NCBI RefSeq assembly: GCF_036227605.1
Contig: NZ_CP109487.1
Span: 9,514,284 to 9,578,283 of the forward strand
Reading direction: 5' to 3'
From: Streptomyces sp. NBC_01439
Lineage (GTDB): Bacteria > Actinomycetota > Actinomycetes > Streptomycetales > Streptomycetaceae
DNA length: 64,000 bases
The notes under the pieces were generated by a model. The model had not been told where the DNA came from. It was given only the letters and a program-made list of their open reading frames with translations, and ran no database searches. Both the position numbers and the translations under genes were made by a program. Below are positions 1-64,000 of this stretch, in pieces. Numbering within the stretch: the stretch's first letter is position 1; every line of letters begins with the position of its first letter.

Positions 1-1075
1 CGGCCCCCTTCCGCATGAGCCGCGACAGCGAGCCGAGCGCGTCCAGGGGCGGATAGACACCGAGGGCGTGGGCCTCGCCGGACAGTACGATCTGGCCCTC
101 CGTGATGTACCCGGTGAGATCCGGCACGGGATGGGTGATGTCCCCGGCCGGCATGGTGAGCAGCGGCAGCACGGTGACCGACCCCGGCCGGCCCCGGATC
201 CTTCCGCAGCGTTCGTACAGCGAAGCGAGATCGCTGTAGAGGTAGCCGGGATACGCCCGCCGCGCCGGGATCTCGCCGCGGGCGGCGGACACCTCGCGCA
301 GCGCCTCCGCGTAGGCCGTCATGTCGGTCATCACCACCAGGACGTGCCGGGCTTCGTCGAAGGCGAGGTGTTCCGCGATCGTGAGCGCCAGCCGCGGAGT
401 GAGCAGCCGTTCGATCACCGGTTCGTCGGCGGTGTTGAGCAGCAGGACCAGTTCCCCGGAGGCGGAGCGCTCCGCCAGACCCTCACGGACGAAAGAGGCG
501 TCGGGGTGGGTGAGTCCCATCCCGGCGAACACCACGCTGAACGCCTCGCCCGCGCAACTGGACTGTGCCGCGATCTGGACGGCCAGTTCGAGGTGCGGCA
601 GCCCCGCGGCCGAGAAGACCGGCAGCTTCTGGCCCCGTACCAGGGTGGTGAGCACGTCGATGGCGCCCACCCCGGTCAGCACCGGCTCGGAAGGTGGTTC
701 CCTGCGCACCGGGTTGATCGGCGTCCCGCCGACCGCCGCGTAGGTGGCGCCCAGGACCGGGGGACCACCGTCGGCCGGCTCACCACGGCCGTTGCAGATC
801 CTGCCCAGCCAGCCGGTACCGACCGGAATGCGCAGCGGCGTTCCCGCGAAGGCGATGCGGGTGCCGGACGGATCCATGCCGGCCGTGTCCTCCAGGACCT
901 GCACCACGGCGAGGTCGTGGTCCACTTCCAGCACCAGCCCGTGCCGCCGCTCGCCGGAGCCGAGGGTGATCCGGACGAACTCGTCCCACCCGACGCCGCT
1001 CACGCCGCCGACGACGAGGAGCGGGCCGCGCACCTCGCGGACGTCCGTGTACTCCACCTCGTACCCGGCCGTCAC
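1..1075 (-). CDS. atpB: V/A-type ATPase subunit B (partial, cut by window edge)
   Basis: Non-catalytic nucleotide-binding subunit of the V1/A1 head, which alternates with subunit A in the hexamer. About 358 codons are visible; the C-terminus lies beyond position 1. The start is a GTG at 1075-1073 that overlaps the TGA of subunit A (GTGA), giving VTAGYEVEYTDVREVRGPLL. Typical B-subunit segments follow: GRICNGRGEPADGG, TPINPVRREPPSEP, TGVGAIDVL, SAAGLPHLELAVQIA (the degenerate P-loop region), VVFAGMGLTHPDASF, MTDMTAYAEALREVSAARGE and PAGDITHPVPDLTGYITEGQ. The frame is open throughout. It is the eighth visible gene of a minus-strand operon, and a subunit D gene would be expected next, outside the window. 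Confidence 0.93.
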   Translation of the reverse strand, partial: MTAGYEVEYTDVREVRGPLLVVGGVSGVGWDEFVRITLGSGERRHGLVLEVDHDLAVVQVLEDTAGMDPSGTRIAFAGTPLRIPVGTGWLGRICNGRGEPADGGPPVLGATYAAVGGTPINPVRREPPSEPVLTGVGAIDVLTTLVRGQKLPVFSAAGLPHLELAVQIAAQSSCAGEAFSVVFAGMGLTHPDASFVREGLAERSASGELVLLLNTADEPVIERLLTPRLALTIAEHLAFDEARHVLVVMTDMTAYAEALREVSAARGEIPARRAYPGYLYSDLASLYERCGRIRGRPGSVTVLPLLTMPAGDITHPVPDLTGYITEGQIVLSGEAHALGVYPPLDALGSLSRLMRKGA

Positions 1076-2802
1076 AGCGCCTCCCCGAGCCGTGCCAGAA
1101 CCGTGTCCCGGGCGGCTTCCACCGCCGTCGTGTCCTCGGGGCCGGCTTCCTCACGGGCGCGCAGCAGCGGCGTGAAATCGACGGCTTCGACGGCGTCCGC
1201 CCGTGCACCCGAGTCGGCCAGTTCGCCGCAGCGTGCGACCACCGTCAGGACGGCTTCGGCCAGGGCGGCCGTCTTCGCGGGCGAGCAGTAGGAGTCCAGC
1301 GGCGACAGCGCATTCTGCTGCAGGACGCCCTCGCGCAGCAGGCGGCCGGCGAGCACGCTGACGCGCTCCTGCGGGGGCAGCGCGGCGACGCCGACCAGCT
1401 CGACCAGGTCGGCCAGCCGGTCCGCCTCGGTCAGGAGGGCGGCCACCCGGGTACGCCGCTGCGGCCAGTCCCGGTCGCCGGCCCTCTCGCGGGCAGCGGC
1501 GAGTGCGGCGACATCCCGGGAGAAGGAAGCGGACCACGAGAGCGCCGGATAGTGGCGGGCGTAGGCGAGGTCGCGGTCGAGGGACCACAGACACCGGACG
1601 AAGCGCTCCGTATGTGCGGTGACCGGTTCGGTGACATCACCGCCGGGCGGGGACACGGCGCCGATCACCGTGACCGATCCCGTGCGGCCGCCGAGGGTGC
1701 GTACAGCGGCGGCCCGCTCGTAGAAGGCGGCCAACTCGGAGGCGAGACGGGCGGGGTAGCCCTCCTCGGCCGGCAATTCGCCCATCCGGGAGGCGAATTC
1801 CCGCAGGGCCTCCGCCCACCGGGACGTCGAGTCGGCGATCAGCACCACGTCGAGGCCCATGTCCCGGAAGTACTCGGCGACCGTGGCGGCGGTGTGGATG
1901 CTCGCCTCGCGGGCCATCATCGGCATGTTGGAGGTGTTGGCGATGACCACCGTACGGTCGTGCAGCCGCCCGCCGGTGCGCGGATCCTCCAGCTCGGACA
2001 GCTCCGCGATCACATCGGCCATCTCGTTGCCGCGCTCCCCGCAGCCGACGTAGACGATCACATCGGCGTCGCACCATTTGGCGATCTGCTGAAGGAGCAC
2101 GGTCTTGCCCGTGCCGAAGCTGCCGGGCACGGCGACGGTGCTGCCCAGCGCCATGGGGAACAGCAGGTCGATCGCCCGCTGCCCGGTGGTCAGCGGTTCC
2201 ACCGCGCCGAGCCGCTCGCGCACCGGCCGAGGCTTGCGCACCGGCCACCGGGCGGACATCCGGATCTCCTTGCCCGCGACGACCGCCACGACCGTGCCCT
2301 CGTCGTACGAGCCCGCCGGGGCGATCCGCGTCACCGGACCGGAGCAGCCGGGTGGTACCAGCACGCCCAACGGGACCGGCAGGCCGATCTCGCCGAGTAC
2401 TTCGCCCTCAGCGGCCTGCCCGCCCTCGGGCACGGACGGCGTGAACGACCAGGTGCGCTCCTCCGGCATGCCCGTGTGCCCCGCCGTCAGCCGGTCGCCG
2501 GCGTGCGCCAACGGCCTGAGCAGACCGTCGAAGACCCCGCCGAGAAGCCCGGGCCCCAGCCGCACCGAGAGCGGCCCGCCCTGCGGACGTGCCGGGCCGC
2601 CCGGGGCCAGACCACCCGTGTACTCGTAGGCCTGGGCGGTGACCACGTCCCCTCTGATGGACACGACCTCCGCGGGGACGGCGGCCTCCCCGAGCAGCAC
2701 GACGTCGTGCATGGCCGTGCCGCCGGTGTAGGTCAGTTCGACGAGCGGTCCGGCGACGCGCAGGATCCGCGGCGCTTCCACGGCGTCGTGCGGCGCCTTC
2801 AC
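1072..2802 (-). CDS. atpA: V/A-type ATPase catalytic subunit A
   Basis: Catalytic subunit of the soluble head, 576 residues, close to the family's usual ~580-600. The chosen GTG start (2802-2800) overlaps the TGA of subunit E; an upstream extension of this frame is only GC-rich open sequence. The P-loop GSFGTGKT is at about residues 227-234, and GCGERGNEMADVIAEL and ADSTSRWAEALREFASRMGE carry the catalytic and arginine-bearing segments. The A-specific insertion domain between the beta-barrel and P-loop is present (residues ~110-190). The P-loop is a slight variant of the usual G-P-F-G-S/C-GKT. It is coupled to the B gene by GTGA. Function as H+ or Na+ pump, or as synthase, cannot be decided from sequence. 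Confidence 0.95.
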   Translation of the reverse strand: MKAPHDAVEAPRILRVAGPLVELTYTGGTAMHDVVLLGEAAVPAEVVSIRGDVVTAQAYEYTGGLAPGGPARPQGGPLSVRLGPGLLGGVFDGLLRPLAHAGDRLTAGHTGMPEERTWSFTPSVPEGGQAAEGEVLGEIGLPVPLGVLVPPGCSGPVTRIAPAGSYDEGTVVAVVAGKEIRMSARWPVRKPRPVRERLGAVEPLTTGQRAIDLLFPMALGSTVAVPGSFGTGKTVLLQQIAKWCDADVIVYVGCGERGNEMADVIAELSELEDPRTGGRLHDRTVVIANTSNMPMMAREASIHTAATVAEYFRDMGLDVVLIADSTSRWAEALREFASRMGELPAEEGYPARLASELAAFYERAAAVRTLGGRTGSVTVIGAVSPPGGDVTEPVTAHTERFVRCLWSLDRDLAYARHYPALSWSASFSRDVAALAAARERAGDRDWPQRRTRVAALLTEADRLADLVELVGVAALPPQERVSVLAGRLLREGVLQQNALSPLDSYCSPAKTAALAEAVLTVVARCGELADSGARADAVEAVDFTPLLRAREEAGPEDTTAVEAARDTVLARLGEAL

Positions 2803-3317
2803 GGCGCCCACAGGGTCTCCGCCTCCGGGCCCGCGCGCTCCAGCGCACGCTCGGCCAGGGAGGTCAGGGTGAGATCGACCCGGCGGCCCGGGGCCTCGGC
2901 CAGCACTCCGCCGTCCGCGACGGCCGTGACCGACGCTCCGGGTCCGAGCAGGTCTCGTGCCCGCGCCTCCAGGCGGGCCCGCAGTGCCGCGTGGTCGGTG
3001 GGGGCGTGCAGGACGCCGTCGATGACACGCCGGCGGAGGTCCTCGTACACCTCTTTCCGGGCCTGGAGTTCGAGTGCGTACGCGCGCCGGCGGGCCCGTA
3101 CGACTTCGCCTGCCGCGAAGGCGGCACCGTCCGCCCGGCCCTGGCGGCGGGCCCGCTCCAGGGTCGCCGCGGCCTTGTCGCTGCCGGACGCGAGGGTACG
3201 ACGGGCGTCCTCGGCAGCCTCGGCGAGCAGGGAGTCGGCCGCCTCGTGTGCCACACGCAGGAGCTCGGCCCGTGCCGGTTCCAGCGTGTCGGCCCACTCC
3301 GTGCCCGTGGCGGTCAT
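2799..3317 (-). CDS. atpE: V/A-type ATPase subunit E (peripheral stalk)
   Basis: 172 residues. The long charged N-terminal helix (heptad-like Ala/Arg/Glu stretch, residues ~10-90) followed by a compact C-terminal domain (LTLTSLAERALERAGPEAE) fits the E subunit, which pairs with a G/H subunit to form the peripheral stalk holding the A3B3 head. ATG 3317-3315 overlaps the TGA of the preceding F-like gene (ATGA), and its own TGA overlaps the GTG of subunit A. Position in the operon between F and A supports the call, since sequence conservation in this family is low. Intact. Confidence 0.82.
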   Translation of the reverse strand: MTATGTEWADTLEPARAELLRVAHEAADSLLAEAAEDARRTLASGSDKAAATLERARRQGRADGAAFAAGEVVRARRRAYALELQARKEVYEDLRRRVIDGVLHAPTDHAALRARLEARARDLLGPGASVTAVADGGVLAEAPGRRVDLTLTSLAERALERAGPEAETLWAP

Positions 3318-3532
3318 GAAGGCATCACCGCCACCAGCGGCTCGGTGCTGTCGATCCCGGGCCCCAGCGCTGCCGCCGCGGCGGGAGTGACGATGACCAG
3401 CGCGACGTCCCCGGAGAGCTCCCTCCAGGCCCTGCGGATGTCCTCCGGCCGTTCAGCCGGATGTACGTCCACCCCGGCGAGGGCAAGGCCGGCCACTTTG
3501 ACCTGTTCGCCGATGGCGGCCACCGTACCCAT
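3314..3532 (-). CDS. atpF: V/A-type ATPase subunit F-like (short)
   Basis: 72 residues, shorter than the usual ~100 for subunit F, the small central-stalk protein. It has the expected alternating pattern of a small Rossmann-like fold: MGTVAAIGEQVKVAGLALAG at the N-terminus, then ALVIVTPAAAAALGPGI and a final PLVAVMPS strand. The initial motif matches the F-family G-x-x-x-x-x-G-x-G-L-A-G pattern. It lies 2 bases after the proteolipid gene stop and overlaps subunit E by ATGA. The short C-terminus may reflect a minimal version of the complex; an error upstream of the stop is possible but nothing in the overlap suggests it. Confidence 0.75.
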   Translation of the reverse strand: MGTVAAIGEQVKVAGLALAGVDVHPAERPEDIRRAWRELSGDVALVIVTPAAAAALGPGIDSTEPLVAVMPS

Positions 3533-3534
3533 GG

Positions 3535-5337
<1,803 letters not shown>

Positions 5338-5351
<14 letters not shown>

Positions 5352-6261
5352 CGAGCACCTCCAGCGACCCTCCGCCGCGTGCTGCCAGCTCCAGCCCGGC
5401 CCGTACGCGCCAGGCATCCGCGGACAGTACGGCCACAGCCCCCACCACGGGGGCGGGGCCGTGACGCGGGATGCGCAGCAGGCCGGCACCGTCGTCCGCC
5501 AGCACCTGCCACCAGCGTGCCTCCGCCTGCCACAGCTCGTGCGGGTCGGCGATGCCGTCCACGGCCCAGCGTGCGGTCGCCGGCAGACGACGCCGGAAGT
5601 CACCGAAGTCAGTCGCGTCCACGGCCCGGGAGCCCAGCAGCCGTACCGCGTGCGTCCGCGCCGGTCCGGGGAGCGGGCGCCCGCACACGTAGTGCTCGCG
5701 CGCCGTCAGCAGGGCCGCCCGGCCGACGGCCCAGCGCCGCGCGGGCCCCACGGTCCTGCAGACCTGGTCGGCGGCCGCCATCCGCAGGGTGGTGAGCACT
5801 GCCCGGGGGGTGTCCGCGCCAGGGTCGCCCCAGGGCGAGGAGGCGAGGGCCGAGCGGAGTTCCGCCGGGGTCCCGGCGTGTTGGAGACGACGCCATGCCG
5901 TGCCCAGCGTGCCGAGCCGGTAGGGCGCCGGCTCCGGCGCCCCGGAGAACGAGCGCAGGCGGGCCTCGACGTTCGCGATCTCGAACCCGGCTGCCAGCGG
6001 CCGGAGCAGATCCGCTCCCGAGCGCGGCAGCCAGCCGGCCAGCACTCTCAGCTGCCACAGCAGGGTCGCGGACACCGCCCGCTGAACATCGGCGAGCTCC
6101 GACTCGGCATGCAGGCGTCTGCCGTACGGCGTCGTGGCCAGGGATCGCAGCGCCTCGCCCAGTGTGGCGCACGCCGCCGGCTCCCGGCCGGCGTAGGCAC
6201 CGGCGCACAGGGAGACCAGAGCCCTCGCCCGGATCACTCCCGCGACCCACCCGGCGCCCAC
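5338..6261 (-). CDS. atpC: V/A-type ATPase subunit C (central stalk socket)
   Basis: 307 residues. Family features: MGAGWVAGVIRARALVSLCA at the start, LWQLRVLAGWLPRSGADLLR in the middle, followed by the near-invariant-type segment FEIANVEARLRSF, and YRLGTLGTAWRRLQ. The protein is mostly helical, as expected for the funnel-shaped subunit linking the central stalk to the K ring. The start overlaps the end of the preceding stalk gene by 28 bases, and its stop overlaps subunit I by 14. Slightly shorter than the usual ~320-350 residues. No frameshift seen. Confidence 0.88.
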
Positions 6262-6698
6262 CGGGCCCTCCCCACATCGGACAGTTCACTGAAGGCGTCG
6301 TCGACCACGCGGTCGGCCAGAACGGGCAGCCGGGCATCCGCCCTGCGGCGCAACGCTTCGGCGGCGTGTACCCCGGAGGCCATGATCTGCGCCGCTTCCG
6401 CCCGCGCTGCCCGTCGAGCGGGCGCCTCGGCCAGCTCCCGCGCCTGCCGTGCCCCGGCCTCGGCCGCAGCCACGATCTCCGCCGCCCGGACCGCGGCCCG
6501 GTGACGGATGCCCTCGGCCTCCCGGACCGCCTCGGCGCGGATCTCCGCCGCCTCCGCCTGAACTTCCGCAAGCCCGGCCAGCAGCGGATCCAGCTCGGCT
6601 GAGAGTTCCGCCTCACGGTCGGCGGGGACGCCCGTATCGGCCGGGCCCGGGGTGCCCCAGGGGCGGAATCGTGCCAGGAAGTCCCAGAACCTCACCAC
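6234..6698 (-). CDS. V/A-type ATPase peripheral-stalk subunit (G/H-like), first gene of operon
   Basis: Probable 154-residue coiled-coil protein. The open frame extends to 6836, but a strong ribosome-binding site (AGGAGG, minus strand, 6710-6705) sits six bases before a GTG at 6698-6696, so that start is preferred: VVRFWDFLARFRPWG. Residues ~30-130 are an uninterrupted Ala/Glu/Arg-rich helix (EIRAEAVREAEGIRHRAAVR) typical of the G/H partner of subunit E. It heads the ATPase operon and overlaps subunit C by 28 bases, so translation is coupled. The assignment rests on coiled-coil character and location; sequence identity in this family is weak. Confidence 0.7.
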   Translation of the reverse strand: MVRFWDFLARFRPWGTPGPADTGVPADREAELSAELDPLLAGLAEVQAEAAEIRAEAVREAEGIRHRAAVRAAEIVAAAEAGARQARELAEAPARRAARAEAAQIMASGVHAAEALRRRADARLPVLADRVVDDAFSELSDVGRARWAPGGSRE

Positions 6699-7313
6699 GA
6701 GAGCCCTCCTGCCGTCGGGTGTTCTCTCCAGTCTCGCCACCCACGGGCGACCTGTCTCTTCGGGACGAGCCGCCCGCCCGCCCCCTACGAATTGCCGGGG
6801 AGGTGTGCGCGGTGAATGCGGGGCCTCGTTCGGCATGGCGAGGACGGGCCGGGCACGGGGTCGGGCTTCCCATTCGCCGACTCGCCTTCGGCCTCAGGCG
6901 CAGGTGGCTGCGTTGGCATCTCCCGGTGTGTTGCGATCTCGCCGTCGAATCGCCGCATCGCGGGCAGGGTCAAACGCCTCGGTGCTGGGGGTGAGCATCG
7001 CTGCGGCGGCTGCGGCCACCCCCAGCGCGGAGGCGCCGACGGGATCCTCTCCGGCGACTCGGCGGACGGGTGCGAACGCTGGTTCGACCAAATGCGCTAC
7101 GGACAGTACGTGGACGACATTGCTGTGAACGGCCGGGGGGCAGGCACCCCAGGCCCTCGACCTCCTCCAGGAGGCCGTACTCGCCACCGACGCCCTCATA
7201 CCTGAATGACCAAGGCGTGGGCCGCGTGCGCCATGGTGATACTCGGCTTCGGTGGTCCGCCGCGCGTTTCCACCGCCTCGGTCCACAGCGGCTGACAGCC
7301 GTGCACCGCACGA
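6699..7313. other. Intergenic stretch upstream of the ATPase operon
   Basis: No intact gene is convincing here. It should contain the promoter of the minus-strand ATPase operon. A plus-strand stretch around 7070-7207 ends in a plausible coding tail (ALDLLQEAVLATDALIPE then TGA) preceded by WFDQMRYGQYVDDIAVN in another frame. It looks like a frameshifted remnant of an unidentified small protein. Confidence 0.35.
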
Positions 7314-7805
7314 TCAGGACCCACGAGAACGGGTCGGGCCGTTTCCGTCGACCGGTGCGTGCGGGCCGATTTCGTCCCGGGGGCCAGGAGGCTCCTCAAG
7401 GACGCTCCAGGCGACCGGGCCGAGCAGATCCGCCACCCTCCGGAAGACGTCCATCAGCAGATCGTCCACTGTCAGCATGCCCACGACACGTTGTCCGTCG
7501 AGGACGGGAAGGCGCCGGACGCTGCTGTTGCGGAACGTCTCGTAGGCGGTGTGGATGTCGCTGGCAAGGGCGACGGTCACAACCGGGGTGGTCATGATCT
7601 TCCTTACCGGTTCGTCGAGATCGAGCCCCGCGGCCACCGCGCGCACCGCGATGTCACGATCGGTGACGATGCCGTGAAGTCCTTCACCCTCCGTCACAAC
7701 CAGACAGCCGACGCCATAGACGTCCATGCGGCGGGCCGCCTCGCCGATGGTCGTCGTGGCGTTGACGGACACTGCGGGCGCGGACATGGATGCGGACACG
7801 CTCAT
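7314..7805 (-). CDS. Tandem CBS-domain protein
   Basis: 163 residues from ATG 7805-7803, chosen because AAGGAG lies eight bases upstream. Two CBS repeats: residues ~8-65 (SVNATTTIGEAARRMDVYGV, LHGIVTDRDIAVRAVAAG) and ~72-125 (VALASDIHTAYETFRNSSVR, RVVGMLTVDDLLMDVFRR). Each has the G-[IM]-[VL]-T-[DV]-[RD]-D motif that binds the ribose/phosphate of adenosyl ligands. There is no extra enzymatic domain, so this is a stand-alone two-CBS regulator of the type common in Streptomyces stress and dormancy clusters. The C-terminal ~35 residues are low-complexity. It is monocistronic; its partner is unknown. Confidence 0.9.
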   Translation of the reverse strand: MSVSASMSAPAVSVNATTTIGEAARRMDVYGVGCLVVTEGEGLHGIVTDRDIAVRAVAAGLDLDEPVRKIMTTPVVTVALASDIHTAYETFRNSSVRRLPVLDGQRVVGMLTVDDLLMDVFRRVADLLGPVAWSVLEEPPGPRDEIGPHAPVDGNGPTRSRGS

Positions 7806-8228
7806 TGTCCGGCTCCTTCCCACTGGCTCCGTATCGTTCATCCTAGGTCGGGTTACAGGACCCCGGCGAGGGCCGAGCGGGCCTCCACGGTGGGACCGAA
7901 TGGCCCTGTACTCCTCACTTCCAAGGCTGCCGATCGACGTTGCTCGTCAAGCGTCGGAGTCGCACCGGTGATGCTGCTCGGTTCTCGGGCGGTCCGACCG
8001 AGGGGGATCGATGAGGGCGATCTTCTGGGAACGTGTGGAGCGGCGGAACTGTCCGACCATCACCGGCCGACGCTTCCGGGGCCTTGGGCGAGCCGGCCGG
8101 GAAAGCGTCGAGGTCGTGCACGTCGCTCGGTGCCCGGTCCCGCTTGGGACCGCGCCGCCCGCCCACGCCCCGCGGCGGCCAGGGGCACGTCAACGCCATT
8201 GCCCGTCGTGGCGCGGCCACCGACCCCG
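7806..8228. other. Intergenic stretch, no gene recognised
   Basis: Open frames occur on both strands but none shows a recognisable domain. This stretch should hold the promoter of the CBS gene and the 3' flank of the truncated reductase gene. Confidence 0.4.
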
Positions 8229-8885
8229 TCAGACGGCTGTCAGGGAGCCGGGGAGCTGGGCCAGTACGTCTTCGGCATGGGTGACGACGGGCATGCCGGC
8301 CGCGCCGGTCGCCGGCGGTGTCTTGTGGAAGCCGTGGTAGGTCATCGTCCCGCCGGACAGGAACGCCGTCTCCCAGCCGCCCTGGCGCAGCACGCAGTAG
8401 GCGGTGTAGCTGCGGAAGCCGGAGCGACAGTACATGTAGACACGGCGGTCGCGGGGGATCTCGGACAGCCGCTCGCGCAGCTCGGTGTACGGGATGAGGA
8501 CGAAAAACTCGGCCTGGGTACGGGTGTCGAGGATCAGGGCCCGTTCGGCGCACTCGGGGAACTCCTCCGGGTACCAGAGGTGGATGTCGCCGCGCAGCAG
8601 GTTCGCGACGAGGAAGCCGACCATGTTGACCGGGTCCTTCGCCGATCTGTAGGAGAGTTCGAGGTGTTCGAGGTCGTAGACGCTCATCCCGGCGCGCTGC
8701 GCGACCGCGAGGACGTCGATGCGTTTGTCGACTCCGTCCCGGCCCAGCACCTGCGCGCCGAGCAGCCTGCCTTCGGCGGGGTCGAAGAGGACCTTCATGA
8801 ACAGTGCTGCGGTGCCGGGGTAGTAGGCGGCGTGGCCGCTGGGGTGGGCGTACACCTTGCGGTAAGGGATAACGGACCGGCCCCA
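8229..8885 (-). pseudogene. 3' fragment of CoA-disulfide reductase/NADH oxidase with rhodanese domain
   Basis: About 215 codons encode the dimerisation domain of a pyridine-nucleotide-disulfide reductase (IPYRKVYAHPSGHAAYYPGT, DPAEGRLLGAQVLGRDGVDK, the DVLAVAQRAGMSVYDLEHLE helix, SAKDPVNMVGFLVANLLRGD) fused to a rhodanese domain with YMYCRSGFRSYTA, where the cysteine is the expected sulfur-carrying residue. The FAD- and NAD-binding halves (~320 residues) are missing. Upstream of the junction near 8880 the sequence is the 3' part of a MerR gene, so this is a deletion scar. Only the rhodanese part could still fold as a unit, but no start signal for it is visible. Confidence 0.85.
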
Positions 8886-9216
8886 GTGGCAGCGTCGCGG
8901 GTCCTCCAGGAGCCCGCCTCCCCGGTCGCGGGTGCATCGTCCTCGAACCGGAACGCTCCTGCGGCCTTCACCCGGGCAGCTCGCGCGGCCTCCGCGGGGG
9001 GTACCCCCTGCCCGGTCAGATGGCACATCTCCTCCAGACGGGCGATGTTCTCCGGGAGCCAGCGCCGATGCTTGCCCGCGACGCGGACAGCGGGCCCGAT
9101 CGCATAACGCCGCTCCCACGAACGCAGCGTCCCGCTGCCACTCCGAGACGCTGCGCCACGGCTCCCGTACTCATGCCGACCACAGGCGGTGTCAGGGGCT
9201 GCTCTTCGACTTTCAC
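8882..9216 (-). pseudogene. MerR-type regulator, frameshifted and 3'-truncated
   Basis: Starts at a GTG (9216-9214) overlapping the tspO stop (GTGA), so it was translationally coupled to tspO. The N-terminus carries a MerR winged-helix: MSTGAVAQRLGVAAG, then after a one-base deletion near 9135 (minus-strand GGGACG to GGACG) TLRSWERRYAIGPAV and WLPENIARLEEMCHLTGQGV. The sequence continues to about 8885 and then runs into the reductase fragment. It resembles the DNA-binding part of longer MerR regulators with a C-terminal sensor domain, which is absent. Two lesions (frameshift and deletion) make it non-functional unless the frameshift is a sequencing error. Confidence 0.8.
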
Positions 9217-9734
9217 GGGTTCAGCTGCCAGATGGACGCGTTGAGGACGGTTGCGAAGGCCACCCACAACAGGTAGGGGACGAGCAGGAGCGCAGCGGTC
9301 CGGCTCAGCCGCCGGAACAGGACAACCGTGGTGGCGAGCGCGGCCAGCAGCAGGACGATGTCCAGAAGGGCGAGCCCGAACTGCCGGGCCGCGAAGAACA
9401 GCGGGGTCCAGGCCAGATTGAGGGTGAGCTGCACCGACCACCACATGTGGGCCCGGCGCACGCGCAGACGATCCGGTTGGCGCCCGACCAGCCAGGCCGC
9501 AACCGCCATCATCCCGTACAGCACGGTCCAGACGGGCCCGAACAGCCAGGCCGGCGGGGCCCAGCCGGGCCGGACCAGCGCCGCATAGACCTCACCCGCA
9601 TCGGCGGAGGCAAGTGCTCCCAGTGCCGCGACGCCGTAACTCACGGCGAGGAAGCCCGCGAGGGCCCACCACTGCCTCGATCCGTGCGGGCGGGCCGGGG
9701 CAGGCATCGGTGCTGGTGTCGCGGAGTGTGCCAC
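9213..9734 (-). CDS. tspO: TspO/MBR family membrane protein
   Basis: 173 residues from GTG 9734-9732, with GGGAG six bases upstream; an internal ATG at 9707 would give 164. Five transmembrane helices are expected and visible: WWALAGFLAVSYGVAALGAL, the signature RPGWAPPAWLFGPVWTVLYG, MWWSVQLTLNLAWTPLFFAA, LALLDIVLLLAALATTVVLF and LLVPYLLWVAFATVLNASIW. These match the conserved W-x-P-P and tryptophan-rich cavity of TspO (porphyrin/cholesterol-binding translocator proteins). Downstream and overlapping is the broken MerR gene. Intact. TspO-type genes commonly sit with stress-response regulators. Confidence 0.93.
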   Translation of the reverse strand: MAHSATPAPMPAPARPHGSRQWWALAGFLAVSYGVAALGALASADAGEVYAALVRPGWAPPAWLFGPVWTVLYGMMAVAAWLVGRQPDRLRVRRAHMWWSVQLTLNLAWTPLFFAARQFGLALLDIVLLLAALATTVVLFRRLSRTAALLLVPYLLWVAFATVLNASIWQLNP

Positions 9735-9907
9735 GGCTGTCTCCCGGTGTACTCGATGACTTCCGACGTGCAGCGAGACCTGCGTCCGCCGCGGGCCGGC
9801 AGCTCTTCCGCGCGGACACAGCTTCGTTGCTGCCTGCCTCCTCTTCTCCTGCCGCGCCGCTGCCGGATGCGCCAGCCGGGACCGTCCGACAGCGGTGCGG
9901 TCGGGCA

Positions 9908-10150
9908 TCACCACCCCCGTGTACCCGGCGGGCCTTTGAAAGGCCCGTTGATCTCGGAAGTGATCCAGCCCCCGTAGAAGTCTCCCGGCTGCGCGACCAC
10001 CTCCTCGTCCCCGACTCGGCAGTGATCCACTCGGGACGGGTAGAAGGCAAGGAACCCGGCGATGGCGGCGAATCCGGGGGAGGGGTTCTCGTAGCTCCGC
10101 CGCCAGACGAGGTCGTACCTTCTCCTCAACCGTCCGGCGCCGACCCCCCG
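9908..10150 (-). pseudogene. 3' fragment of a DUF427-family protein
   Basis: About 75 codons (YDLVWRRSYENPSPGFAAIA, FYPSRVDHCRVGDEEVVAQP, DFYGGWITSEINGPFKGPPG) match the C-terminal half of DUF427 proteins of unknown function. The N-terminal half is absent: upstream residues in the same frame are non-homologous and basic. No credible start or ribosome-binding site; a truncated remnant. Confidence 0.75.
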
Positions 10151-10288
10151 ACCATCCGACCGCACCTCGCACCGTTCGTGCACCTTGAATCCCTCCCCGC
10201 GAGATCAGAGCTTCGCGTGGTTGGCAACGGAAGCCGTCCTGTGCCACGGCTGCCCCGCCGGCTCACCCGCCATCTTCTCGACCTCGGG

Positions 10289-10965
10289 TCAGGCCATCAG
10301 GGCGGTCAGTTGCTGAGCGGCTCGTCGGGGGCCGTGCAGGCGTACGTGCCGCCGCAGTTCTTCGACGCCGCGCCCGGGGGCGTCCAGAAGTGCGGAGACC
10401 GCCTGGCCTGCTCTCTCGGGGTCCAGCCGGTGCGGGTCGAGGCACAGGCCCGCTCCGGACCTTTCGGCGTCGTGGGCGACGGAGAACTGATCGCTGGAGA
10501 AGGGCAGCACGAGGGCGGGCACACCGGCCGCCAGGCATTCGGTGAAGGAGTTGTTGCCTCCGTGGTGGACCATGGCGTCCACCTGCCGGAGCAGTGCCTG
10601 CTGCGGTACGGTCGCGGCCAACGCGACCCGGGGGCCTGCCAGACCCGCCAGTGCCTCGGCCTGGTCCCCGGCTGCGACGATCACCGAAGTGTCGGGGCGC
10701 TCGGCGAGAATGCCGCGTGTCACCGACTCCAGCACGTCCCGCCGGGCCGAGAGGAACGTCCCCAGTGCGACCAGCACCAGACGCCGGCCGGCCTGGCGCA
10801 GGCGGCTCACTTCGGAGTTCCAGAAGGGGCCCGGGTCGAGTGTGCCGGTGGGGGTGAGGTGTCCGGTGAATACGTAGTCCGGGCCTTCGGGGCGTGGGGG
10901 CAGCCAGTTCAACCGGGGATAGTTCAGCACGACGGCGTGTGGAGAGCACAGAGTGAACGCCCGGC
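10289..10965 (-). pseudogene. 3' half of a GT1/MGT-type glycosyltransferase
   Basis: About 220 codons cover the C-terminal nucleotide-sugar-binding Rossmann domain of macrolide-type glycosyltransferases: RLVLVALGTFLSARRDVLES, SVIVAAGDQAEALAGLAGPR, the donor-binding segment LLRQVDAMVHHGGNNSFTEC, AGVPALVLPFSSDQFSVAHD. The frame stays homologous-looking up to about 10965 (AFTLCSPHAVVLNYPRLNWL), where it meets a truncated recombinase gene on the other strand. The acceptor-binding N-terminal domain (~180-200 residues) is missing. A GTG at 10930 could initiate a 213-residue protein but has no ribosome-binding site. Confidence 0.8.
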
Positions 10966-11001
10966 TCGGTACGGGTCGGTGTGGCGCGTGGCGGGCGATG
11001 A

Positions 11002-11301
11002 ACTGTCTCGCTCGTCGACCGTCTGTGGCGGAAAGCCAAGCAGAGCGCAGGCATCACAAGGAAGATCACCCCGCACTGGCTGCGCCACTTCTTCGCCTCG
11101 GCGGGACTGTCCAAGGGCGTACCGGTGACGGACATGGCCGAGTGGCTCGGGCACCGGGATCCACGCATCACCCACGAGACGTACGCGCACGTGATGCCGG
11201 ACGCCCCGGGACGGCTGAGGGCCCTGATGGATTCGGTCTTCACACGCGAGACCGAGCTGAGCCTGCCGCTCGAGTTCGAGGCCGTGGTCCAAGCGGCCTG
11301 A
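11002..11301 (+). pseudogene. C-terminal fragment of a phage-type tyrosine recombinase
   Basis: About 98 codons with the catalytic C-terminus of a tyrosine integrase: HWLRHFFAS (H-x-L-R-H box), AEWLGHRDPRITHETYAHVM with the second histidine and the nucleophilic tyrosine, ending EFEAVVQAA and TGA. A stop lies directly upstream (10999-11001) and there is no start, so the N-terminal and core domains are gone. It abuts the truncated glycosyltransferase, marking an old integration/excision scar. Confidence 0.85.
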
Positions 11302-11369
11302 CGCCCGGTGGCGCCATCGCGATGCGCCGATCCGATCCGCCCATGAATGACCGAGTTCAACGCTGCGTA

Positions 11370-11449
11370 GTCAGCACCGAACCAGCACGGGAGAGGTTGC
11401 CAGGGGTGCTGACAAGGGCTTTCGGGTCAGCACCGAACCAGCACGGGAG
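11370..11449 (+). repeat. 24-bp direct repeat, two copies 56 bp apart
   Basis: GTCAGCACCGAACCAGCACG plus GGAG occurs at 11370-11393 and again at 11426-11449, identical over 24 bp. It lies in the gap between the recombinase remnant and the symporter gene. It could be a duplicated regulatory site for the transporter or a remnant attachment-site duplication. The rest of 11302-11664 contains no gene I can support. Confidence 0.7.
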
Positions 11450-11664
11450 CCACCACGGAGGGTGCAAAACGGGCTGATCCACGCGTTTGTGGCAGGCGTC
11501 GACCGGGGGTTCCGGAATCCTTCGAGGTGTCCAAGGCGGCGATGTGGTGGTTGGGGACACAAGGTGGCGCCTGAATGTGATGTCCCGCCACATACGCTGC
11601 CGACCTGCGGGCTTCTACGGTATGGCCACACCAAACGTCCCCGCAGACCCCGGAAGTGGTGCAC

Positions 11665-13053
11665 ATGACCTCCCCCGCAACAACCGCACCATCGTCAACC
11701 GGAATCCGCCGAGTCGTCGCAGCGAGCCTGATCGGCACCACCATCGAGTGGTACGACTTCTTCCTCTACGGATCCGCCGCGGCCCTCGTTTTCAACCAGC
11801 TCTTCTTCCCCACCACCGACCCCATGGTGGGTACCCTCCTCGCGTTCCTCACCTACGCGATCGGCTTTGGCGCGCGTCCCCTGGGCGGAGTCGTCTTCGG
11901 GCACTACGGCGACAAGATCGGCCGTAAGAAGCTGCTGGTCCTCAGTCTGTTGTTGATGGGCGGCGCCACCTTCGCGATGGGCCTGCTGCCCACCCACGCC
12001 TCCATCGGCGTCGGCGCTCCGATCCTCCTCACGCTCCTCCGTCTGATCCAGGGCTTCGCGCTTGGCGGAGAATGGGGCGGCGCGGTCCTGATCGTCTCCG
12101 AGCACGGCGACGACAAGAACCGCGGCTTCTGGGCCTCCTGGCCGCAGGCCGGCGCACCGGGCGGCAACCTGCTCGCCACGGGAGTCCTCGCCCTGTTGGC
12201 CGCCTTCCAGTCGGACGAGGCATTCCTCGCCTGGGGCTGGCGCATCCCCTTCCTGCTCTCCGGGCTGCTCGTCGTCATCGGCCTGTGGATCCGCGTGTCG
12301 GTCTCCGAATCCCCGGTCTTCCTCGAAGCCCGGGCCAAGGCCGAAGCCCAGGCCGCCGTGGGCGTCAAGGAGAAGGCGCCGGTTGCCGAGGTCTTCCGCA
12401 CGAACTGGCGCGGAGTGCTCACCGCCATCGGCACCCGGCTCGGTGAGAACATCGCCTACTACATTCTCACCGCCTTCCTCCTCGTGTACGTCACCACTCA
12501 CCTCGGACTCTCCAAGAGCATCGCCCTGAACGCCGTGCTGATCGGCTCCGCGGTCCACTTCGTCACCATCCCGGCCTGGGGGGCCCTTTCCGACCGGATC
12601 GGCCGTCGATCGGTCACCCTGATCGGAGCGCTCGGCATGGCCGGTTGGGCGTTCGCCTTCTTCGCCCTGCTGGACACCAAGTCCGCCGGCGTGATCACTC
12701 TCGCGGTCACCATCGGTCTGCTCCTGCACGGCGCGATGTACGGGCCGCAGGCCGCCTTCATCTCCGAGATGTTCGACACCAAGGTCCGTTACTCCGGCGC
12801 CGCCATGGGCTCCCAGCTCGCCTCGATCATCGGAGGTGCCCTCGCCCCGATCATCGCGGTGGCGCTGCTCCATGACTACGGCTCCGCTATGCCGGTGTCG
12901 CTCTACCTGGGCGCGGCGGTCCTGATCACCGCGGTCACCGTGGTGATCGCCAAGGAGACGAGCGGCCGTAGCCTGGCCCAAGAGGACAACCCGGCCGGTA
13001 CGCTCCCCGCTCAGGAGCGCGTCAGCGGGGACCCGATCCAGACCATCGGCTGA
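11665..13053 (+). CDS. Metabolite:H+ symporter, major facilitator superfamily
   Basis: 462 residues from ATG 11665, with GGAAG eight bases upstream; an in-frame GTG at 11656 lacks a site. Twelve hydrophobic helices are expected for this MHS (ProP/ShiA-like) family. Diagnostic segments: TTIEWYDFFLYGSAAALVFN in helix 1, ARPLGGVVFGHYGDKIGRKK (the G-x-x-x-D-R/K-x-G-R loop 2-3 motif), LIQGFALGGEWGGAVLIVSE, and GALSDRIGRRSVTLIGALG (its repeat in loop 8-9). Probable substrates are small organic acids, betaines or aromatic acids; not decidable here. It is followed by a GAF/PucR regulator in the same orientation 154 bases downstream. Confidence 0.93.
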   Translation: MTSPATTAPSSTGIRRVVAASLIGTTIEWYDFFLYGSAAALVFNQLFFPTTDPMVGTLLAFLTYAIGFGARPLGGVVFGHYGDKIGRKKLLVLSLLLMGGATFAMGLLPTHASIGVGAPILLTLLRLIQGFALGGEWGGAVLIVSEHGDDKNRGFWASWPQAGAPGGNLLATGVLALLAAFQSDEAFLAWGWRIPFLLSGLLVVIGLWIRVSVSESPVFLEARAKAEAQAAVGVKEKAPVAEVFRTNWRGVLTAIGTRLGENIAYYILTAFLLVYVTTHLGLSKSIALNAVLIGSAVHFVTIPAWGALSDRIGRRSVTLIGALGMAGWAFAFFALLDTKSAGVITLAVTIGLLLHGAMYGPQAAFISEMFDTKVRYSGAAMGSQLASIIGGALAPIIAVALLHDYGSAMPVSLYLGAAVLITAVTVVIAKETSGRSLAQEDNPAGTLPAQERVSGDPIQTIG

Positions 13054-13207
13054 CACCCCACGACTTCCGACCCGCTGCCCGCCCCACCGCCGCCGCCCCA
13101 CCACCGTCCTGCCGATGGCGCGGTACGGCGGGCAGCTCCACCCGGGCACGCGATCACCGGCCCGCCCGCCGCGTCACCCCATTCAGCACCACGGAGACGA
13201 TCGCCCG

Positions 13208-15118
13208 ATGCCTCATTCCACCGAACCGCAGGGAACCGGGCCCGCCTGGACCTCCTTGCGAGGCCTTCTCGACCTGCTGGACCGCGGTGCTCCGGCCGAG
13301 GACATCCGCGCACTGGCCGCCGGCGCCCGCGCCGCGAACCTGCCGGCCGGGGAGCACGCCGCGATCGAGGACGCCGTGAACGTGGCCCTCCGTGTCCGCC
13401 GGACCCTCGGTCAACACCGGCGACGGGAGGCCGAACTGGCCGCCCTGTTCGACACCGCCGGCGACCTGGCCGCGCTGCGCGACCTCGACGCGGTCCTGCG
13501 CGCCATCGTGCACCGCGCCAAACTCCTGCTCGGCACCGACGTCACTTACCTCTCGCTCAACGACGAGCAGGCCGGCGACACCTACATACGGGTGACCGAC
13601 GGCTCGGTCTCGGCCGCCTTCCAACGGGTCCGTCTGGGTCTGGGCGAGGGCCTGGGCGGGCTGGTTGCCGAATGCGCCCGCCCCTACACCACCAACGACT
13701 ACCAGGACGACCAGCAGTTCGTGCACACGACCGCCATCGACAGCGCTGTGCTCGACGAGGGGCTACGGGCCATCCTCGGCGTACCGCTACGCCTGGGCGC
13801 GGAAGTCATCGGCGTGCTGTACGCCGCGGACCGCACGCCACGTACCTTCACCCCCGACGAAGTGGCGCTGCTCTCCTCACTGGCCGACCACGCGGCCATC
13901 GCCATCGACAGCGCTCGCATGCTGGAGGAGACTCGCAACGCGCTCGACGAACTCAACACGGCCTCCCGGACCATCGAGGCCCACCACCAGGCGATGCGCC
14001 GGGCCGAAGAGGCCCACGACCGGCTCACCGACCTGGTACTGCGCGGCGGGGACCTGGCCGAGGTGGCCGCCGCGATCGGGACGGTGCTGCGCGGCGGAAC
14101 GGTCATCCACGACGCCGAGGGCTCCGAACTCGCCCGCGCCGGAGCCGACCCCCAGCACACCGACACGGACGCGGTCGTTGCGTCCCGGGCGGACGGCCGG
14201 GCAGTCCCGCACGACGGCGTGTGGGTGTGCGCGGTCCTGGCGGGCCCTGAACTCCTCGGCAGCATCTCCCTCACCGGCCGGGCCGATCTGGAGGAGGCCG
14301 ACCGCAGACTGTTCGAACGCGCGGCCGTGGTCACCGCGCTCCTGCTGATGCTGCGCCGCTCAGTGGCGGAGACCGAGGACCGGGTACGGGGCGAACTCCT
14401 GGGCGACCTCCTCACTCCGGGCGTCAGCGGCCCGACCTTGACGGCCAGGGCCCGCCGGCTTGGAGTCGACCTCGGCCGCCCCCACAGCGTGCTCGTCCTC
14501 CAGGGGGACCAGGCGTCCCGGCAGCAACTGCTCGCGGCTACGGCCCGAACCGCAGCCGCGCACAGCGGACTGGCCGGACTCCACCAGGATCACGTGGTCC
14601 TCATGTGTCCCGGTGACGGGCCGAGCACGTTCGCCAAGAGCCTGGCCCAACAGCTCAGCCAGTCCCTGGCCACCCCGATCACGGTCGGAGCTGCAGGCCC
14701 GGCCGCCGGGCCGCAGGAGCTCTCCGCCGCCCACGACGAGGCCGCGCGGTGCCTCGTCGCGCTGCGCGCGCTGGGCCACCAGGGGCAAGGGGCAGCCCTG
14801 ACGGACCTCGGCTTCGTCGGGGTCCTGCTCGGCGACCGGACCGACCTGACCGGATACGTGGACCACATCCTCGGCCCGGTCCTGGCCTACGACGCCCGCC
14901 GCGGCACCGAACTGCTGCACACCCTGCGCGTCTACTTTGCCGCGGGCATGAGCCAGGCGAGGGCCTCCGAAGCACTCCACCTCCACGTCAACACAGTGGT
15001 CCAGCGCCTCGACCGGATCGGCCGGCTGCTCGGCCGGGACTGGCAGGACCCAGCTCGTTCCCTGGAGATCCAGCTCGCCCTGCGCGTCCACGAGGTGTCA
15101 CCCGCCGGCGAGGGCTGA
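13208..15118 (+). CDS. GAF-domain PucR/CdaR-type transcriptional regulator
   Basis: 636 residues from ATG 13208. N-terminal helical region (~1-75), a GAF domain (~75-230: HRAKLLLGTDVTYLSLNDEQ, AIDSAVLDEGLRAILGVPLR, FTPDEVALLSSLADHAAIAI), a coiled linker (~230-280), a second sensor-like region, and a C-terminal PucR helix-turn-helix (~565-630: LHTLRVYFAAGMSQARASEA, LHLHVNTVVQRLDRIGRLLG). This architecture is typical of actinobacterial ligand-sensing activators next to catabolic or uptake genes, so it probably controls the adjacent symporter. A longer frame upstream to 13115 is unlikely. No lesion visible. Confidence 0.9.
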   Translation: MPHSTEPQGTGPAWTSLRGLLDLLDRGAPAEDIRALAAGARAANLPAGEHAAIEDAVNVALRVRRTLGQHRRREAELAALFDTAGDLAALRDLDAVLRAIVHRAKLLLGTDVTYLSLNDEQAGDTYIRVTDGSVSAAFQRVRLGLGEGLGGLVAECARPYTTNDYQDDQQFVHTTAIDSAVLDEGLRAILGVPLRLGAEVIGVLYAADRTPRTFTPDEVALLSSLADHAAIAIDSARMLEETRNALDELNTASRTIEAHHQAMRRAEEAHDRLTDLVLRGGDLAEVAAAIGTVLRGGTVIHDAEGSELARAGADPQHTDTDAVVASRADGRAVPHDGVWVCAVLAGPELLGSISLTGRADLEEADRRLFERAAVVTALLLMLRRSVAETEDRVRGELLGDLLTPGVSGPTLTARARRLGVDLGRPHSVLVLQGDQASRQQLLAATARTAAAHSGLAGLHQDHVVLMCPGDGPSTFAKSLAQQLSQSLATPITVGAAGPAAGPQELSAAHDEAARCLVALRALGHQGQGAALTDLGFVGVLLGDRTDLTGYVDHILGPVLAYDARRGTELLHTLRVYFAAGMSQARASEALHLHVNTVVQRLDRIGRLLGRDWQDPARSLEIQLALRVHEVSPAGEG

Positions 15119-15573
15119 TCGGTGCCGGCCGGTAGCCGATGCCAGGTCGCGAACACCCACGAGCACGGGATGGATCGCGGAGGTCTGCCGCATCCATGTC
15201 CGCCACCGCCGCGCACTACGGTCACGGTAGTCCCCGTTCGTCTTCCCCCTCCCCCCATCCCCCGCACAGCACTGGAGGCTCTCCATGAGTCCCGAACCCC
15301 GTCCGGCAGGCAGCCGAGCGCGCCGCCGCGTCCGTTCTCGCCCTTGCCGTCGTCCTGCTCCTCTCAGGGGAGCCATGCCGAAGTCGCCCCGGTCGCCGCC
15401 ACGACCGGGGAACTGGAGTCCCGTTCCGCCGACCAGGTCTTCAGCGACGGGATCTCCCTCGGGCGGCGATCGCCCCGCGCCCGGGGCCCCTCGTACCGTG
15501 TGGAGTGCATCTGCGATCGCCCTCCGGGGGCATCACAGTGGGCAGCCGGTAGACCGTTGCGATGGGTCTTCGT
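15119..15573. other. Intergenic stretch with a possible decayed secreted-protein gene
   Basis: No intact gene. On the plus strand around 15300-15450, pieces of a signal-peptide-like sequence (ERAAASVLALAVVLLLSG) and then SHAEVAPVAATTGELESRSA and QVFSDGISL lie in different frames. Together they look like a frameshifted small exported protein. Evidence is weak. Confidence 0.3.
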
Positions 15574-15753
15574 TCACCAGCCGACGATGCGGACGACGAA
15601 GAAGGCGGCCACCATCACCGCCCCGAAGGCGATGAGGCCCAGAAAGGCCCAGGGATGCTCCCACAGCCCTCCGTCCGGACGCTCCTGGTGAGCAGAGGCT
15701 ATCGAGCCCTCCACCTCCGGTGTCTCTTCCGGCGGTACCTTCGGTATGGACAT
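15574..15753 (-). CDS. Small single-pass membrane protein (DUF6480-like)
   Basis: 59 residues from ATG 15753-15751 with GGGAGGA just upstream. Acidic/proline-rich N-terminus (PKVPPEETPEVEGSIASAHQ), the motif ERPDGGLWEHPWAFLGL, then one membrane helix (LIAFGAVMVAAFFVVRIVGW). It resembles a family of very small Streptomyces membrane proteins that I recall as DUF6480; function unknown. The longer frame upstream has no start signal. Confidence 0.72.
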   Translation of the reverse strand: MSIPKVPPEETPEVEGSIASAHQERPDGGLWEHPWAFLGLIAFGAVMVAAFFVVRIVGW

Positions 15754-15775
15754 GATTCCTCCCGTGGCTGTCAGT

Positions 15776-16458
15776 TCAGTTGGGTCGAGCGGACGGTGTC
15801 GCCGATCCCACCCGCTGTGGAGCGGCCGAGATCCGAGGTGTCGAGGGATCCTCAAGGCGCCCGAGAAGATCGTCGACAAGCGCGTGCACCTCGAGGGCGG
15901 GGTCGGCGCCCTGCTGAAGGGGTGGCGGGCTGCCCACTATGGCGCGAGAAGCGAAGCTGGTATCCAGATGCCGAAGCCGAGCGTCCACTACGGCGACGCG
16001 CCGCTTGCGAACCTCTCGTGCCAGGACGCCGAGCCAGCATGCCAAGGCCGACTTCGAAGCCGCGACAGGAAGCCGCCATCACGGACCGCGGATACGGCAC
16101 CTCTCAGGACGGCCATCGGGCACAGGGCATTGACGGTCATCAGATGCTCGGCGGCGGCGTTCGGAACCTCGGCGGCCGGCCCGAAGCCCGCGACCCCGAC
16201 GGTCACGAGGACACCGTCGAGGCGGCCGAGCGCGGACAGCGCCCAAGGACCCGCTTCGGCGCAGGCATCGAGGTCGTAGGCGTCCAGCACGTGGGTGGGG
16301 CAGCCCGTCAGTGCGGCCAGCTCCGAAAGGCCCCGCTCATTTCGCCCGGCGAGCGCGAGGCGGGCGCCACGGCCGAGCAGCTCCCATGCCGCCAGGCGGC
16401 CCACCTCTCCGGTCGCGCCGACCAGCAACAGCCGTGCCTCGGACTCACAAGTGATCAT
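15776..16458 (-). pseudogene. Short-chain dehydrogenase/reductase, internally deleted and frameshifted
   Basis: ATG 16458 begins MITCESEARLLLVGATGEVG, a Rossmann nucleotide-binding start (G-x-T/S-G-x-x-G type), followed by LGRLDGVLVTVGVAGFGPAA. After SAVRDGG (near 16080) the sequence jumps, in another frame, to ASKSALACWLGVLAREVRKR and VAVVDARLRHLDTSFASRAI. The K of ASKSAL is the catalytic lysine. About 25-45 residues, including the catalytic tyrosine and serine, are missing and the frame is broken. It was an SDR oxidoreductase of unknown substrate. Confidence 0.82.
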
Positions 16459-16750
16459 CTTGGCGCTCCAGGAGTCGAATGGGCCCTGAGTGTGAGGCGT
16501 CGATCCGAGGACGGGAGACCGCTGCCTCTCCGCAGGTCGTGACACAGGGCCATCAGGAAGCTGAAGACGCACGGGCAACTCGTGGCGTCGGAGCATGAGC
16601 CCTCCAAGCGGAGGTCAAGGTCCAGCTCCGAGGTAATCAGCTTGACCACCACCGGCCTACACGACAACTTGCAGTGTTTGTGCATCGAATTGCCCGCTTC
16701 GCGAAGCCGTGTGGGGATTGCGGCGACCCGGTTCCCCGCGTGCCCGGGGT
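16459..16750. other. Intergenic stretch, nothing recognised
   Basis: Lies between the broken SDR gene and the IS110 remnant. Open frames on both strands show no recognisable domain and no good ribosome-binding site. Confidence 0.4.
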
Positions 16751-17230
16751 TCGAGGAGCCAGGTGACGGCGGGGTGGTCCAGTCGCGGGCCGAGCGCGCA
16801 CTCGAGGCTGGGGTGGAACTGGGCGAGCAGGCCGCATATTCGGTTGCTGGCGCGGGTGGCCTTGGCGGCGAGGCCCTGGTCGAAGCCGGGTCAGCACCGT
16901 GATCTCGGCGGTGATCTCGTCGGTCAGCTCCAGCGAGCGCAGGGACGTGCGGCATGGTGCGGGCGGCGTCCGCGATGACCGGGCGTCCTTCGCATTGGTT
17001 TGCGCCTCGCCCGGATAGAGATCGGCGATCCGCCGCATCGCTAGTCCGGGCAGGTAGGCGACTTCGCAGCCCGCGTTCCGGGCGACGGGCAACGGCAGAG
17101 CTCTGACCGATGCGGGCGGTCCACGATCACCAGCACGGTGGCGAACTTGGCCTTGAGCTTGACGAAGACGGCCCGCAGTTCCGGATTGCTGTTGGGCATC
17201 GGCTTGTCGAAGACCTTCTTGTCGCTGGGG
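16750..17230 (-). pseudogene. IS110-family transposase remnant (5' part, multiply frameshifted)
   Basis: Pieces in three minus-strand frames match the N-terminal DEDD domain of IS110 transposases: KAKFATVLVIVDRP, then LPVARNAGCEVAYLPGLAMR, RIADLYPGEAQTNAKDA, TSLRSLELTDEITAEITVL, and a continuation in another frame resembling SNRICGLLAQFHPSLECALG. The second (catalytic serine) domain and both element ends are absent. At least three frameshifts; inactive. Confidence 0.72.
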
Positions 17231-17422
17231 TAAATGCTCCGGTGCGGGGGTTGCGTTGAGTCCGTTCGTGTCCGAGGCCCTTCTGGGCGCGTCGAAATCC
17301 CTTGGGCTGCTGCTGACCACAGCGGGCGGGCGGGTCTACTGAATGCGTTGTTGGATTCCCCGGCGGGTGGGCGGGAGTGCGGGCGGGGCAGAGTGGCCGG
17401 CAGGAACGCGTCGAAGGGTGGT

Positions 17423-17953
17423 GTGCTGGTGGAGTGGGACTGGTGGACGGTGGAGTTCGGAGACGTGCACGCGGGCGCGGCGGGCGTCCTGATCGGCGGT
17501 GTTGAGCCGGGTCCGGTGTACTTCGACATCGGGAGCGGCCCGGACGTGCCGTCGACGATGCACTGGACGGCCTACGACGGCCGCTCGCGTCGACCGCGCG
17601 CCGAGGCCTTCCGTGCGGTGTGCGCGTGCGGCTGGCGCGGGGCCGCCGAGTACCCGCTGGACTGGGCGACGGTCGGCGACCGCCCCTTGTACGAGGCGGA
17701 CCTCGACCTCACCGGACCACTCTCGGACTGGACCGCCCGTCTGTGTCTCGTTCGCGACAAGGCGGTGCCGCTGCCCGAACCGCTGGCCGCGCTGCGCGCC
17801 GTGGGAGTGGTGGAGCGGATCGCCGCCCGGGTCGGGCGGGAGGCCGCCGCCGCTGTCCGCGACGACGGCATGTCCACTGAAGCGGTGGCCGTCGCGCTGG
17901 GCACCACCCGCCCCAAAACCCTCGTCATGCTTCTGACCGCGCAGGACAGATGA
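17423..17953 (+). CDS. AYDG-family protein, copy 1 (unknown function)
   Basis: 176 residues from GTG 17423 (start chosen by analogy with the copy at 35.5 kb, where GGAGG precedes the same GTG). Family features in order: WTVEFGDVHAGAAGVLIGG, GPVYFDIGSGPDVPS, HWTAYDGRSRRPRAEAFRAV, CACGWRGAAEYPLDWATVGD, PLYEADLDLTGPLSDWTARL, and a C-terminal helix-turn-helix-like tail (VAVALGTTRPKTLVMLLTAQ). C-x-C-GWRG with the invariant tryptophans suggests a small beta-rich fold, perhaps with a nucleic-acid-binding tail. Six copies or fragments lie in this window. I do not recognise a named domain. Intact; isolated from other genes. Confidence 0.75.
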   Translation: MLVEWDWWTVEFGDVHAGAAGVLIGGVEPGPVYFDIGSGPDVPSTMHWTAYDGRSRRPRAEAFRAVCACGWRGAAEYPLDWATVGDRPLYEADLDLTGPLSDWTARLCLVRDKAVPLPEPLAALRAVGVVERIAARVGREAAAAVRDDGMSTEAVAVALGTTRPKTLVMLLTAQDR

Positions 17954-18063
17954 CGGCAACGCTGCGCACTGTCTCTACCACTGGGACCGGCCCGGCATAC
18001 GGAGTCGTGAGCACCGCCGAAAAGGTGATCACGTGGCCGGGCCGTTGCCGACGTGGAGTTCGT

Positions 18064-18234
18064 TCACCCACTCCCGAGCCGCCGCGAGATTCGGGGCTGG
18101 CCGACGGGTTCGTGATCGAAGCCGTCCCATTCCTCCAGGACGCGCGGCTCGTCGGGGCAGGGGTGGCCGGCGCCGCCCTGCACGGGCCGGTGGCGCCGGT
18201 GGATGTCCAGCGGCGGGCGGCGGTGCTTGGCCAT
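18064..18234 (-). CDS. Small hypothetical protein downstream of a regulator remnant
   Basis: 56 codons from ATG 18234-18232 to TGA 18066-18064, beginning MAKHRRPPLDIHRRHRPVQG, then HPCPDEPRVLEEWDGFDH and a short basic tail. The single C-P-D-E and histidine-rich N-terminus recall small actinobacterial proteins found next to XRE/TPR regulators. It starts 13 bases after the stop of such a remnant on the same strand. No ribosome-binding site is obvious, so it may itself be a fragment. Confidence 0.4.
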   Translation of the reverse strand: MAKHRRPPLDIHRRHRPVQGGAGHPCPDEPRVLEEWDGFDHEPVGQPRISRRLGSG

Positions 18235-18247
18235 GTGCTCGATGGTC

Positions 18248-18514
18248 TCAGGCCGCGACCGTGGTCGGACGCGCGGCGGTGAGATCCCTCGCCCGGTTCC
18301 GCAGGTCGTTGACCGCGGTGGTCTTGTACGGGCGGGCCGCGTGCAGCAGTGTGTTGAGCCGAGAGGTCACCAGGGTGGAGTCGATTCTGGCCGCGTCGTC
18401 GAGCGCCTGCTGGGCGGGGTGGGCTCCGCGTTCGGCCTCGCCCTCGTCGAAGAGCGCGGCGGCGAGCCCGATGCGGTCCATGACGCGTACCCGGTCGAAG
18501 CCGGGCTTGTGCAA
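18248..18514 (-). pseudogene. C-terminal fragment of an XRE/TPR-type regulator
   Basis: 88 codons (GEAERGAHPAQQALDDAARI, STLVTSRLNTLLHAARPYKT, AVNDLRNRARDLTAARPT) match the C-terminal tail of large Streptomyces XRE regulators with TPR repeats. The helix-turn-helix and TPR region is missing. The fragment stops exactly where AYDG copy 2 begins on the opposite strand (18518), so insertion or recombination of that repeat removed the 5' part. Confidence 0.65.
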
Positions 18515-18517
18515 GGC

Positions 18518-19101
18518 GTGGATCAGCCGCTGAGGACCAGGGAACGGCGCACACAGGCTCGGTCGGGGTTCTGCTGGAGGACGGCAGCGAGCCGGGGCCG
18601 GCGCACTTCGACGTCGGCAGCGGCGCGCACATGCCGTCTCAGACGGCGTGGCACGCGTACGACGGCTGGTTCGGCCGCCCGAAGGCCGCCCTCCTGCGCG
18701 GTGCCTGCGTGTGCAGATGGCGCGGCGCCGCTGAATGTTCGCTCGACTGGACCGTGCTCGACGACCAGACGCCCCTGTACGAGGCCGACGTCGACCTGGC
18801 CGGGCCGATCACGGACTTCAAGGCCCACCTCACCGTGGTACGCGACGCCGCCGTTCCCCTCCCCGAACCTGTCACCACCCTGCTGACCGCCCTGACACAG
18901 AACCTGGAGACCGCGGCGGTGACGGATCTGCTCGTGACACTGAAGGCCCTCGCGGACCTGAGGTACCTGATCGCCGGAGTGGGTGCGGACGCGGCATCGG
19001 CGGTGCAGGCCGGCCGGATCCCGATGGAGACGGTCGCGACCGCGCTCTGTGCGAGCGAGACCGCCACCCGCCGGTACGCGAACAGCCATCGTCACCCCTG
19101 A
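18518..19101 (+). pseudogene. AYDG-family copy 2, one-base frameshift near the start
   Basis: Closely related at DNA level to the intact copy at 48.8-49.4 kb. The equivalent GTG (18518) and GATCAG are kept, but GAGGGACC there is GAGGACC here, shifting the frame after codon six. Downstream the frame is intact to TGA at 19101: GSVGVLLEDGSEPGPAHFDV, AWHAYDGWFGRPKAALLRGA, CVCRWRGAAECSLDW, TPLYEADVDLAGPITDFKAH, AVPLPEPVTTLLTALTQNLE and a helix-turn-helix-like C-terminus (METVATALCASETATRRYAN). An internal ATG at 18631 could start a 156-residue product lacking the first strands. Confidence 0.72.
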
Positions 19102-19315
19102 GGGACGCCCACCGTCTGTCCGGCCGACGCGATCGCCCCATCTCTGAGCCGAGGCCACGGTCGCGGCCCCTACCAGGACCGGTGCCCGGCCGTTCTGGTT
19201 CCGGTGAAGTTCAGGCACTGTGCCATTCGGTAGGCGGGTGGGCGGTGAGATCGGCAGTCATGCGGATGGGACTGGAGACGCAGAAAGCGCAGGCCACGAC
19301 TCAGGGCGTGATGCC

Positions 19316-19895
19316 GTGGTTCCCACCGACCGGGAACTCACTCTGCAGGCCTTGCGGAAGCTGGACCGGCCACTGCTGGCCTGGGCACCCGACTTTGAGG
19401 TCCACCGGTTCGACTCCGCCGCCTACTACGCCCAGTTTGCCGACGAGGTCCTGTCCCCACTGGAGCAGCAAATAGCCGCGCTCCCGCCGCGCCGGGAGTG
19501 GAAGCTGGAGCGGGTCTGGGCGTCGGACGCGGACTCCGACGACGCGCACGCCGACGAGTGCAAGGCGGCCAGCGCCACGATCGGCGGCCGCCGTCTGCAC
19601 CCCCGTGAACTGGACACCTACGCCGCCCTCGCCTACGAGGCCGCCGGCCGGCCGAGGAGGACGACTTCAGCGCCCCCGACGACGGCACAGCCCTGGACGA
19701 TCTCACCGGCGACCTCGAAACGGCCCTGGCGTGGGCGGCCGCCGACGTCTGCGTACTCCAGCAGTCCCTGACCACCCGTTCCAGGACGTTCTCCTCTATG
19801 GCGACAACGACCACGACAACCGCCCCGACCACCAGATTCCCTTTGCCCATGCCACGCTGCTGAAGCAGAAGGAGGACGTGTCCCTGACCCGCTGA
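19316..19895 (+). pseudogene. Hypothetical protein broken by frameshifts
   Basis: The first ~108 codons from GTG 19316 (VVPTDRELTLQALRKLDRPL, FEVHRFDSAAYYAQFADEVL, PPRREWKLERVWASDADSDD, IGGRRLHPRELDTYAALAYE) have natural composition. After EAAG near 19640 the coding sense moves to another frame (FSAPDDGTALDDLTGDLETA, AWAAADVCVLQQ) and then to a third ending DHQIPFAHATLLKQKEDVSL. I do not recognise the family; it has the acidic, mixed composition of small immunity-type or cytosolic proteins. Confidence 0.55.
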
Positions 19896-19987
19896 GCTCG
19901 TTCTTCAACTTTCTGGTCGCCGCGAGTGTTGCCCGGTGGAACAAAATCGCGATGCGCACCGGCAGCAAGCCGGTCAAACTCGTGAGC

Positions 19988-20398
19988 ATGACTGCGAAGA
20001 TCACTCGTATCAACCCTGCGCAGCTGCATGAGACGCCCGGCTATCACCACATCACCGTGGTCGAGACCGGTCGTACGGCCTACCTCGCGGGGCAGTGCCC
20101 TCTCGATCGGAGTGGTTCCCTCGTCGGTTCCGGATCGCTCGAGGCGCAAGTCGACCAGGTTGTCGCAAACGCACTCGCTGCCTTGGCTGCCGTCGATTCC
20201 GAGCCGAAACATGTGGTGCGCTCGGTGATCTATGTGCGGAGCGACGACAGGGGCGTTCTGGGCTCCGCTTGGAGTCGGCTCACCGACTCAGCTCTGGGGC
20301 CGGCGTTCACCACCGCCAGCACACTGTTGGGTGTTGCACAACTAGGCTTCACGGGGCAGCTCATTGAAGTGGACCTCACCGTGGCGCTGCCCGACTGA
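19988..20398 (+). CDS. RidA/YjgF/Rid-family protein
   Basis: 136 residues from ATG 19988. Rid fold segments: RINPAQLHETPGYHHITVVE, TAYLAGQCPLDRSGSLVGSG, EAQVDQVVANALAALAAVDS, HVVRSVIYVR, and a C-terminal QLGFTGQLIEVDLTVAL. Canonical RidA has an arginine (R105 in E. coli numbering) in the P-[AT]-R-[ST] motif that hydrolyses enamines/imines. Here the region reads PAFTTASTLLGVAQLG, with no arginine, so it probably belongs to one of the non-deaminase Rid subfamilies. Trimeric cytosolic protein, substrate unknown. Intact. Confidence 0.88.
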   Translation: MTAKITRINPAQLHETPGYHHITVVETGRTAYLAGQCPLDRSGSLVGSGSLEAQVDQVVANALAALAAVDSEPKHVVRSVIYVRSDDRGVLGSAWSRLTDSALGPAFTTASTLLGVAQLGFTGQLIEVDLTVALPD

Positions 20399-20559
20399 GG
20401 CTCTTCGTCTCCAGGTATCGAACCGCGCCCACGGCGCAGGGAAGCGGGAGCCGGATTGGCGCGGGCGGCGGCCGAGGGCGGTGTGCTGGGTGCAGGGCCG
20501 CACCGTCGGAGACACGGCGCCGACGAGGGGTCGGTCCGGGAGGGCGCGCTCGCATCCCA

Positions 20560-20751
20560 GTCCAGCGGGTACTCGGCGACACCGCGCCATCCGCAGGCGC
20601 ACGCTGCCCGGAGTGCGTCGGCGCCTGGCCGGCGGTGGCGGCCGTCGTAGGTCGACCAGTGCGTCGCGGTGGGCACGTTCGGGCCGTTCCCGACCTCGAA
20701 GTACACCGGGCCCGGTTCACCGCCGCCGATGAGGACATGGCCAGGCCTCAC
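20560..20751 (-). pseudogene. AYDG-family fragment, copy 3
   Basis: Minus-strand codons give VLIGGGEPGPVYFEVGNGPN, HWSTYDGRHRRPGADALRAA and CACGWRGVAEYPLDWD, closest to copy 1. After LDWD the similarity ends in unrelated sequence, and upstream the WTVEFGD start is missing. A two-sided truncation lying between ridA and the SUKH gene. Confidence 0.8.
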
Positions 20752-20787
20752 CGACTCATTGTCAGAGCGATGCTCCAGACTTTGCCC

Positions 20788-21423
20788 ATGTCCCTCACCT
20801 CTTCCACAGTTCGGGCGTCATGGGCCCGGATTGATGCTTGGCTTCGCACACACGCTCCGGCCTCCGCCCGGCTTCTCGCTCCTCCTGCCAATCCCGACGA
20901 GGTCGAGAGGGTGCAAGTCGAGATGGCCGTTCGCTTCCCCGAAGACCTGCTGGAATCGCTGGGGTGTCATGACGGGCTCGTCAGCTGGGCCAACATCCTT
21001 CCGGAGCAGCCCCCGATACCTCTCGCCGAGATCGTCTCCTTTTGGCGCATGTCCGTGGAGATCGCAGGGGACGACCCGGACCTCTGCGAACCGCACGAGG
21101 AGGGCGGCGAGCCTTGGTGGCATCCGCAGTGGATCCCGTGGGCCCAGAGTGACGGGGACTCGCAGGTGATCGACATGCGCGAGGGCCCACAGCAAGGCCG
21201 GGTAGGAAGCGCGGCTCATGATGAAACGGCGTCTTTCGCCGACGGATGGCCGTCGCTTTCCGCCTACCTGAACGATGTAGCGGACGTACTCGACCACGGG
21301 GGCACGGTCGGCCCGTGGGCACCGTTCCTGACCACTGACGGCGAACTGTGGTGGTCCTCCGAGGGCGAGACCGAACTGAACGGACTCTCTCTCGCGCCCG
21401 CCCCGACGTCTCAGGGGGGATGA
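20788..21423 (+). CDS. SMI1/KNR4 (SUKH) superfamily protein
   Basis: 211 residues from ATG 20788 (ATGs at 20770 and 20737 are alternatives; none has a strong ribosome-binding site). SUKH features: N-terminal helix (VRASWARIDAWLRTHAP), NPDEVERVQVEMAVRFPEDL followed by LESLGCHDGLVSW (the L-x-x-x-N/H-G motif), EIVSFWRMSVEIAG, then WHPQWIPWAQSDGDSQVIDM, matching the W-I-P-[IV/W]-x-x-x-x-G-D core, and SFADGWPSLSAYLNDVADVL. In bacteria such proteins are frequent immunity proteins of contact-dependent or polymorphic toxins. No matching toxin is adjacent, but HNH nuclease remnants are scattered across the window. Confidence 0.88.
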   Translation: MSLTSSTVRASWARIDAWLRTHAPASARLLAPPANPDEVERVQVEMAVRFPEDLLESLGCHDGLVSWANILPEQPPIPLAEIVSFWRMSVEIAGDDPDLCEPHEEGGEPWWHPQWIPWAQSDGDSQVIDMREGPQQGRVGSAAHDETASFADGWPSLSAYLNDVADVLDHGGTVGPWAPFLTTDGELWWSSEGETELNGLSLAPAPTSQGG

Positions 21424-22227
21424 ACAGTTGATATCCCCTGGGAAGCAACCCGGGCACCGCCGACTGTCGCCCCGGTGCCCTCCGGCATAGCCCGAGATTT
21501 CTTCCTCGAGATCTTCGCCATCCTGCGCTCGGACGCCATGCGCCTACGGGCCCGGTATCGGAGGATTCGGGGACGGGCCCACGGGGCTCCCGCTCAGAGG
21601 CGACGTTGCGTGAGGGCCACCATGAGCCACACGGAGCCCTGTTCATGCGTGGCCGAGCTGCGCAGCCAGGGCTTCGGCAGCGGGTACGGACGCGGCGTGG
21701 CGGTGGGCGACCGGTTCAGGTCCGGTCCCTCCCGGTGATGTCGGGCGGGGTCGGTGGTCGCGTGCATTGGCGGAGGCTCCGGACCCGGAGCAGGTGCGGG
21801 CGGCGTTGCGGGGCCCGATGGGTGCGGGGTGGCGGCGGATTGACTGACGGAGGCCTTGGGGGTGCCGCTGCCGCTGCCGCGGCTGTGCCCGGCGCGGTCG
21901 GCGAGTGGCATCACGCCGGCGATGTCTGCTGCGCTTCACGAGACCAGGACCAGCTCCGTACGGGCCCGGTGGAGAAACTCGGCGACGGGCTTCTCCCGGC
22001 CGCCAGGGGGCGATGGTCGTGGTGATGTCGGCGACGTAGCCGCGGACCCGGGCGGAGGTTCCTGAACAGCGGTGATGCGCTGACCGCTTGAGCCTGCCAT
22101 TGTCGGCCAACAGGCCGCCGACGCGTCCGGGTGACGTAGTCGGCACAGACTGCTATCTGCTATCTGCTATCTGCCATCGGTGAACACCGTCCCGATGGGG
22201 GCGCAACAGTCATTACCGTTCAGTCCC
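21424..22227. other. Gene-poor stretch with a 7-bp tandem microrepeat
   Basis: No protein family recognised on either strand. Near 22148-22180 a short tandem of TGCTATC (three perfect units plus a degenerate fourth, TGCCATC) precedes the hydrolase gene. A 38-codon plus-strand frame beginning ATG 21622 (MSHTEPCSCVAELRSQGFGS) has GAGGG upstream but no other support. Confidence 0.4.
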
Positions 22228-22953
22228 ATGACGACGGTCACCACCCGTACGGTCGAGTATCCGGCCGACAACCTGACGATGATCGGATACCTCGCGCTCC
22301 CGGCCGGCGCCGAGCCTCGGCCCGCCGTCCTGATCGGACCCGAGGGGGTGGGGCTCAGCGACGTCGAGCGCCGCCGGGCCGAGGCTCTGGCCGAGCTGGG
22401 GTACGTGGCGCTGGCCTTCGACCTCCACGGCGGACGCTACTTGGAAGACCCAGAGGAAATGTTGGCCCGGTGCATGCCGCTGCTCGCCGACCCTGACCGG
22501 ATGCGAGACATCGGTCACGCAGCGCTCGACGTGTTGCGCGCCGAACCACGGGCCGACCTCGACCGGACCGCCGCCGTCGGCTACGGCACCGGGGGCGCAG
22601 TCGCACTCGAGCTCGGTCGCGATGGCGTCGACCTGCGTGCGATTGGGACGGTCAACGCACTGACGACGGGCCGACCGGGCGAGGCGGCACGCATTCGCTG
22701 CCCGGTGTGGGCCGGGGTCGGTTCGGAAGACCTGATCATGCCGCCCGCGCAACGGGTCGCGTTCACCGAAGAGATGCAGGCCGCGGGCATCGACTGGCGC
22801 CTCACGGTCTACGGGGGAGCCCTTCACGCCTTCCACCACCCACCGGTCGACCACACCGTGCCTCCCGGCGTCGGCTACCACCCACGGCACGCACAGCGAG
22901 CCTGGCGTGACATCGTCGCCCTGCTCGCCGAGTGTCTGCCGATCACGGATTGA
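22228..22953 (+). CDS. Dienelactone-hydrolase-family protein lacking the catalytic cysteine
   Basis: 241 residues from ATG 22228. Alpha/beta-hydrolase layout: PRPAVLIGPEGVGLSDVERR, LGYVALAFDLHGGRYLEDPE, then the nucleophile elbow AAVGYGTGGAVALELG (residues ~116-130), the acid strand AGVGSEDLIMPPAQRVAFTE and the histidine in YGGALHAFHHP. The canonical elbow is G-Y-C-x-G-G; here position 120 is glycine (GGC codon). The Asp and His positions are kept. Either the protein has lost hydrolase activity or uses another mechanism. No operon partners; the frame is intact, which argues that the product is maintained. Confidence 0.85.
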   Translation: MTTVTTRTVEYPADNLTMIGYLALPAGAEPRPAVLIGPEGVGLSDVERRRAEALAELGYVALAFDLHGGRYLEDPEEMLARCMPLLADPDRMRDIGHAALDVLRAEPRADLDRTAAVGYGTGGAVALELGRDGVDLRAIGTVNALTTGRPGEAARIRCPVWAGVGSEDLIMPPAQRVAFTEEMQAAGIDWRLTVYGGALHAFHHPPVDHTVPPGVGYHPRHAQRAWRDIVALLAECLPITD

Positions 22954-22972
22954 TCCGATCGGCTCCTGATGC

Positions 22973-23115
22973 TCACTCCTGCCCGTTGTCGCCCTCGTCC
23001 AGTTCGGGCGCGTCCGGGTCTCGCAACGGCCGCCGGGCGCCGTCGGCCGGGGTGGAGGCGGTTACGCAGTAGCGGCCGAGCAGGTGCAGGTTACGGTGCT
23101 TGAGCGGGGACAGGC
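22973..23115 (-). pseudogene. C-terminal tail of a Tn3-family transposase
   Basis: About 47 codons, EEGLSPLKHRNLHLLGRYCV then GARRPLRDPDAPELDEGDNG and a stop, match the very end of Tn3-family transposases (L-S-P-L-x-x-x-x-x-x-x-LGRY and RPLRDP). The rest of the gene is replaced by an IS481 fragment on the opposite strand. No terminal repeat seen. Confidence 0.75.
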
Positions 23116-23189
23116 CTTCCTCCCGCCCGCACCACAGCCCTCGCCGGACGGCGACCCGCACCGAACGGCGGATCATCAACGTCCGTCTC

Positions 23190-23887
23190 ACCCGCTGGTG
23201 AGGACCGGCCCGCATCGCCGGATTGCTGAACGTGCCCGCCTCCACCCTTCACCGTGTCCTGGTCCGCTACCGGATCGCCCGCCTGACACATCTGGACAGG
23301 ACCACCAGCCGCGTCATACGCCGCTACCAACGCGAACGCCCAGGCGAGCTGGTCCACGTCGACATCAAAAAGCTCGCGAACATCCCCGATGGCGGGGGCC
23401 ACAGGGTGCTGGGCCGACCGGCGGGCCGCAAGACCAAGTCCGGCGTCGGCTACCAGTACATCCACACCGCGGTCGACGACCACCCCCGCCCCGCCTACAG
23501 CGAGATCCACGCCGACGAGAAGAAGGAAACCGCCACCGCGTTCTGGAGCAGGGCCCATGCCTACTACGCCAGCGTCGGGATCACCGTCGAACGCGTCCTG
23601 ACCGACAACGGTTCCTGCTGCAAATCCCACACCTGGCGCGATGCCCTGGCAGCGGCCGGGATCACCCACAAGCGAACCCGGCCCTACCGCCCCCAGACCA
23701 ACGGCAAGGTCGAGCGCCTCAACCGCACCCTGCTCGACGAATGGGCCTACGCCCGCCCCTACCGATCAGCGCAGGAACGACGTAAAGCGTTCCCCAGTGG
23801 CTGCACTCCTACAATCGCCACCGCGGACACACCGCGCTCGCAGGCAAACCACCCGCCAGCCGCGTCCCCAGCCTCACTGGGCAATAA
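23190..23887 (+). pseudogene. IS481-family transposase, 5'-truncated and frameshifted
   Basis: DDE integrase core visible: RPGELVHVDIKKLANIPDGG (first D), GYQYIHTAVDDHPRPAYSEI, VERVLTDNGSCCKSHTWRDA (second D), RPYRPQTNGKVERLNRTLLD (catalytic E). The N-terminal helix-turn-helix is largely gone; upstream residues (RIAGLLNVPASTLHRVLVRY) are only partly preserved. Near 23790 the frame shifts and continues WLHSYNRHRGHTALAGKPPA to TAA 23885-23887. Inactive copy. Confidence 0.85.
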
Positions 23888-23889
23888 AC

Positions 23890-24489
23890 CTAGTCGTCGA
23901 TCCCTAGGTCAGAGCGCATGGCCACTTTCAGCGATCCCAGGTGGATCCAGACCTCCTGGTGGAGTTCATCTTCCAGGGAGCCGAGTTCTTCCAGGTACGC
24001 GGAGGGTTCCGCACCGTACCGCTTGAGCTTGCCGTACGCAGCGTTCATGTGGCTCTTGGCTGTGTTCGATGCTTGCAACACTGCACCCGGAACGATCATC
24101 TGAGACTCTGCGTAGATGTCCCGGTAGGAGAGCCTGGCCGTCTCCAAGTTCCCCCGGGTCGTGTCGACGTCCGCGCCGCATCGAAGTGCGTGGGCATAGC
24201 GGGTCATCGCAGTCAGGTACTGGCGCGAAGCGGTGTTCAGCGCGACGTAGCAGGCGCGGCGTCGTTCGAGGCTCTCGCTCTGCCATTGTCTGGCCTGCTC
24301 GGCGCGGAGCAGCTCCTCGGCATGACCACGCTCTTCACGCTGTTGTTCAGCGGCGGCCTGCAGCTCCATTCGCTTGGTTCGGTCCGCCCGGTTCTGCGTC
24401 AGCAGCGCGGCCCCCAGTGTGCCCACCACGCCAACCATGGCGATCAGTAGCCCAGTCCAACCAGCTCCCACGACGCCCCCTTCGTGCAT
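23890..24489 (-). CDS. Membrane-anchored coiled-coil protein (unknown function)
   Basis: 199 residues from ATG 24489-24487. One N-terminal membrane helix (GAGWTGLLIAMVGVVGTLGA), then a short linker QNRADRTKRMELQAAAEQQR leading into a charged helix (~35-80) and a helical C-terminal domain (RRACYVALNTASRQYLTAMT, AKSHMNAAYGKLKRYGAEPS, SLEDELHQEVWIHLGSLKVA). Small proteins of this build are common hypothetical proteins in Streptomyces. Its stop lies three bases from the end of the IS481 remnant. Upstream on the same strand are the broken SLOG-like and XRE genes. Confidence 0.75.
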   Translation of the reverse strand: MHEGGVVGAGWTGLLIAMVGVVGTLGAALLTQNRADRTKRMELQAAAEQQREERGHAEELLRAEQARQWQSESLERRRACYVALNTASRQYLTAMTRYAHALRCGADVDTTRGNLETARLSYRDIYAESQMIVPGAVLQASNTAKSHMNAAYGKLKRYGAEPSAYLEELGSLEDELHQEVWIHLGSLKVAMRSDLGIDD

Positions 24490-24599
24490 TCGGAAGATCG
24501 CCCCCCTCGCGGTCAAGGCGCTCCTCCTGTGCGTCACAGGTCCCGAGAGAGGGCTCCGACCATCCTGACGGGGGCACGCGTCCGGCACGCCCCGAACGC

Positions 24600-25092
24600 G
24601 CAAGGAGCCCACCCCGGCTCCGACCACGTTGCTCCGGTCGGCCAGAGCACGCGTACGGGGTGCCGGTGCGTTCGGCGCAGGCGACGACGTCGGCGGTTCC
24701 GCCGTAGCCCCAGGCCGGCTTGCCGTTCCAGACAGCGAGGAAGAGGTCGGAGAGGCCGACGAGAACTTCGCTGCCTGCCATGTGTGCTGTGGAGTCGGGG
24801 GTGGTCATGCCGGTGTGGTGGACCTCGATGGTCGCGTGGTGGAGGCGGTCGTAGACGGGCCAGTGGGCTTCGGGCAGGTTCTGCCGGTACTCGTGTGCCG
24901 GGACCACGGCTTCGAGGCGGCCGCCGTGCGCGAGGATGGTTTCCGCCCACCACGCATCGGGGCCGTCCGCGGTGCAGGACACCGCAATGAGCTCTCCCGC
25001 GGGGAACTCGCGGACGTCCTGTTCCAGGAGCGTTGCACCTGTGCGTCGACCTCGGCTTTCAGGCCCCGTTGCCCGGCGATCCCCACCCCCAT
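24600..25092 (-). pseudogene. Rossmann-fold SLOG-like protein, two frameshifts
   Basis: ATG 25092 starts MGVGIAGQRGLKAEVDAQVQ. A one-base deletion near 25030 then moves the frame to ADGPDAWWAETILAHGGRLE, VVPAHEYRQNLPEAHWPVYD, HMAGSEVLVGLSDLFLAVWN and GKPAWGYGGTADVVACAERT. A second deletion near 24645 shifts it to PVRVLWPTGATW. The G-x-x-G-H/Q-R start, the W-x-G-x-x-A-x-GYGGTADVV motif and length match actinobacterial proteins related to the nucleotide-sensing SLOG/LOG superfamily, usually adjacent to an XRE regulator, as here. Confidence 0.7.
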
Positions 25093-25115
25093 ACCCAACC
25101 CCCTTCTTTCGTTCG

Positions 25116-26274
25116 CTACATGTAGACGTCGTGCAGGCACTCGTCGAACTGTCGCACCACCTTTGGTGGGGAGGAGAGCGTGACGGCAGCGGGCCGCCCC
25201 GACCGGTCGAATGCGGCCTCGATCCGGCCGGCCGCGAGGTGTCCGGCAGCCAGGTCCAGGACGATCAGGGCGCCCTGTCTATCGGTACCGCCCGCGAGCG
25301 CCTCGGTCTCGGCGGACAGCACCCAGTCCGGCCGCTCCAGCTTGGCCCGCAGGCGACCCGGGCCGCGGCCACCTTCTCGGGCCCGAAGCGGAACACCCAC
25401 GGCCACGGAGGCGGGTCGGCCGGGAGAGCCTCGGCCGCCGATCGGCATCGGGTCAACGCCCGGTCCCCAGCGGACCCGTCGCCGCCGGCGGCGTGCGAGA
25501 GGGCTTCCACGGATGACAGCCACGCGTCCGTGACCGGCGGGCGCTGCGGTCCGAGGACCTCGCGCGCCCGCGCGGCGAGGCTGAGGGCCTGGGGCCGTTT
25601 CCGGTGTGGGCCTCGAACTGCGCGAGGCTGCCGATCTGGTAGGCGGCCAGGGGCGGGTCGCCCGCCGTACGGGCGGCGCGGATGGCGGAGCCGTACCAGG
25701 TGCGGGCGGACCCGTGGTCGCCCATGTCCCACGCCAGCCACCCGGCCAGGCTCGCGGTTTCACAGCCGGCCGCGGCCAGCCGTGCCCGGTGGGCGTCCGA
25801 GCGGGCATCACGGCTCACGGACTGGATCAGCCTCAGATGGGCGTGCATGCTCTCGGAGAGCTCCCGCGACGGGGCCGAGCCGTCCAGCCGACGCAACGCG
25901 GTGGTGTTCAGGCGCAGGGCGGCGCTCTGACCGCCGTCGGCATCGGCCGGTGCCGACGGGGGAGTAGTGGCCGCCGCCGCGACGGCGAACCCGAGCAGGT
26001 TGCGGCGTTCCACGTCCTGGGATCCGTCCTGTAACGCGTGCTGGTCGGCGAGTCCGACCAGCGGCGGCGGGATCTGTAGACGGGCGGCCACCCGGGCGAG
26101 GACGTCCATGCGGTAGGCGCTCGTTCCGTGTTGCTCCAGACGGGACACCGCCGGCTGCGACAGCCCGCAGACCTGCCGCTGCGTCAGCTGCGCCGACGTC
26201 CTGGCCAGTTCGATGACGCGACCGTAGTTCCCGTCGCGGGCCGTGGCCCGCACTTCCGGAGCCCTGAGATCCAC
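25116..26274 (-). pseudogene. XRE helix-turn-helix regulator with TPR-like region, frameshifted
   Basis: ATG 26274 starts MDLRAPEVRATARDGNYGRV. Helix-turn-helix at ~25-70 (ARTSAQLTQRQVCGLSQPAV, SRLEQHGTSAYRMDVLARVA), slightly shortened in the first turn. Then a TPR-type helical domain (RRNLLGFAVAAAATTPPSAP, AAYQIGSLAQFEAHTGNG). Near 25600 coding shifts frame (SLAARAREVLGPQRPPVTDA, FRFGPEKVAAARVACG), and near 25345 it shifts again (ERPDWVLSAETEALAGGTDR to QFDECLHDVYM). It would have regulated the SLOG-like gene 24 bases downstream. Frameshifts lie in GC-rich runs. Confidence 0.75.
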
Positions 26275-26317
26275 CGGCTCACTTCCCCCACGCTACGGCT
26301 GTGGATGCGCCATGGCG

Positions 26318-26585
26318 GCCCCTGATCGGCGGTGAAGAGCCAGGACCTCTGTACTGTCGATGTCGGGAGCAGTCCGAACGTGCCGTCGACGACGCATTGG
26401 ACGGCCTACGACGGCCGCTTGCGCCGCCCCCGCCCCCGCCCCCGCGCCCGAAGCCCTCCGCGCGACCTGCGCCTGCGGCACGGCTGGCGCGGCGCCGCCG
26501 AATACCCGCTCGACTGGGCGACGATCGGCGACCAGCCTCTGTACGAAGCGGATGTCAACCTTGCATGGCGGAACGCCGGTCTGGT
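26318..26585 (+). pseudogene. AYDG-family fragment, copy 4
   Basis: Recognisable but scrambled: LIGGEEPGPLY, then in another frame VDVGSSPNVPSTTHWTAYDG, a CG-rich expansion of a CGCCCC unit around 26428-26452, and HGWRGAAEYPLDWATIGDQP leading to LYEADVNL. Both ends are missing and at least two frame changes are needed. Remnant only. Confidence 0.75.
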
Positions 26586-26674
26586 GATGGAACCTCAATG
26601 GGCGGGCGGTCGGGGCGTGCAGGCGGGGTGTGATGAACTGACGTTTCGTTTATCGAAGGTCGGAGGGGGAAGAC

Positions 26675-27088
26675 GTGGCAGCCGAAGAGACGGCCCTGGA
26701 GGGGTCCGTTCCCGTAGATGGCGCATCGGGGCGGGCGGAGAAGGCCCGCCGGGACGCCCGCCGGATCGAACGGTGGTCCATCGCGTGGATGCTCCTGGCC
26801 ATGGCGGTCTGGGGATTCTTCGTCTTCCTCATGGTCGCCGACTACGGTCCGGAGACACCGTCGCACCGGGGGAGCAGCAGTTTGTGCCGCGGCCCGTTGG
26901 TCGAGCCGTGGCCTGGCAGCATGACCTGCCGCGACGCCGAGCTGCGCCAGTGGCCAGCGCTTCTGGGCATCCTCGCGCTGGCGGTCGTATCGACAGTGCT
27001 CGCCGCGGCGACCACGGTGTATGCCAAGGTTCTCTCGCGCTTGGCTCCCGGCGGCGAGCTCGTCGTGGAGCAGCAGGGCCGAACCTGA
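26675..27088 (+). CDS. Two-helix membrane protein (unknown function)
   Basis: 137 residues from GTG 26675, preceded by GGAGGGGGAAGAC, a strong ribosome-binding site. Charged N-terminus (SGRAEKARRDARRIERWSIA), first membrane helix AWMLLAMAVWGFFVFLMVAD, an external loop with two cysteines (SLCRGPLVEPWPGSMTCRD), second helix WPALLGILALAVVSTVLAAA, and a short cytosolic tail. The paired cysteines between the helices could form a disulfide. No family recognised. It starts 90 bases after AYDG fragment 4 on the same strand. Confidence 0.75.
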   Translation: MAAEETALEGSVPVDGASGRAEKARRDARRIERWSIAWMLLAMAVWGFFVFLMVADYGPETPSHRGSSSLCRGPLVEPWPGSMTCRDAELRQWPALLGILALAVVSTVLAAATTVYAKVLSRLAPGGELVVEQQGRT

Positions 27089-27677
27089 CACGAAGAGCTC
27101 GGGTTCTGTTGCGGGGGCAGCGCGCCTGCAGCTGCAGTTATGGCCAGGGGCAGGAGTGCGTCACGCCTGCGCCTAGGCGCATGGCGTGCATAGCGGTGCC
27201 GGACCCAGAGGTGATCGCAGGACCCCGCTCCGCCCAGCACGGGAGTGGGGTGGCGCGTCCTGCGCGGCGGGTGCGGTCTGGTCGTCGACACGGACGAAGT
27301 CGACGCTGGGGTCGTACGGGGCGCGACGCCCTCCGTAATGGCGCCCTGGTCCGCGTCTCCGGAGGCTGGCCCAGCCACCTACCGTCGCGCTCACGAACCG
27401 GCTGGCCCAGGCAACACGGTCGGTACGGCGACCGCTCTGCCGGGTAGGCCGACGGCGGCACCGAGCAGGAAGACCCCGGCCCCCAACGGCTCCACACCCA
27501 CCAGTACCCACGTGCCCCCGGCAGGTGAATCCCAACATCGACGATCTGTCGCACCGCTCCCGGTCGAACGACTCCGACCGATAGGCGGTGCTCCAGGGTT
27601 CCCACCGATATTGCGGACGCGAGCAACCGGAAGATCAACACGCCGGCGGTGGCCGTCGGTGCGGCCGGCCCTGTGGG
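27089..27677. other. Gene-poor stretch with possible decayed membrane protein
   Basis: No intact gene. On the minus strand near 27394-27520 a hydrophobic run (GTWVLVGVEPLGAGVFLLGA) is in one frame and plausible flanking residues in others, suggesting a degraded small membrane protein. Nothing else is recognised. Confidence 0.3.
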
Positions 27678-27958
27678 TCAGACGGCGGGTTCGAAGGTGA
27701 TCCGGGCGTTGGGGCAGCCGGCCGCGTACCGCAGGAGCGCCTCGCGTTCGGCGGGGTCGACGGCGAGGCCCCAGCGGTGCTTGGTGGTGACCCATTCGCC
27801 GAGGTAGCGGCAGTGGACCGCGGGCATCGGCGTCCAGGTGGCCGGGGCCTGGTCGGACTTCTGACGATTGGAGCGGACGGTGACGCCGACGAGGGTGACG
27901 TCCGAGCCCAAGTCGTTGGCGTAGCGGCGCCGGCGTTCGGTGGTCCAGCCGTACCCGC
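27678..27958 (-). pseudogene. 3' half of a secreted HNH (DUF1524-type) nuclease gene, remnant 1
   Basis: Minus-strand codons: GYGWTTERRRRYANDLGSDV, TLVGVTVRSNRQKSDQAPAT, VHCRYLGEWVTTKHRWGLAV, AEREALLRYAAGC, then TGA. This is the C-terminal half of small exported nucleases whose N-terminal half carries the D-I-D-H-M-V-P-L-x-E catalytic motif; that half is absent. The 5' edge of the remnant abuts the conserved boundary sequence at 27959-27997. A possible internal start at 27911 has no support. Confidence 0.8.
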
Positions 27959-27997
27959 CACTTGGCGGGGAGCGCCATTCGAGACGTGCGGCATTCC
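27959..27997 (-). repeat. Conserved boundary element, copy 1
   Basis: Read on the minus strand from 27997: GGAATGCCGCACGTCTCGAA then TGGCGCTCCCCGCCA, running directly into the HNH 3' half. One of five copies of a ~38-bp sequence whose consensus begins GGAATRCCGCAYGGTTCGAA. Confidence 0.75.
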
Positions 27998-28022
27998 AGA
28001 TCCCGCGTCACTGTGCACCCCG

Positions 28023-28505
28023 TCAGGGGCTAGCCGCTTCCTTCGGATCACCGCTGCGATTCTCCTCGGCCAAGGCGAGGGCGGCCTCGCGCATGACGGC
28101 AACTGTTCCCGTGAGCCAGCGGCCGACAGCGGCCAGTTCGGACTCGTCGAGGCCTTGCACCACTTCGGCCATCCCCGCCGTCATCGGGGCCATGGCCGCA
28201 CCCAGGACGCGGCGGTGCGCGGCTGTGGCGGTCAGGGTGAACCGGCGGCGGTCGCCGGGATCCCTGGCGCGTTCGACGTATCCGAGCGCGGCCAGCCGGT
28301 CGATGATCTTGGTGATGGCAGCGTTGCTGAGGCCGGTTTCACCCACGAGCCGACCGGGAGTGGTGCCGGGAGTGCGGGCGATGATGCCGAGCACCTTGTG
28401 CTCGGTGGCGTTGACGTGCAGGCGGGCCGCGAGCTGCTCGTGGTAGAGCACCACCCACAGGCTGAGCTCGTGGCCCAGCGCGGCGCCGTCCCGTTCGGTA
28501 CTCAT
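28023..28505 (-). CDS. MarR-family transcriptional regulator
   Basis: 160 residues from ATG 28505-28503. Winged-helix features: HELSLWVVLYHEQLAARLHV, ATEHKVLGIIARTPGTTPGR, the recognition helix region TGLSNAAITKIIDRLAALGY, and the wing VERARDPGDRRRFTLTATAA with the conserved D-x-R-[SR] motif. C-terminal dimerisation helices follow. It is transcribed divergently from a membrane-protein gene (28585), and the 79-bp gap holds a striking nested palindrome, almost certainly its operator. So it probably represses itself and the neighbour. Intact; the inducing ligand is unknown. Confidence 0.93.
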   Translation of the reverse strand: MSTERDGAALGHELSLWVVLYHEQLAARLHVNATEHKVLGIIARTPGTTPGRLVGETGLSNAAITKIIDRLAALGYVERARDPGDRRRFTLTATAAHRRVLGAAMAPMTAGMAEVVQGLDESELAAVGRWLTGTVAVMREAALALAEENRSGDPKEAASP

Positions 28506-28523
28506 GCCGGCCAGCGTACAAGT

Positions 28524-28564
28524 CTTTCACTTTGGTGAAAAAAACTACTTCACCAAAGTGAAAG
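28524..28564. promoter_or_regulatory. Nested palindromic MarR operator
   Basis: Two 16-bp arms, CTTTCACTTTGGTGAA (28524-28539) and its exact reverse complement (28549-28564), separated by 9 bp. Each arm is itself a dyad (TTCAC-NNNN-GTGAA), so this is a pair of operator half-units arranged as a larger palindrome. It is located 19 bp upstream of the marR start and 20 bp upstream of the divergent gene. Confidence 0.88.
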
Positions 28565-28584
28565 GATGTGATGGGATCAGCCGC

Positions 28585-29145
28585 ATGACCACCCCCCTGG
28601 TACCGACCCGCTCGCGCCCGCATCGCCTCGGTCCGCCCTCGGCCGCGCTGCTCGGCCGCGTGTACCTCGCCGCCCTCATCACCCACCTGCCGATCCTGGC
28701 GGTGCTCCTTGCGCCCCAGGGCCGCAGCCGGGTCAGCTCGGAAAGCACGGCGGGACTGCTGAACGCACTCCTCGTCGGGCTCGTCATCGCAGCCGTGGTC
28801 CTGGTGCCAGTGGTCTGCGCCCGGGTCGCCCCGGCAGGCCCGCGGTGGCAGCCCGGGACCGCGCTCGCCGGAGTCCGGTCCCTGATCCGTACTGACCGAC
28901 GGGCCTGGCTGCGGCGCCTGGGGGAGTTGACCGTCCTCTACATCGCCGCCCAGCTCCTGGGCGGGCTCGTTGCCCAGTTCCTTCCGTACATTTGGGAGAA
29001 CCCCCTGTACGGCAGCGAGCCGGGGGCGGCGCAGTGGGAGTTCCACTACGTCAACTTCGCTCTCCAGGGTGTCGTCATCTACGTGGCGGTGTGCGCGGCG
29101 ACCGCGTGGTACGCCTGCCGGTTGCGGCAGCTGCTGGAGGTCTGA
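28585..29145 (+). CDS. Four-helix membrane protein controlled by MarR (unknown function)
   Basis: 186 residues from ATG 28585 (an upstream frame runs through the operator and is rejected). Predicted membrane helices: VYLAALITHLPILAVLLAPQ, ALLVGLVIAAVVLVPVVCAR, LTVLYIAAQLLGGLVAQFLP and FALQGVVIYVAVCAATAWYA. The loop before the last helix contains YIWENPLYGSEPGAAQWEFH. I do not recognise the family. Divergent arrangement with a MarR regulator and a shared operator suggests ligand-inducible expression, for example a small permease or stress-protection membrane protein. Confidence 0.75.
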   Translation: MTTPLVPTRSRPHRLGPPSAALLGRVYLAALITHLPILAVLLAPQGRSRVSSESTAGLLNALLVGLVIAAVVLVPVVCARVAPAGPRWQPGTALAGVRSLIRTDRRAWLRRLGELTVLYIAAQLLGGLVAQFLPYIWENPLYGSEPGAAQWEFHYVNFALQGVVIYVAVCAATAWYACRLRQLLEV

Positions 29146-29381
29146 TCGGCAGCACATCGGCCTTGGGCCTGGTGACCTGTTCGCCATCCCAGAACGCCAT
29201 GTTCCACGCCGAACCTTCGCGCACCAGACGCCGGCGCGCCCTTACCGACGGGCCTCCACACCCCGGGCCCTGATTCAGTCGTCAGGCAAGTCCGCCAGGC
29301 CGTGCCGGCTATTATCCGCCCCGTCGGGCCGATTCGGCAGATCTACACTGAGCTGCGAGAACGCTGAGGGGGAACAGGACC

Positions 29382-30680
29382 ATGGGCGTGAGTACGGGTG
29401 TGGGTACGAGCAATGCTGTGGACGGCGAGTCCGCCCTGATCTCCGCGGTCCAGGCCGGGGACACGGACCTGGTGAGGATCCTTCTCCATGAGAACAGCGA
29501 CTCCGACTGCGTGGACGCCGCGTTCTGCTTGGCGGTCCGGATGCACGCCGGGCACATCGCCCAACTGCTGCTCCAGTACGGTGCGGATTCGGGCCGGAGC
29601 GGGCCCGAGGATCTGATCCCTTTGCGTGAGGCGGTCGACTCGGGTTCGCCCGCTCTGTTCGAGGCGCTCCTGGACCACAGGATCCGGGGCAGGTATCCCG
29701 AATCTGAACTCCTGGAGGCGCGGGACCTCGCCCGCCGCTGGCACGAGACGGGGGTCGAGGCCGAACTGAGGCGCCGCACCGGTTCCCGGGATACCGTCGT
29801 CCGTAGGCAGGTGCAAGACGACGAGTACAACAGGGTCGACGAGTGCACCCTTGGTGGCACGACCGTGCGGGACGGCCACGGGGCGATCCTCACGTACGTC
29901 GAGGACCTGCTCGGGGTCCGGACGTCGTTCGAGGATCTGATGGATCGCGCGTTGACCATCGCCGACCAGAACCACCCGACATGGGGCGGGGTCACCCTCC
30001 TGCTGGCCGGCCGACGCGACCAGGCGACCTGGACAGCTGCCGCAGCGCTGCGCACGAACCCGGACCCGTCCCGCCGGTTGTTCGGTGCCGAGGTGCTCCG
30101 GGTTACCCATCTGCTCGACCCCAGCGACGAGGACGCGTTCGCTGGTCCCGCTCTGAACATGTTTACCGAATGGTCGGCCGAGGAGACGGACCTCGCCGTG
30201 CTCACCGAGGTGCTGGTCGCTCTTGGGGAGCACATCGACCCCCGCGCGGAGGTGGCCCTTTTGCCTCACGCCGGCCATTCTGATGCCGGGGTGCGGCGTG
30301 CGGTCGCGCAGGGGTTCAGCGAGTGGTCCTCGCCGCCGGCTTTTTCCGGCGATGCTCGCACGGCGTTGCTGCGGCTGATGACCGATCCGGACGCGGTGGT
30401 ACGGAAGACCGCATGCTGCGTGGTTGCCGAGGGCAGGGACCACGATCCCAACTTCGCGGACGCCATGGCTGCTGTGCTGGACGACACGAACCGTCTGGTC
30501 CGGCTGGCCGCCGTCTACGGGCTTGCCCTCCACGACGATGAACGGTGTGTGGAAGCAGCACGCCTTCTCGGCCCGCCGCAGCGCGGTTCCCTGGAAGAAG
30601 AGGGCTACCTCGAAGCGGTGTGGCGTTACGAATGGCGTCGCGACGACCGCTGGACATCCCCGCCTGTGCCTGTCAGCTGA
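29382..30680 (+). CDS. Ankyrin + HEAT-repeat protein
   Basis: 432 residues from ATG 29382, preceded by GAGGGGGAACAGGACC. Residues ~17-115 form ankyrin-type repeats (ALISAVQAGDTDLVRILLHE, AFCLAVRMHAGHIAQLLLQY, PLREAVDSGSPALFEALLDH). Residues ~210-425 form HEAT-like repeats (HSDAGVRRAVAQGFSEW, RTALLRLMTDPDAVVRKTAC, MAAVLDDTNRLVRLAAVYGL). No enzymatic domain: a protein-interaction scaffold. Repeat proteins of this build often appear as stand-alone accessory or immunity-like genes. The stop lies ten bases before boundary copy 2. Confidence 0.85.
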   Translation: MGVSTGVGTSNAVDGESALISAVQAGDTDLVRILLHENSDSDCVDAAFCLAVRMHAGHIAQLLLQYGADSGRSGPEDLIPLREAVDSGSPALFEALLDHRIRGRYPESELLEARDLARRWHETGVEAELRRRTGSRDTVVRRQVQDDEYNRVDECTLGGTTVRDGHGAILTYVEDLLGVRTSFEDLMDRALTIADQNHPTWGGVTLLLAGRRDQATWTAAAALRTNPDPSRRLFGAEVLRVTHLLDPSDEDAFAGPALNMFTEWSAEETDLAVLTEVLVALGEHIDPRAEVALLPHAGHSDAGVRRAVAQGFSEWSSPPAFSGDARTALLRLMTDPDAVVRKTACCVVAEGRDHDPNFADAMAAVLDDTNRLVRLAAVYGLALHDDERCVEAARLLGPPQRGSLEEEGYLEAVWRYEWRRDDRWTSPPVPVS

Positions 30681-30690
30681 TCCAGAGCCG

Positions 30691-30727
30691 GGAATACCGC
30701 ACGGTTCGAATGACGCTCCCCGCCAGC
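30691..30727 (+). repeat. Conserved boundary element, copy 2
   Basis: GGAATACCGCACGGTTCGAA then TGACGCTCCCCGCCAGC. Unlike the other four copies it is not followed by HNH nuclease sequence but by a short gap and the end of the TPR gene, showing that the boundary is separable from the nuclease gene. Confidence 0.8.
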
Positions 30728-30745
30728 TTTGCGTGCGGCGTTGCC

Positions 30746-30771
30746 GACGGGCCCTAAAGCTGCGGCCCGTC
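30746..30771. terminator. Hairpin between convergent genes
   Basis: Perfect 8-bp stem GACGGGCC / GGCCCGTC with a 10-nt loop, no T-tract. It lies between the ankyrin/HEAT gene (plus) and the TPR gene (minus) and overlaps the stop of the latter, consistent with a bidirectional terminator. Confidence 0.55.
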
Positions 30772-32139
30772 GATGGAATCGGCCTCCGTACTGTTGGGAG
30801 TGCTCCAGCGCCGTCGAGCGTGCTCCCGCTGGGCGGCGGCACTGGGGATGGCAGCGATGGCATCGATGGGGCGGTTCTGCCTGATCAGCAGCTTGGCGAG
30901 GTCTGTGGCTGCCGTGAGTCCTGGATGGGTGCGGAGCAGCTCCATTGCTTCGTCTGATCTGCCGTCCTGTGCCAGCAGCGAGGCGATGGTGATGTCCCGC
31001 TCGTCGGCATACAGGTCGGGATCCGCTGCGACCTCCGCGATGGCTTCGCGGCATCGCCCGGTTTCTCCCATCAACCACCATCGAGTGGACGGCACCCAGT
31101 ACGTCTCTTCGAGGAAGTCCTGGCTGCACTCATCCAGGAGTCGCAATGCCCGTTCCTGGAGGCCGTTCTCGGCGAGCATGCGCACCGCGACATACAGGAG
31201 GCCCTCCCAAGGGTCCTCGAAGGTGGGGCGTACTACCTCGACGGCCTCGTCAATTCGGTCCTGTCCGGCTAGCAGATCCATGAGGAGGGACTGGCAGCTA
31301 CCCGGGTAGTCGGTGGCGGCGATGAGTTCGCGCAACAAGGTCTCGGCCTCGCCCGTCCGTCCTGCGTCCTGGAGCGCCCCCACCAGGGGACGCAGTGCCT
31401 CGCGTGCATGGCCACCAGTGGTGACTGCTCGGTGCAGCTCCTCTATCCGTCCGTGCCGGGCGAGGAGCCCCACGTAGGTCTCGACCGTGTTCTGGGGTCC
31501 GTACCGGCGGGCGGCCACGTCGGTGCCGAGGACGCTGATCGCCTCGTCGACCCGCCCTGATCTCTCCAAGACCTCGGCCTGCAAGTCCAAGGTTTCCCAG
31601 TGCCTGTGCGATCCGCCTTGGGTTTGCACGCGTCTGGCCTCCTGCGCGAGCGGGACAAGCAGCGCCAGGACTCGGTCGTCCCTACCCTGCCCTTCGGTCA
31701 TCTCTACGAGAGACCGTGGTATCCGACCGTCCGACAGGTGAGGTTCGAGGACCGTGATCGCCTCGTCCACACACCCGGTCTTCACCAGGACTTCGGCGTA
31801 GGCACGGCACGCCTCGACTGCCTGCCACGCCGTTTCGTCCGGGCGCACCAAGGCCAGTGCCTCATCGATCCGGCCCCACCGGACCAAGATGTCGGCACCC
31901 GCTGAAAGAGCAGGCAGCCAGCCGGAATCCGCGAACGGCTTCATCACGGCCCAGGCCCGTTCGAATTCTTCTGTGGTACAGAGCTCACGTGCCGCGCCTC
32001 GTGCGCAGAACCAGTCCCCGCGCCTGTCGGCGGCCTCCACCACGAGATCCAGGTGCCCACCTTCCACGAGGAGGTCCACCACTTGTGGTGGGACTCCACC
32101 CCAGTTGTCTGCTTGCCACTGAAGATCTTCAACGTTCAC
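30754..32139 (-). CDS. TPR-repeat protein
   Basis: 461 residues from GTG 32139-32137. Successive ~34-residue helical repeats with the G-R-x-D-E-A-x-x-x-L pattern: ILVRWGRIDEALALVRPDET, YAEVLVKTGCVDEAITVLEP, AEVLERSGRVDEAISVLGTD, LLARHGRIEELHRAVTTGGH, ALQDAGRTGEAETLLRELIA, LLAGQDRIDEAVEVVRPTFE, LLAQDGRSDEAMELLRTHPG. No catalytic domain; a scaffold-like all-helical protein. Streptomyces genomes carry scattered relatives, often in strain-specific regions. Intact. Boundary copies 2 and 3 bracket the gene. Confidence 0.85.
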   Translation of the reverse strand: MNVEDLQWQADNWGGVPPQVVDLLVEGGHLDLVVEAADRRGDWFCARGAARELCTTEEFERAWAVMKPFADSGWLPALSAGADILVRWGRIDEALALVRPDETAWQAVEACRAYAEVLVKTGCVDEAITVLEPHLSDGRIPRSLVEMTEGQGRDDRVLALLVPLAQEARRVQTQGGSHRHWETLDLQAEVLERSGRVDEAISVLGTDVAARRYGPQNTVETYVGLLARHGRIEELHRAVTTGGHAREALRPLVGALQDAGRTGEAETLLRELIAATDYPGSCQSLLMDLLAGQDRIDEAVEVVRPTFEDPWEGLLYVAVRMLAENGLQERALRLLDECSQDFLEETYWVPSTRWWLMGETGRCREAIAEVAADPDLYADERDITIASLLAQDGRSDEAMELLRTHPGLTAATDLAKLLIRQNRPIDAIAAIPSAAAQREHARRRWSTPNSTEADSIDGPQL

Positions 32140-32271
32140 GGGGACAGCTTAGAAACCACCGCCGACATGACGGTTTTGAGCCGGGGTGCAGGGGTGGGCG
32201 CCGAGGTCGATCGTGAGCTGGTCTGTGCGGCAGAGAGGCGAGGCTGGGGCCTCTCTCCGGTCGAGGCGCGT

Positions 32272-32310
32272 GGAATGCCGCATGGTTCGAATGACGCTCT
32301 CCGCCAGCTG
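32272..32310 (+). repeat. Conserved boundary element, copy 3
   Basis: GGAATGCCGCATGGTTCGAA then TGACGCTCTCCGCCAGCTG, followed directly by the HNH nuclease 3' half. It lies 132 bases from the 5' end of the TPR gene. Confidence 0.8.
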
Positions 32311-32622
32311 GGGCGTTCGGGTGGACGGCGGCGCGTCGTGCGGCGCGGCGTGAGGCATACGCGAATGACCAAGGTCAGCTCTCCTCGCTGGTCGCGGTGA
32401 CGGCTCGTTCGAACCGGTTGGAGGCGGACCGAGACTTGGCGGAGTGGCTGCCGCCGGCGCCGGATGCGCTGTGTCGGTACGGCGCGGAGTGGATCGCGAT
32501 CAAGCTCTGCTGGGGCCTCGCGGTCGACGAGGCCGAGCGGGACCGGCTGCTGGACATCGCGGCCTGCTGCGGCGGCACGGATGTGGAGTTCACCCCCGCC
32601 CCGTGGGTCGAGGGCCGGTGCA
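32311..32622 (+). pseudogene. 3' half of HNH (DUF1524-type) nuclease gene, remnant 2
   Basis: Codons after the boundary: FGWTAARRAARREAYANDQG, LSSLVAVTARSNRLEADRDL, EWLPPAPDALCRYGAEWIAI, CWGLAVDEAERDRLLDIAAC and DVEFTPAP. The native stop after APAP is lost (read-through to TGG GTC). The 5' half with the catalytic motif is absent. Very similar to remnant 3. Confidence 0.8.
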
Positions 32623-32675
32623 GGAGGGGCCGCTACCACGTCAGGCGTGGCTTCGCGGTGGCGGCCCCACTACGG

Positions 32676-34862
32676 TCAGGAGGTGGCTTGGGAGGCCTGC
32701 GTACGCGTCAGGATGGACCGGCAGGTGCGCTGGATTTCCAGGTCGACGGCGATGCTCCATCCCCAGGGGTCTCCTCCGCGGCGGGGCTGTGCGAGTGCGG
32801 ATTGGACCTGGGGGAGGGCGGGGTGTGCTGCCTGGCCCATGCGGTTGAGGCAGGCGACGGCATGGCGTGCGGTGAAGTCGTTGTCCTTCCAAGCGGCCAG
32901 CAGCGCCGGCACGACGGCGGGGGCTTCGTCGTCCCCGCCGATGTCCCAGAGGGCTGACGCCATATGGACCAGGGTCCAGGAGTCGTTCAGCACGGCGGAA
33001 CCGGCCTGCTCGTTGCGTGCGTTCTGTTCGAGTTGGTCGTTCAGTATCTGGCGCAGGCGGGGCAGTACGGCCGCGGCGGGAGGGCCGATCCGTCCAGCAA
33101 GGTTGACCGCGTCGAAGTTCCGCTCGTCGTTGAGGAGGCATTGCAGCAGCGGAACGACCTGCTCGGGTCGGCGTTCAAGTTCCCAGATGGTGTTGGTTGC
33201 GGCCGTGCGGGTTCTCTGGTCTTCCGCCTCGGTCAGGGGGCGGACGATCTCGAGGGCGGTGATGGCGCGGGTGCCGAACGATGCGAGCGCCTTCAGGATG
33301 GGCGCGGCCGTGTGCCACTGCCCTCGCTGGACGGCGGCCTTGAGGGCGTCGGTGAGCGCGGGCACGGCGGCCGGGTCGCCGAGTGCGGCAAGCGCCGACG
33401 CGAGCGAGGTGGGACTGACATCGGGCCATTCACGGGAGTGGTCGATGTCGGCGAGGAGGCGGATGAGCCGGGGCGTGAGTTCCGCGGCGGCCTGGGGCAG
33501 CCGGCCGGCCGCGTTCACGGCCCGCCAGGCGTCGATACCGGTGTCGAGCGCGGTCAGCAGCCCGGGCAGGGCTCGCTCGTCTCCGAGCTCGGCGAGTGCC
33601 AGGGTCGCCTGCTGGTGGGCGCGGCGCAGTTCGGCGTGTGGGCTCGCCCAGGCATCGGGTCTATGTGTGGTGCGGTGGGTGGCGACGTAGGCGGCGAGGG
33701 CTTCCCGGGCCGGTTCGGCAAGCTGGCCCAAGGCCCCGAGCACCTCGGCCGCAGCTGCTGACGTGTAGGAGTCGCGCGGCAGCAGGCACGCGGCGAGGAG
33801 TCGTACCAGGGGAACATGGTCTCCTCGCCAGGAGATGATCAGTGTGCGTGCCATGTCGATCGCGTCGTACCGGGTGGCCGCATCCAGGCTGCGCAGCTGC
33901 TCGCAGAGCAACGCGGTCCGGTCCTCGACACGCCCGTCGAGGACCTCGTGGAAGGACACCAGCAGGGACGTCGTGGGCGCATGGACCCGGCCGTGGCGGT
34001 CCAGGTCGGCGAAGGCGGCAGCAACGTGCCCAGGAACACCAGGGTCGGGCTCGGTCTCAAGAGCACACGTGCACGGCCCCGTCGGCCCCGGGCTCTCGTC
34101 TGGCTCCTTGCTCTCCTCGGGCAGGGATATCGGCGCGATCCGGCGGAGGAGCGCGATCGCGGTGGGCACCGTGGTGGCATCGATGGACTCGGGGATGCAG
34201 CGGGCCCGCTGGACGAGCGCCGCAAGACGGACATCGGCATCCACCGTCAAGCCGTCGGCGAGGAGATCGAACCATGCCCGCGCTGGTTTCTGAGCCGCCG
34301 GGAGCCGCAGCGCCAGATCGCCCATCGTCCGGATCACCAGCAGCCGCTCCATGACGCCGTCCTCGGCGTCGAGCCGAGCCCGAAGGACTCCTACCGCCCG
34401 CTCGGCGTCGTTCAGGAACAGCCCCAGCCCCACGATCGCGGCCGAACGCACCCGCGCGTCCGTATCGCAGGCGTAGCCGACGAACACCTCGCCGCGCCCA
34501 CGTATCAGGGCTGCGGCGTCCTGGTAGGCCGTGCTTTCCTCACCGTCGATGCCGATCCATACACCGCCGACCTCGTCCCGATCGACGGCCTCACGGCCGA
34601 TGCTCACGATCAGCGCGACCACCGACGCCCGATCAGGCGTGGAAGGGCTGTCGGCCATGTCGAACAAAAACGGCAGACTGGCCACCGTGCACGGATACAC
34701 GTCCCCCTGATGGTGGGCCGCGCCGTAGAAGCTCCTGAACGCCTTCTCCCGGACCTCGTCGCAGGACGAAGCCATGTCGCGCAGCCATTGCGGAACATCA
34801 CTGGCCGGCCCGTAGGCGTGCCCCAGGGACGCCCAGTCGATGCTCTCCAAGTCGTTGATCAT
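32676..34862 (-). CDS. Large HEAT-repeat protein
   Basis: 728 residues from ATG 34862-34860 (MINDLESIDWASLGHAYGPA). The longer upstream frame is the complement of an HNH remnant and is not used. N-terminal segment VPQWLRDMASSCDEVREKAF, SFYGAAHHQGDVYPCTVASL, then many HEAT repeats (VRSAAIVGLGLFLNDAERAV, AAEVLGALGQLAEPAREALA, ATLALAELGDERALPGLLTA, LASALAALGDPAAVPALTDA, RTRTAATNTIWELERRPEQV). No enzymatic residues recognised. The start motif with S-x-x-x-H-Q-G-x-x-Y-x-A is typical of Streptomyces HEAT proteins of unknown role, sometimes near toxin genes. Intact, flanked by boundary copies 3 and 4. Confidence 0.85.
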   Translation of the reverse strand: MINDLESIDWASLGHAYGPASDVPQWLRDMASSCDEVREKAFRSFYGAAHHQGDVYPCTVASLPFLFDMADSPSTPDRASVVALIVSIGREAVDRDEVGGVWIGIDGEESTAYQDAAALIRGRGEVFVGYACDTDARVRSAAIVGLGLFLNDAERAVGVLRARLDAEDGVMERLLVIRTMGDLALRLPAAQKPARAWFDLLADGLTVDADVRLAALVQRARCIPESIDATTVPTAIALLRRIAPISLPEESKEPDESPGPTGPCTCALETEPDPGVPGHVAAAFADLDRHGRVHAPTTSLLVSFHEVLDGRVEDRTALLCEQLRSLDAATRYDAIDMARTLIISWRGDHVPLVRLLAACLLPRDSYTSAAAAEVLGALGQLAEPAREALAAYVATHRTTHRPDAWASPHAELRRAHQQATLALAELGDERALPGLLTALDTGIDAWRAVNAAGRLPQAAAELTPRLIRLLADIDHSREWPDVSPTSLASALAALGDPAAVPALTDALKAAVQRGQWHTAAPILKALASFGTRAITALEIVRPLTEAEDQRTRTAATNTIWELERRPEQVVPLLQCLLNDERNFDAVNLAGRIGPPAAAVLPRLRQILNDQLEQNARNEQAGSAVLNDSWTLVHMASALWDIGGDDEAPAVVPALLAAWKDNDFTARHAVACLNRMGQAAHPALPQVQSALAQPRRGGDPWGWSIAVDLEIQRTCRSILTRTQASQATS

Positions 34863-34955
34863 GCCCGGCACTATGCCGCGCAGCACTGACACGCTCGACA
34901 GCAAGCGCTGGGCCCCCCGATCCTGACCGCCAGCGCTGTTGCCGCTGAGGCATCT

Positions 34956-34993
34956 GCAATACCGCTCATTTGGAATGACGCGCCCTGCCGGCT
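34956..34993 (+). repeat. Conserved boundary element, copy 4 (degenerate)
   Basis: GCAATACCGCTCATTTGGAA then TGACGCGCCCTGCCGGCT: recognisably the same element, with several substitutions. It lies 94 bases from the 5' end of the HEAT gene and runs into HNH remnant 3. Confidence 0.65.
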
Positions 34994-35278
34994 GGGGCTT
35001 CGGCGTGGACGGCGGCGCGGCGGGAGGCGTACGCGAACGACCAGGGACAGCCGGCTTCCCGGGTCGCGGTGACGGCCTGCTCGAACCGGTCGAAGGCGGA
35101 CCAGGATCCGGCGGAGTGGCTGCCGCCGTCCGCGGACGCGCTGTGCCGGTACGGCGCCGAGTGGACGGCAACGAAACTCCGTTGGGGCCTCGCGGTCGAC
35201 GAGGCCGAGCGTGACCGGCTGCTCGACATCGCGGCCGGCTGCGGTGGCACGGACGTGGAGTTCACCCCCGCCCCGTAG
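34994..35278 (+). pseudogene. 3' half of HNH (DUF1524-type) nuclease gene, remnant 3
   Basis: Codons ASAWTAARREAYANDQGQPA, SRVAVTACSNRSKADQDPAE, WLPPSADALCRYGAEWTATK, WGLAVDEAERDRLLDIAAGC, DVEFTPAP then TAG 35276-35278. This is the best preserved C-terminal half and keeps its own stop and the terminator behind it. The 5' half is missing at exactly the same codon as in the other remnants. Confidence 0.85.
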
Positions 35279-35293
35279 CACCCCCGAAGGTCA

Positions 35294-35321
35294 GGGCCGC
35301 CACCTCGACAGGTGGCGGCCC
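35294..35321 (+). terminator. Strong hairpin after HNH remnant 3
   Basis: Perfect 12-bp stem GGGCCGCCACCT / AGGTGGCGGCCC with loop CGAC, followed by TTCG. It lies 16 bases after the HNH stop and is probably the native terminator of the nuclease gene. Confidence 0.8.
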
Positions 35322-35456
35322 TTCGCCGTGCCCGCAGCCGTTCGCGGTCGCCGGGTGGCCGGGTGGGCCCAACGGGGTGCGCTGTTGGGCCGGCTCGGGT
35401 GTGGGCGTTGGCTCGGGCGGGGCAGGGTGGCGGGCGGGAACGTGTCGGAGGGTGGT

Positions 35457-35855
35457 GTGCTGGTGGAGTGGGACCGGTGGACGGTGGAGTTCGGGGACGC
35501 GCACGCGGGCGCGGTCGGTGTCCTCGTCGGTGGCGACGAGCCGGGGCCGGCGTACTTCGATGTCGGGAGCGGCTCGGACGTGCCCTCCACGACGCACTGG
35601 TCGGCCTACGACGGCCAGGTCGGCCGCCCGCGCGCCGAGGCGCTCCGGGCGGGGTGCGCATGCGGATGGCGAGGCGCCGCAGAATATGCGCTGGACTGGG
35701 CGACGGTCGGCGACCGGCCTCTGTACGAGGCGGATGTCGACCTGACCGGACCGCTCGTGGACTGGAACGCCCACCTGTCCCTCGTCCGCGACCAGGCCGC
35801 GCCGCTCTCCAGCCGCTGGCCGCCCTCCTGGTCGAGATCGTCGAGCAGCTGACCG
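35457..35855 (+). pseudogene. AYDG-family copy 5, C-terminus lost by frameshift
   Basis: GTG 35457 has GGAGG five bases upstream. The N-terminal 115 codons are intact: WTVEFGDAHAGAVGVLVGGD, GPAYFDVGSGSDVPS, HWSAYDGQVGRPRAEALRAG, CACGWRGAAEYALDWATVGD, PLYEADVDLTGPLVDWNAHL. At VRDQAAPL the frame shifts: the expected continuation (QPLAALLVEIVEQLTA) is in the next frame and then runs into Tn3 debris at about 35860. So both a frameshift and a 3' truncation. It lies downstream of the HNH terminator on the same strand. Confidence 0.78.
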
Positions 35856-35859
35856 CCAG

Positions 35860-36170
35860 TATTCACGTAGACCAAGGCGGATTGCAGGATCCGCGGGCAC
35901 AGCACGAACATCTCCTGATCATCGCGTCGTGAGAGGACTGCATCATGTTCAGGCCCTCCTCGATCTCCCGCTTCAGGTCCCGCAGCCGGAGGTAGCGGGC
36001 CACGAGGATGGTCCTTCCTCTGGGCGTGGCCTACCTCCAGCATCGCCGCGTAGCTGGGGTGGGATGCGTTACGGGTGAAGCGGCGCAGGATCGCCCACGT
36101 TTTGCCGGACACGGGTACCTGCTCGTCCGTCAGCAGCGTCCAGTGTGCGACGAGCTCATTCACATCCAAC
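35860..36170 (-). pseudogene. Tn3-family transposase remnants
   Basis: Two disjoint pieces on the minus strand: LDVNELVAHWTLLTDEQVPV (N-terminal domain of Tn3 transposases, ~36090-36170) and DDQEMFVLCPRILQSALVYV with NT (the conserved R-D-E-Q-E-M-x-x-L-x-L-R-I-L-Q-x-A-L-V-Y-V-N-T segment, ~35865-35940) in a different frame. Internal deletion and frameshifts; inactive. Confidence 0.7.
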
Positions 36171-36269
36171 GGAGTACGGGCCACAGTCGTCGATCGTCCT
36201 CCCGGGGCTTCATACACCGCAGCCGTACCGCCCCGGACTCACTCACCCGGGTTACACCGCCGCAAGATC

Positions 36270-36398
36270 ACCGCCGTGCCCAGGCTACGGAAGCTGGTCA
36301 GGGCGAGTGCACGGCTCCTACCTGCGGTTTCCTGCTGACCTCCCCGTGACAGGGCGGCGGGTGATGCTGCAGCTTCGTGTCCGGCGCTTCACCTGCGG
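36270..36398 (+). pseudogene. ISL3-family transposase fragment (zinc-ribbon region)
   Basis: Codons GSWSGRVHGSYLRFPADLPV, TGRRVMLQLRVRRFTCG match the N-terminal zinc-binding region of ISL3 transposases (C-P-x-C-G-x-x-S-x-x-V-H-S-x-Y-x-R-x-x-x-D-L-P). About 40 codons survive, with one ligand cysteine replaced (CCAGGCTACGGA reads P-G-Y-G), then a cupin fragment follows. Confidence 0.7.
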
Positions 36399-36596
36399 TT
36401 GCGGCTCGCACTCGGCAACCAGGACCTCGTCCTGACTGCCGGGGACATCGTCGAGATCGACACCCACACGCCCCATGGAGTTGCGAACGCCGGATCCGCC
36501 GGACCGGTCGAGTATCTGGTCATGTTCGGGCCCCAAGGAGAACGTCCACGGCCGCGCACCCCTCCAGCCGCCGGTGACAGGAAGGCTGCTGAATGA
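36399..36596 (+). pseudogene. C-terminal fragment of a cupin-domain protein
   Basis: RLALGNQDLVLTAGDIVEID, THTPHGVANAGSAGPVEYLV, MFGPQGERPRPRT then stop. The pattern G-D-x-x-x-x-x-x-x-P-H-x-x-x-N (second cupin motif, with its metal-ligand histidine) is clear. The first cupin motif and the N-terminus are missing. An internal ATG at 36399 is present but has no ribosome-binding site. Confidence 0.7.
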
Positions 36597-37392
36597 GCAG
36601 TTGTGACAAGCCGCCTGCCTCGTCGGTGACAACCATGCTGCTTCGTTCGGTCCCATTTCGCCACGTCATCCGGCTCTGCCGGTGACAGCTACTGAGGTTC
36701 GGCTCAGGTGGGCTGTGGGGGGTGGGCGCCGCCGGGTTTGAGTGTGTCAGTGCCAGGCGCTGCTCGGACCTGGAGTGCAATAGTTCCTGCGGGGAGCGGC
36801 CTTCGGGCGGGCTGATCTTCGCCCCGTTGCGCTGCCGGCTGCGGGCAGGACCCGGCTGCCGTCACACGTCGCTGGTTCCCGTCCCCGGTCGGCAGCATCT
36901 AGCCGGGACGCGGCCGACCAAGCCGCCGTGAGGCGACCGCCCTTTCCTCCTTACGCTTTGACCGCCTTGCCCGCCACCCCCTCCGGTCTGGGCGCGGCCC
37001 CGACCCGGCCTTTCCCCCGGCCGGTCGGGGCCCTTGTGCTCTTCCGTGCGGCAGCAGCGTTACTCCCGCGTAGCCGCGGCGGTCAGGTCGGCGGAGTGGG
37101 AGGCGCTTCGCCAAGCCGTACGGCGGCTCATTGCCTCGTTCGGGGGAATCGGGCTGTGGTGGCCAAGCTGGTGGGCGGACTGCGGCGAAGAGGGCGTGTG
37201 CGGGGATGCCGGAAGGTCCTGTTCCCGCGCCGGCCGTGTGGGGTCTCCGCGTGGCCGAGGCACCTTGGGCGCGAGCAGCGACGGGAAATGGCCGGTGGCC
37301 CCGCCCCCCCTGAGTGGGCCAGGCCACCGGCCTGTCCGGCTACACCACCGACCGGTGATGTCCTCCTGCCGGGCCCGGCAGGAGGCTGGGCG
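36597..37392. other. Gene-poor stretch, nothing recognised
   Basis: About 800 bases with long but compositionally shadow-like open frames on both strands; no domain, ribosome-binding site or repeat that I can support. Confidence 0.4.
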
Positions 37393-37520
37393 CTACTTCT
37401 GGTTGATGGGCAGGGCCAGGTCGGTGACCTGGTACCGGGTCGGGAAGGCGCCCTTGTCGGTTGCTTTGCCGGTCAGGACATCGACCGCGTAAAGACAGTA
37501 GGTGCCGGTCGTGCCGGTCG
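37393..37520 (-). pseudogene. C-terminal fragment of an unidentified exported protein
   Basis: About 40 codons, TGTYCLYAVDVLTGKATDKG and AFPTRYQVTDLALPINQK then TAG. The natural composition and clean ending suggest a real protein tail. Upstream it is cut at ~37520 where the radical-SAM fragment begins on the other strand. Family not recognised. Confidence 0.5.
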
Positions 37521-37535
37521 TGCCGATCGCGGCGA

Positions 37536-38258
37536 ACCCGCGGTTCACCCTGGTGGCCGCCTACCGCTACGCACACCGGCTCGGCATGGTCGTGGAACTC
37601 CTCTCCAACGGCTCCCGGCTGTGGCGCGAGCCCACCATGAACCTCCTCACCACCTACCTCCCGGCGAAGCTCACCCTGTCCGTGTACGGTGCCAGCGCCG
37701 AGACGTACGACGGCTTCACCCGCCGCCGCGGCGGCTTCAGGAAGTTCACCCGCGGCCTCGACAACGCCGTAGCGGCCGGGCTGAACCGGGAACTCAGCCT
37801 GATCATCACCCGCCGCAACGCCCACGAGCAGCACGCCATGCGGGCATGGGCCGACCGGCTCGGCCTGCCCTGGCGCGAGTACGCCAACAATGTCGCCGAC
37901 CATCCACGACGGCGCCGAAACGCTGCTCACGCAGTCTCACGAACACCTCACCCAGCGGGCCCCATTCACCGGGTGCCGGGCCGGTCACACCTTCTCCCAC
38001 GCGGACCCCCACGGCCGCGCCTCCATCTGCAAGGTAGGCCGCGATCCGTACGTGGACCTGGACGCCGAAGGCGTCGAAGGTCTGGCCCGACTCGGCGCCA
38101 TCGCCGATTCCCTCATGCTTCGCACCGGAGGATGCTCAGGCTGCACATTCTCCGGCTCGTGCCGGGTGTGCCGCCCGATGTCGCGCATCTTCCAGGAGGC
38201 GAAGGCACCACTGGTCAACTACTGCCAGCACGGCCAACCGAAGGAGATCACCCGATGA
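37536..38258 (+). pseudogene. Radical SAM/SPASM maturase, 5'-truncated and frameshifted
   Basis: The fragment starts at PRFTLVAAYRYAHRLGMVVE, LLSNGSRLWREPTMNLLTTY, PAKLTLSVYGASAETYDGFT, RRGGFRKFTRGLDNAVAAGL: the middle of a radical-SAM barrel. The cluster-binding C-x-x-x-C-x-x-C at the N-terminus is missing. Near 37890 the frame shifts by one base into MSPTIHDGAETLLTQSHEHL, followed by a SPASM-type domain with FTGCRAGHTF, ASICKVGRDP and GGCSGCTFSGSCRVCRP, ending KEITR-TGA. The stop overlaps the downstream peptide gene by ATGA, the arrangement expected of a RiPP maturase with its precursor. Confidence 0.82.
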
Positions 38259-38407
38259 CCCCGACCCTGCTCGAAGCCCGCCCCACCGCCGTCGCCCTCA
38301 GCCGGACCCGCCACGCCAAGACCGACGAGGTGCAGATCATCGAGGACATCACCGCCTACACCGCACCCACTGCGCAGGGCTGCGGCGACGACAACCCCTA
38401 CAACTAG
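38255..38407 (+). CDS. RiPP-like precursor peptide (candidate)
   Basis: 50 residues from ATG 38255 (AAGGAG eight bases upstream), overlapping the radical-SAM stop (ATGA). N-terminal part MTPTLLEARPTAVALSRTRH looks like a leader, followed by an acidic middle (DEVQIIEDITAY) and a short C-terminal core TAPTAQGCGDDNPYN with one cysteine, paired aspartates and a tyrosine, residues commonly modified by radical-SAM/SPASM enzymes. The TAG stop lies in the CTAG that an IS5-type element duplicated on insertion; the pre-insertion sequence also reads AAC TAG, so the C-terminus is native. The maturase is broken here, so the cluster is probably silent in this strain. I cannot name the RiPP class. Confidence 0.72.
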   Translation: MTPTLLEARPTAVALSRTRHAKTDEVQIIEDITAYTAPTAQGCGDDNPYN

Positions 38408-39499
38408 GGCGCGTATTGAGTCGTGACCAATCCTTGGGTTCGGCCCCGCTCCGAGGCTCTGATCCCTTAGATCGTCTTGTGTGACTCGCGTACAACTGAC
38501 GGACCAGGAGTGGGAGTTCATCGGCCCGTGCCTGCCGATCGGCAAGTACGGGCCGTATCCCAGGCGGCTGCGGCAGCAATTCGAGGGTGTGATCTGGCGG
38601 TTCAAGACTGGCGGGCAGTGGCGTGAGATGCCAAAGGAGTTCGGCGCCTGGTCGCCCGTCTCCAACCGCTTCCGCCAGTGGCGTGACGCTGGCGTGTTCG
38701 AGGCCCTGCTGGAGGGCCTGATCGCGGAAGCAGCGAAGCGGGGCGAGACCTGTCCCTGGTCAGTATCGACTCCACCACCGCTCGCGCCCACCACGACGCC
38801 GCCGGGATACACCTGAGCAAGGACGTGCTCACCTCCCTGGAGAAGGCCGCCGTCGAGGAGGAGAAGGCCAGGTCAAAAGGTGCGACGGCGAAGAACAAAG
38901 CGGACGAGACACCGAAGCGGATCCCGAGTGGGATGAGCGACGACGTATTCGACGCTGCCGGAAGCTCCGCCTGAAGGCCGCCCTCCTGGGACGCTCGCGG
39001 GGTGGGCAGACCAGCAAGGTTCACCTCGCCGCCGACCGCAAGTGCCGCCCGCTGGCGTTCATCTTGACCGCGGGCCAGGCAGCCGACAGTCCGCGGTTCA
39101 TCCCCGTCCTGGGGAAGACCCGGGTCCGCGGGCCCGTCGGCCGCCCCCGTACCCGGCCCGATGCTGTCGCCGGGGACAAGGCCTACTCGTCCCGCGGCAA
39201 CCGTTCCCACCTGCGCAAACGCCAGATCAAGGCGGTCATCCCCGAGAAAGTCGACCAGGCCGCCAACCGGAAGAAGAAGGGCTCAAGGGGCGGTCGGCCT
39301 GTCAGTCACGACGCCGACCTGTACAAAGAGAGGAACACCGTCGAGCGGCTGATCAACAAGCTGAAGGCCTGGCGGGGCATCGCCATCCGGTACGACAAGG
39401 CCCCCGAGAGCTACCTCGCTGGCCTCCATCTGCGTGCCTCGATGATCTGGATCAAAGACCTGACCAGGGCGACCCGTTGATCACGACTCGCTCGGCACC
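38408..39499 (+). mobile_element. IS5-family insertion sequence (~1.09 kb)
   Basis: Imperfect terminal inverted repeats sharing a GAGTCGTGA core (left end GGCGCGTATTGAGTCGTGAC; right end, reversed, GGTGCCGAGCGAGTCGTGAT) enclose a DDE transposase gene. The element is flanked by CTAG at 38404-38407 and 39500-39503, a 4-bp target duplication. Length is normal for the family. Confidence 0.85.
38481..39480 (+). pseudogene. IS5-family transposase (two frame changes)
   Basis: First frame from GTG 38481: TRVQLTDQEWEFIGPCLPIG, VIWRFKTGGQWREMPKEFGA, RFRQWRDAGVFEALLEGLIA. Near 38740 coding moves to another frame (DLSLVSIDSTTARAHHDAAG, first catalytic D), and near 38950 to a third (RGGQTSKVHLAADRKCRPLA, GDKAYSSRGNRSHLRKRQIK with the second D, RNTVERLINKLKAWRGIAIR with the catalytic E). 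One programmed frameshift is normal in some IS5 groups; two suggest an inactive or misread copy. Confidence 0.8.
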
Positions 39500-40054
39500 C
39501 TAGCGCCGTCGTCCGCGTCCCCCCTGCCGTCCGCCCGTGTCCCTGCTGGTTCGTCTGCCCTTGACCTTGCCGCTGCGCGTGCCCGGGGCCTGCACTGGGC
39601 GCCCCTGCCAGTCGATGCTGTCGTCCTCCGACAGGCTTGCCGCATACGAGAGCGATTGCTGGACCAGCAGCGACAGCAGGCGCTTGGACTCCATCGAGGA
39701 AAGCTCGCCCTGCCAGGGGCAGACTGAGTACCACCCCTGACCCGGGTCCGTCAGGGGCGGGCAGGGCGATGCGGGCTTCAGGAGCTCGGTCGGCGCTTCT
39801 GGAAGGCGCACCAGCAGCGTGTCCATGCTCCAGGCGACGACCGCGGCGATGCCCTTGGCAGCAAGCACCGGCACCCCGAAAGTCGCCAGGACGGGCCAGC
39901 GGGGAACAAGGTCCTCAAGTCTTTCGACCAGATCGGGGTGGGTATGCAACTCCCACCCCTCATAGGAATGGGCACCGCGCTCCTGTGGAACCCCCTGCGC
40001 CCGCAGCAGGTCGACCAGCGACGTGTTCTGAGGCAAGTTCGGCAATGCCGTCAT
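39500..40054 (-). CDS. Hypothetical protein convergent with the peptide gene
   Basis: 184 residues from ATG 40054-40052. N-terminal MTALPNLPQNTSLVDLLRAQ, then SYEGWELHTHPDLVERLEDL, VLATFGVPVLAAKGIAAVVA (semi-hydrophobic), DTLLVRLPEAPTELLKPASP, and a very basic C-terminal tail (TRSGKVKGRRTSRDTGGRQG). No family recognised. Before the IS5 insertion its TAG stop (39502-39500) and the stop of the peptide gene on the other strand shared the palindrome CTAG, so the two genes converged with overlapping stops. That position suggests an accessory gene of the peptide cluster, but this is inference. Confidence 0.65.
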   Translation of the reverse strand: MTALPNLPQNTSLVDLLRAQGVPQERGAHSYEGWELHTHPDLVERLEDLVPRWPVLATFGVPVLAAKGIAAVVAWSMDTLLVRLPEAPTELLKPASPCPPLTDPGQGWYSVCPWQGELSSMESKRLLSLLVQQSLSYAASLSEDDSIDWQGRPVQAPGTRSGKVKGRRTSRDTGGRQGGRGRRR

Positions 40055-40142
40055 GCCTCGACACCCTACGTGCCCTTCAGAAGCAGAGGCAGTGGCCGTG
40101 CTCGTCTTCTCTCCACCCGGACCCGCGGCGTGAACATGCCGA

Positions 40143-40374
40143 CTGATCAAAACCCGATACGCGCCCTAGCGGGCCTGGCCAGACGGGCAACGTCACCTGC
40201 CCTGCGGGCGGAGTGGGGCAGTTCCGTGCCAAGGTCACCTGCATAACTGATGGGGGAAGCACCTTCGTGACGTACGGGCTGTGGGAGTACCAAGGAGTAC
40301 CGAAGGGGACCTGTTCGATGAACGGGACGGCAGGCGTGCCGTACATCGACTGGGACCGCCGTATGAAGGGCTGA
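40143..40374 (+). pseudogene. C-terminal fragment of a small secreted cysteine-containing protein
   Basis: Codons after a TGA at ~40140 read PGQTGNVTCPAGGVGQFRAK, VTCITDGGSTFVTYGLWEYQ, GVPKGTCSMNGTAGVPYIDW, DRRMKG and stop. Three cysteines with alternating beta-strand composition suggest an exported beta-sandwich protein. The start and signal peptide are missing. Family not recognised. Confidence 0.5.
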
Positions 40375-40482
40375 CCCCTCCCCGGCCGGCGGTCGTGGCA
40401 CCGGTCACGGCCGCCAGCCGGGGAACCTGTAGGCGGTCCACTACGTCTATTCGCACAGGACACCAGACGAGGGGCAAAACGC

Positions 40483-40932
40483 ATGAACCGCAGCAACCAG
40501 ACCAGGCCGGGGCCGGAACCTCGTACCGGCCGCCGTCTGATCGGTTTCGCCGTGGCAGCCGTGCTCGTCCTCGCCCCCGCGACAGCGGCCTGCACCGGTA
40601 GCGACGACCAGGACCCGGTGGCCACCGCGTCCCCTACTGGCACCCCGACCACGGTTGCGTTCCTCGAATACCTTGCACGGGACAAAAAGAACAAGGACCT
40701 CCTTGCCCTCCATATCGATGTAATAGTCAACCCGGACGGCGATTCTACCTATTTTCATATCCTGACTAGTCTCAACCGTGACAAGCGCGAGAACGACGTG
40801 GAAAAGGAACAAGTGCAGGCGGAGAGGATTGCCGCCGCGTTCGTCGCCCTGCACAGGGACGAACTAAAAGACCACGGGTCCGTCAGAGTCGGCGGCATGA
40901 TGGGCAAGGCACTGGTCAGGGACAAATGGTGA
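40483..40932 (+). CDS. Secreted lipoprotein (unknown function)
   Basis: 149 residues from ATG 40483 with GAGGGGC upstream. Lipoprotein signal: basic n-region (RSNQTRPGPEPRTGRR), hydrophobic LIGFAVAAVLVLAPATAA and lipobox cysteine (TAAC). After a Thr/Pro/Ser linker, the mature part is highly charged (YLARDKKNKDLLALHIDVIV, SLNRDKRENDVEKEQVQAER, AAAFVALHRDELKDHGSVRV). Its A/T content is higher than the neighbours', suggesting a different origin. The family is not recognised; it would be tethered to the outer face of the cell membrane. Confidence 0.8.
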   Translation: MNRSNQTRPGPEPRTGRRLIGFAVAAVLVLAPATAACTGSDDQDPVATASPTGTPTTVAFLEYLARDKKNKDLLALHIDVIVNPDGDSTYFHILTSLNRDKRENDVEKEQVQAERIAAAFVALHRDELKDHGSVRVGGMMGKALVRDKW

Positions 40933-41035
40933 ACAAAGGCGCCAATCGCCGCTCTGTCGCCTTCATCTCAAGCGCGGGGAGTTCGGTGTGGTCGTCGAGG
41001 GCAATCCGGCTTGGGTCGGCGGCGTATCCGAATCA

Positions 41036-41108
41036 GGCCGAAGAGGTGACGTCGGAGCCGAGGCCGTTGGCGTACCGGCGGCGGCGCTCGGTGGTCCAGC
41101 CGTGGCCG
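41036..41108 (-). pseudogene. 3' portion of HNH nuclease gene, remnant 4
   Basis: Only about 24 codons survive: GHGWTTERRRRYANGLGSDV then T, breaking into unrelated sequence. It joins directly to boundary copy 5 and lies on the same strand as the 5' half at 42.1 kb, so the two are probably halves of one interrupted gene. Confidence 0.75.
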
Positions 41109-41148
41109 CCAGCTGGCGGGGAGCGACATTCGAACCGTGCGGTATTCC
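41109..41148 (-). repeat. Conserved boundary element, copy 5
   Basis: Minus strand from 41148: GGAATACCGCACGGTTCGAA then TGTCGCTCCCCGCCAGCTGG. The end forms a perfect 14-bp palindrome CCGCCAGCTGGCGG extending into the HNH side. This copy closes the ~1-kb segment that carries the GNAT gene. Confidence 0.8.
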
Positions 41149-41355
41149 TGGCGGGCCCGGTGGCTGTGGAGTGCGAACAGACCTCTCGATCGGTGGGACA
41201 GCGGGCCGGGCAGCGATGCTCTGAGGGCGTGAGGGCCCGCAGCTGACGTCATCGACTCCGCGAGGTGACGCGGAGGTGTTCCGCAGGCTGGTCATTGAAG
41301 CCCTGAGGCTGTGTCGGGTGATGCGCAGACCGACTTGATGTGGAGGGTTGAACGC

Positions 41356-41871
41356 TCACACCCGAGTCTGCAGTACCTGGCCCGGCCAGATCGCACCGTC
41401 CGACCGCAGCACCTCGAACTCCAGCGTCGCGGTGAAGCCCAACTCCTCGTACTCGCGCACCAAGCGGCTGTCCTCGCCGACCCAGCAGTGCGTCCGAAGC
41501 AGCCGTGCGCCGCGTCGGGCTGCTTCGGCCCGGGCATCGGTGACAAGGGCCGCCATGCTGAGCTGTCGGCGCCACATCCTGGTCACCAGAAATTGCAGGT
41601 AGAGCTCTGGGACGTCGACCGGCGGAGCAAACTCCGGGGCCTCGTCAGCCAGCACCGAAGCACCCATGAATCGGTTCAGAAGGTCCCGGCAGATCCTTGT
41701 CCGTCCGGCCCGCGCGTGGCCCAGTACCTGCCTGACGATCAGCGGGGGATCCTCCCGCTCCAGCGCCTCGTACAGGTGGGGGTGCCGGTGCAGAACCAGC
41801 CAGGAGTCGTAGTCGTGGAGCACCCCCAGGAACTCACCCACCTCGGCAAGCCCGCCTGCAGTAACCCTCAT
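41356..41871 (-). CDS. GNAT-family acetyltransferase-like protein within a split HNH gene
   Basis: 171 residues from ATG 41871-41869 (a TTG three codons upstream is less likely). GNAT features: ELYLQFLVTRMWRRQLSMAA (beta4-alpha3; the pyrophosphate-binding Q/R-x-x-G-x-G/A is degenerate), LVTDARAEAARRGARLLRTH (alpha3/beta5), VREYEELGFTATLEFEV (alpha4-G-F motif). The acetyl-CoA loop is atypical, so activity is uncertain. The gene lies on the same strand as, and between, the 5' half (42139-42480) and 3' piece (41036-41108) of an HNH nuclease gene, so it appears to be cargo of the inserted segment. Confidence 0.75.
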   Translation of the reverse strand: MRVTAGGLAEVGEFLGVLHDYDSWLVLHRHPHLYEALEREDPPLIVRQVLGHARAGRTRICRDLLNRFMGASVLADEAPEFAPPVDVPELYLQFLVTRMWRRQLSMAALVTDARAEAARRGARLLRTHCWVGEDSRLVREYEELGFTATLEFEVLRSDGAIWPGQVLQTRV

Positions 41872-42138
41872 GTCGCTCAAGCGCTCGCCCCCCGGAAGCG
41901 TCTAAACAGCAGTCGCTGATCATCGTACGGCCGAGGAACGGCGCGCCTCGGGGCGCTGTCCGGCACATCGACGACATCGCACCCGGGTTGCATCCAATGC
42001 AACATCGTGGCGTCGCAGGAGAATCACCCGAGGCAGAAGACCCCAGCGGCACCCAAAGCGGCTGCAGCCTGGCGCGCCGACCAGGTCAGGGCCCTCAGAA
42101 TGCCGAGCGGAATCGCTCAGCCTATACAACTCCGCCTA

Positions 42139-42480
42139 CTTGGAGTCGTGGACTTCGGCGAGCGGGACCATGTGGTCGATGTCGACGCTGGAGGCGCCCT
42201 GGACAAGGGCGTCGTCGTAGTAGGAGTGCCACACCCCTCCGGTCAGGGCGCAGTTGGCCCCGACGGTCGGGGCTTCGATTGCTTCGGCAATGAGGACGTT
42301 GTTGCGGGCGGTGCAGCCGTGCTTGTCGTCGGGTACAGCTCCCGCTTGTAGCCCTCGCGGATCTCGTTTGCGACCGGCAGCGCGGTGATCCCGTCCATGA
42401 GCGTGACCTCGTCGGCCTGTGTGGAGGAGGCGGGTGCGAGGGCGGCGGCCATGAGGCCCCGGCGCAAGTTCTTGATTATG
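42139..42480 (-). pseudogene. 5' half of secreted HNH nuclease gene
   Basis: Starts near 42480 with a signal-peptide-like region (RRGLMAAALAPASSTQADEV), continues TLMDGITALPVANEIREGYK, has a one-base deletion near 42345, then DDKHGCTARNNVLIAEAIEA, GANCALTGGVWHSYYDDALV and the catalytic VDIDHMVPLAEVHDS. The sequence stops being homologous exactly after D-S, the point where the 3' halves elsewhere begin. Intact relatives are small exported nucleases with the D-I-D-H-M-V-P-L motif. Confidence 0.82.
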
Positions 42481-42555
42481 AACTTGGTGATAGTGCGTCA
42501 CCGGTCGTCGGGCCGAACCGGGTCGGGGCCGTCTCACCCCGGTGGGGGAGCGGGT

Positions 42556-42792
42556 TCACCGAAGAAACGCGCCTGCGTCTTCCTCCCGCTCCCCGGGATC
42601 GGCGTAGCCGCCCTCGTCCGGACTCCGGTGGACGTCCGCGTACACCAGCACCTGCACCTCGGCCTCGCCCGGGGTGCGGCGCAGCCGGCACGGGCCGCTG
42701 GACAGGGAGAGCTCGGAGATCCGCTGCGCCGCTTCGACAGCGGCCGGCTCGTGGCCCCGGATCTCGATGGTGATGACGTTCTCGTCGTTCAT
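42556..42792 (-). CDS. Small hypothetical protein
   Basis: 78 residues from ATG 42792-42790: MNDENVITIEIRGHEPAAVE, AAQRISELSLSSGPCRLRRT, GEAEVQVLVYADVHRSPDEG, acidic tail. The beta-alpha-beta pattern and the R-R-T-P-G-E-x-x-V-x-V-x-V-x-A-D-V-H-R segment look like a real small conserved Streptomyces protein; a GTG at 42906 would add 38 residues. Function unknown. It lies upstream of the split HNH gene on the same strand. Confidence 0.55.
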   Translation of the reverse strand: MNDENVITIEIRGHEPAAVEAAQRISELSLSSGPCRLRRTPGEAEVQVLVYADVHRSPDEGGYADPGEREEDAGAFLR

Positions 42793-42948
42793 GCCCTCGG
42801 CAACCGGCCAGCCGAGGACGCGGTTGCCGCTCGTGCGCCAGGTGCACACCCCATCGAGTGCTCCGGAGCCTGGCCCGCTGCCCGCGAGCGCGTTGCGGGC
42901 AGTCACGCCTGTGGCGGTCGGCCACCAGAGCGCCGAGGGCCTTGCTGC

Positions 42949-43257
42949 TCAGGTCGACGCCGGGCCGACCTTGCATTCGCGCTTGCGCTCTTGGAAGAGA
43001 ACCTCCCCGGAGTCGCTCTCGCTGACGTGGACTTGCAGGTAAACGGCGTTGGCTGTGTTGAAGGCTCCGGGGACCAGCAGGCTCATACCGTTTCTGAGTG
43101 TGGTTCCGGTGACCTGCCTCTCTCCTGAGATGGTGACTCCGCTTTGTTCGATGAATGCGACGGCGTGATACGTCCGGAAGGTGCTCACCTTGTCCGAGAT
43201 GGCGGGAAGGGTGACGCTCAAGCCGCCTTCTGCAGCGCTGACCGTGCTGACGCTCAT
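42949..43257 (-). CDS. Hypothetical beta-rich protein
   Basis: 102 residues from ATG 43257-43255, with GGTGGAG just upstream. Sequence alternates strands: GGLSVTLPAISDKVSTFRTY, HAVAFIEQSGVTISGERQVT, GTTLRNGMSLLVPGAFNTAN, AVYLQVHVSESDSGEVLFQE, RKRECKVGPAST. No signal peptide. It looks like an intact small beta-sandwich protein; the family is not recognised. It lies 69 bases from the left end of the IS3 element. Confidence 0.6.
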   Translation of the reverse strand: MSVSTVSAAEGGLSVTLPAISDKVSTFRTYHAVAFIEQSGVTISGERQVTGTTLRNGMSLLVPGAFNTANAVYLQVHVSESDSGEVLFQERKRECKVGPAST

Positions 43258-43376
43258 GCTCCACCTTTGTTGTCGTGGGGGTGGCGACGCGAAGCCTGCG
43301 CCGACGGGGTCAACCAGAACGGGTAGTGAACCGTTCCGGGTTCGGTAGGGACTCGATCGTTTGAGAGGATCGAGTC

Positions 43377-43703
43377 ATGGCACGTCCTTCCCAGTACCCG
43401 CTTGAGCTGCGCCGTCGTGCGGTGCGGATGGTCGCCGAGGTGCGGCCCGACTACGACACCGAGTGGGCCGCGATGAAAGCGGTCGCCGCGAAGCTCGGCA
43501 TCGGCACGACCGAGACGCTGCGCAAGTGGGTCCGTCAGGACGAGATCGACGCCGGGACCCGGCCCGGGACGACGACGGAGGAGTCGGCCGAGCTGAAGCG
43601 GCTGAAGAAGGAGAACGCCGAGCTGAAGCGGGCGAACGAGATCCTCAAGGCCGCGGCGAGTTTCTTCGCGGCCGAGCTCGACCGGCCACACACACGCTCG
43701 TAG
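43377..43703 (+). CDS. IS3-family transposase OrfA
   Basis: 108 residues from ATG 43377. Helix-turn-helix DNA-binding part: MARPSQYPLELRRRAVRMVA, VAAKLGIGTTETLRKWVRQD, followed by a leucine-zipper-like segment (EESAELKRLKKENAELKRAN) and EILKAAASFFAAELDRP, the usual IS3 OrfA end. OrfB lies in the -1 frame, so the full transposase OrfAB is made by programmed frameshifting late in this gene. Confidence 0.92.
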   Translation: MARPSQYPLELRRRAVRMVAEVRPDYDTEWAAMKAVAAKLGIGTTETLRKWVRQDEIDAGTRPGTTTEESAELKRLKKENAELKRANEILKAAASFFAAELDRPHTRS

Positions 43704-44629
43704 CGTTCATCGACGAGCACCGGGACCGCTTCGGCGGAGTCGAGCCGATCTGCCGTGTTCTGACCGGGCACGACTGCAAGATCGCCCCGTCCACCTACTA
43801 CGCCCACCACAAACGCCGGCAGGCACCCTCGGCCCGCACCGTTCGCGACACCGAGCTGAAGACCTTGATCAAGGAGGCATACGACGCCAACTACCGTGTC
43901 TACGGCGCGAGGAAGATCTGGCGGCACCTGAACCGCCAGGGCCAGACCGTGGCCCGCTGCACCGTCGAACGGCTGATGCGCGAGCTCGGCATCACCGGCG
44001 CCGTCCGCGGCAAGAGAGTGATCACCACGATCCCGGACCCCTCCGCGCCCAGGGCGCCGGACCTGGTCGACCGCGACTTCGTCGCGTCCGCGCCGAACCG
44101 CTGCTGGGTCGCCGACTTTACCCACGTCGCCACGTTCTCCGGCGTCGTCTACGTCGCCTTCGTCGTGGACACCTTCTCCCGCCGCATCGTCGGCTGGTCC
44201 GCCTCGACCACGAAGCAGACCCGGCTCGTCCTGGACGCACTGGACATGGGACTGTGGCAACGCGACCGCGACCAACACCCGCCCTTGCCAGGCGAGTTGG
44301 TTCATCACTCGGACGCGGGCTCGCAATATACGTCCTTCACGCTGGCCGAACACTTGGAGAAGGCCGGCATCGCCGCCTCGATCGGATCGGTCGGCAACGC
44401 ATACGACAATGCGCTGATGGAGTCCACGATCGGCCTCTTCAAAACCGAGGTGATCAAGCCGCAGCGGCCCTGGCGATCCCTCGCCCAGGTCGAGCTCGCC
44501 ACCGCCGAATGGACCGACTGGTACAACCACACCCGGCTCCACGGTGAGATAGGGCACATCCCGCCCGCCGAATACGAAACCAACCACTACCTGAGCACCA
44601 CGAAACCCCAGGTCACAACCAACATCTGA
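43680..44629 (+). CDS. IS3-family transposase OrfB (read by -1 frameshift)
   Basis: About 315 codons in the -1 frame relative to orfA, with no independent start that I trust. After LVAFIDEHRDRFGGVEPICR comes the HTH_21 region (YDANYRVYGARKIWRHLNRQ), then the rve-type DDE core: RCWVADFTHVATFSGVVYVA (first D), HSDAGSQYTSFTLAEHLEKA (second D), ALMESTIGLFKTEVIKPQRP (E). It ends DWYNHTRLHGEIGHIPPAEY and a short tail. All catalytic residues are present and the frame is open, so the element could be active. Confidence 0.9.
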
Positions 44630-44656
44630 GCTCTCTACCGAACCCGGAACGGTTCA

Positions 44657-45001
44657 TAGTCCTCGTCTGTTAGTCCCTGCCGCGGGTGACCAGCCAGTCC
44701 TTGAGCTCGTCAGGGTCACTCGATAGAGGGTTCGGTCAGGTTGCGTTCGGGGGCGGTCACGAGTCGGGGTGGCAGACGGGGCAGCGCCCTTCGCCCAGGA
44801 CCGCGCGTGGCGGCCGGCTTGCGTACAACCGGCAGCCTCCCGGCACTCGTGACCACCTTGCAGGACAGGTCGCACAACCTTCGGTGACAGCGCTCAACCC
44901 TCGCTGCAACGGGTCACCCACCACCCGCTCGCGCGTCAGCAATCATCCGAAGTTAAATCCAGAGGTAAGAAATATCGGAATCTGAGGTTAAGGCATGCTA
45001 G
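44657..45001. other. Upstream region of tap, with a possible small zinc-ribbon frame
   Basis: An AT-richer block at 44940-45000 just before tap probably holds its promoter; it contains repeated GTTAA/GGTAA-like words. On the minus strand, 61 codons from 44942 to 44757 end with CATCPARW and RCPVCHPDS, a C-x-x-C pair pattern, but the start would be TTG and no ribosome-binding site is seen, so I leave it uncalled. Confidence 0.4.
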
Positions 45002-45019
45002 GGTTGGTGTATGCCAACC
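45002..45019 (+). promoter_or_regulatory. Hairpin enclosing the tap start codon
   Basis: GGTTGG (45002-45007) and CCAACC (45014-45019) are perfect complements; the six-base loop TGTATG contains the ATG of tap (45011-45013), and the Shine-Dalgarno-like AGGG overlaps the left arm. In mRNA this would sequester the start; as DNA it could be an operator for the Tap helix-turn-helix. Confidence 0.6.
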
Positions 45020-47083
45020 GAGGATGAGCTGTTCGCGGCCGTGGATGCCCTGCTGACCGGTGAGCCCGAGATGCCGCCGCCGGCCGAGCGGGCCCGGCTG
45101 CGCGAGGCGGCCGGTATCACCCAGGCGCGTCTTGCCCAGGTCCTGCAGACCACGACCCAGTCGGTGAAGAATTGGGAAGCGGGCCGTTCCGAACCGCGCC
45201 CGCCGCGCCGTCAGGCCTATCAGCGGCTGCTGGACGGCTGGGCCACCCAGCACCCCACCCGCCCGAACACGCCCATTCCCGCCGCCCTCTCCGGCACGCC
45301 CGCGCTGGCTGTCCCGTCAGCCGAGCCCAGCGGTCCGGCTGTTGCCGAGGACCCGGCCCGTCCGGCGGCGACGTCACGGCGTCCCGCCGCGAAGAAGGCC
45401 GCCAAGCCCGCCACTACCCCGGCCGATCCCCGCTTCCCCCACGGCCCGCTCGCCGTCCTCGATGGCGACGGCAGCGCCTACGCCGCAGGCGGGGTCGTGC
45501 TGGACTGCCCCGCCACCACCATCACGGAGTTGGTGGAGTGGACGCTGAAGGAGTCAGGGCTCGGGGCTGCGCGCCTGAACCGCAACGGCAAGGACTCCGA
45601 CCCGCTGATCGTGCTCACCGGCTCCGCCGCCGTGAAGCTCGGACTCCCGGAGCGGCTGGAGGGCGGTGAGGAGCGCCGCTCACTGCGGCTTGCGGAGGAC
45701 CACCCGGTGGTGAAGCAGATCGGGAAGGCGAAGTGGCAGCTCACGCAGCGCGGTTTCGGCCCGTGGGCGCGGATCTACCGCAAGGCCCAGGGCAGCGCAC
45801 GGCAGTGCGTGCAGCTCGCGGTCCTGTCCTGGGACGCCCTCGACACCCGTTCCTGGCCCGGCGTCGCCGAGCTGGCCCCGGCCGATATCGTCCGCGTCCT
45901 CGGCGTGTATGCCCAGCGGGTGATCACCCCCCGCGGCTCCACCGCCGTCTCCGGCCTGGAACTGATGACCGCCCTGCGCCCGCCCACCCGGGCCGTGCAG
46001 GAGAACGGGACTTGGGTGTCGGGCCACAACCCGGGCAGCCTCGGAACGGACCCGATGGACCCGGCGCCCCCGGAGGCGATCGCCGAACACCCCGTCGTCG
46101 TCCGGTCCGGCTGGAACGCGGGCTTCCTGAACGAGGAGGCCTACCAGTGGGTCCGCGACCCCGCCCTCCTCTCCGACGAGGAGTGCCTCCTCCCGTACGC
46201 GGTCGGCTTGGACCTGAACACCGCGTTCCTGGCGGCCGCCGCGCGGCTGACGGTGGGCCTGTCGGCACCGGACCACTTCCACGGGCCGGTGTTCAACAAG
46301 AAGATCCCCGGGTCCTGGCTCGCGGACCTCTCCCACGTCGACCTCGACCCGCGTCTGCCGTCGCCGTTCACCCCGGACGGCACCCGGCCGACGGGGCCTG
46401 CCTGGTACCAGACCCACACCCTCGCCTACGCCCAGGAACTCGGCCACGACGTCCAGCCGATCGAGGCCTACCTGCGCCGGGAGACCGGGGCGTACCTCGA
46501 CCCGTGGCACGACCGCCTCAAGACCGCGTACATGGACACTCTCGCCGATCTCGGCGTCACGGCGGATCTCACGGACGCCGAGTTCCTGGCGGCGATGGAG
46601 CATCACAAGCAGGCCGACCCCGGGATGGCCGCGGTCCTCGCGGCGATCAAGGCGACGGTCAAGGGCGGCATCGGCAAGCTCCGCGAACGCCCTCAGGGCC
46701 GCACCTACCGGGACGGCGAGCCCTGGCCCGCGATGCAGCGCCCGACGTGGCGGCCGGACATCCGGGCGGCCGTGATCTCGAAGGCGCGGGTCAACATGCA
46801 CCGCAAGCTGACCAACATGGTGAAGCTGACCGGCCTGTTCCCCCTCGCGGTCCTCTCGGACTGCGTCGTCTACCCGTCCCCGGGCGCTTCGCCGCTGGAC
46901 TTCCTGCCGTACGCGGCGTCGGGCAAGCCGCTGATGGGCGGCTTCCGCCTCGGCCCGACCCCCGGTCTGGCCAAGCTGGAAGGGGTGCAGGGGATGGGGT
47001 GGGCGGTGGACCTGATGGAGAAGGGCCTCAACCCCGCCCGCCACATCAAGGGCGGCGACGCCGTCCTCGACGACGGCGAATAG
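45011..47083 (+). CDS. tap: Telomere-associated protein Tap
   Basis: 690 residues from ATG 45011. N-terminal XRE-type helix-turn-helix (~25-75: RARLREAAGITQARLAQVLQ, TTTQSVKNWEAGRSEPRPPR), a Pro/Ala-rich linker, PHGPLAVLDGDGSAYAAGGV, and a long domain with motifs resembling a DNA-polymerase/primase-like fold (AVGLDLNTAFLAAAARLTVG, HVDLDPRLPSPFTPDGTRPT, AVISKARVNMHRKLTNMVKL, AVLSDCVVYPSPGASPLDFL). This matches Streptomyces Tap, which binds the 3' telomere overhang and recruits the terminal protein Tpg to patch linear-replicon ends. Slightly shorter than the chromosomal Tap I recall (~740). Paired with tpg 103 bases downstream. Intact. Confidence 0.92.
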   Translation: MPTEDELFAAVDALLTGEPEMPPPAERARLREAAGITQARLAQVLQTTTQSVKNWEAGRSEPRPPRRQAYQRLLDGWATQHPTRPNTPIPAALSGTPALAVPSAEPSGPAVAEDPARPAATSRRPAAKKAAKPATTPADPRFPHGPLAVLDGDGSAYAAGGVVLDCPATTITELVEWTLKESGLGAARLNRNGKDSDPLIVLTGSAAVKLGLPERLEGGEERRSLRLAEDHPVVKQIGKAKWQLTQRGFGPWARIYRKAQGSARQCVQLAVLSWDALDTRSWPGVAELAPADIVRVLGVYAQRVITPRGSTAVSGLELMTALRPPTRAVQENGTWVSGHNPGSLGTDPMDPAPPEAIAEHPVVVRSGWNAGFLNEEAYQWVRDPALLSDEECLLPYAVGLDLNTAFLAAAARLTVGLSAPDHFHGPVFNKKIPGSWLADLSHVDLDPRLPSPFTPDGTRPTGPAWYQTHTLAYAQELGHDVQPIEAYLRRETGAYLDPWHDRLKTAYMDTLADLGVTADLTDAEFLAAMEHHKQADPGMAAVLAAIKATVKGGIGKLRERPQGRTYRDGEPWPAMQRPTWRPDIRAAVISKARVNMHRKLTNMVKLTGLFPLAVLSDCVVYPSPGASPLDFLPYAASGKPLMGGFRLGPTPGLAKLEGVQGMGWAVDLMEKGLNPARHIKGGDAVLDDGE

Positions 47084-47186
47084 GCAACGAGAACCCGGTG
47101 TGGCCTCCGGCGGCGACGTGCCGGAGGCCCACCCGACAGACCGCTCACCGTGTACGACCCGGACACCTGTCAGGAGCTGAACCGCT

Positions 47187-47741
47187 GTGGGAGAGATCGA
47201 GGACGCCATCGGCCGAGCCGACCAGGAGGCGTTCACCAAGGACCCGCCCAAGACGCTGAAGGGCCGGATCAACTTCCTGCTCAAGCAGCTCAAGTCCACC
47301 AGGGCGGTCGCCGCCGAGCTCGGCGTCAGCCAGCGGTCCGTCGAGCGCTACCGCAAGGGCGACCGCAAGACCCCGCCGAAGGCGGTGGCGGACCGCATCG
47401 AGGGAGCCGTACGGGCCCGCTGGCAGCCCGTGGTCCGTGGCCGCCGCCGCAAGGAAGCCGCCACCAGCACCGGCATCACCGTCGAGACCCGCGCCCGCTT
47501 CGGCTACACCGCACCCATCGGCACCACCGACGACGGCCGCGTACGCCGCCTCACCGTCCACCTCCCACCCGCCTACGCCCAGCGTCTCTTCGACGCCCGC
47601 GCCCGAGGCGCCGACGACCGTGACCTACGCGGGATCGTCGCCGAGGGCTTGCAGGAGATCTACTTCAAGGACGGCGGCACCCGCGCCGACGAACTCCGGG
47701 TCGAGTTCACCGACATCGACTACTTCGACGTCTCCTTCTGA
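47187..47741 (+). CDS. tpg: Terminal protein Tpg (telomere-capping)
   Basis: 184 residues from GTG 47187, with AGGAG nine bases upstream. Length and sequence fit Streptomyces Tpg: helix-turn-helix at ~25-60 (TLKGRINFLLKQLKSTRAVA, AELGVSQRSVERYRKGDRKT), basic linker (ARWQPVVRGRRRKEA), ITVETRARFGYTAPIGTTDD, RRLTVHLPPAYAQRLFDARA, and C-terminal RVEFTDIDYFDVSF. Tpg is covalently attached to telomere 5' ends. Work on the family, as I recall, places nucleotide attachment at Thr114; here residues 113-114 are T-T (GTTDD), consistent with that. Cotranscribed with tap; a hairpin follows. Intact. Confidence 0.93.
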   Translation: MGEIEDAIGRADQEAFTKDPPKTLKGRINFLLKQLKSTRAVAAELGVSQRSVERYRKGDRKTPPKAVADRIEGAVRARWQPVVRGRRRKEAATSTGITVETRARFGYTAPIGTTDDGRVRRLTVHLPPAYAQRLFDARARGADDRDLRGIVAEGLQEIYFKDGGTRADELRVEFTDIDYFDVSF

Positions 47742-47751
47742 CCCCCCGGCC

Positions 47752-47792
47752 GAGCCGCACCCAGACCACGAGCACCTGTCCGGGTGCGGCTC
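47752..47792 (+). terminator. Terminator-like hairpin after tap-tpg
   Basis: Perfect 11-bp stem GAGCCGCACCC / GGGTGCGGCTC with a 19-nt loop, 11 bases after the tpg stop; no T-tract. The following gap to 48021 has no recognised gene. Confidence 0.65.
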
Positions 47793-48021
47793 ACACCCAT
47801 TTCCGCGCGTCAACGCCGGGCCTGAACCGGAAGAGGGGTGCAATGGCCACTGCTGGGAGCCGTCCTCGGACGGGCTGCTCCCGGCCCCCGTGGCGCTGTC
47901 GACCGCGGGCAGGAATCCGGCCGCCGTCACACGCCGCCGCTCAGCGCCCCGGTCGACAGCATCCACCCCGGCCCCGGACCAACGACCGCATACACGAGTC
48001 CGGGTGCACTCCGATTCCCTG

Positions 48022-48561
48022 CTACGCCAGGCGCTTCTTCGGTCGGGGCCGGGCGTCGAGGAGTGCCCACCAGGCGTGGCCGTCGTGGTCGGTATGGGCG
48101 CCGCACGCCTCCACGGTGCGCAGTACCGCCACCTCCGCGGGCACGGCTCCCGCCGACCCCTGTCCGGCGGCTTGGTGGTTGAGGGCCATGACGAGGATCT
48201 TGTCGTCCTGGTCGGCGAGGTGGACGCTGACGCGTTTCCCGCCGGCCGTCACGGCCGTGTCCACGAGGCCGTGGACGGTCTTGAGGAAGTCGTGCTCGTC
48301 CAGCAGCGGGTAGTCCCACTCGGCTACGGCCAGCGCTGCCTGTGCGGCGGCCTTCTTCGCCGCCCACCGGTCCGCGCGAAACGCCAGCACCCGCGCCCGC
48401 CGGCTGGTGACGACCAGCCGGGGCGGCACGCCGGTGAGCGATTTCGGCTTCGTCGCCGGCTGCGGCCGCGGCGGCTCCACCGGCTTCTTCTGCGGCGGCG
48501 GCGACTTCGGAGGAAAACTCGGCGGAACCTTCGGACCCCTGGCTTCCACAACCTCGCTCAT
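48022..48561 (-). CDS. Hypothetical protein, possible degenerate HATPase-like domain
   Basis: 179 residues from ATG 48561-48559. Pro/Lys-rich N-terminus (KVPPSFPPKSPPPQKKPVEP), then VVTSRRARVLAFRADRWAAK, AAAQAALAVAEWDYPLLDEH, FLKTVHGLVDTAVTAGGKRV, SVHLADQDDKILVMALNHQA, EVAVLRTVEACGAHTDHDGH and AWWALLDA. The last half resembles histidine-kinase-type ATPase domains found as stand-alone Streptomyces proteins, but the glycine-rich lid is degenerate. It converges on tap-tpg. Intact; function unknown. Confidence 0.6.
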   Translation of the reverse strand: MSEVVEARGPKVPPSFPPKSPPPQKKPVEPPRPQPATKPKSLTGVPPRLVVTSRRARVLAFRADRWAAKKAAAQAALAVAEWDYPLLDEHDFLKTVHGLVDTAVTAGGKRVSVHLADQDDKILVMALNHQAAGQGSAGAVPAEVAVLRTVEACGAHTDHDGHAWWALLDARPRPKKRLA

Positions 48562-48824
48562 ACCCCACCACGCTACGCCCGTTGACCCCGGCCGCGCACC
48601 GGCATCGACCACAGCTGCTCACCCTTGCCCGTGCCCGGAATCCCCGCTCTGGCGGCTGCCACGCCGGCGAGCCCGGTCAGCCCGCGCCACACAGCCCCTT
48701 GGGGTGGCGCTTTGGCGGATACGGGGCGCGCGGCCGGGTGGGTGCGGCACGCTGGAACCGGCCAGGCGCCGACACCGATCCGGCGGGCACAGGCCGTCGT
48801 GGCGTGGGGAAGGGGCGGGGCACG

Positions 48825-49409
48825 GTGGATCAGACGCTGAGGGACCTGGGTGCGGCGCACGCCGGCTCGGTGGGAGTGTTGCTGGAGGACGGCAGCGAGC
48901 CGGGGCCGGCGTACTTCGACGTCGGCAGCGGATCGTACGTGCCGTCGTCGACGGAGTGGCACGCGTATGACGGCCGGTTCGGCCGCCCGAAGGCCGCTCT
49001 CCTGCGCGGTGCCTGCGCGTGCGGATGGAGGGGCGCGGCCGAGTACCCGCTCGACTGGACGACGCTGGACGACCAGACGCCCCTGTACGAGGCGGACGTT
49101 GATCTGGCTGGGCCGGTCGCGGACTACCAGGCCCACCTCACCGTGGTCCGCGACGCCGCCGTCCCCCTCCCCGAACCGCTGACCGCCCTGCTGACCGCCC
49201 TGATGGAGAACCTGGAGACTGCTGCGGTGAAGGATCCGCTGGTGGCGCTGAAAGCCCTCGCGGACCTGAGGTACCTGATCGCCGGGGTGGGTGCGGACGC
49301 GGCGTTGGCGGTGCAGGTCGGCCGGATCCGGATCGAGACGGTCGCGACCGCGCTCGGCACGAGCGAGGCCGCCGCACGCCGGTATCTGAACAGCTACCGC
49401 CATATGTGA
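48825..49409 (+). CDS. AYDG-family protein, copy 6 (best intact copy)
   Basis: 194 residues from GTG 48825 with GGAAGGGG upstream. Order of segments: VDQTLRDLGAAHAGSVGVLL, GPAYFDVGSGSYVPSSTEWH, AYDGRFGRPKAALLRGA, CACGWRGAAEYPLDWTTLDD, TPLYEADVDLAGPVADYQAH, a helical middle (AVPLPEPLTALLTALMENLE, DPLVALKALADLRYLIAGVG) and a C-terminal helix-turn-helix-like motif (ETVATALGTSEAAARRYLNS). The C-terminal tail suggests DNA binding, the N-terminal part a small beta domain with C-x-C. No catalytic residues can be assigned. A strong terminator follows at 49524. Confidence 0.8.
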   Translation: MDQTLRDLGAAHAGSVGVLLEDGSEPGPAYFDVGSGSYVPSSTEWHAYDGRFGRPKAALLRGACACGWRGAAEYPLDWTTLDDQTPLYEADVDLAGPVADYQAHLTVVRDAAVPLPEPLTALLTALMENLETAAVKDPLVALKALADLRYLIAGVGADAALAVQVGRIRIETVATALGTSEAAARRYLNSYRHM

Positions 49410-49523
49410 GATGACGGCCGGCTCGGCCGGTGGTTGTTGTCCAGCAGGGCCGCACACCGCCCCGGGAACTTCATCTCCCGGGTCTGCCCGGGTCCCGGCT
49501 GCCCGAACCGCGTCAGGCGACCG

Positions 49524-49557
49524 GATCGGCGGCCCCGCATGAGCGGGGCTGCCGATC
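49524..49557 (+). terminator. Strong intrinsic-type hairpin
   Basis: 15-bp stem, GATCGGCGGCCCCGC / GCGGGGCTGCCGATC with a single G-T pair, and loop ATGA. It lies 115 bases after AYDG copy 6. Confidence 0.8.
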
Positions 49558-49712
49558 AGGCTAGGGTCCGGGTAGCCCGTGCCGATATGGCGTGCTCGGG
49601 TGAGGCCCGGGGCCCAGAGCGCTCTGGGGGCTGCAGTACCCCCGGGCCGCCCCACCCCTACTTCCGCCCGTGTTGCCGGTGTCCGGCGTGACCCGGCTGC
49701 GTTGGGCAGGGC

Positions 49713-50006
49713 ATGGAGATGGTGGAGCGGTTGCCGTTCGGGATGCGGACCGCGGTCGAGGTGACGTACGTCCGGTGCGCCCTGTGCGGGGCGTTCGGTG
49801 AGCTGGTCCTGGACTGCGGCCGGCTGGACCGGGCGCTGGCTCGCGCCCGAGATCACGTCCGCGAGGTGCACCCGGGCGCGGACATCCCCGAGGCGCTCCG
49901 GCTTGTGCCCGATGTCGCCTTCCCGCCGGCCGACTGCTACGACGTCGCCGAGTGGGTCGCGCAGTACGACACCCGGAACGTGCAGCGGACCCGCGGCCCG
50001 AGATAG
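49713..50006 (+). CDS. Small zinc-finger-like protein
   Basis: 97 residues from ATG 49713. MEMVERLPFGMRTAVEVTYV is followed by RCALCGAFGELVLDCGRLDR, ALARARDHVREVHPGADIPE: a C-x-x-C pair with histidines (DHVREVH) in a following helix, compatible with a one-metal C2H2-like finger. The tail DCYDVAEWVAQYDTRN has no assigned role. Similar small fingers occur in Streptomyces mobile elements. Convergent with the ABC-3C operon, whose last stop is 50 bases away. Confidence 0.6.
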   Translation: MEMVERLPFGMRTAVEVTYVRCALCGAFGELVLDCGRLDRALARARDHVREVHPGADIPEALRLVPDVAFPPADCYDVAEWVAQYDTRNVQRTRGPR

Positions 50007-50056
50007 CGCCGAGGCACCCCACGTCCGTGGCGGGATGCTGCTCCGCGGGGTGGCTG

Positions 50057-52090
50057 TCAGGCCTGGCCGGGGTGAGCCAGTCGTTCGTCCCCGTCGCCCT
50101 CGTCCGTTGTGGTCTCATCGTCGATCAGGCCGTAGGGAGGCCGTTCCTCGCTGCGGCTGTACCGTACGACGACGTTGTCCTCCACGAGTCGCGGCGGGCT
50201 GTTGTCGACGATGATCACCTGCGCCCCGGAGCCCTGTTCCGCCAGCCAGCTGGTCAGGTGGCGGTAGAAGTCGTCGATGGCGATCGCGTCGGCGATCGCC
50301 GCGTCCCGGGTGCCGCCGTGGCCGAGGTTCTTCTGCGGGCTGTCGATCATGAGGAAGCCGGGGTGGGCGGCCGAGGATTCGACGGCCACCTCGAAGACGG
50401 CGAGCTGCCAGGCCAGGGTCAGGAGCGTCCGGGCGCCGGATGAGGCCTCGCGGTAGGAGTCGCCGCGCACGTACGGGACGAGGTTCGTGTCGATCATGGG
50501 CTGGCTGAGCTTCGGATAGCGCCACTGCCGCAGCAGCTCGCTGTACCGGACGCTGATGCGGCCGACAACCAGGTCACGGTCCTGCGCGGCATCACCCAGC
50601 CGGTCGAGTTCCTCCCGCAGGCGGGCGATCTGCGTCTCGTGCCGTTCCACCAGCGCGGCCCGCTTCTCCAGCCCGCCCTGGAGCCTGGCTGCGCTCTCGG
50701 CGTGCTGAAGGTGACGCAGGAGGTCCTCGCGCCGGCGCTGGAGGTCGTCACGAGCGGCGAGGAACGGGGTGACCCTGGGCCTCGTCGCCTGGTCGACTGC
50801 GGCGGCGGCCTGCTCCTCGGCGAGTTCGGCGTCCTCCGCCCGGAGCTTCAGGGCCGCGAGGGAGCTGTCGAGGCCTTCGACGTAGTCGGTGATCTCCTTC
50901 AGACGGGCTTTGGTGGCCCTGATCTCGGAAGCGACGTTCAGCCGCCCCTCATCCTGCGAGCGCTCAGCGTCGGAGGTACCGAGCGTCAGGTGCCCGTCGT
51001 CGCCGGGCAGCTCGTGGCTGCACAGGCCGCAGACCCCGTTCTCCACCGAGGGGGGAGAAGGAAGCCTGTGCAGGCAGGCAGGACAGGTCGTGACGCTCAA
51101 GGGGTCGAACAGGCGCTGCGCCTCGGCCAGCATGTTGAGCTTGACGAGGTCATCCGCGTACTGCGCCCGCAGCGGCATCATGCGGGCGAGCTGTGTCTCG
51201 CAGTCGCGTACGGCGCCAGCAGCACGTCGGGCGCGCTGAGCGGCTTGCTGGTGCTCGCGGCGCAAACGCTTGGGGAAGACGGCGTCGGCTTGCCCGTTCT
51301 CGTCCAGGGACCGGAGTTGTGCGTTCAGCTCCAGCAGTTCGTTCTCGTAGGTCTGGGTCGTGAGCGCGTCGCCCACGGGAAGGTCTTGTTCTTCGACGAA
51401 GGCGCGGGCCGCGGCGAGTTCAGAACGCGCCTGGGTCAGCCGGCTGCCCAGCTCCTTGATGCGTTGGCCAAGCTCGACGGCACGGTCGTCGTGGACGCCG
51501 AAGACGACGTCGACGACCTGCTTCAGCTTGTGCTTCTTCATGAACTCGTTCTCGGAGAGGAAGTTCATGGAGGCGATGCGCTCGTTCGGCAGGAACGCCA
51601 GCGCCATGAGGTCCCGGAAGCTCAGGGGATCGGTGCGGGACTCACGGTTCGTCGGGGCCTCCCGCAGCTGGACGCCTTCGAGTTTGCAGTGACCCAGCAG
51701 CAGCGCGGAGAGGCTCTCGGGCGAGCCCGCCGGCTCGATGAGCCTGCTCTCAGGCTTGGCCGGCGCCGGCTGGTCCAGCGTCCCCTGGCGCACGTAGGCG
51801 GCCTTCGACGGTTCCCCGACAGCCCGCTCGATCACGTACGGTTCGCCGGACAGCTCCACCTCCAGAAGGCAGGAGCGGACCTTCCGCAGCACCTCCGGAT
51901 GCCGCGGATGACGCTTCGCACCCAGGCCGTAGGCAACGAACTCCAACACCGCGGTCTTACCGGAGCTGAACGCCCCGGCCACCACCGACAGACCCCGCAC
52001 CCGCTGCTCGTGGGTGAAGTCGACGTCGTAGGTGCGGCTGACGCCTGCCAGACGCAGACGCCGGATCCGGATTCCAGGCAGAGGCTGCAT
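50057..52090 (-). CDS. ABC-three-component-like system ATPase (SMC/Rad50-like with zinc hook)
   Basis: 677 residues from ATG 52090 (GGAGG ten bases upstream; a GTG at 52099 overlapping the middle-component stop is an alternative). Walker A GAFSSGKT at ~39-46, AAA_23-type start (RLRLAGVSRTYDVDFTHEQR), LMALAFLPNERIASMNFLSE, coiled coil ~200-330 and ~370-520, with a central zinc-hook-like CPAC / CGLC (cysteines ~336, 339, 354, 357). Signature-like SYREASSGARTLLTLAWQLA and Walker B FLMIDSPQKN follow near the C-terminus (acidic residue followed by serine instead of D-E). SMC-type ABC ATPases with this build drive ABC-3C conflict systems. Last gene of a three-gene operon. Confidence 0.85.
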   Translation of the reverse strand: MQPLPGIRIRRLRLAGVSRTYDVDFTHEQRVRGLSVVAGAFSSGKTAVLEFVAYGLGAKRHPRHPEVLRKVRSCLLEVELSGEPYVIERAVGEPSKAAYVRQGTLDQPAPAKPESRLIEPAGSPESLSALLLGHCKLEGVQLREAPTNRESRTDPLSFRDLMALAFLPNERIASMNFLSENEFMKKHKLKQVVDVVFGVHDDRAVELGQRIKELGSRLTQARSELAAARAFVEEQDLPVGDALTTQTYENELLELNAQLRSLDENGQADAVFPKRLRREHQQAAQRARRAAGAVRDCETQLARMMPLRAQYADDLVKLNMLAEAQRLFDPLSVTTCPACLHRLPSPPSVENGVCGLCSHELPGDDGHLTLGTSDAERSQDEGRLNVASEIRATKARLKEITDYVEGLDSSLAALKLRAEDAELAEEQAAAAVDQATRPRVTPFLAARDDLQRRREDLLRHLQHAESAARLQGGLEKRAALVERHETQIARLREELDRLGDAAQDRDLVVGRISVRYSELLRQWRYPKLSQPMIDTNLVPYVRGDSYREASSGARTLLTLAWQLAVFEVAVESSAAHPGFLMIDSPQKNLGHGGTRDAAIADAIAIDDFYRHLTSWLAEQGSGAQVIIVDNSPPRLVEDNVVVRYSRSEERPPYGLIDDETTTDEGDGDERLAHPGQA

Positions 52091-52095
52091 GGCGG

Positions 52096-52674
52096 TCACC
52101 CCTCCCAGGGCATGTCAGGTGCCTGCGGTCCCGAGCCCAGAACGCTCAGGAGCGCCGCTCCGGGCCCGCCCTCCCCGTCCGGCCGCAGCCAGCGTGCGGT
52201 CTGCTCCCGCAGTGCCTTGTCGCTGAGCTTGCGGAGGTGACGCACGACGATGGACGCCGCCGTGGTGAACGACGCGGCATACGTGGCGGTGAAGCGCGCA
52301 CCGAGGTCCCGGCCGCGGTTGCTGATCGAGTAGACGAAGGAGCCGTTGCGGTTGTGGACCTCGCAGCACCCGTAGGCGACGAGCAGCGCGAGGTCGTGCT
52401 GGATGCGCTCCCGTCGGCTGGTGAAGCGCTGCGAGGACGACGCGTACGAGAGAACCTGCGGATCGAACCCGGCCAGCCTCAGCAGGTTGCCCTCCCGGCC
52501 GTCGGATGCGACGACCAGGAAGGGGTTCGCCGACAGGAAGTCGTAGTAGCCCAGGCGCTCCAGGCTCGCCCCCTTCGCGTCCTGCCCGGCGACGGCGTCG
52601 AGGAGAAGCAGCAGCTGCGCGAGCCGGAACGTCACCTGGTCTTCCGGCATCATCACCGGCCGGTGTGCTTCCAC
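52096..52674 (-). CDS. ABC-3C middle component-like protein
   Basis: 192 residues from GTG 52674 (GAGGGG six bases upstream). VEAHRPVMMPEDQVTFRLAQ, LLLLLDAVAGQDAKGASLER, LGYYDFLSANPFLVVASDGR, FDPQVLSYASSSQRFTSRRE, RIQHDLALLVAYGCCEVHNR, GSFVYSISNRGRDLGARFTA. The pattern (helical start, L-x-x-L-D-F-L-x-x-N-P, winged-helix-like C-terminal) matches middle components that couple the ATPase to the effector in ABC three-component systems. It overlaps or abuts the ATPase gene and starts 41 bases after the effector stop. Intact. Confidence 0.8.
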   Translation of the reverse strand: MEAHRPVMMPEDQVTFRLAQLLLLLDAVAGQDAKGASLERLGYYDFLSANPFLVVASDGREGNLLRLAGFDPQVLSYASSSQRFTSRRERIQHDLALLVAYGCCEVHNRNGSFVYSISNRGRDLGARFTATYAASFTTAASIVVRHLRKLSDKALREQTARWLRPDGEGGPGAALLSVLGSGPQAPDMPWEG

Positions 52675-52714
52675 AACGAACCCCTCGTAGGTCTGACAGG
52701 ACAGGAGACGGCGG

Positions 52715-53695
52715 TCAGCCGTCGGTGTGCTCGGCGGCGATCTGCCGCCAGTGTTTGACCCAGCCGGCCTTTCGGTTGTCCACCAGCCGGTGCACCAGCC
52801 CCCAGCTGTGTACGAGCTCCAGGCGCAGAGCCTTCGGCAGTTTGTCGTGCTCAATGCGGACGTCCCGCCAGACACGAGAGTGCAGAGACGGGATCATGTT
52901 CTCGGCGGCGCATTCGTTGAACTGCATCTCCCACAACCCGTGCAGGGTCGCGTCGGCCGAGCTGAGCGCCGCCACCTCTGCCGCCACGCCCTTGTGCGCG
53001 ATCTCGCGGGCCACCAGATCGGCATTGAAGAACTGGCGCTTGGCCGAGTCCAGCTCCTCGTGACCGGCCTCGGTCATCTGCCGGATGAACAACGCGGAGC
53101 CGAGAGCGGCCGCCTTGTCGTCCTCGACTTCGAGCACCAGCCGAAGCTGCTCGACGGGGGAAGGGGCGGCCTGCGCGTAGGTCTCGTAGAAGCCGCGACG
53201 CACGTCGTCGCCCTCGGGGCTGAGCAGCTTCTTGCGGAGGGCGGTTTCGTCCCAGAGCTGGATCACGAGGTTGTGCTCGTTCTCCTTGGCCTTCTTCCAC
53301 TTGTCCCACCAGGCCGTCATGGGGCCGTCCATGCTGGAGGGGATGCACAGAATCCAGCTGGCGATGGTGTGGCCGTTCTTGACGGCTGCCTTCAGCACGT
53401 TGTCGAGCGAGTCCTGGACCTGCTGCGTGTGCTTCTTGGTGGTGATCGGCATGAAGTACTTGGACTGCCACACCGTGATCGCCCCACCGAGATTTCCGGC
53501 GAAGGCGTCGATACCCCAGTCGCCCGGGTTGGCGGCGACGGACCGCACGAGCACGCCGGGGGTCGTCGCGGCGGCGAGCTGAACGACCATCGACTCGAAG
53601 TCGTCGCGCGCCCCGCCGGCACTTCCCCCGCGGACCGCGTGAACGTCGAAGCTGATCGGCTGGACACCCACCGGCACGGCTATCGAGTCAGGCAC
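52715..53695 (-). CDS. ABC-3C effector: restriction-endonuclease-like domain + C-terminal component
   Basis: 326 residues from GTG 53695. After VPDSIAVPVGVQPISFDVHA the N-terminal domain (~25-150) reads DFESMVVQLAAATTPGVLVR, ANPGDWGIDAFAGN and ITVWQSKYF: the D-(x)n-[E/Q]-x-K signature of PD-(D/E)xK/Mrr-like nucleases with Q in place of E. Then KKHTQQVQDSLDNVLKAAVK and WILCIPSSMDGPMTAWWDKW, typical of the nuclease fold's later strands. The C-terminal half (~190-326, PVEQLRLVLEVEDDKAAALG to HTDG) is the component that engages the complex. First gene of the operon, so likely the DNA-damaging effector. Confidence 0.82.
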   Translation of the reverse strand: MPDSIAVPVGVQPISFDVHAVRGGSAGGARDDFESMVVQLAAATTPGVLVRSVAANPGDWGIDAFAGNLGGAITVWQSKYFMPITTKKHTQQVQDSLDNVLKAAVKNGHTIASWILCIPSSMDGPMTAWWDKWKKAKENEHNLVIQLWDETALRKKLLSPEGDDVRRGFYETYAQAAPSPVEQLRLVLEVEDDKAAALGSALFIRQMTEAGHEELDSAKRQFFNADLVAREIAHKGVAAEVAALSSADATLHGLWEMQFNECAAENMIPSLHSRVWRDVRIEHDKLPKALRLELVHSWGLVHRLVDNRKAGWVKHWRQIAAEHTDG

Positions 53696-53836
53696 AGCCC
53701 ACCCCCATGCGCCGTCGGACTGCACACAGGATGTCTCCCGTGCGTCACACACCGTATTGGCCGGAGGGTACCCAAAGGTCAGCCGTCTGATCAAGAAGAG
53801 GAACGCTCGGCCGATATCTGATGAGGGTGTGTCAGA

Positions 53837-54274
53837 TCAATCCCATCCGCTGAGGCCGGGCTGGCCGGGGAACATCCCCTTGCAGTCGCCGAAGCGGATG
53901 GTGTCGCTCTGAGAGCTTTGTTCCTCGCACTTCTGGCGGTCGTTCTGCGGACCACTGCTACCGGTGGTTGAGCAGGATCCCGCGAGCGCGATGATCACGG
54001 CGAAGGTGACGATGAGCCCGCACCCGATGGCCGTAGGGGACGGCCCGGGAACGGTGACGGCCGCCGGTCGCTTCGGTGTCTGGGCGGGGAGACCGTAGAC
54101 GCCGGTCGAAGCGGCGCTCTGCGCGGAGTGCGCGAGGGTGCTGTGACTGCCCCCGCGAAACGCGGCGTAGGGGTGTCCGGCGACCAAGGCGTGATGGGCA
54201 GCGGACCGTATCTCGTAGCCGGCTGCGGCGTTGAAGCTCTGCCCGCAGCCGGGGTGGAGGCATCTCAGATCCAT
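53837..54274 (-). CDS. Zinc-finger/membrane small protein in the defence island
   Basis: 145 residues from ATG 54274-54272. N-terminal finger MDLRCLHPGCGQSFNAAAGY, EIRSAAHHALVAGHP: C-x4-C with two histidine clusters, fitting a C2H2-type metal site. A Ser/Ala/Pro linker follows, then one membrane helix (GCGLIVTFAVIIALAGSCS) and an extracytoplasmic tail with cysteines and a TIRFGDCKGMFPGQPGL segment. The combination of a finger and a membrane anchor is unusual. It sits between the AlbA_2-domain gene (35 bases upstream) and the ABC-3C operon, all on the same strand, so it may be part of the same defence unit. Family not recognised. Confidence 0.7.
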   Translation of the reverse strand: MDLRCLHPGCGQSFNAAAGYEIRSAAHHALVAGHPYAAFRGGSHSTLAHSAQSAASTGVYGLPAQTPKRPAAVTVPGPSPTAIGCGLIVTFAVIIALAGSCSTTGSSGPQNDRQKCEEQSSQSDTIRFGDCKGMFPGQPGLSGWD

Positions 54275-54309
54275 CGTGGTGTGTGGTCCTTCCTGCGTGT
54301 GCCCTGGCC

Positions 54310-55590
54310 TCAGTGCGCGTTGATCCCGAACTGGTGCAGCAGCCCTTCGACGAGTTCCTTCCCGGTCGCCTGGAGAACGTCGTCGTCGGCGATCGGTGGC
54401 AGTTCCGTGGTGGCCGGAATGACGCGTAGGGGCTGCCGTGCCCGCTCGATCGCGCGGGGCTGGCCAATGTCGTACCCGCAGGCCAGGAACCGGAAGTCTG
54501 GTCCGTTGTTGCCGTCGGCCACGATGGCTGCGGTGATGTCCACGGTGGAGTCGAGCAGGCGGCGTCGGCGGTGGGCGTCGATGACCGCGACGGCTTCGCC
54601 CAGAGCGGTGGGAAGCGTCCAGGTGTCGACCAAGGCCGCGCCTATCTGACTGGGCATGGGGTGACTCAGGTCGACACACACGACGACCCCTCCGTCATGG
54701 TGGAGCTCGACCATGGCTCCAGCCTGTGTGCCTCGCAGTTCCGGCACGAGGATGTTGCTGTCGACCCAGCGCCGCAGCCCCACGTGCATGCCGTTGCTGA
54801 GCCGATCGGACAGAGCGCCGCGGACCCCGTACGGATCGCTGTGAGCCCGAAGCCGTGCGGCGGTCTTGACGCCGTCGAGCAGGACGGCCTTGGCCTCGGC
54901 ACGGCTCGGAGCGGGCACCAGGCGCGGCACCGGCCGTGAGGGACGCCCCGCAACGACCAGCCACGCACATCCCGGCACGGACTCACCGAGGACGACTGAG
55001 GCGGCCTGCTGAACAAGTTCGGCGAGAGCTGTCTCGGCCCGCGCCTGCCGCGAGAAGCGTTCCTGATAGGCACGCGCGACTTGATGCTCGGACATGTAGA
55101 AGGTCTCGCTCCCGACACGGTAGGGCGCGTTGAAGGTCGCCCGGTCCTTGTCCTTCTGCTCCCATCCGTACTGGAAGTGCGGCGCGAGTTCGCTCGGTGT
55201 CACGTCGACGATCAGGAAGTCGGGACCGCCCCCACCCGGTGCGGGCAGAGGGATGATGTCGACGCCGGACAGGTAGGGCTGGACTCCGTTGCGGAGGGTC
55301 TGCGTCAGCTGCTGCTCATTCACCTCGGCGAGGTCGATGCCGACGGCCTCGATGTCGTCCGTGACCCCGTACACGAGCAGGCCGCCGCGGGTATTCGCCA
55401 TCGCGGTGACGTCCTTGGCGAACTCGTTCCAGATGCCCGGCTTGGGCACGAAGGTGGGCAGCTGCTTCTTCCAGTCGAGGTCGTCCGTTTCACCGAGCTT
55501 CGAGGCCACGGCGTCCATGATCATCCCGTGGGTAAGGGGGCCCATCGGGCGGCCCAGATGTTCGTGCAGTCGAGTCCAGGAGCGCGCCAT
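54310..55590 (-). CDS. AlbA_2/Schlafen-like domain protein
   Basis: 426 residues from ATG 55590-55588. The N-terminal AlbA_2 (Schlafen-like) domain (~25-180) is recognisable: DDLDWKKQLPTF (E/D-x-K core), EFAKDVTAMANTRGGLLVYG, VTDDIEAVGIDLAEVNEQQL, PAPGGGGPDFLIVDVTPSEL. The conserved residues E/D-x-x-x-x-K and the A-N-T/S-x-G-G-x-x-x-x-G loop are kept. The C-terminal half (~190-426) is not recognised but includes DSNILVPELRGTQAGAMVEL. AlbA_2 proteins are often RNA-cleaving or nucleotide-binding components of defence systems. Same strand as the ABC-3C genes, upstream by 1.7 kb. Intact. Confidence 0.8.
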   Translation of the reverse strand: MARSWTRLHEHLGRPMGPLTHGMIMDAVASKLGETDDLDWKKQLPTFVPKPGIWNEFAKDVTAMANTRGGLLVYGVTDDIEAVGIDLAEVNEQQLTQTLRNGVQPYLSGVDIIPLPAPGGGGPDFLIVDVTPSELAPHFQYGWEQKDKDRATFNAPYRVGSETFYMSEHQVARAYQERFSRQARAETALAELVQQAASVVLGESVPGCAWLVVAGRPSRPVPRLVPAPSRAEAKAVLLDGVKTAARLRAHSDPYGVRGALSDRLSNGMHVGLRRWVDSNILVPELRGTQAGAMVELHHDGGVVVCVDLSHPMPSQIGAALVDTWTLPTALGEAVAVIDAHRRRRLLDSTVDITAAIVADGNNGPDFRFLACGYDIGQPRAIERARQPLRVIPATTELPPIADDDVLQATGKELVEGLLHQFGINAH

Positions 55591-55719
55591 TTCGCCACCC
55601 TATGAAGCATCGGCCTACGCCGGTGGGTGGTTCGCCAAACCAGTGGTTCGCGAGGTCTGCCATCGCGTCCAGCCAGGGCAGGTGACCCGCGTGGAGAGCG
55701 GTTCAACCAGGGGGTGGTC

Positions 55720-55940
55720 GTCGCTTCTTTGTGGTCGGGGGTGTGGGGGTGGTCGGGGGTGTGGGTGGTGTGGTGGCCGGCGTCGGGGGTGTGGGTGGTG
55801 TCGGGTCGGGGTCGCGGTGGGGGGCGCGCCCGGGGTGGCGGTGTGTGGTTGCCGGTGTTGGTGTGGGGTTGCCGGTGTTGCGGGGTGGGCGCCCGCGGGT
55901 GGGTGCGGGGTTGCGGGGTGGACGGTGTCGCCCGCGTGTT
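55720..55940 (+). repeat. G/T-rich degenerate tandem repeat
   Basis: About 220 bases with the plus strand strongly G/T-rich: units like GGTCGGGGGTGTGGGTGGT recur near 55735-55800, then decay. Low-complexity open frames here are not genes. Strand asymmetry of this type can form G-quadruplexes or R-loops; it lies directly upstream of the mobilisation genes. Confidence 0.7.
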
Positions 55941-56020
55941 GGCGCGCCTGGTTTCCCGGCTCGCGGGCGCATGGTCCTGCACCATTTTTCAGGCATTAGA
56001 AATAGGCAGCCAGTTAGTGC

Positions 56021-56035
56021 GTACTGGAACAGTAC
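56021..56035 (+). promoter_or_regulatory. Candidate oriT/promoter dyad upstream of mobC
   Basis: GTACTG-GAA-CAGTAC is a perfect 6-bp inverted repeat in a locally A/T-richer 60-bp stretch (55980-56040) just before the MobC-like gene. MobA-type relaxases nick next to such a dyad, so this is a candidate oriT core; a promoter/operator for the mob operon is equally possible. Confidence 0.45.
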
Positions 56036-56105
56036 GGGCTGACTGACACCGAAGGGCCCGGTGTATTCGCCGCCCCTTGCGGGCGCTTTTCGGGAGTGGT
56101 TATCG

Positions 56106-56522
56106 ATGGGTGTTGAGGGGTCGTCCGGTGGGGTCCGCCGACGTGAGCGGCTGACGTCCGAGCCGCGTGGCCGGCGGGTGAATCTGTCGTTCAACGACGC
56201 GGAGCTGGAGGTCCTACGGCTGGCCGCGGGGCGGGAGGGGATGTCGCCCGCGTCGTGGGCGGGACGTCAGGTGATGGCGGTCGCCCAACACACCCTGGTG
56301 CCGGTCTCCCGTGACGCCAGCGACGTGTTGCGGGAGCTGATCGCGGCCCGGGTCCATCTGCGGGAGACCGTCACCGCGCTCCGCGCCCTGGCCGCCGCCG
56401 ACCCGCCCGCCGCCGGCGGTCCGGCCACAGCCGCCGACGTCGTGGCACGCGCCCTGGACGCGGTGGCCCGCGTGGATGAGGCGACCGTCGCGGTGATGCG
56501 GGAGAGGCGCTCGCGGTCGTGA
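56106..56522 (+). CDS. MobC-like relaxosome accessory protein
   Basis: 138 residues from ATG 56106 (GGGAG about nine bases upstream). Ribbon-helix-helix-like DNA-binding start (RRVNLSFNDAELEVLRLAAG, REGMSPASWAGRQVMAVAQH), then a helical C-terminal region (DASDVLRELIAARVHLRETV, AADVVARALDAVARVDEATV). The N-terminal signature matches MobC accessory proteins of actinobacterial mobilisable plasmids and integrative elements, which help the relaxase at oriT. The stop overlaps the relaxase start (GTGATG), so the two are co-translated. Intact. Confidence 0.82.
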   Translation: MGVEGSSGGVRRRERLTSEPRGRRVNLSFNDAELEVLRLAAGREGMSPASWAGRQVMAVAQHTLVPVSRDASDVLRELIAARVHLRETVTALRALAAADPPAAGGPATAADVVARALDAVARVDEATVAVMRERRSRS

Positions 56523-57946
56523 TGCCGAAGAAGGCGCCGGGCGGGTCGGAGACGGTCGAGCTCCTGGAGTACCTCTTCGGTCCCGGGGAGCGCGACGAGC
56601 ACACCGACCCCCACCTGATCGCCGCCTGGGACCCGGACCTGCCCTGCCCGGCCCGCGACCCCGGCCGGATGACGCTCGCCGGCCTGGCACTGCTCCTGGA
56701 CGCCCCCGTCGAAGCTTTGCGCGGCCCACGCCCGGCCGAGCACGTCTGGCACGTCTCGGTCCGCAACCACGCCGGCGACCGCACCCTGTCGGACGCCGAA
56801 TGGGCGGAGGTCGCCGCCGCCATGGTGCACGCCGCGGGCATCGCCGAGCACGGCGACGAACACGCCTGCCGGTGGGTCGCCGTACGGCACGCGGACGATC
56901 ACATCCACATCGCGGCGACCCTCGCCCGCCAGGACGGCCGGCATCCCCGTGTACGCGGCGACATCCCCGCGATGCACGCCGCCGCCCGCGTCTTCGAAGC
57001 CCGCTGGGGCCTCACGCTGATGTCGCCGCTCGACCGGACCGCGCGCCGCCGCCCGGTCACCGGCGAGGCCGAGAAAGCCGCCCGCCGCGGCCTGGCCGAG
57101 ACCGCCCGCGAATCCCTGCAGCGCACCGTCCGCATCGCGGCCGCGCTCGCGCAGGGCGACGCCGACTTCCTCGACCGGCTCCGCGACGCGGGCCTGCGCG
57201 TGCGGGAGCGCCACGGTGACGACGGCACCCTGGTCGGCTACGCGGTCGCGCTCCCCGGCGACCGCGCGGACCGCGGCAGCCGGCTGGTGTGGTTCTCCGG
57301 GTCGACGCTCGCCTACGACCTGTCCCTGCCCCGCGTCCGCGAACGCTTCACCCCCGCCGTCACCTCGGCCGACTGGGCGCTGGCCGAACACCGGATCCGG
57401 GAGGCCTCCGCGCTCCTGGGCCGCGCCGGTCAAGCTGATGGTGCCGGGGATGTCGCCGCGCTCGGCGACCTCCTGGCGGTGGCCGCCGAGCACTCTCCGG
57501 CCCTGGTCCGTGACCGTGTCCGCGCGGCGGCCGACGCCTTCGAGCAGGCCGCCCGCGCCCCCGGCGCCCGCTCCCTGGAGGGCCGCGCCCGTGCCGGATG
57601 GCGCTCGGCCGCGCGGGCGTTGGAGCACGCCCCGCGTGCCGGCCGCGGGGGAGGCGCCGCGGTCGTCCTCACCCTGCTGATCGCTTTGGTGGAGGCGGTG
57701 GAGGCCGCCGCCTTCTGGCACCGCGCGCAGGAGCACCGGGCGCAGGCGAGAGCCGCCGCGGAGGCCGCCGTCCTGCTGCGCGAGGCAGCCGGCTTTACCG
57801 GTACCCCGCCCCCGACGACGAAGCCGCGCACCGGTCGAGTGGTGCGCACGCCGGGCCGTGGCCTGCCCGCCGCTACGCCCGTTACCGGTGTACCGGTCCG
57901 GCCGCGCCCTGAACCCGGTCGGCCGGGCCCGTCCCGTACGCGCTGA
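56519..57946 (+). CDS. MobA/VirD2-type relaxase
   Basis: 475 residues from GTG 56519 (an ATG follows directly). N-terminal relaxase domain: KAPGGSETVELLEYLFGPGE, the segment PAEHVWHVSVRNHAGDRTLS, and the histidine triad in WVAVRHADDHIHIAATLARQ (H-x-D-D-H-x-H, metal ligands). A tyrosine in EYLFGPG near residue 16 is a nucleophile candidate. After ~200 residues, LPGDRADRGSRLVWFSGSTL, LPRVRERFTPAVTSADWALA, and a helical/low-complexity tail. It would nick and pilot DNA during conjugative mobilisation. No coupling or secretion genes follow in the window, so it probably depends on a helper element. Confidence 0.88.
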   Translation: MMPKKAPGGSETVELLEYLFGPGERDEHTDPHLIAAWDPDLPCPARDPGRMTLAGLALLLDAPVEALRGPRPAEHVWHVSVRNHAGDRTLSDAEWAEVAAAMVHAAGIAEHGDEHACRWVAVRHADDHIHIAATLARQDGRHPRVRGDIPAMHAAARVFEARWGLTLMSPLDRTARRRPVTGEAEKAARRGLAETARESLQRTVRIAAALAQGDADFLDRLRDAGLRVRERHGDDGTLVGYAVALPGDRADRGSRLVWFSGSTLAYDLSLPRVRERFTPAVTSADWALAEHRIREASALLGRAGQADGAGDVAALGDLLAVAAEHSPALVRDRVRAAADAFEQAARAPGARSLEGRARAGWRSAARALEHAPRAGRGGGAAVVLTLLIALVEAVEAAAFWHRAQEHRAQARAAAEAAVLLREAAGFTGTPPPTTKPRTGRVVRTPGRGLPAATPVTGVPVRPRPEPGRPGPSRTR

Positions 57947-57968
57947 ACCCGATCCGAGGAAGCTGCCG

Positions 57969-59414
57969 ATGACGTCCGGATACCCGCCGCTGCCCGAGCC
58001 GTTTGCCGAAGCCCTCGGGGAGGCCGCGCACACCGCGGCGATGGCCTACCGCCTGGTGCTGGCCATCTCCGACGCGGTCCGCCGCGCCGCCCAGAAACGC
58101 CTCACCGGCCGGGAGGAGGAACTCGGCGAGGACGCCGAGAAGATGGCGCCGGGCTGGTCGGCCGACCAGCTGCGCGGCCACCTCGGCGACGACATCCTGG
58201 CCGTGCTGATGCAGGACACCGACTGGCCGCGGATGGCCCGCCAGCTCGTCGGCCTGCAGCAGGCCGGCGTCGACCTCGGGGTGTTCCTGCCGCAGATGGG
58301 GCGGATGACCGCCGGGGTCCACCAGGCCGTCACGGCGAACGCCGCCCGTATCAAGGCCGAGGGCACCGACCGCTGGGCCGACCTCCTGCGCACGTCGATG
58401 CCCGAGGGCCTGGTCCGCGACGCGATCCTCGCCTCCCCGGCCTGGCCCGACATCGCCGCCGCGATGGGCCGCCTCGACGCCGCCGGGATCGATGTCGCCC
58501 GGATCCTCACCGACGCCCACCGCGCCGGGGCCGGCGTCGACCAGGCCGTCGCCGCGGTCACTGCGGCCGCCGCCAACACCCCCGCCCCCACCACGGCCCC
58601 GACCGCCCCTACCGGGGCCCCGGCGGCCGCCGCTCCGGCTCCCGCACCCGCGGCCGGCGCCCGGGTACCGGCCGACGACCCGTGGGCACCGCCCGCCCGA
58701 CCGATCCCCGCCCCCGCAGCGCCCGCTCCTGCTCCCGGGGCGGCGGTCGGCGCCGCGAGGGATGTGCTGGCCGAACGCATGGGCGCGGCCGGTGACCCGT
58801 GGGCCGCGCCCGCCCGCCCGGTCCCCGCTCCGGCACCCACCCCTGCGGGCGCGCCCGCGCCCGTTCCCGCGCCCGCTCCTGCGAGTTCGGATGCGAAGCG
58901 GGTATGGGGCCCGCTGACCGAGGGCCTGACCATTCCCCGCGACCTCGACCTCGGCAACCGGCCCCGCGCCCTGAAACAACTCAGGGTGCAACCGGCCGCG
59001 CACTCCCAGATGGTCGCGATGATCAAGCAGGTCCTGCCGGAGCAGGAAGCCGGGCTCCTGATCGGCTCACGCCCGTGGCCGCTGCTCGCCGCCCGCATGC
59101 AGCAGCTCGGCGAACACCACGGCACCGACACCGTCGCCCAGCACCTGAACCGCCTCACCAGCGGCACCTCCTGGCAGGAAGCCACCGGCAGCGCCCTGGT
59201 CGGCCGCCTCGTCGACGCCACCCTCACCTCCCTGACCACCCCGCCCGGTACGCCGGCCCCCGCCCGGCCCCGGGTCTCCGCGGCCGCCGCCCGCTCCCGC
59301 TCCACCACCACCCCCGCCGCCGCGGCCCCCGGCCGGCAGGCCCCGGCGGAGGCCGCGGTACCCGCGCACCGGCAGCAGGCCGCACCGGCCAGGGGCGCGG
59401 GGCGTACGCGGTGA
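57969..59414 (+). CDS. Mobilisation-module protein with Pro/Ala-rich middle (unknown function)
   Basis: 481 residues from ATG 57969. N-terminal helical domain (~1-205: PEPFAEALGEAAHTAAMAYR, GWSADQLRGHLGDDILAVLM, PRMARQLVGLQQAGVDLGVF, MTAGVHQAVTANAARIKAEG, WPDIAAAMGRLDAAGIDVAR), a Pro/Ala-rich linker with two repeats around D-D/G-D-P-W-A-P/A-P-A-R-P-[IV]-P-A, and a C-terminal domain (VWGPLTEGLTIPRDLDLGNR, LKQLRVQPAAHSQMVAMIKQ, GSRPWPLLAARMQQLGEHHG). Such proteins are conserved next to relaxase genes in Streptomyces mobile elements. It follows the relaxase by 22 bases and overlaps the next gene by GTGA. Role unknown. Confidence 0.72.
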   Translation: MTSGYPPLPEPFAEALGEAAHTAAMAYRLVLAISDAVRRAAQKRLTGREEELGEDAEKMAPGWSADQLRGHLGDDILAVLMQDTDWPRMARQLVGLQQAGVDLGVFLPQMGRMTAGVHQAVTANAARIKAEGTDRWADLLRTSMPEGLVRDAILASPAWPDIAAAMGRLDAAGIDVARILTDAHRAGAGVDQAVAAVTAAAANTPAPTTAPTAPTGAPAAAAPAPAPAAGARVPADDPWAPPARPIPAPAAPAPAPGAAVGAARDVLAERMGAAGDPWAAPARPVPAPAPTPAGAPAPVPAPAPASSDAKRVWGPLTEGLTIPRDLDLGNRPRALKQLRVQPAAHSQMVAMIKQVLPEQEAGLLIGSRPWPLLAARMQQLGEHHGTDTVAQHLNRLTSGTSWQEATGSALVGRLVDATLTSLTTPPGTPAPARPRVSAAAARSRSTTTPAAAAPGRQAPAEAAVPAHRQQAAPARGAGRTR

Positions 59415-59743
59415 CGGCGAAGACTCCCGGACTGTGGGGCCTGCGGGCGGAGCGGGCGCGGGCGGCCTGGTGGGCGCTGCCGGGCCGGGACCGGATCGCG
59501 GTCGAAGGGTTTCTGCTGACCGGCCTGCTGTTCGCGGCCGCCTGGAGGGCGGGCCACCTCGGCATGGCGCAGGCGGACTTCGTCCTGTCGGTCCTGTCCG
59601 GCACGGCGGGCGTCGCCACCCTGTACCGGGGCGCCGTCCACCGGCCGCAGTCGGCCCCGCCTCCGGCCGGACCGCTGGTCGCGCCGTCGGAGGAAGTCCA
59701 GCGGCACGCCGCCCGCGAAGCCGGCACCGCGCCAGGCACCTGA
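59411..59743 (+). CDS. Small membrane protein of the mobilisation module
   Basis: 110 residues from GTG 59411, overlapping the preceding stop (GTGA). A basic/aromatic start (GLWGLRAERARAAWWALPGR), one or two membrane segments (FLLTGLLFAAAWRAGHLGMA, DFVLSVLSGTAGVATLYRGA) and a Pro-rich tail. Its place in the mob operon is its main context; no family recognised. Confidence 0.7.
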   Translation: MTAKTPGLWGLRAERARAAWWALPGRDRIAVEGFLLTGLLFAAAWRAGHLGMAQADFVLSVLSGTAGVATLYRGAVHRPQSAPPPAGPLVAPSEEVQRHAAREAGTAPGT

Positions 59744-59777
59744 CCGGGGAAGAACCGCGAGGAAGAGGGGGAGACGG

Positions 59778-60191
59778 ATGGTGATGTCAGGCAGGCAGCG
59801 CCGGGCCGGTGGCAGCGCGCTGGCGGGGCTTGTGCTGGCCACGGCCGGCTGGTGGGCGCAGTGGTCCGGGTACGAGGTCGTGGGCACGGCCCTGACCCTG
59901 CTGGCCGGGATCGTGGTGCTGGCCGGTGCGTGGCGCTCGGGCGTCCTGCACCTCCCGCAGCCCGCCGAACCCGACCCGGACGCCCCCGCGCCGGTGCGGC
60001 CGTCCTCGGCACGCGCGAAGGCGGACCAGGAGCGCTCGATGCGCCTGCTGAAGGCGATCGACGAGGCCGCCGACGACGGATCCGGCCTGCCGGGGGAGCT
60101 GTCGGAGTTCGAGCGGATCGTCCTCTTCGGAGTCGCCGAACTTCCCGGCCGGCAGTACCCGCCACCGGGCCACGACTACCCGCGCACCTGA
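59778..60191 (+). CDS. Two-helix membrane protein of the mobilisation module
   Basis: 137 residues from ATG 59778 with GAGGGGGAGAC upstream. Helices SALAGLVLATAGWWAQWSGY and EVVGTALTLLAGIVVLAGAW, then a cytosolic tail (SSARAKADQERSMRLLKAID, SGLPGELSEFERIVLFGVAE). Last plus-strand gene of the mob operon; unknown function. Confidence 0.72.
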   Translation: MVMSGRQRRAGGSALAGLVLATAGWWAQWSGYEVVGTALTLLAGIVVLAGAWRSGVLHLPQPAEPDPDAPAPVRPSSARAKADQERSMRLLKAIDEAADDGSGLPGELSEFERIVLFGVAELPGRQYPPPGHDYPRT

Positions 60192-60204
60192 CCCACGCCG
60201 GGCT

Positions 60205-61128
60205 TCAGCCCCGTCGCTCCCGTCGCGGAGGGGCGGGGGGCGCGTCCCCGGGCGGCTGTTCAGCCTGCGGGTGTTCGTCTTCGCAGGGGTGCCGTCCCCA
60301 ATCGAGAGAGCCGTTGGCGCGGTCCACTTTGATCAGGCCGTGGCCCAGGACGTAAGGGGAGGCCGCCATCTCCGGATCGTTCATGATGATCGCGAGTGCG
60401 GAGCCGGCGACGTTCATGTCGAGGGCGGGTTCGGCGCCGAGCAGGATGTGGTCGAGGTAGGCGGCGTAGTGCCGTGCGGCTCCGGGAAGCCGGTCCAGGC
60501 GGTACCGGGCCTCACGCAGTTCCTGACCGGTGAACTCACCGGCGTCGCGCCGCCGCCGGCAGCTGCGGCACAGGCGGAGCAGGAGCCAGGGGTTCGGGGC
60601 CTGCGGGGACAGCCCGGTCGGACGCATGGCCGGGAACTGCGAGAACTTCTCCTCGTCGGGGTCCTCCAGGGCCACGATGTCGTAGGGGCGGTCCAGCTCC
60701 CGGGTCTTGCCGCACGTCGGGATGGAGCAGGCCGGGCTGAGCCCGTACAGCAGGTCCCGCGTGTACTCGGACATGTCCGGCGGAGCGCCCTGGGCGGCGA
60801 CCCGGTCGGCTTCGTACTGCGCCTGGTGCCACAGCTTCTCCAGCCGCAGCAGCTCCTTGCCGATCGGGTCCTTGTGGTTCGCGTCCCGGCCCCAGTCCCT
60901 GACCTGCTCGGTCAAGTACCCGGTGACGGCTTCCATGACCTCGTAGCTGGGCACCTTCGGCAGCCCGAAGGCGTTTTGCACCGCGCCGTGGCTGAAGCCC
61001 CGCGCCGCAGCGATCGTCCTCATGCTGGGCCGCCCCGCCCGGCGGTACAGGTGGTGCAGGGCCCGGTTGAAATCCCGACGAGCACCCGGCGGCAGCTCCG
61101 GCGGCGTGATGTCTCCTGCACGTCCCAC
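60205..61128 (-). CDS. Helix-turn-helix protein with CxxC pairs (unknown function)
   Basis: 307 residues from GTG 61128-61126 (AAGGAG eight bases upstream). HTH-like region at ~33-75 (RPSMRTIAAARGFSHGAVQN, AFGLPKVPSYEVMEAVTGYL), charged helices, then a possible metal-binding region (SIPTCGKTRELDRPYDIVAL, LLRLCRSCRRRRDAGEFTGQ), and a C-terminal part (AAYLDHILLGAEPALDMNVA, ALAIIMNDPEMAASPYVLGH). Cysteines in C-G-K-T and C-R-S-C could form one site. Its gene follows a 62-residue membrane-protein gene by five bases on the same strand. The family is not recognised. Confidence 0.68.
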   Translation of the reverse strand: MGRAGDITPPELPPGARRDFNRALHHLYRRAGRPSMRTIAAARGFSHGAVQNAFGLPKVPSYEVMEAVTGYLTEQVRDWGRDANHKDPIGKELLRLEKLWHQAQYEADRVAAQGAPPDMSEYTRDLLYGLSPACSIPTCGKTRELDRPYDIVALEDPDEEKFSQFPAMRPTGLSPQAPNPWLLLRLCRSCRRRRDAGEFTGQELREARYRLDRLPGAARHYAAYLDHILLGAEPALDMNVAGSALAIIMNDPEMAASPYVLGHGLIKVDRANGSLDWGRHPCEDEHPQAEQPPGDAPPAPPRRERRG

Positions 61129-61133
61129 GGTCC

Positions 61134-61322
61134 CTACTCCTTCCCCGCCGAAGCGGCCGACTCATTGTTCACCGGCTCGTGCGCCGCCGTCTGCGTGTCC
61201 AGGGACCCGCCCCCCGCGGCGCGCGCCGTACGGCGCCTGCGCCATACGACTCGGGCCTGCCGAGCGGCCCCGAAGACCAACGCGAGGACGATTCCGGAGA
61301 CGACGTTGTCGATGATGTTCAT
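61134..61322 (-). CDS. Small membrane protein
   Basis: 62 residues from ATG 61322-61320: MNIIDNVVSGIVLALVFGAA (one membrane helix), RQARVVWRRRRTARAAGGGS and a polar tail NNESAASAGKE. The stop overlaps the ribosome-binding site of the next gene, so the pair is cotranscribed. No family recognised. Confidence 0.6.
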   Translation of the reverse strand: MNIIDNVVSGIVLALVFGAARQARVVWRRRRTARAAGGGSLDTQTAAHEPVNNESAASAGKE

Positions 61323-61394
61323 AGACCCACCATCACGGTCCCGGATCGCCGAATGGACAGATGTGGACAGCCCGTTCAGAAACGATCGACCCAG

Positions 61395-61500
61395 CACGAC
61401 GAGGCCCAGTCGACGCCGAGGTCGGCGAGTATGGCGAGCTGCGCCGGGGTCGAGCCGGTCCCGGCGGGCCTTCATGTTCCCGATCCAGATCCCGGTCCGG
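61395..61500 (-). pseudogene. Duplicated tail of a helicase-associated-domain gene
   Basis: Minus-strand TGIWIGNMKARRDRLDP, then after a one-base insertion AQLAILADLGVDWAS, closely parallels the end of the helicase at 61986 (GIWVGNQKARRDRLDTAQLG, ALAELGVDWAR). It is a short truncated duplicate of the last helicase-associated repeat. Confidence 0.7.
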
Positions 61501-61629
61501 TCGGCGGGACGACAACGGCGTGCTCAGCGTCACGGCCCGGTAGGAGGGTCCGGGGTCCGGCCGTGACCTCGAAGGCGGTCAAGGCCTTGTACCGGGGGCA
61601 GGGCCGACGCAGGGGAGAAGGAAGAGCCG

Positions 61630-61905
61630 ATGGTGGACAACACGACCGGGCAGGCCTCCAGGGGCCGGTGGCCGGTGCTGAGTGCTCGGGAGGTGAGCTG
61701 CCTGGTGGCCGGCGTCGTGCTGATCGTGGCCGGGCAGCTCTGGTACTGGCTGGCCGACGGCACCTCACCGGCCACCACCCCGACCGCCCGCTGGTTCCAG
61801 AACGCAGCAGCAGCGGGCGCGGGACTCTGGCTGCAGATCCTCGGCGTGCTCCTCCTCGCGGGCACCCTGCTGCGCCCCCCGCTGAAGAGGACCGACCGCC
61901 CGTAA
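61630..61905 (+). CDS. Two-helix membrane protein
   Basis: 91 residues from ATG 61630 (GGGAGAAGGAAG upstream). MVDNTTGQASRGRWPVLSAR, helix EVSCLVAGVVLIVAGQLWYW, loop, helix AAAAGAGLWLQILGVLLLAG, and a short tail TLLRPPLKRTDRP. Unknown function; convergent with the helicase gene. Confidence 0.68.
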   Translation: MVDNTTGQASRGRWPVLSAREVSCLVAGVVLIVAGQLWYWLADGTSPATTPTARWFQNAAAAGAGLWLQILGVLLLAGTLLRPPLKRTDRP

Positions 61906-61985
61906 CACCCCCGCGCGGGGCGGGTACGGGGCCCGGAGCGGGACCGTACACAGCATCTGCCGACCGGCAGCCACCCCGACGGCGC

Positions 61986-64000
61986 CTACCGCGCCCAGTC
62001 CACGCCCAGCTCGGCGAGCGCGCCGAGCTGGGCGGTGTCGAGCCGGTCGCGGCGGGCCTTCTGGTTCCCGACCCAGATGCCCACACGGTGAGGGCCGTCG
62101 GGGAGCTCCTCGACCGCGCCGCGCCCCGGCATCCGGCCCTCCCGCGCCACGTACTGCGCCAGGGCCTGCAGGCCCTTCTGGAAAGCCTCCCCGCCCGCCC
62201 GCGGCCCGGACTTCGTGGTCGTCTTCGGCGCGGCCGTACGGGCCCGTGAGGCCTTCTTCACGCCGAGTTCGGCGAGCCGCCGCTGCTGCTCGGCGTTCAG
62301 CCGGCCCCAGTTCCTGCGCTGCGCGGCGAGCCACCGCCCCACGTCGTCTCCGTGCCGGGTCACACCGGGCACGACCGCGGTCAGGCGGGCGCCCTCGGCG
62401 AGGAGCTGCGCCAGGTAGGCGTAGTGCCGCTGCCAGTCCACCGTCCACCCGCGTTCGGCCGGGTTCCAGTCCGGATCGACCGCGGCCAGCGACGCCGCCC
62501 GACGCTCCGCGCGTACGGGGTCCTTCCCGAGCCCGCCGGGGCGGCGGATGTTCGTGAGCCACTGCCCGACCTGGACGTCCATGATCGCTGCGCCCCGCGG
62601 CGCCGCGAGGCTCCCGTGGAGGTCGTAGTAGGCCCGCGCCGCCCCGAGGTTGGCCTCGAAGCCGGCGTCGGCGGTGTCCCACACGACCCCCAGCTCCTCC
62701 AGCTCGGCCGCCCGTTCCCCGGTCATGGTCCCGGCCCGGTACGCGCGCCGCTGGTCCGACAGCCACCTGCCGAGGGGGAACGTCCCCGCGGTCTCGACGT
62801 GCTCGTACGGGACGTCCAGGTCCCCTTCGCGCTGCCGGTACCGGTACGCCGCCTCGGCGCCCCGACGCCAGTCCTGCCGCTCGGTGTTGATCACCTGGTA
62901 GTTGATCCACTTCGCGATCAACGCCGGGTCCCGCGGGGTCGCGAATCGCAACAGCAGTCGCGACTCCTCCTCGCCGTCCTCCGGCGCCTTCCCGACCGGC
63001 TGGGAGGGGTCTACGATCCTTTTCTGATTCTCCTGTGGAATAGCGAGCATTTCCACGGCCTTTTCATCATGTGCCCGCAGTCCTGCCAAAATTCGCACCA
63101 GCGGGCGGTAGGAATCCGACGAAAGCATGTCCTCCGGCTTTTCACCCTCCCGCAAAAACACGGGCACGATCAGGGTGGCCATCTTCCCCTCACCGGGCTT
63201 CTGCCGCAAAGCCCGACCGATCGCCTGGACAATATCGACAGCCGACCCCTTCGGATCGATCAGGGCCACGCTGTCGGTGGCCCGAATATCGACGCCCTCG
63301 CCCAGGACTCGACAATTACTGAGCACGGCACGCCCTGCCCTGCGCCCGAATTCCGCGAGCACGGACTGCCGGTGGGAACCCTCGTGTTCCCCGCACAGCC
63401 ACCCCGACCACACCCGCTCCGGATGCCGCCCCGGGTCGACGGCGTGCAGCCGCGCGGCGACCCGCTCCAGACCTGCGGCGAAGGCCTCCGCCTCCACCGT
63501 GCGGTGGTGGAACGTGATGGTCGTCTGCAGCCCGTACGCCGCCATCGTCTCCAGCAACGCGGTCTGCGTCGCCGCCAGCCGCTGCCCCCGCAACTGCTCC
63601 TCATACCGCTCCTCACTATTCAGCCGCTGCGGAGTAACAACAGGGTCAGTGAGTTCCGCCACCACAATCTGATACTTCGCCAAAAGCCCCCGCGAAATAG
63701 CCGAACCAAGCGAAAGCTCATAAACAACCGGCCCGAACACCGTCGGATCGTCCATCGAGCACGCGAGGTCCTTCGGCAGCCGGTCCCACCGCGGCCGGGA
63801 GACGTACACCCGCCCCTCCGCCTCAGCCTCCTCCCGCTCCCGACGCTCCTCCTCCGACGCGCGCCGGCGGGCCTCCTCCTGCTCCCGCTCCTGCGCCCGG
63901 GACCGCGGGGGCCGTTCCATCCAGATCCGGGGTGTCGCGGTCATGTAGAGCCGGCGCATCGCGGGGATGACCTCCTGGCGGTGGACATCCGCCCACGCCT
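61986..64000 (-). CDS. DEAD/DEAH helicase with helicase-associated domains (partial, 5' end outside window)
   Basis: 671 codons of the C-terminal part. At the window edge the sequence reads AWADVHRQEVIPAMRRLYMT, ATPRIW (motif III-type T-A-T-P-R), then GPVVYELSLGSAISRGLLAK, TITFHHRTVEAEAFAAGLER, RAVLSNCRVLGEGVDIRATD, DIVQAIGRALRQKPGEGKMA (motif VI), and several helicase-associated repeats (YRQREGDLDVPYEHVETAGT, FPLGRWLSDQRRAYRAG, MDVQVGQWLTNIRRPGGL, GIWVGNQKARRDRLDTAQLG). Motifs I and II lie beyond 64000. Large helicases of this architecture are typical near Streptomyces telomeres and on linear plasmids. Ends in ...GVDWAR-stop. Confidence 0.88.
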   Translation of the reverse strand, partial: AWADVHRQEVIPAMRRLYMTATPRIWMERPPRSRAQEREQEEARRRASEEERREREEAEAEGRVYVSRPRWDRLPKDLACSMDDPTVFGPVVYELSLGSAISRGLLAKYQIVVAELTDPVVTPQRLNSEERYEEQLRGQRLAATQTALLETMAAYGLQTTITFHHRTVEAEAFAAGLERVAARLHAVDPGRHPERVWSGWLCGEHEGSHRQSVLAEFGRRAGRAVLSNCRVLGEGVDIRATDSVALIDPKGSAVDIVQAIGRALRQKPGEGKMATLIVPVFLREGEKPEDMLSSDSYRPLVRILAGLRAHDEKAVEMLAIPQENQKRIVDPSQPVGKAPEDGEEESRLLLRFATPRDPALIAKWINYQVINTERQDWRRGAEAAYRYRQREGDLDVPYEHVETAGTFPLGRWLSDQRRAYRAGTMTGERAAELEELGVVWDTADAGFEANLGAARAYYDLHGSLAAPRGAAIMDVQVGQWLTNIRRPGGLGKDPVRAERRAASLAAVDPDWNPAERGWTVDWQRHYAYLAQLLAEGARLTAVVPGVTRHGDDVGRWLAAQRRNWGRLNAEQQRRLAELGVKKASRARTAAPKTTTKSGPRAGGEAFQKGLQALAQYVAREGRMPGRGAVEELPDGPHRVGIWVGNQKARRDRLDTAQLGALAELGVDWAR

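Follow-up and report, generated by a model that had tools for sequence, protein, structure and literature searches.

The window, i.e., the whole 64,000-nucleotide stretch of the Streptomyces sp. NBC_01439 chromosome analyzed here, contains five copies of a conserved repeat, four of which run into the 3' half of an HNH (GmrSD_C) gene. The repeat is denoted RE (right end), the matching left end LE, and the recombination genes of related elements TR1, HTH and TR2. The features of the locus are as follows:

27678..27962, minus strand: HNH 3' half with a stop codon
27961..27997, minus strand: RE joined to the HNH 3' half
28023..28505, minus strand: MarR gene on the cargo side of the RE at 27961
28504..29145, plus strand: gene termed membrane in the original prediction, on the cargo side of the same RE; no Pfam match
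29228..30727, plus strand: last bases of TR2, cargo and RE, 87% identical to positions 3558-5054 of the L039 element
29382..30680, plus strand: ankyrin-HEAT cargo gene, 432 aa (by Pfam)
30691..30727, plus strand: RE of the ankyrin-HEAT element, with no HNH sequence after it
30754..32139, minus strand: TPR gene, 461 aa, 51.6% identical to the TPR cargo of the complete element L067
32272..32308, plus strand: RE joined to an HNH 3' half
32310..32603, plus strand: HNH 3' half
32676..34862, minus strand: HEAT-repeat gene adjoining the RE at 34956 (HEAT_2, 1.4e-12, scored on a longer ORF)
34956..34992, plus strand: RE, the most degenerate copy, joined to an HNH 3' half
34994..35278, plus strand: HNH 3' half with a stop codon
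41045..41111, minus strand: HNH 3' fragment (GGHGWTTERRRRYANGLGSDVT, then out of register)
41112..41148, minus strand: RE of the 1,030-bp element
41112..42141, minus strand: complete element of 1,030 bp without recombinase genes, LE to RE, in an HNH gene
41356..41880, minus strand: cargo ORF, 174 aa, 96% identical to the L076 protein
42107..42141, minus strand: LE, AAGTAGGCGGAGTTGTATAGGCTGAGCGATTCCGC
42142..42401, minus strand: HNH 5' half ending in ..DIDHMVPLAEVHDS (75% and 79% identity by tblastn)

All five copies reported in the original prediction were located where it had placed them. Its observations that HNH sequence begins at the same codon behind four of these (27997, minus; 32272, plus; 34956, plus; 41148, minus), and that the copy at 30691 lacks such sequence, also hold; the repeat is real, and the conserved block is 37 bp long. 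The start of the HEAT-repeat gene at 34862 was chosen by hand, the mechanically derived ORF reaching 35171. In the 1,030-bp element, the palindromic end mentioned in the prediction, CCGCCAGCTGGCGG, is the junction at 41112, and the HNH 5' half is split into two pieces that differ in frame and adjoin near 42330. The 174-aa cargo ORF has no Pfam match; its relative in L076, an element that resides on a Streptomyces goshikiensis plasmid, is annotated as a GNAT family N-acetyltransferase. The window element and L076 are 95.6% identical over 1,026 aligned bases, whereas the HNH flanks show only 70.4% and 68.0% identity, which indicates that one and the same element has inserted into two distinct genes.

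The other four copies are decayed elements that retain the cargo side and the RE and, in three cases, the HNH 3' half. The stretch comprising the RE at 30727, the TPR gene and the RE at 32308 looks like a cassette array; compared with the TPR cargo of L067, the TPR gene is on the opposite strand relative to the RE.

A chance origin of the repeat is ruled out by comparison with shuffled sequences: with up to 3 mismatches allowed, a 20-base core of RE matches 4 times (the more degenerate copy at 34956 is not among these) versus a mean of 0.03 and a maximum of 1 in 100 shuffles. A search of the host genome with a 21-base core, again allowing up to 3 mismatches, finds 4 matches, every one of them inside the window, at most about 36 kb from the right end of the 9.58-Mb contig, and the reversed-pattern control gives none. 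Across 41 distinct copies (43 collected), the block starts sharply at GGAAT: the information per column does not exceed 0.5 bit across the 23 preceding columns and is at least 1.4 bit in RE columns 1-12, columns 13 and 14 being weaker (1.0 and 0.4 bit). Because a 22-base pattern was used to pick L027-L049, and BLAST with RE or HNH plus LE to pick most of L074-L083, the unselected evidence consists of bases 23-37 of L027-L049 and the six copies found via TR2 (L066-L071). The RE runs into HNH sequence at the same codon in 35 of the 41 copies; in 4, including one in the window, HNH sequence is absent behind the RE. RE was detected in 16 of 295 genomes, pattern matches in L008 and L023 being treated as chance because the rest of the element is absent (hence 16, not 17), and at 37 places in 33 plasmid records. 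A phage origin was set aside given that none of 50,697 phage records matched the RE query at E 0.05 and that two scans of viral_contigs with TR2 produced no confirmed relative.

Complete LE-to-RE elements inside an HNH gene number 15 (13 tabulated ones, L068 and G019) and range from 0.4 to about 19.7 kb; L078, with an LE in an HNH 5' half and no RE within the examined stretch, was left out of this count. Each has a single RE and a matching LE starting with AAGTAGGCGGAGTTG.., and all are inserted between the S and G codons of EAWDS|GASxW, or the equivalent, such that joining the flanks restores the HNH frame across the junction in all 13 elements tested. The LE brings an in-frame stop (AAG TAG) directly after the HNH 5' half, and the RE abuts the 3' half. 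The two ends are imperfect inverted arms, AG(TA/CT)GGCGG, with inner boxes like GGAATACCGC. The intact HNH genes inspected read EAWDS-GASxW or equivalent with nothing between, which rules out the 37 bp as ordinary coding sequence of full-length HNH genes, the outcome by which the prediction could have been refuted. The element order is LE, TR1, HTH, TR2, variable cargo and RE, with all three recombination genes found in 9 of the 15 elements (TR1 is frameshifted in one of these). Thus, the matching left ends and the intact, recombinase-carrying elements that had been proposed as a check have been found, the cargo varies across elements, and these results, together with the frame rejoining, support the prediction that HNH genes serve as attachment sites of insertion elements. 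The recombinase-carrying L067 and the short forms L074 and L075 share the same variant ends, and L075 corresponds to positions 1-282 of L067 joined to 5003-5137 (about 97.5% match); L074 and L075 may be deletions that arose after insertion.

The LE motif alone is nonspecific: a 16-base pattern with 1 mismatch gives 8 matches in the host genome versus 16 for the reversed control (the only exact match among the 8 is that in the window), so that LE calls depend on the adjoining HNH 5' half. A stricter pattern matches in 2 of 295 genomes and, with the 16-base pattern being no better than its reverse, LE was rejected as a stand-alone search tag.

TR1 is a tyrosine recombinase of ~374 aa (PF00589, 8.3e-15) whose HxxR..H..Y motif aligns with that of XerA; the residues R197, H308, R311, H334 and Y343 are shared by all 11 recombinases aligned (seven TR1 proteins of the elements, two from relatives and two extra integrases of relatives). 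The small gene between TR1 and TR2 encodes a protein of ~111 aa with HTH_26. TR2, which forms an adjacent-gene set with TR1, is a protein of ~650-680 aa (702 and 806 aa in relatives) containing a zinc-ribbon array, with a tail that looks like a recombinase. Some relatives are annotated as integrase or XerD; TR2 itself has no PF00589 match, an XerD match only at E 0.59, and a probability of 0.3% in the profile comparison with TR1 (hhalign). By eye, an invariant W632 occupies the position where the catalytic tyrosine is expected, and DWxxY is likewise invariant (10 rows). Among the relatives, L072 and L073 encode one additional integrase, and no HNH match was found in the examined stretches of L072, L073 and L096-L100; other branches appear to use targets other than HNH. 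Of the 16 RE-positive genomes, 7 have TR2 matches with at least 60% identity, which in 4 cases are fragments, versus none of 16 RE-negative ones, the latter being low-numbered genomes rather than a random draw. In the host genome, there is no match to TR2 at E<=1e-5, in a search that does detect TR2 in other genomes, or to TR1 at E<=1e-20, in a search run without a positive control; accordingly, no present movement is demonstrable here.

These observations are best explained if the 37-bp sequence marks the right-hand end of site-specific Streptomyces transposons, a family that targets HNH (GmrSD_C) genes and moves by the mechanism proposed below, a reading to which we assign a probability of roughly 0.93. 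An improbable alternative is that of integron-like cassettes, in which each mobile unit would consist of a cargo gene and the 37 bp, the latter serving as the recombination site that allows units to stack before the HNH 3' half. The same cargo gene indeed lies directly before the RE across strains, namely, ankyrin-HEAT in the window, L031, L036, L037, L039 and L047 (partially in L049) and HEAT in L033 and L081, and the RE-TPR-RE stretch in the window resembles two stacked cassettes. However, that is the only place where stacking was seen (multi-RE plasmid records fall outside that look), and the complete units possess a separate LE of their own, 9 of the 15 holding the three recombination genes inside; in L039, a single element holds the ankyrin-HEAT cargo in its TR2-RE interval, and no RE separates TR2 from the cargo. 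Unlike in integron cassettes, there is no site after each gene, and TR1 scores 42.9 bits against the integron integrase model, far below the cut-off of 265. The gene cassette wording of the original prediction therefore fits loosely, with one array-like place, the cargo being carried between TR2 and RE of a transposon.

Subtelomeric regions recombine often, and several copies have no LE in the stretch read, as would be expected if one HNH gene had gained the 37 bp once and the block of 37 bp plus HNH 3' half had then spread by homologous recombination as a decayed duplication. This scenario is highly improbable considering that LEs are present in separate HNH 5' halves and that, in L030 and L042, the sequences upstream of RE are 95.6% identical but the HNH 3' halves only 65.9%, so that the block was not inherited as one. 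Similar contrasts between element and flank are observed for L031 and L039 (94.9% upstream of RE, 75.1% in the HNH 3' halves) and for L074 versus L075 (elements 92.5% identical, flanks 76/83%). In L069, L070 and L071, the flanks are about as alike as the ends, or more so, and L031 and L037 show no contrast (81.8% vs 79.9%), so these copies are no evidence of independent insertion. The view of the 37 bp as a regulatory or structural site, such as a terminator or an RNA element, at the ends of unrelated genes draws on the L035 RE, within which the TR2 stop codon falls, and on the position of RE just after cargo genes. It would make the HNH junction secondary and is extremely improbable given the entry into HNH at one codon in 35 of 41 copies and the presence, in 15 elements, of an LE that pairs with the RE within one HNH gene.

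Tn554 has its recombinase genes at one side with passenger genes behind, targets radC, and inserts without target duplication. The HNH-targeting family similarly uses a single attachment site, EAWDS|GASxW or equivalent in 15 elements with the frame restored in 13 of 13, but differs in the target and in the gene order TR1-HTH-TR2. A unique integration site and a requirement for three gene products in transposition are cited for Tn554 of Staphylococcus aureus in PMC3414803. The recombinase layout agrees with that of a class of actinobacterial Tn554-related transposons described in outline in 2012 (PMC3414803), in which a short tyrosine recombinase (~350 aa) is encoded next to an abnormally long one (611-828 aa), as TR1 (~374 aa) is next to TR2 (~650-680 aa), on plasmids and chromosomes of Streptomyces, Rhodococcus, Mycobacterium, Arthrobacter and others. 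In that outline, for two of the three family pairs, most couples are accompanied by a third gene related to TnpC, and a potential catalytic motif is reported in the long protein; here, the HTH_26 gene (~111 aa) lies between TR1 and TR2, and tryptophan is read at the expected catalytic position of TR2. Sequence matches fall in the same genera as those in the 2012 table, none of whose accessions is among the matches listed. Thus, the view that no named system has this signature requires qualification: the layout fits the 2012 class, whose outline, as far as consulted, gives no ends, target gene or passenger genes, whereas the present family has an HNH target, both ends, cargo and short forms.

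The GInts (Bardaji et al. 2017, PMC5385486), described as three integrases plus GinD, a protein with low identity to TnpC, resemble the HNH-targeting family in having a recombinase operon at one end, cargo from the last operon gene onward, a short 3' end and site-specific insertion. They differ in that the latter encodes a single Pfam-recognizable integrase, HTH and the zinc-ribbon TR2, and that the 10-11 nt imperfect direct repeats flanking GInts were not seen at the HNH element junctions read by eye. Similarly to RIT elements, the family has three overlapping genes, but the middle one is HTH_26 and the third is not a Pfam-recognizable recombinase, as opposed to the three tyrosine recombinases of RIT (PMC3414803). 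A Rhodococcus circular element (PMC12169178), with no recombinase in its annotation, was set aside.

Under the transposon reading, TR1, probably aided by HTH and TR2, would recognize the element ends; the element would be cut out, probably as a circle, and would integrate into a fresh HNH site without target duplication. In the predicted circle junction, the outer end of RE, ..CCGCCAGC, would meet that of LE, AAGTAGGCGG... Forms without recombinases could move if the proteins come from elsewhere; one such short element is whole in the window. The ends, the target, the layout, the frame rejoining and the presence of one element in different HNH genes are seen directly in the sequences, the circle, the parts played by HTH and TR2 and the movement in trans being inferred.

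An uninterrupted second HNH gene is carried as cargo in 4 of the 15 complete elements (L066, L071, G019 and L040), directly behind TR2 in three of these. It is conceivable, although on the whole unlikely, that the family thus carries its own landing site, so that insertions bring a fresh target and elements nest and grow into arrays on plasmids and close to the ends of Streptomyces chromosomes, with cargo of the conflict type (ankyrin-HEAT, TPR, trypco2/nSTAND) being swapped at the TR2-RE gap, and that TR2 is a recombinase relative that has no nucleophile and is now a zinc-ribbon site selector. If true, every disruption of an HNH gene by insertion would come with a new target. The ankyrin-HEAT, TPR and trypco2-nSTAND cargo resembles conflict or defence genes, a link to defence being only a lead; PADLOC gave 1 weak match among 10 proteins, and a defence-island reading was set aside on that account.

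Altogether, a poorly described class of actinobacterial transposons now has precisely defined ends and target and a recognizable cargo space, which makes transposition directly testable, and the 37-bp tag provides a means of finding cargo genes. This family accounts for some cases of disrupted HNH endonuclease genes, and for part of the turnover of genes at this chromosome end and on plasmids of Streptomyces.

All five copies of the ~38-bp element that the original prediction reported in the window are present, each in its place, and the core of this repeat occurs far above chance (4 matches in the window vs 0.03 expected). The host genome is one contig of 9.58 Mb; its final 64 kb form the window, which holds all 4 core matches of the genome. 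Between the two groups of copies lies a 369-aa ORF (36928-38037, plus strand) with no Pfam match. The proposed search of Streptomyces genomes was productive: the repeat pattern, with at most 2 mismatches, matched 17 of 295 congeneric genomes, as against none of the same 295 for a reversed control. The G278 match lacks the remainder of the element and was dropped, so that 16 genomes are considered positive. Among plasmids, a 44-base query (E 0.05) matched 33 of 72,556 records, all 33 from Streptomyces, with no matches among 50,697 phage records; an exact scan of genome contigs contributed 7 named loci (L numbers below denote loci, G numbers genomes).

In other strains, the missing 5′ half of the HNH (GmrSD_C nuclease) gene is found upstream of the repeat, with the same end point, ..LDIDHMVPLAEAWDS, directly followed by AAG TAG GCG GAG TTG or a close variant. 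The repeat is therefore the right end (RE) of an insertion and AAGTAGGCGG.. its left end (LE), so that the matching left end proposed as a check exists, behind the HNH 5′ half. The exception is L045, where the HNH 5′ half ends earlier and adjoins RE with no LE between; this arrangement is read as a deletion. The conserved RE block comprises 37 bp in 41 distinct copies, 35 of which continue into HNH (tblastn; L068 added by hand). In L034 and L041, HNH-like codons come first after RE and then diverge, and no HNH sequence follows the copies at window 30727, L033, L047 and L081. Direct reading reveals two similar boxes within RE, GGAATACCGC and CGAATGACGC, spaced by 16 bp, an inverted similar box in the main-variant LE, GCATCATTCC, and, beside the junction, an AG(TA/CT)GGCGG-type arm at both ends. 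There are two end variants, and the ends of the recombinase-bearing L067 match those of the deletion forms L074 and L075.

Complete elements, 15 in all (13 tabulated, L068 and G019), run from LE to RE within one HNH gene.

Complete elements, with lengths counted to CCGCCAG(C/T)
Window, minus strand: 1,030 bp, the one complete case in the window
42401-42142, minus strand: window HNH 5′ half
starts 42141, minus strand: window LE
ends 41112, minus strand: window RE
to 41045, minus strand: window HNH 3′ fragment
L035: 3,617 bp
L039: 5,054 bp, TR1 frameshifted
L040: 5,862 bp
L066: 8,760 bp
L067: 5,137 bp
L069: 4,593 bp
L070: 4,625 bp
L071: 8,232 bp
L074: 461 bp
L075: 415 bp
L076: 1,028 bp
L077: 3,515 bp
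L068: about 5.08 kb, RE identified by eye
G019:C1:7946867-7966543: about 19.7 kb, the largest of the 15, assembled from two stretches, the 2 kb that separate them being unread

Removing the element and joining its flanks gives an HNH frame that runs through the junction in 13 of 13 cases, which shows insertion into HNH genes; for this join, the one T or C that comes next after CCGCCAG(C/T) is omitted, the identical choice succeeding in all 13. Elsewhere along their length, the HNH genes of the window, L035, L075 and L077 are decayed. Intact genes with nothing between at the junction point are found in L066 (GACTCC-GGAGCC), L071 (GACTCC-GAGCGG) and L083 (GATTCC-GGGGCG), and their products match GmrSD_C (PF07510) above the cut-off. 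Both HNH halves of G019 belong to one subtype (..VYDS / EPTPWS..). Other HNH C-terminal matches in the host are located at G000:C1 123022-123219, 416647-416907, 774855-775019 and 6493724-6493999; the one at 416647 reads full length and uninterrupted, and those at 123 kb and 775 kb appear degraded and fragmentary.

The intact, recombinase-bearing elements to be looked for as a check are indeed present: 9 of the 15 (L035, L039, L066-L071 and G019) carry genes for the tyrosine recombinase TR1, a small HTH protein and the long partner TR2. The set is missing from the window element, L040 and L074-L077; only the start of TR1 is kept in L040, L074, L075 and L077. In the incomplete loci L031, L034, L081, L082 and L083, parts of TR2 remain, up to its 3′ end. 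TR1 (PF00589, 8.3e-15) has invariant R197, H308, R311, H334 and Y343 in all 11 aligned rows (7 TR1 of HNH elements, 2 TR1 and 2 extra integrases of relatives), and its HxxR..H..Y aligns with XerA. The small gene between TR1 and TR2 is HTH_26. In TR2, CxxC pairs form a long array, and its tail looks, by eye, recombinase-like; W632 and DWxxY do not vary among 10 rows, 8 of which come from HNH elements. Sequence profiles (XerD, E 0.59; hhalign, 0.3%) leave the kinship of TR2 to recombinases unproven. Some public records name TR2 relatives integrase or XerD. Plasmid records containing such relatives number 245, including 113 from Streptomyces, 57 from Rhodococcus and 19 from Arthrobacter. Among 32 genomes picked by handle, not randomly drawn, TR2 at at least 60% identity is present in 7 of 16 RE-positive genomes (nearly full length in G019, G071 and G135; fragments in G039, G098, G173 and G227) vs 0 of 16 RE-negative ones, with weaker matches in both. 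The host genome yielded no TR2 match and, in a search without a positive control, no TR1 match at E<=1e-20.

Four Rhodococcus plasmid loci (L073, L098, L099 and L100) have a five-gene relative consisting of an extra integrase, TR1, HTH, TR2 and a further ORF, with no HNH match in the stretches fetched; two R. rhodochrous LH-B3 plasmids share, between different flanks, a ~6.0-kb unit of 94% identity. In Mycolicibacterium chubuense pMYCCH.01 (L097, 2276-8107), ThiF and multiubiquitin-domain genes are neighbours of a related TR1-HTH-TR2 operon. A 2012 study of actinobacterial Tn554-related transposons is reportedly by Van Houdt and colleagues. Transposons of this class are described as having one long and one short recombinase and, in many cases, a TnpC-related gene; ends, target and cargo are absent from excerpts of the study (PMC3414803). 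GInts, as described in excerpts (PMC5385486), have a tripartite layout similar to that of the HNH elements, and a TnpA subgroup related to Tn554 is mentioned in the excerpt of a 2021 paper (PMC8138268). No paper on HNH-targeting elements was found among the open-licence papers searched.

The cargo is diverse.

Cargo types and the loci that carry them
Ankyrin-HEAT: window, L031, L036, L037, L039, L047; partly L049
TPR: window, L067, L032/L038 (single locus)
GNAT-annotated: window, L076
Protein of 241-263 aa, its zinc-ribbon matches weak and short of the cut-off: L069, L070, L082
HEAT: L033, L081
DUF6461: L068
Lgt: L077
trypco2 and trypsin-nSTAND-TPR protein: L066

In addition, 4 of the 15 elements contain an uninterrupted HNH gene, as judged from open frames (L066, L071) or contiguous tblastn halves (G019, L040); that of G019 adjoins TR2. 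The L066 cargo (8109-12993; S. virginiae plasmid NZ_CP108865) is a conflict-type module, in which a Trypco2 protein and a trypsin-nSTAND-TPR protein of 1,244 aa accompany an intact HNH gene.

Some elements have flanks about as similar as the elements themselves, or more similar than the element ends; this is the case in L069, L070 and L071 (HNH flanks 84-93% alike), which thus give no sign of independent insertion. The ankyrin-HEAT cargo of five pairs among L031, L036, L037 and L039 is 94.9, 90.9, 90.2, 81.2 and 81.8% identical vs 75.1, 79.2, 72.5, 70.9 and 79.9% for the HNH 3′ halves, the last pair (L031/L037) showing no contrast. In L030 and L042, the 1,300 bp before RE are 95.6% and RE 94.6% identical, vs 65.9% for the HNH 3′ half; for L074 and L075, the values are 92.5% for the element vs 75.6 and 83.2% for the flanks. 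The window element itself is 95.6% identical over 1,026 bases to L076 of S. goshikiensis (NZ_CP108579), vs 70.4 and 68.0% in the HNH flanks. The greater similarity of elements or cargo than of the HNH flanks in such pairs shows movement, the same element having entered different HNH genes.
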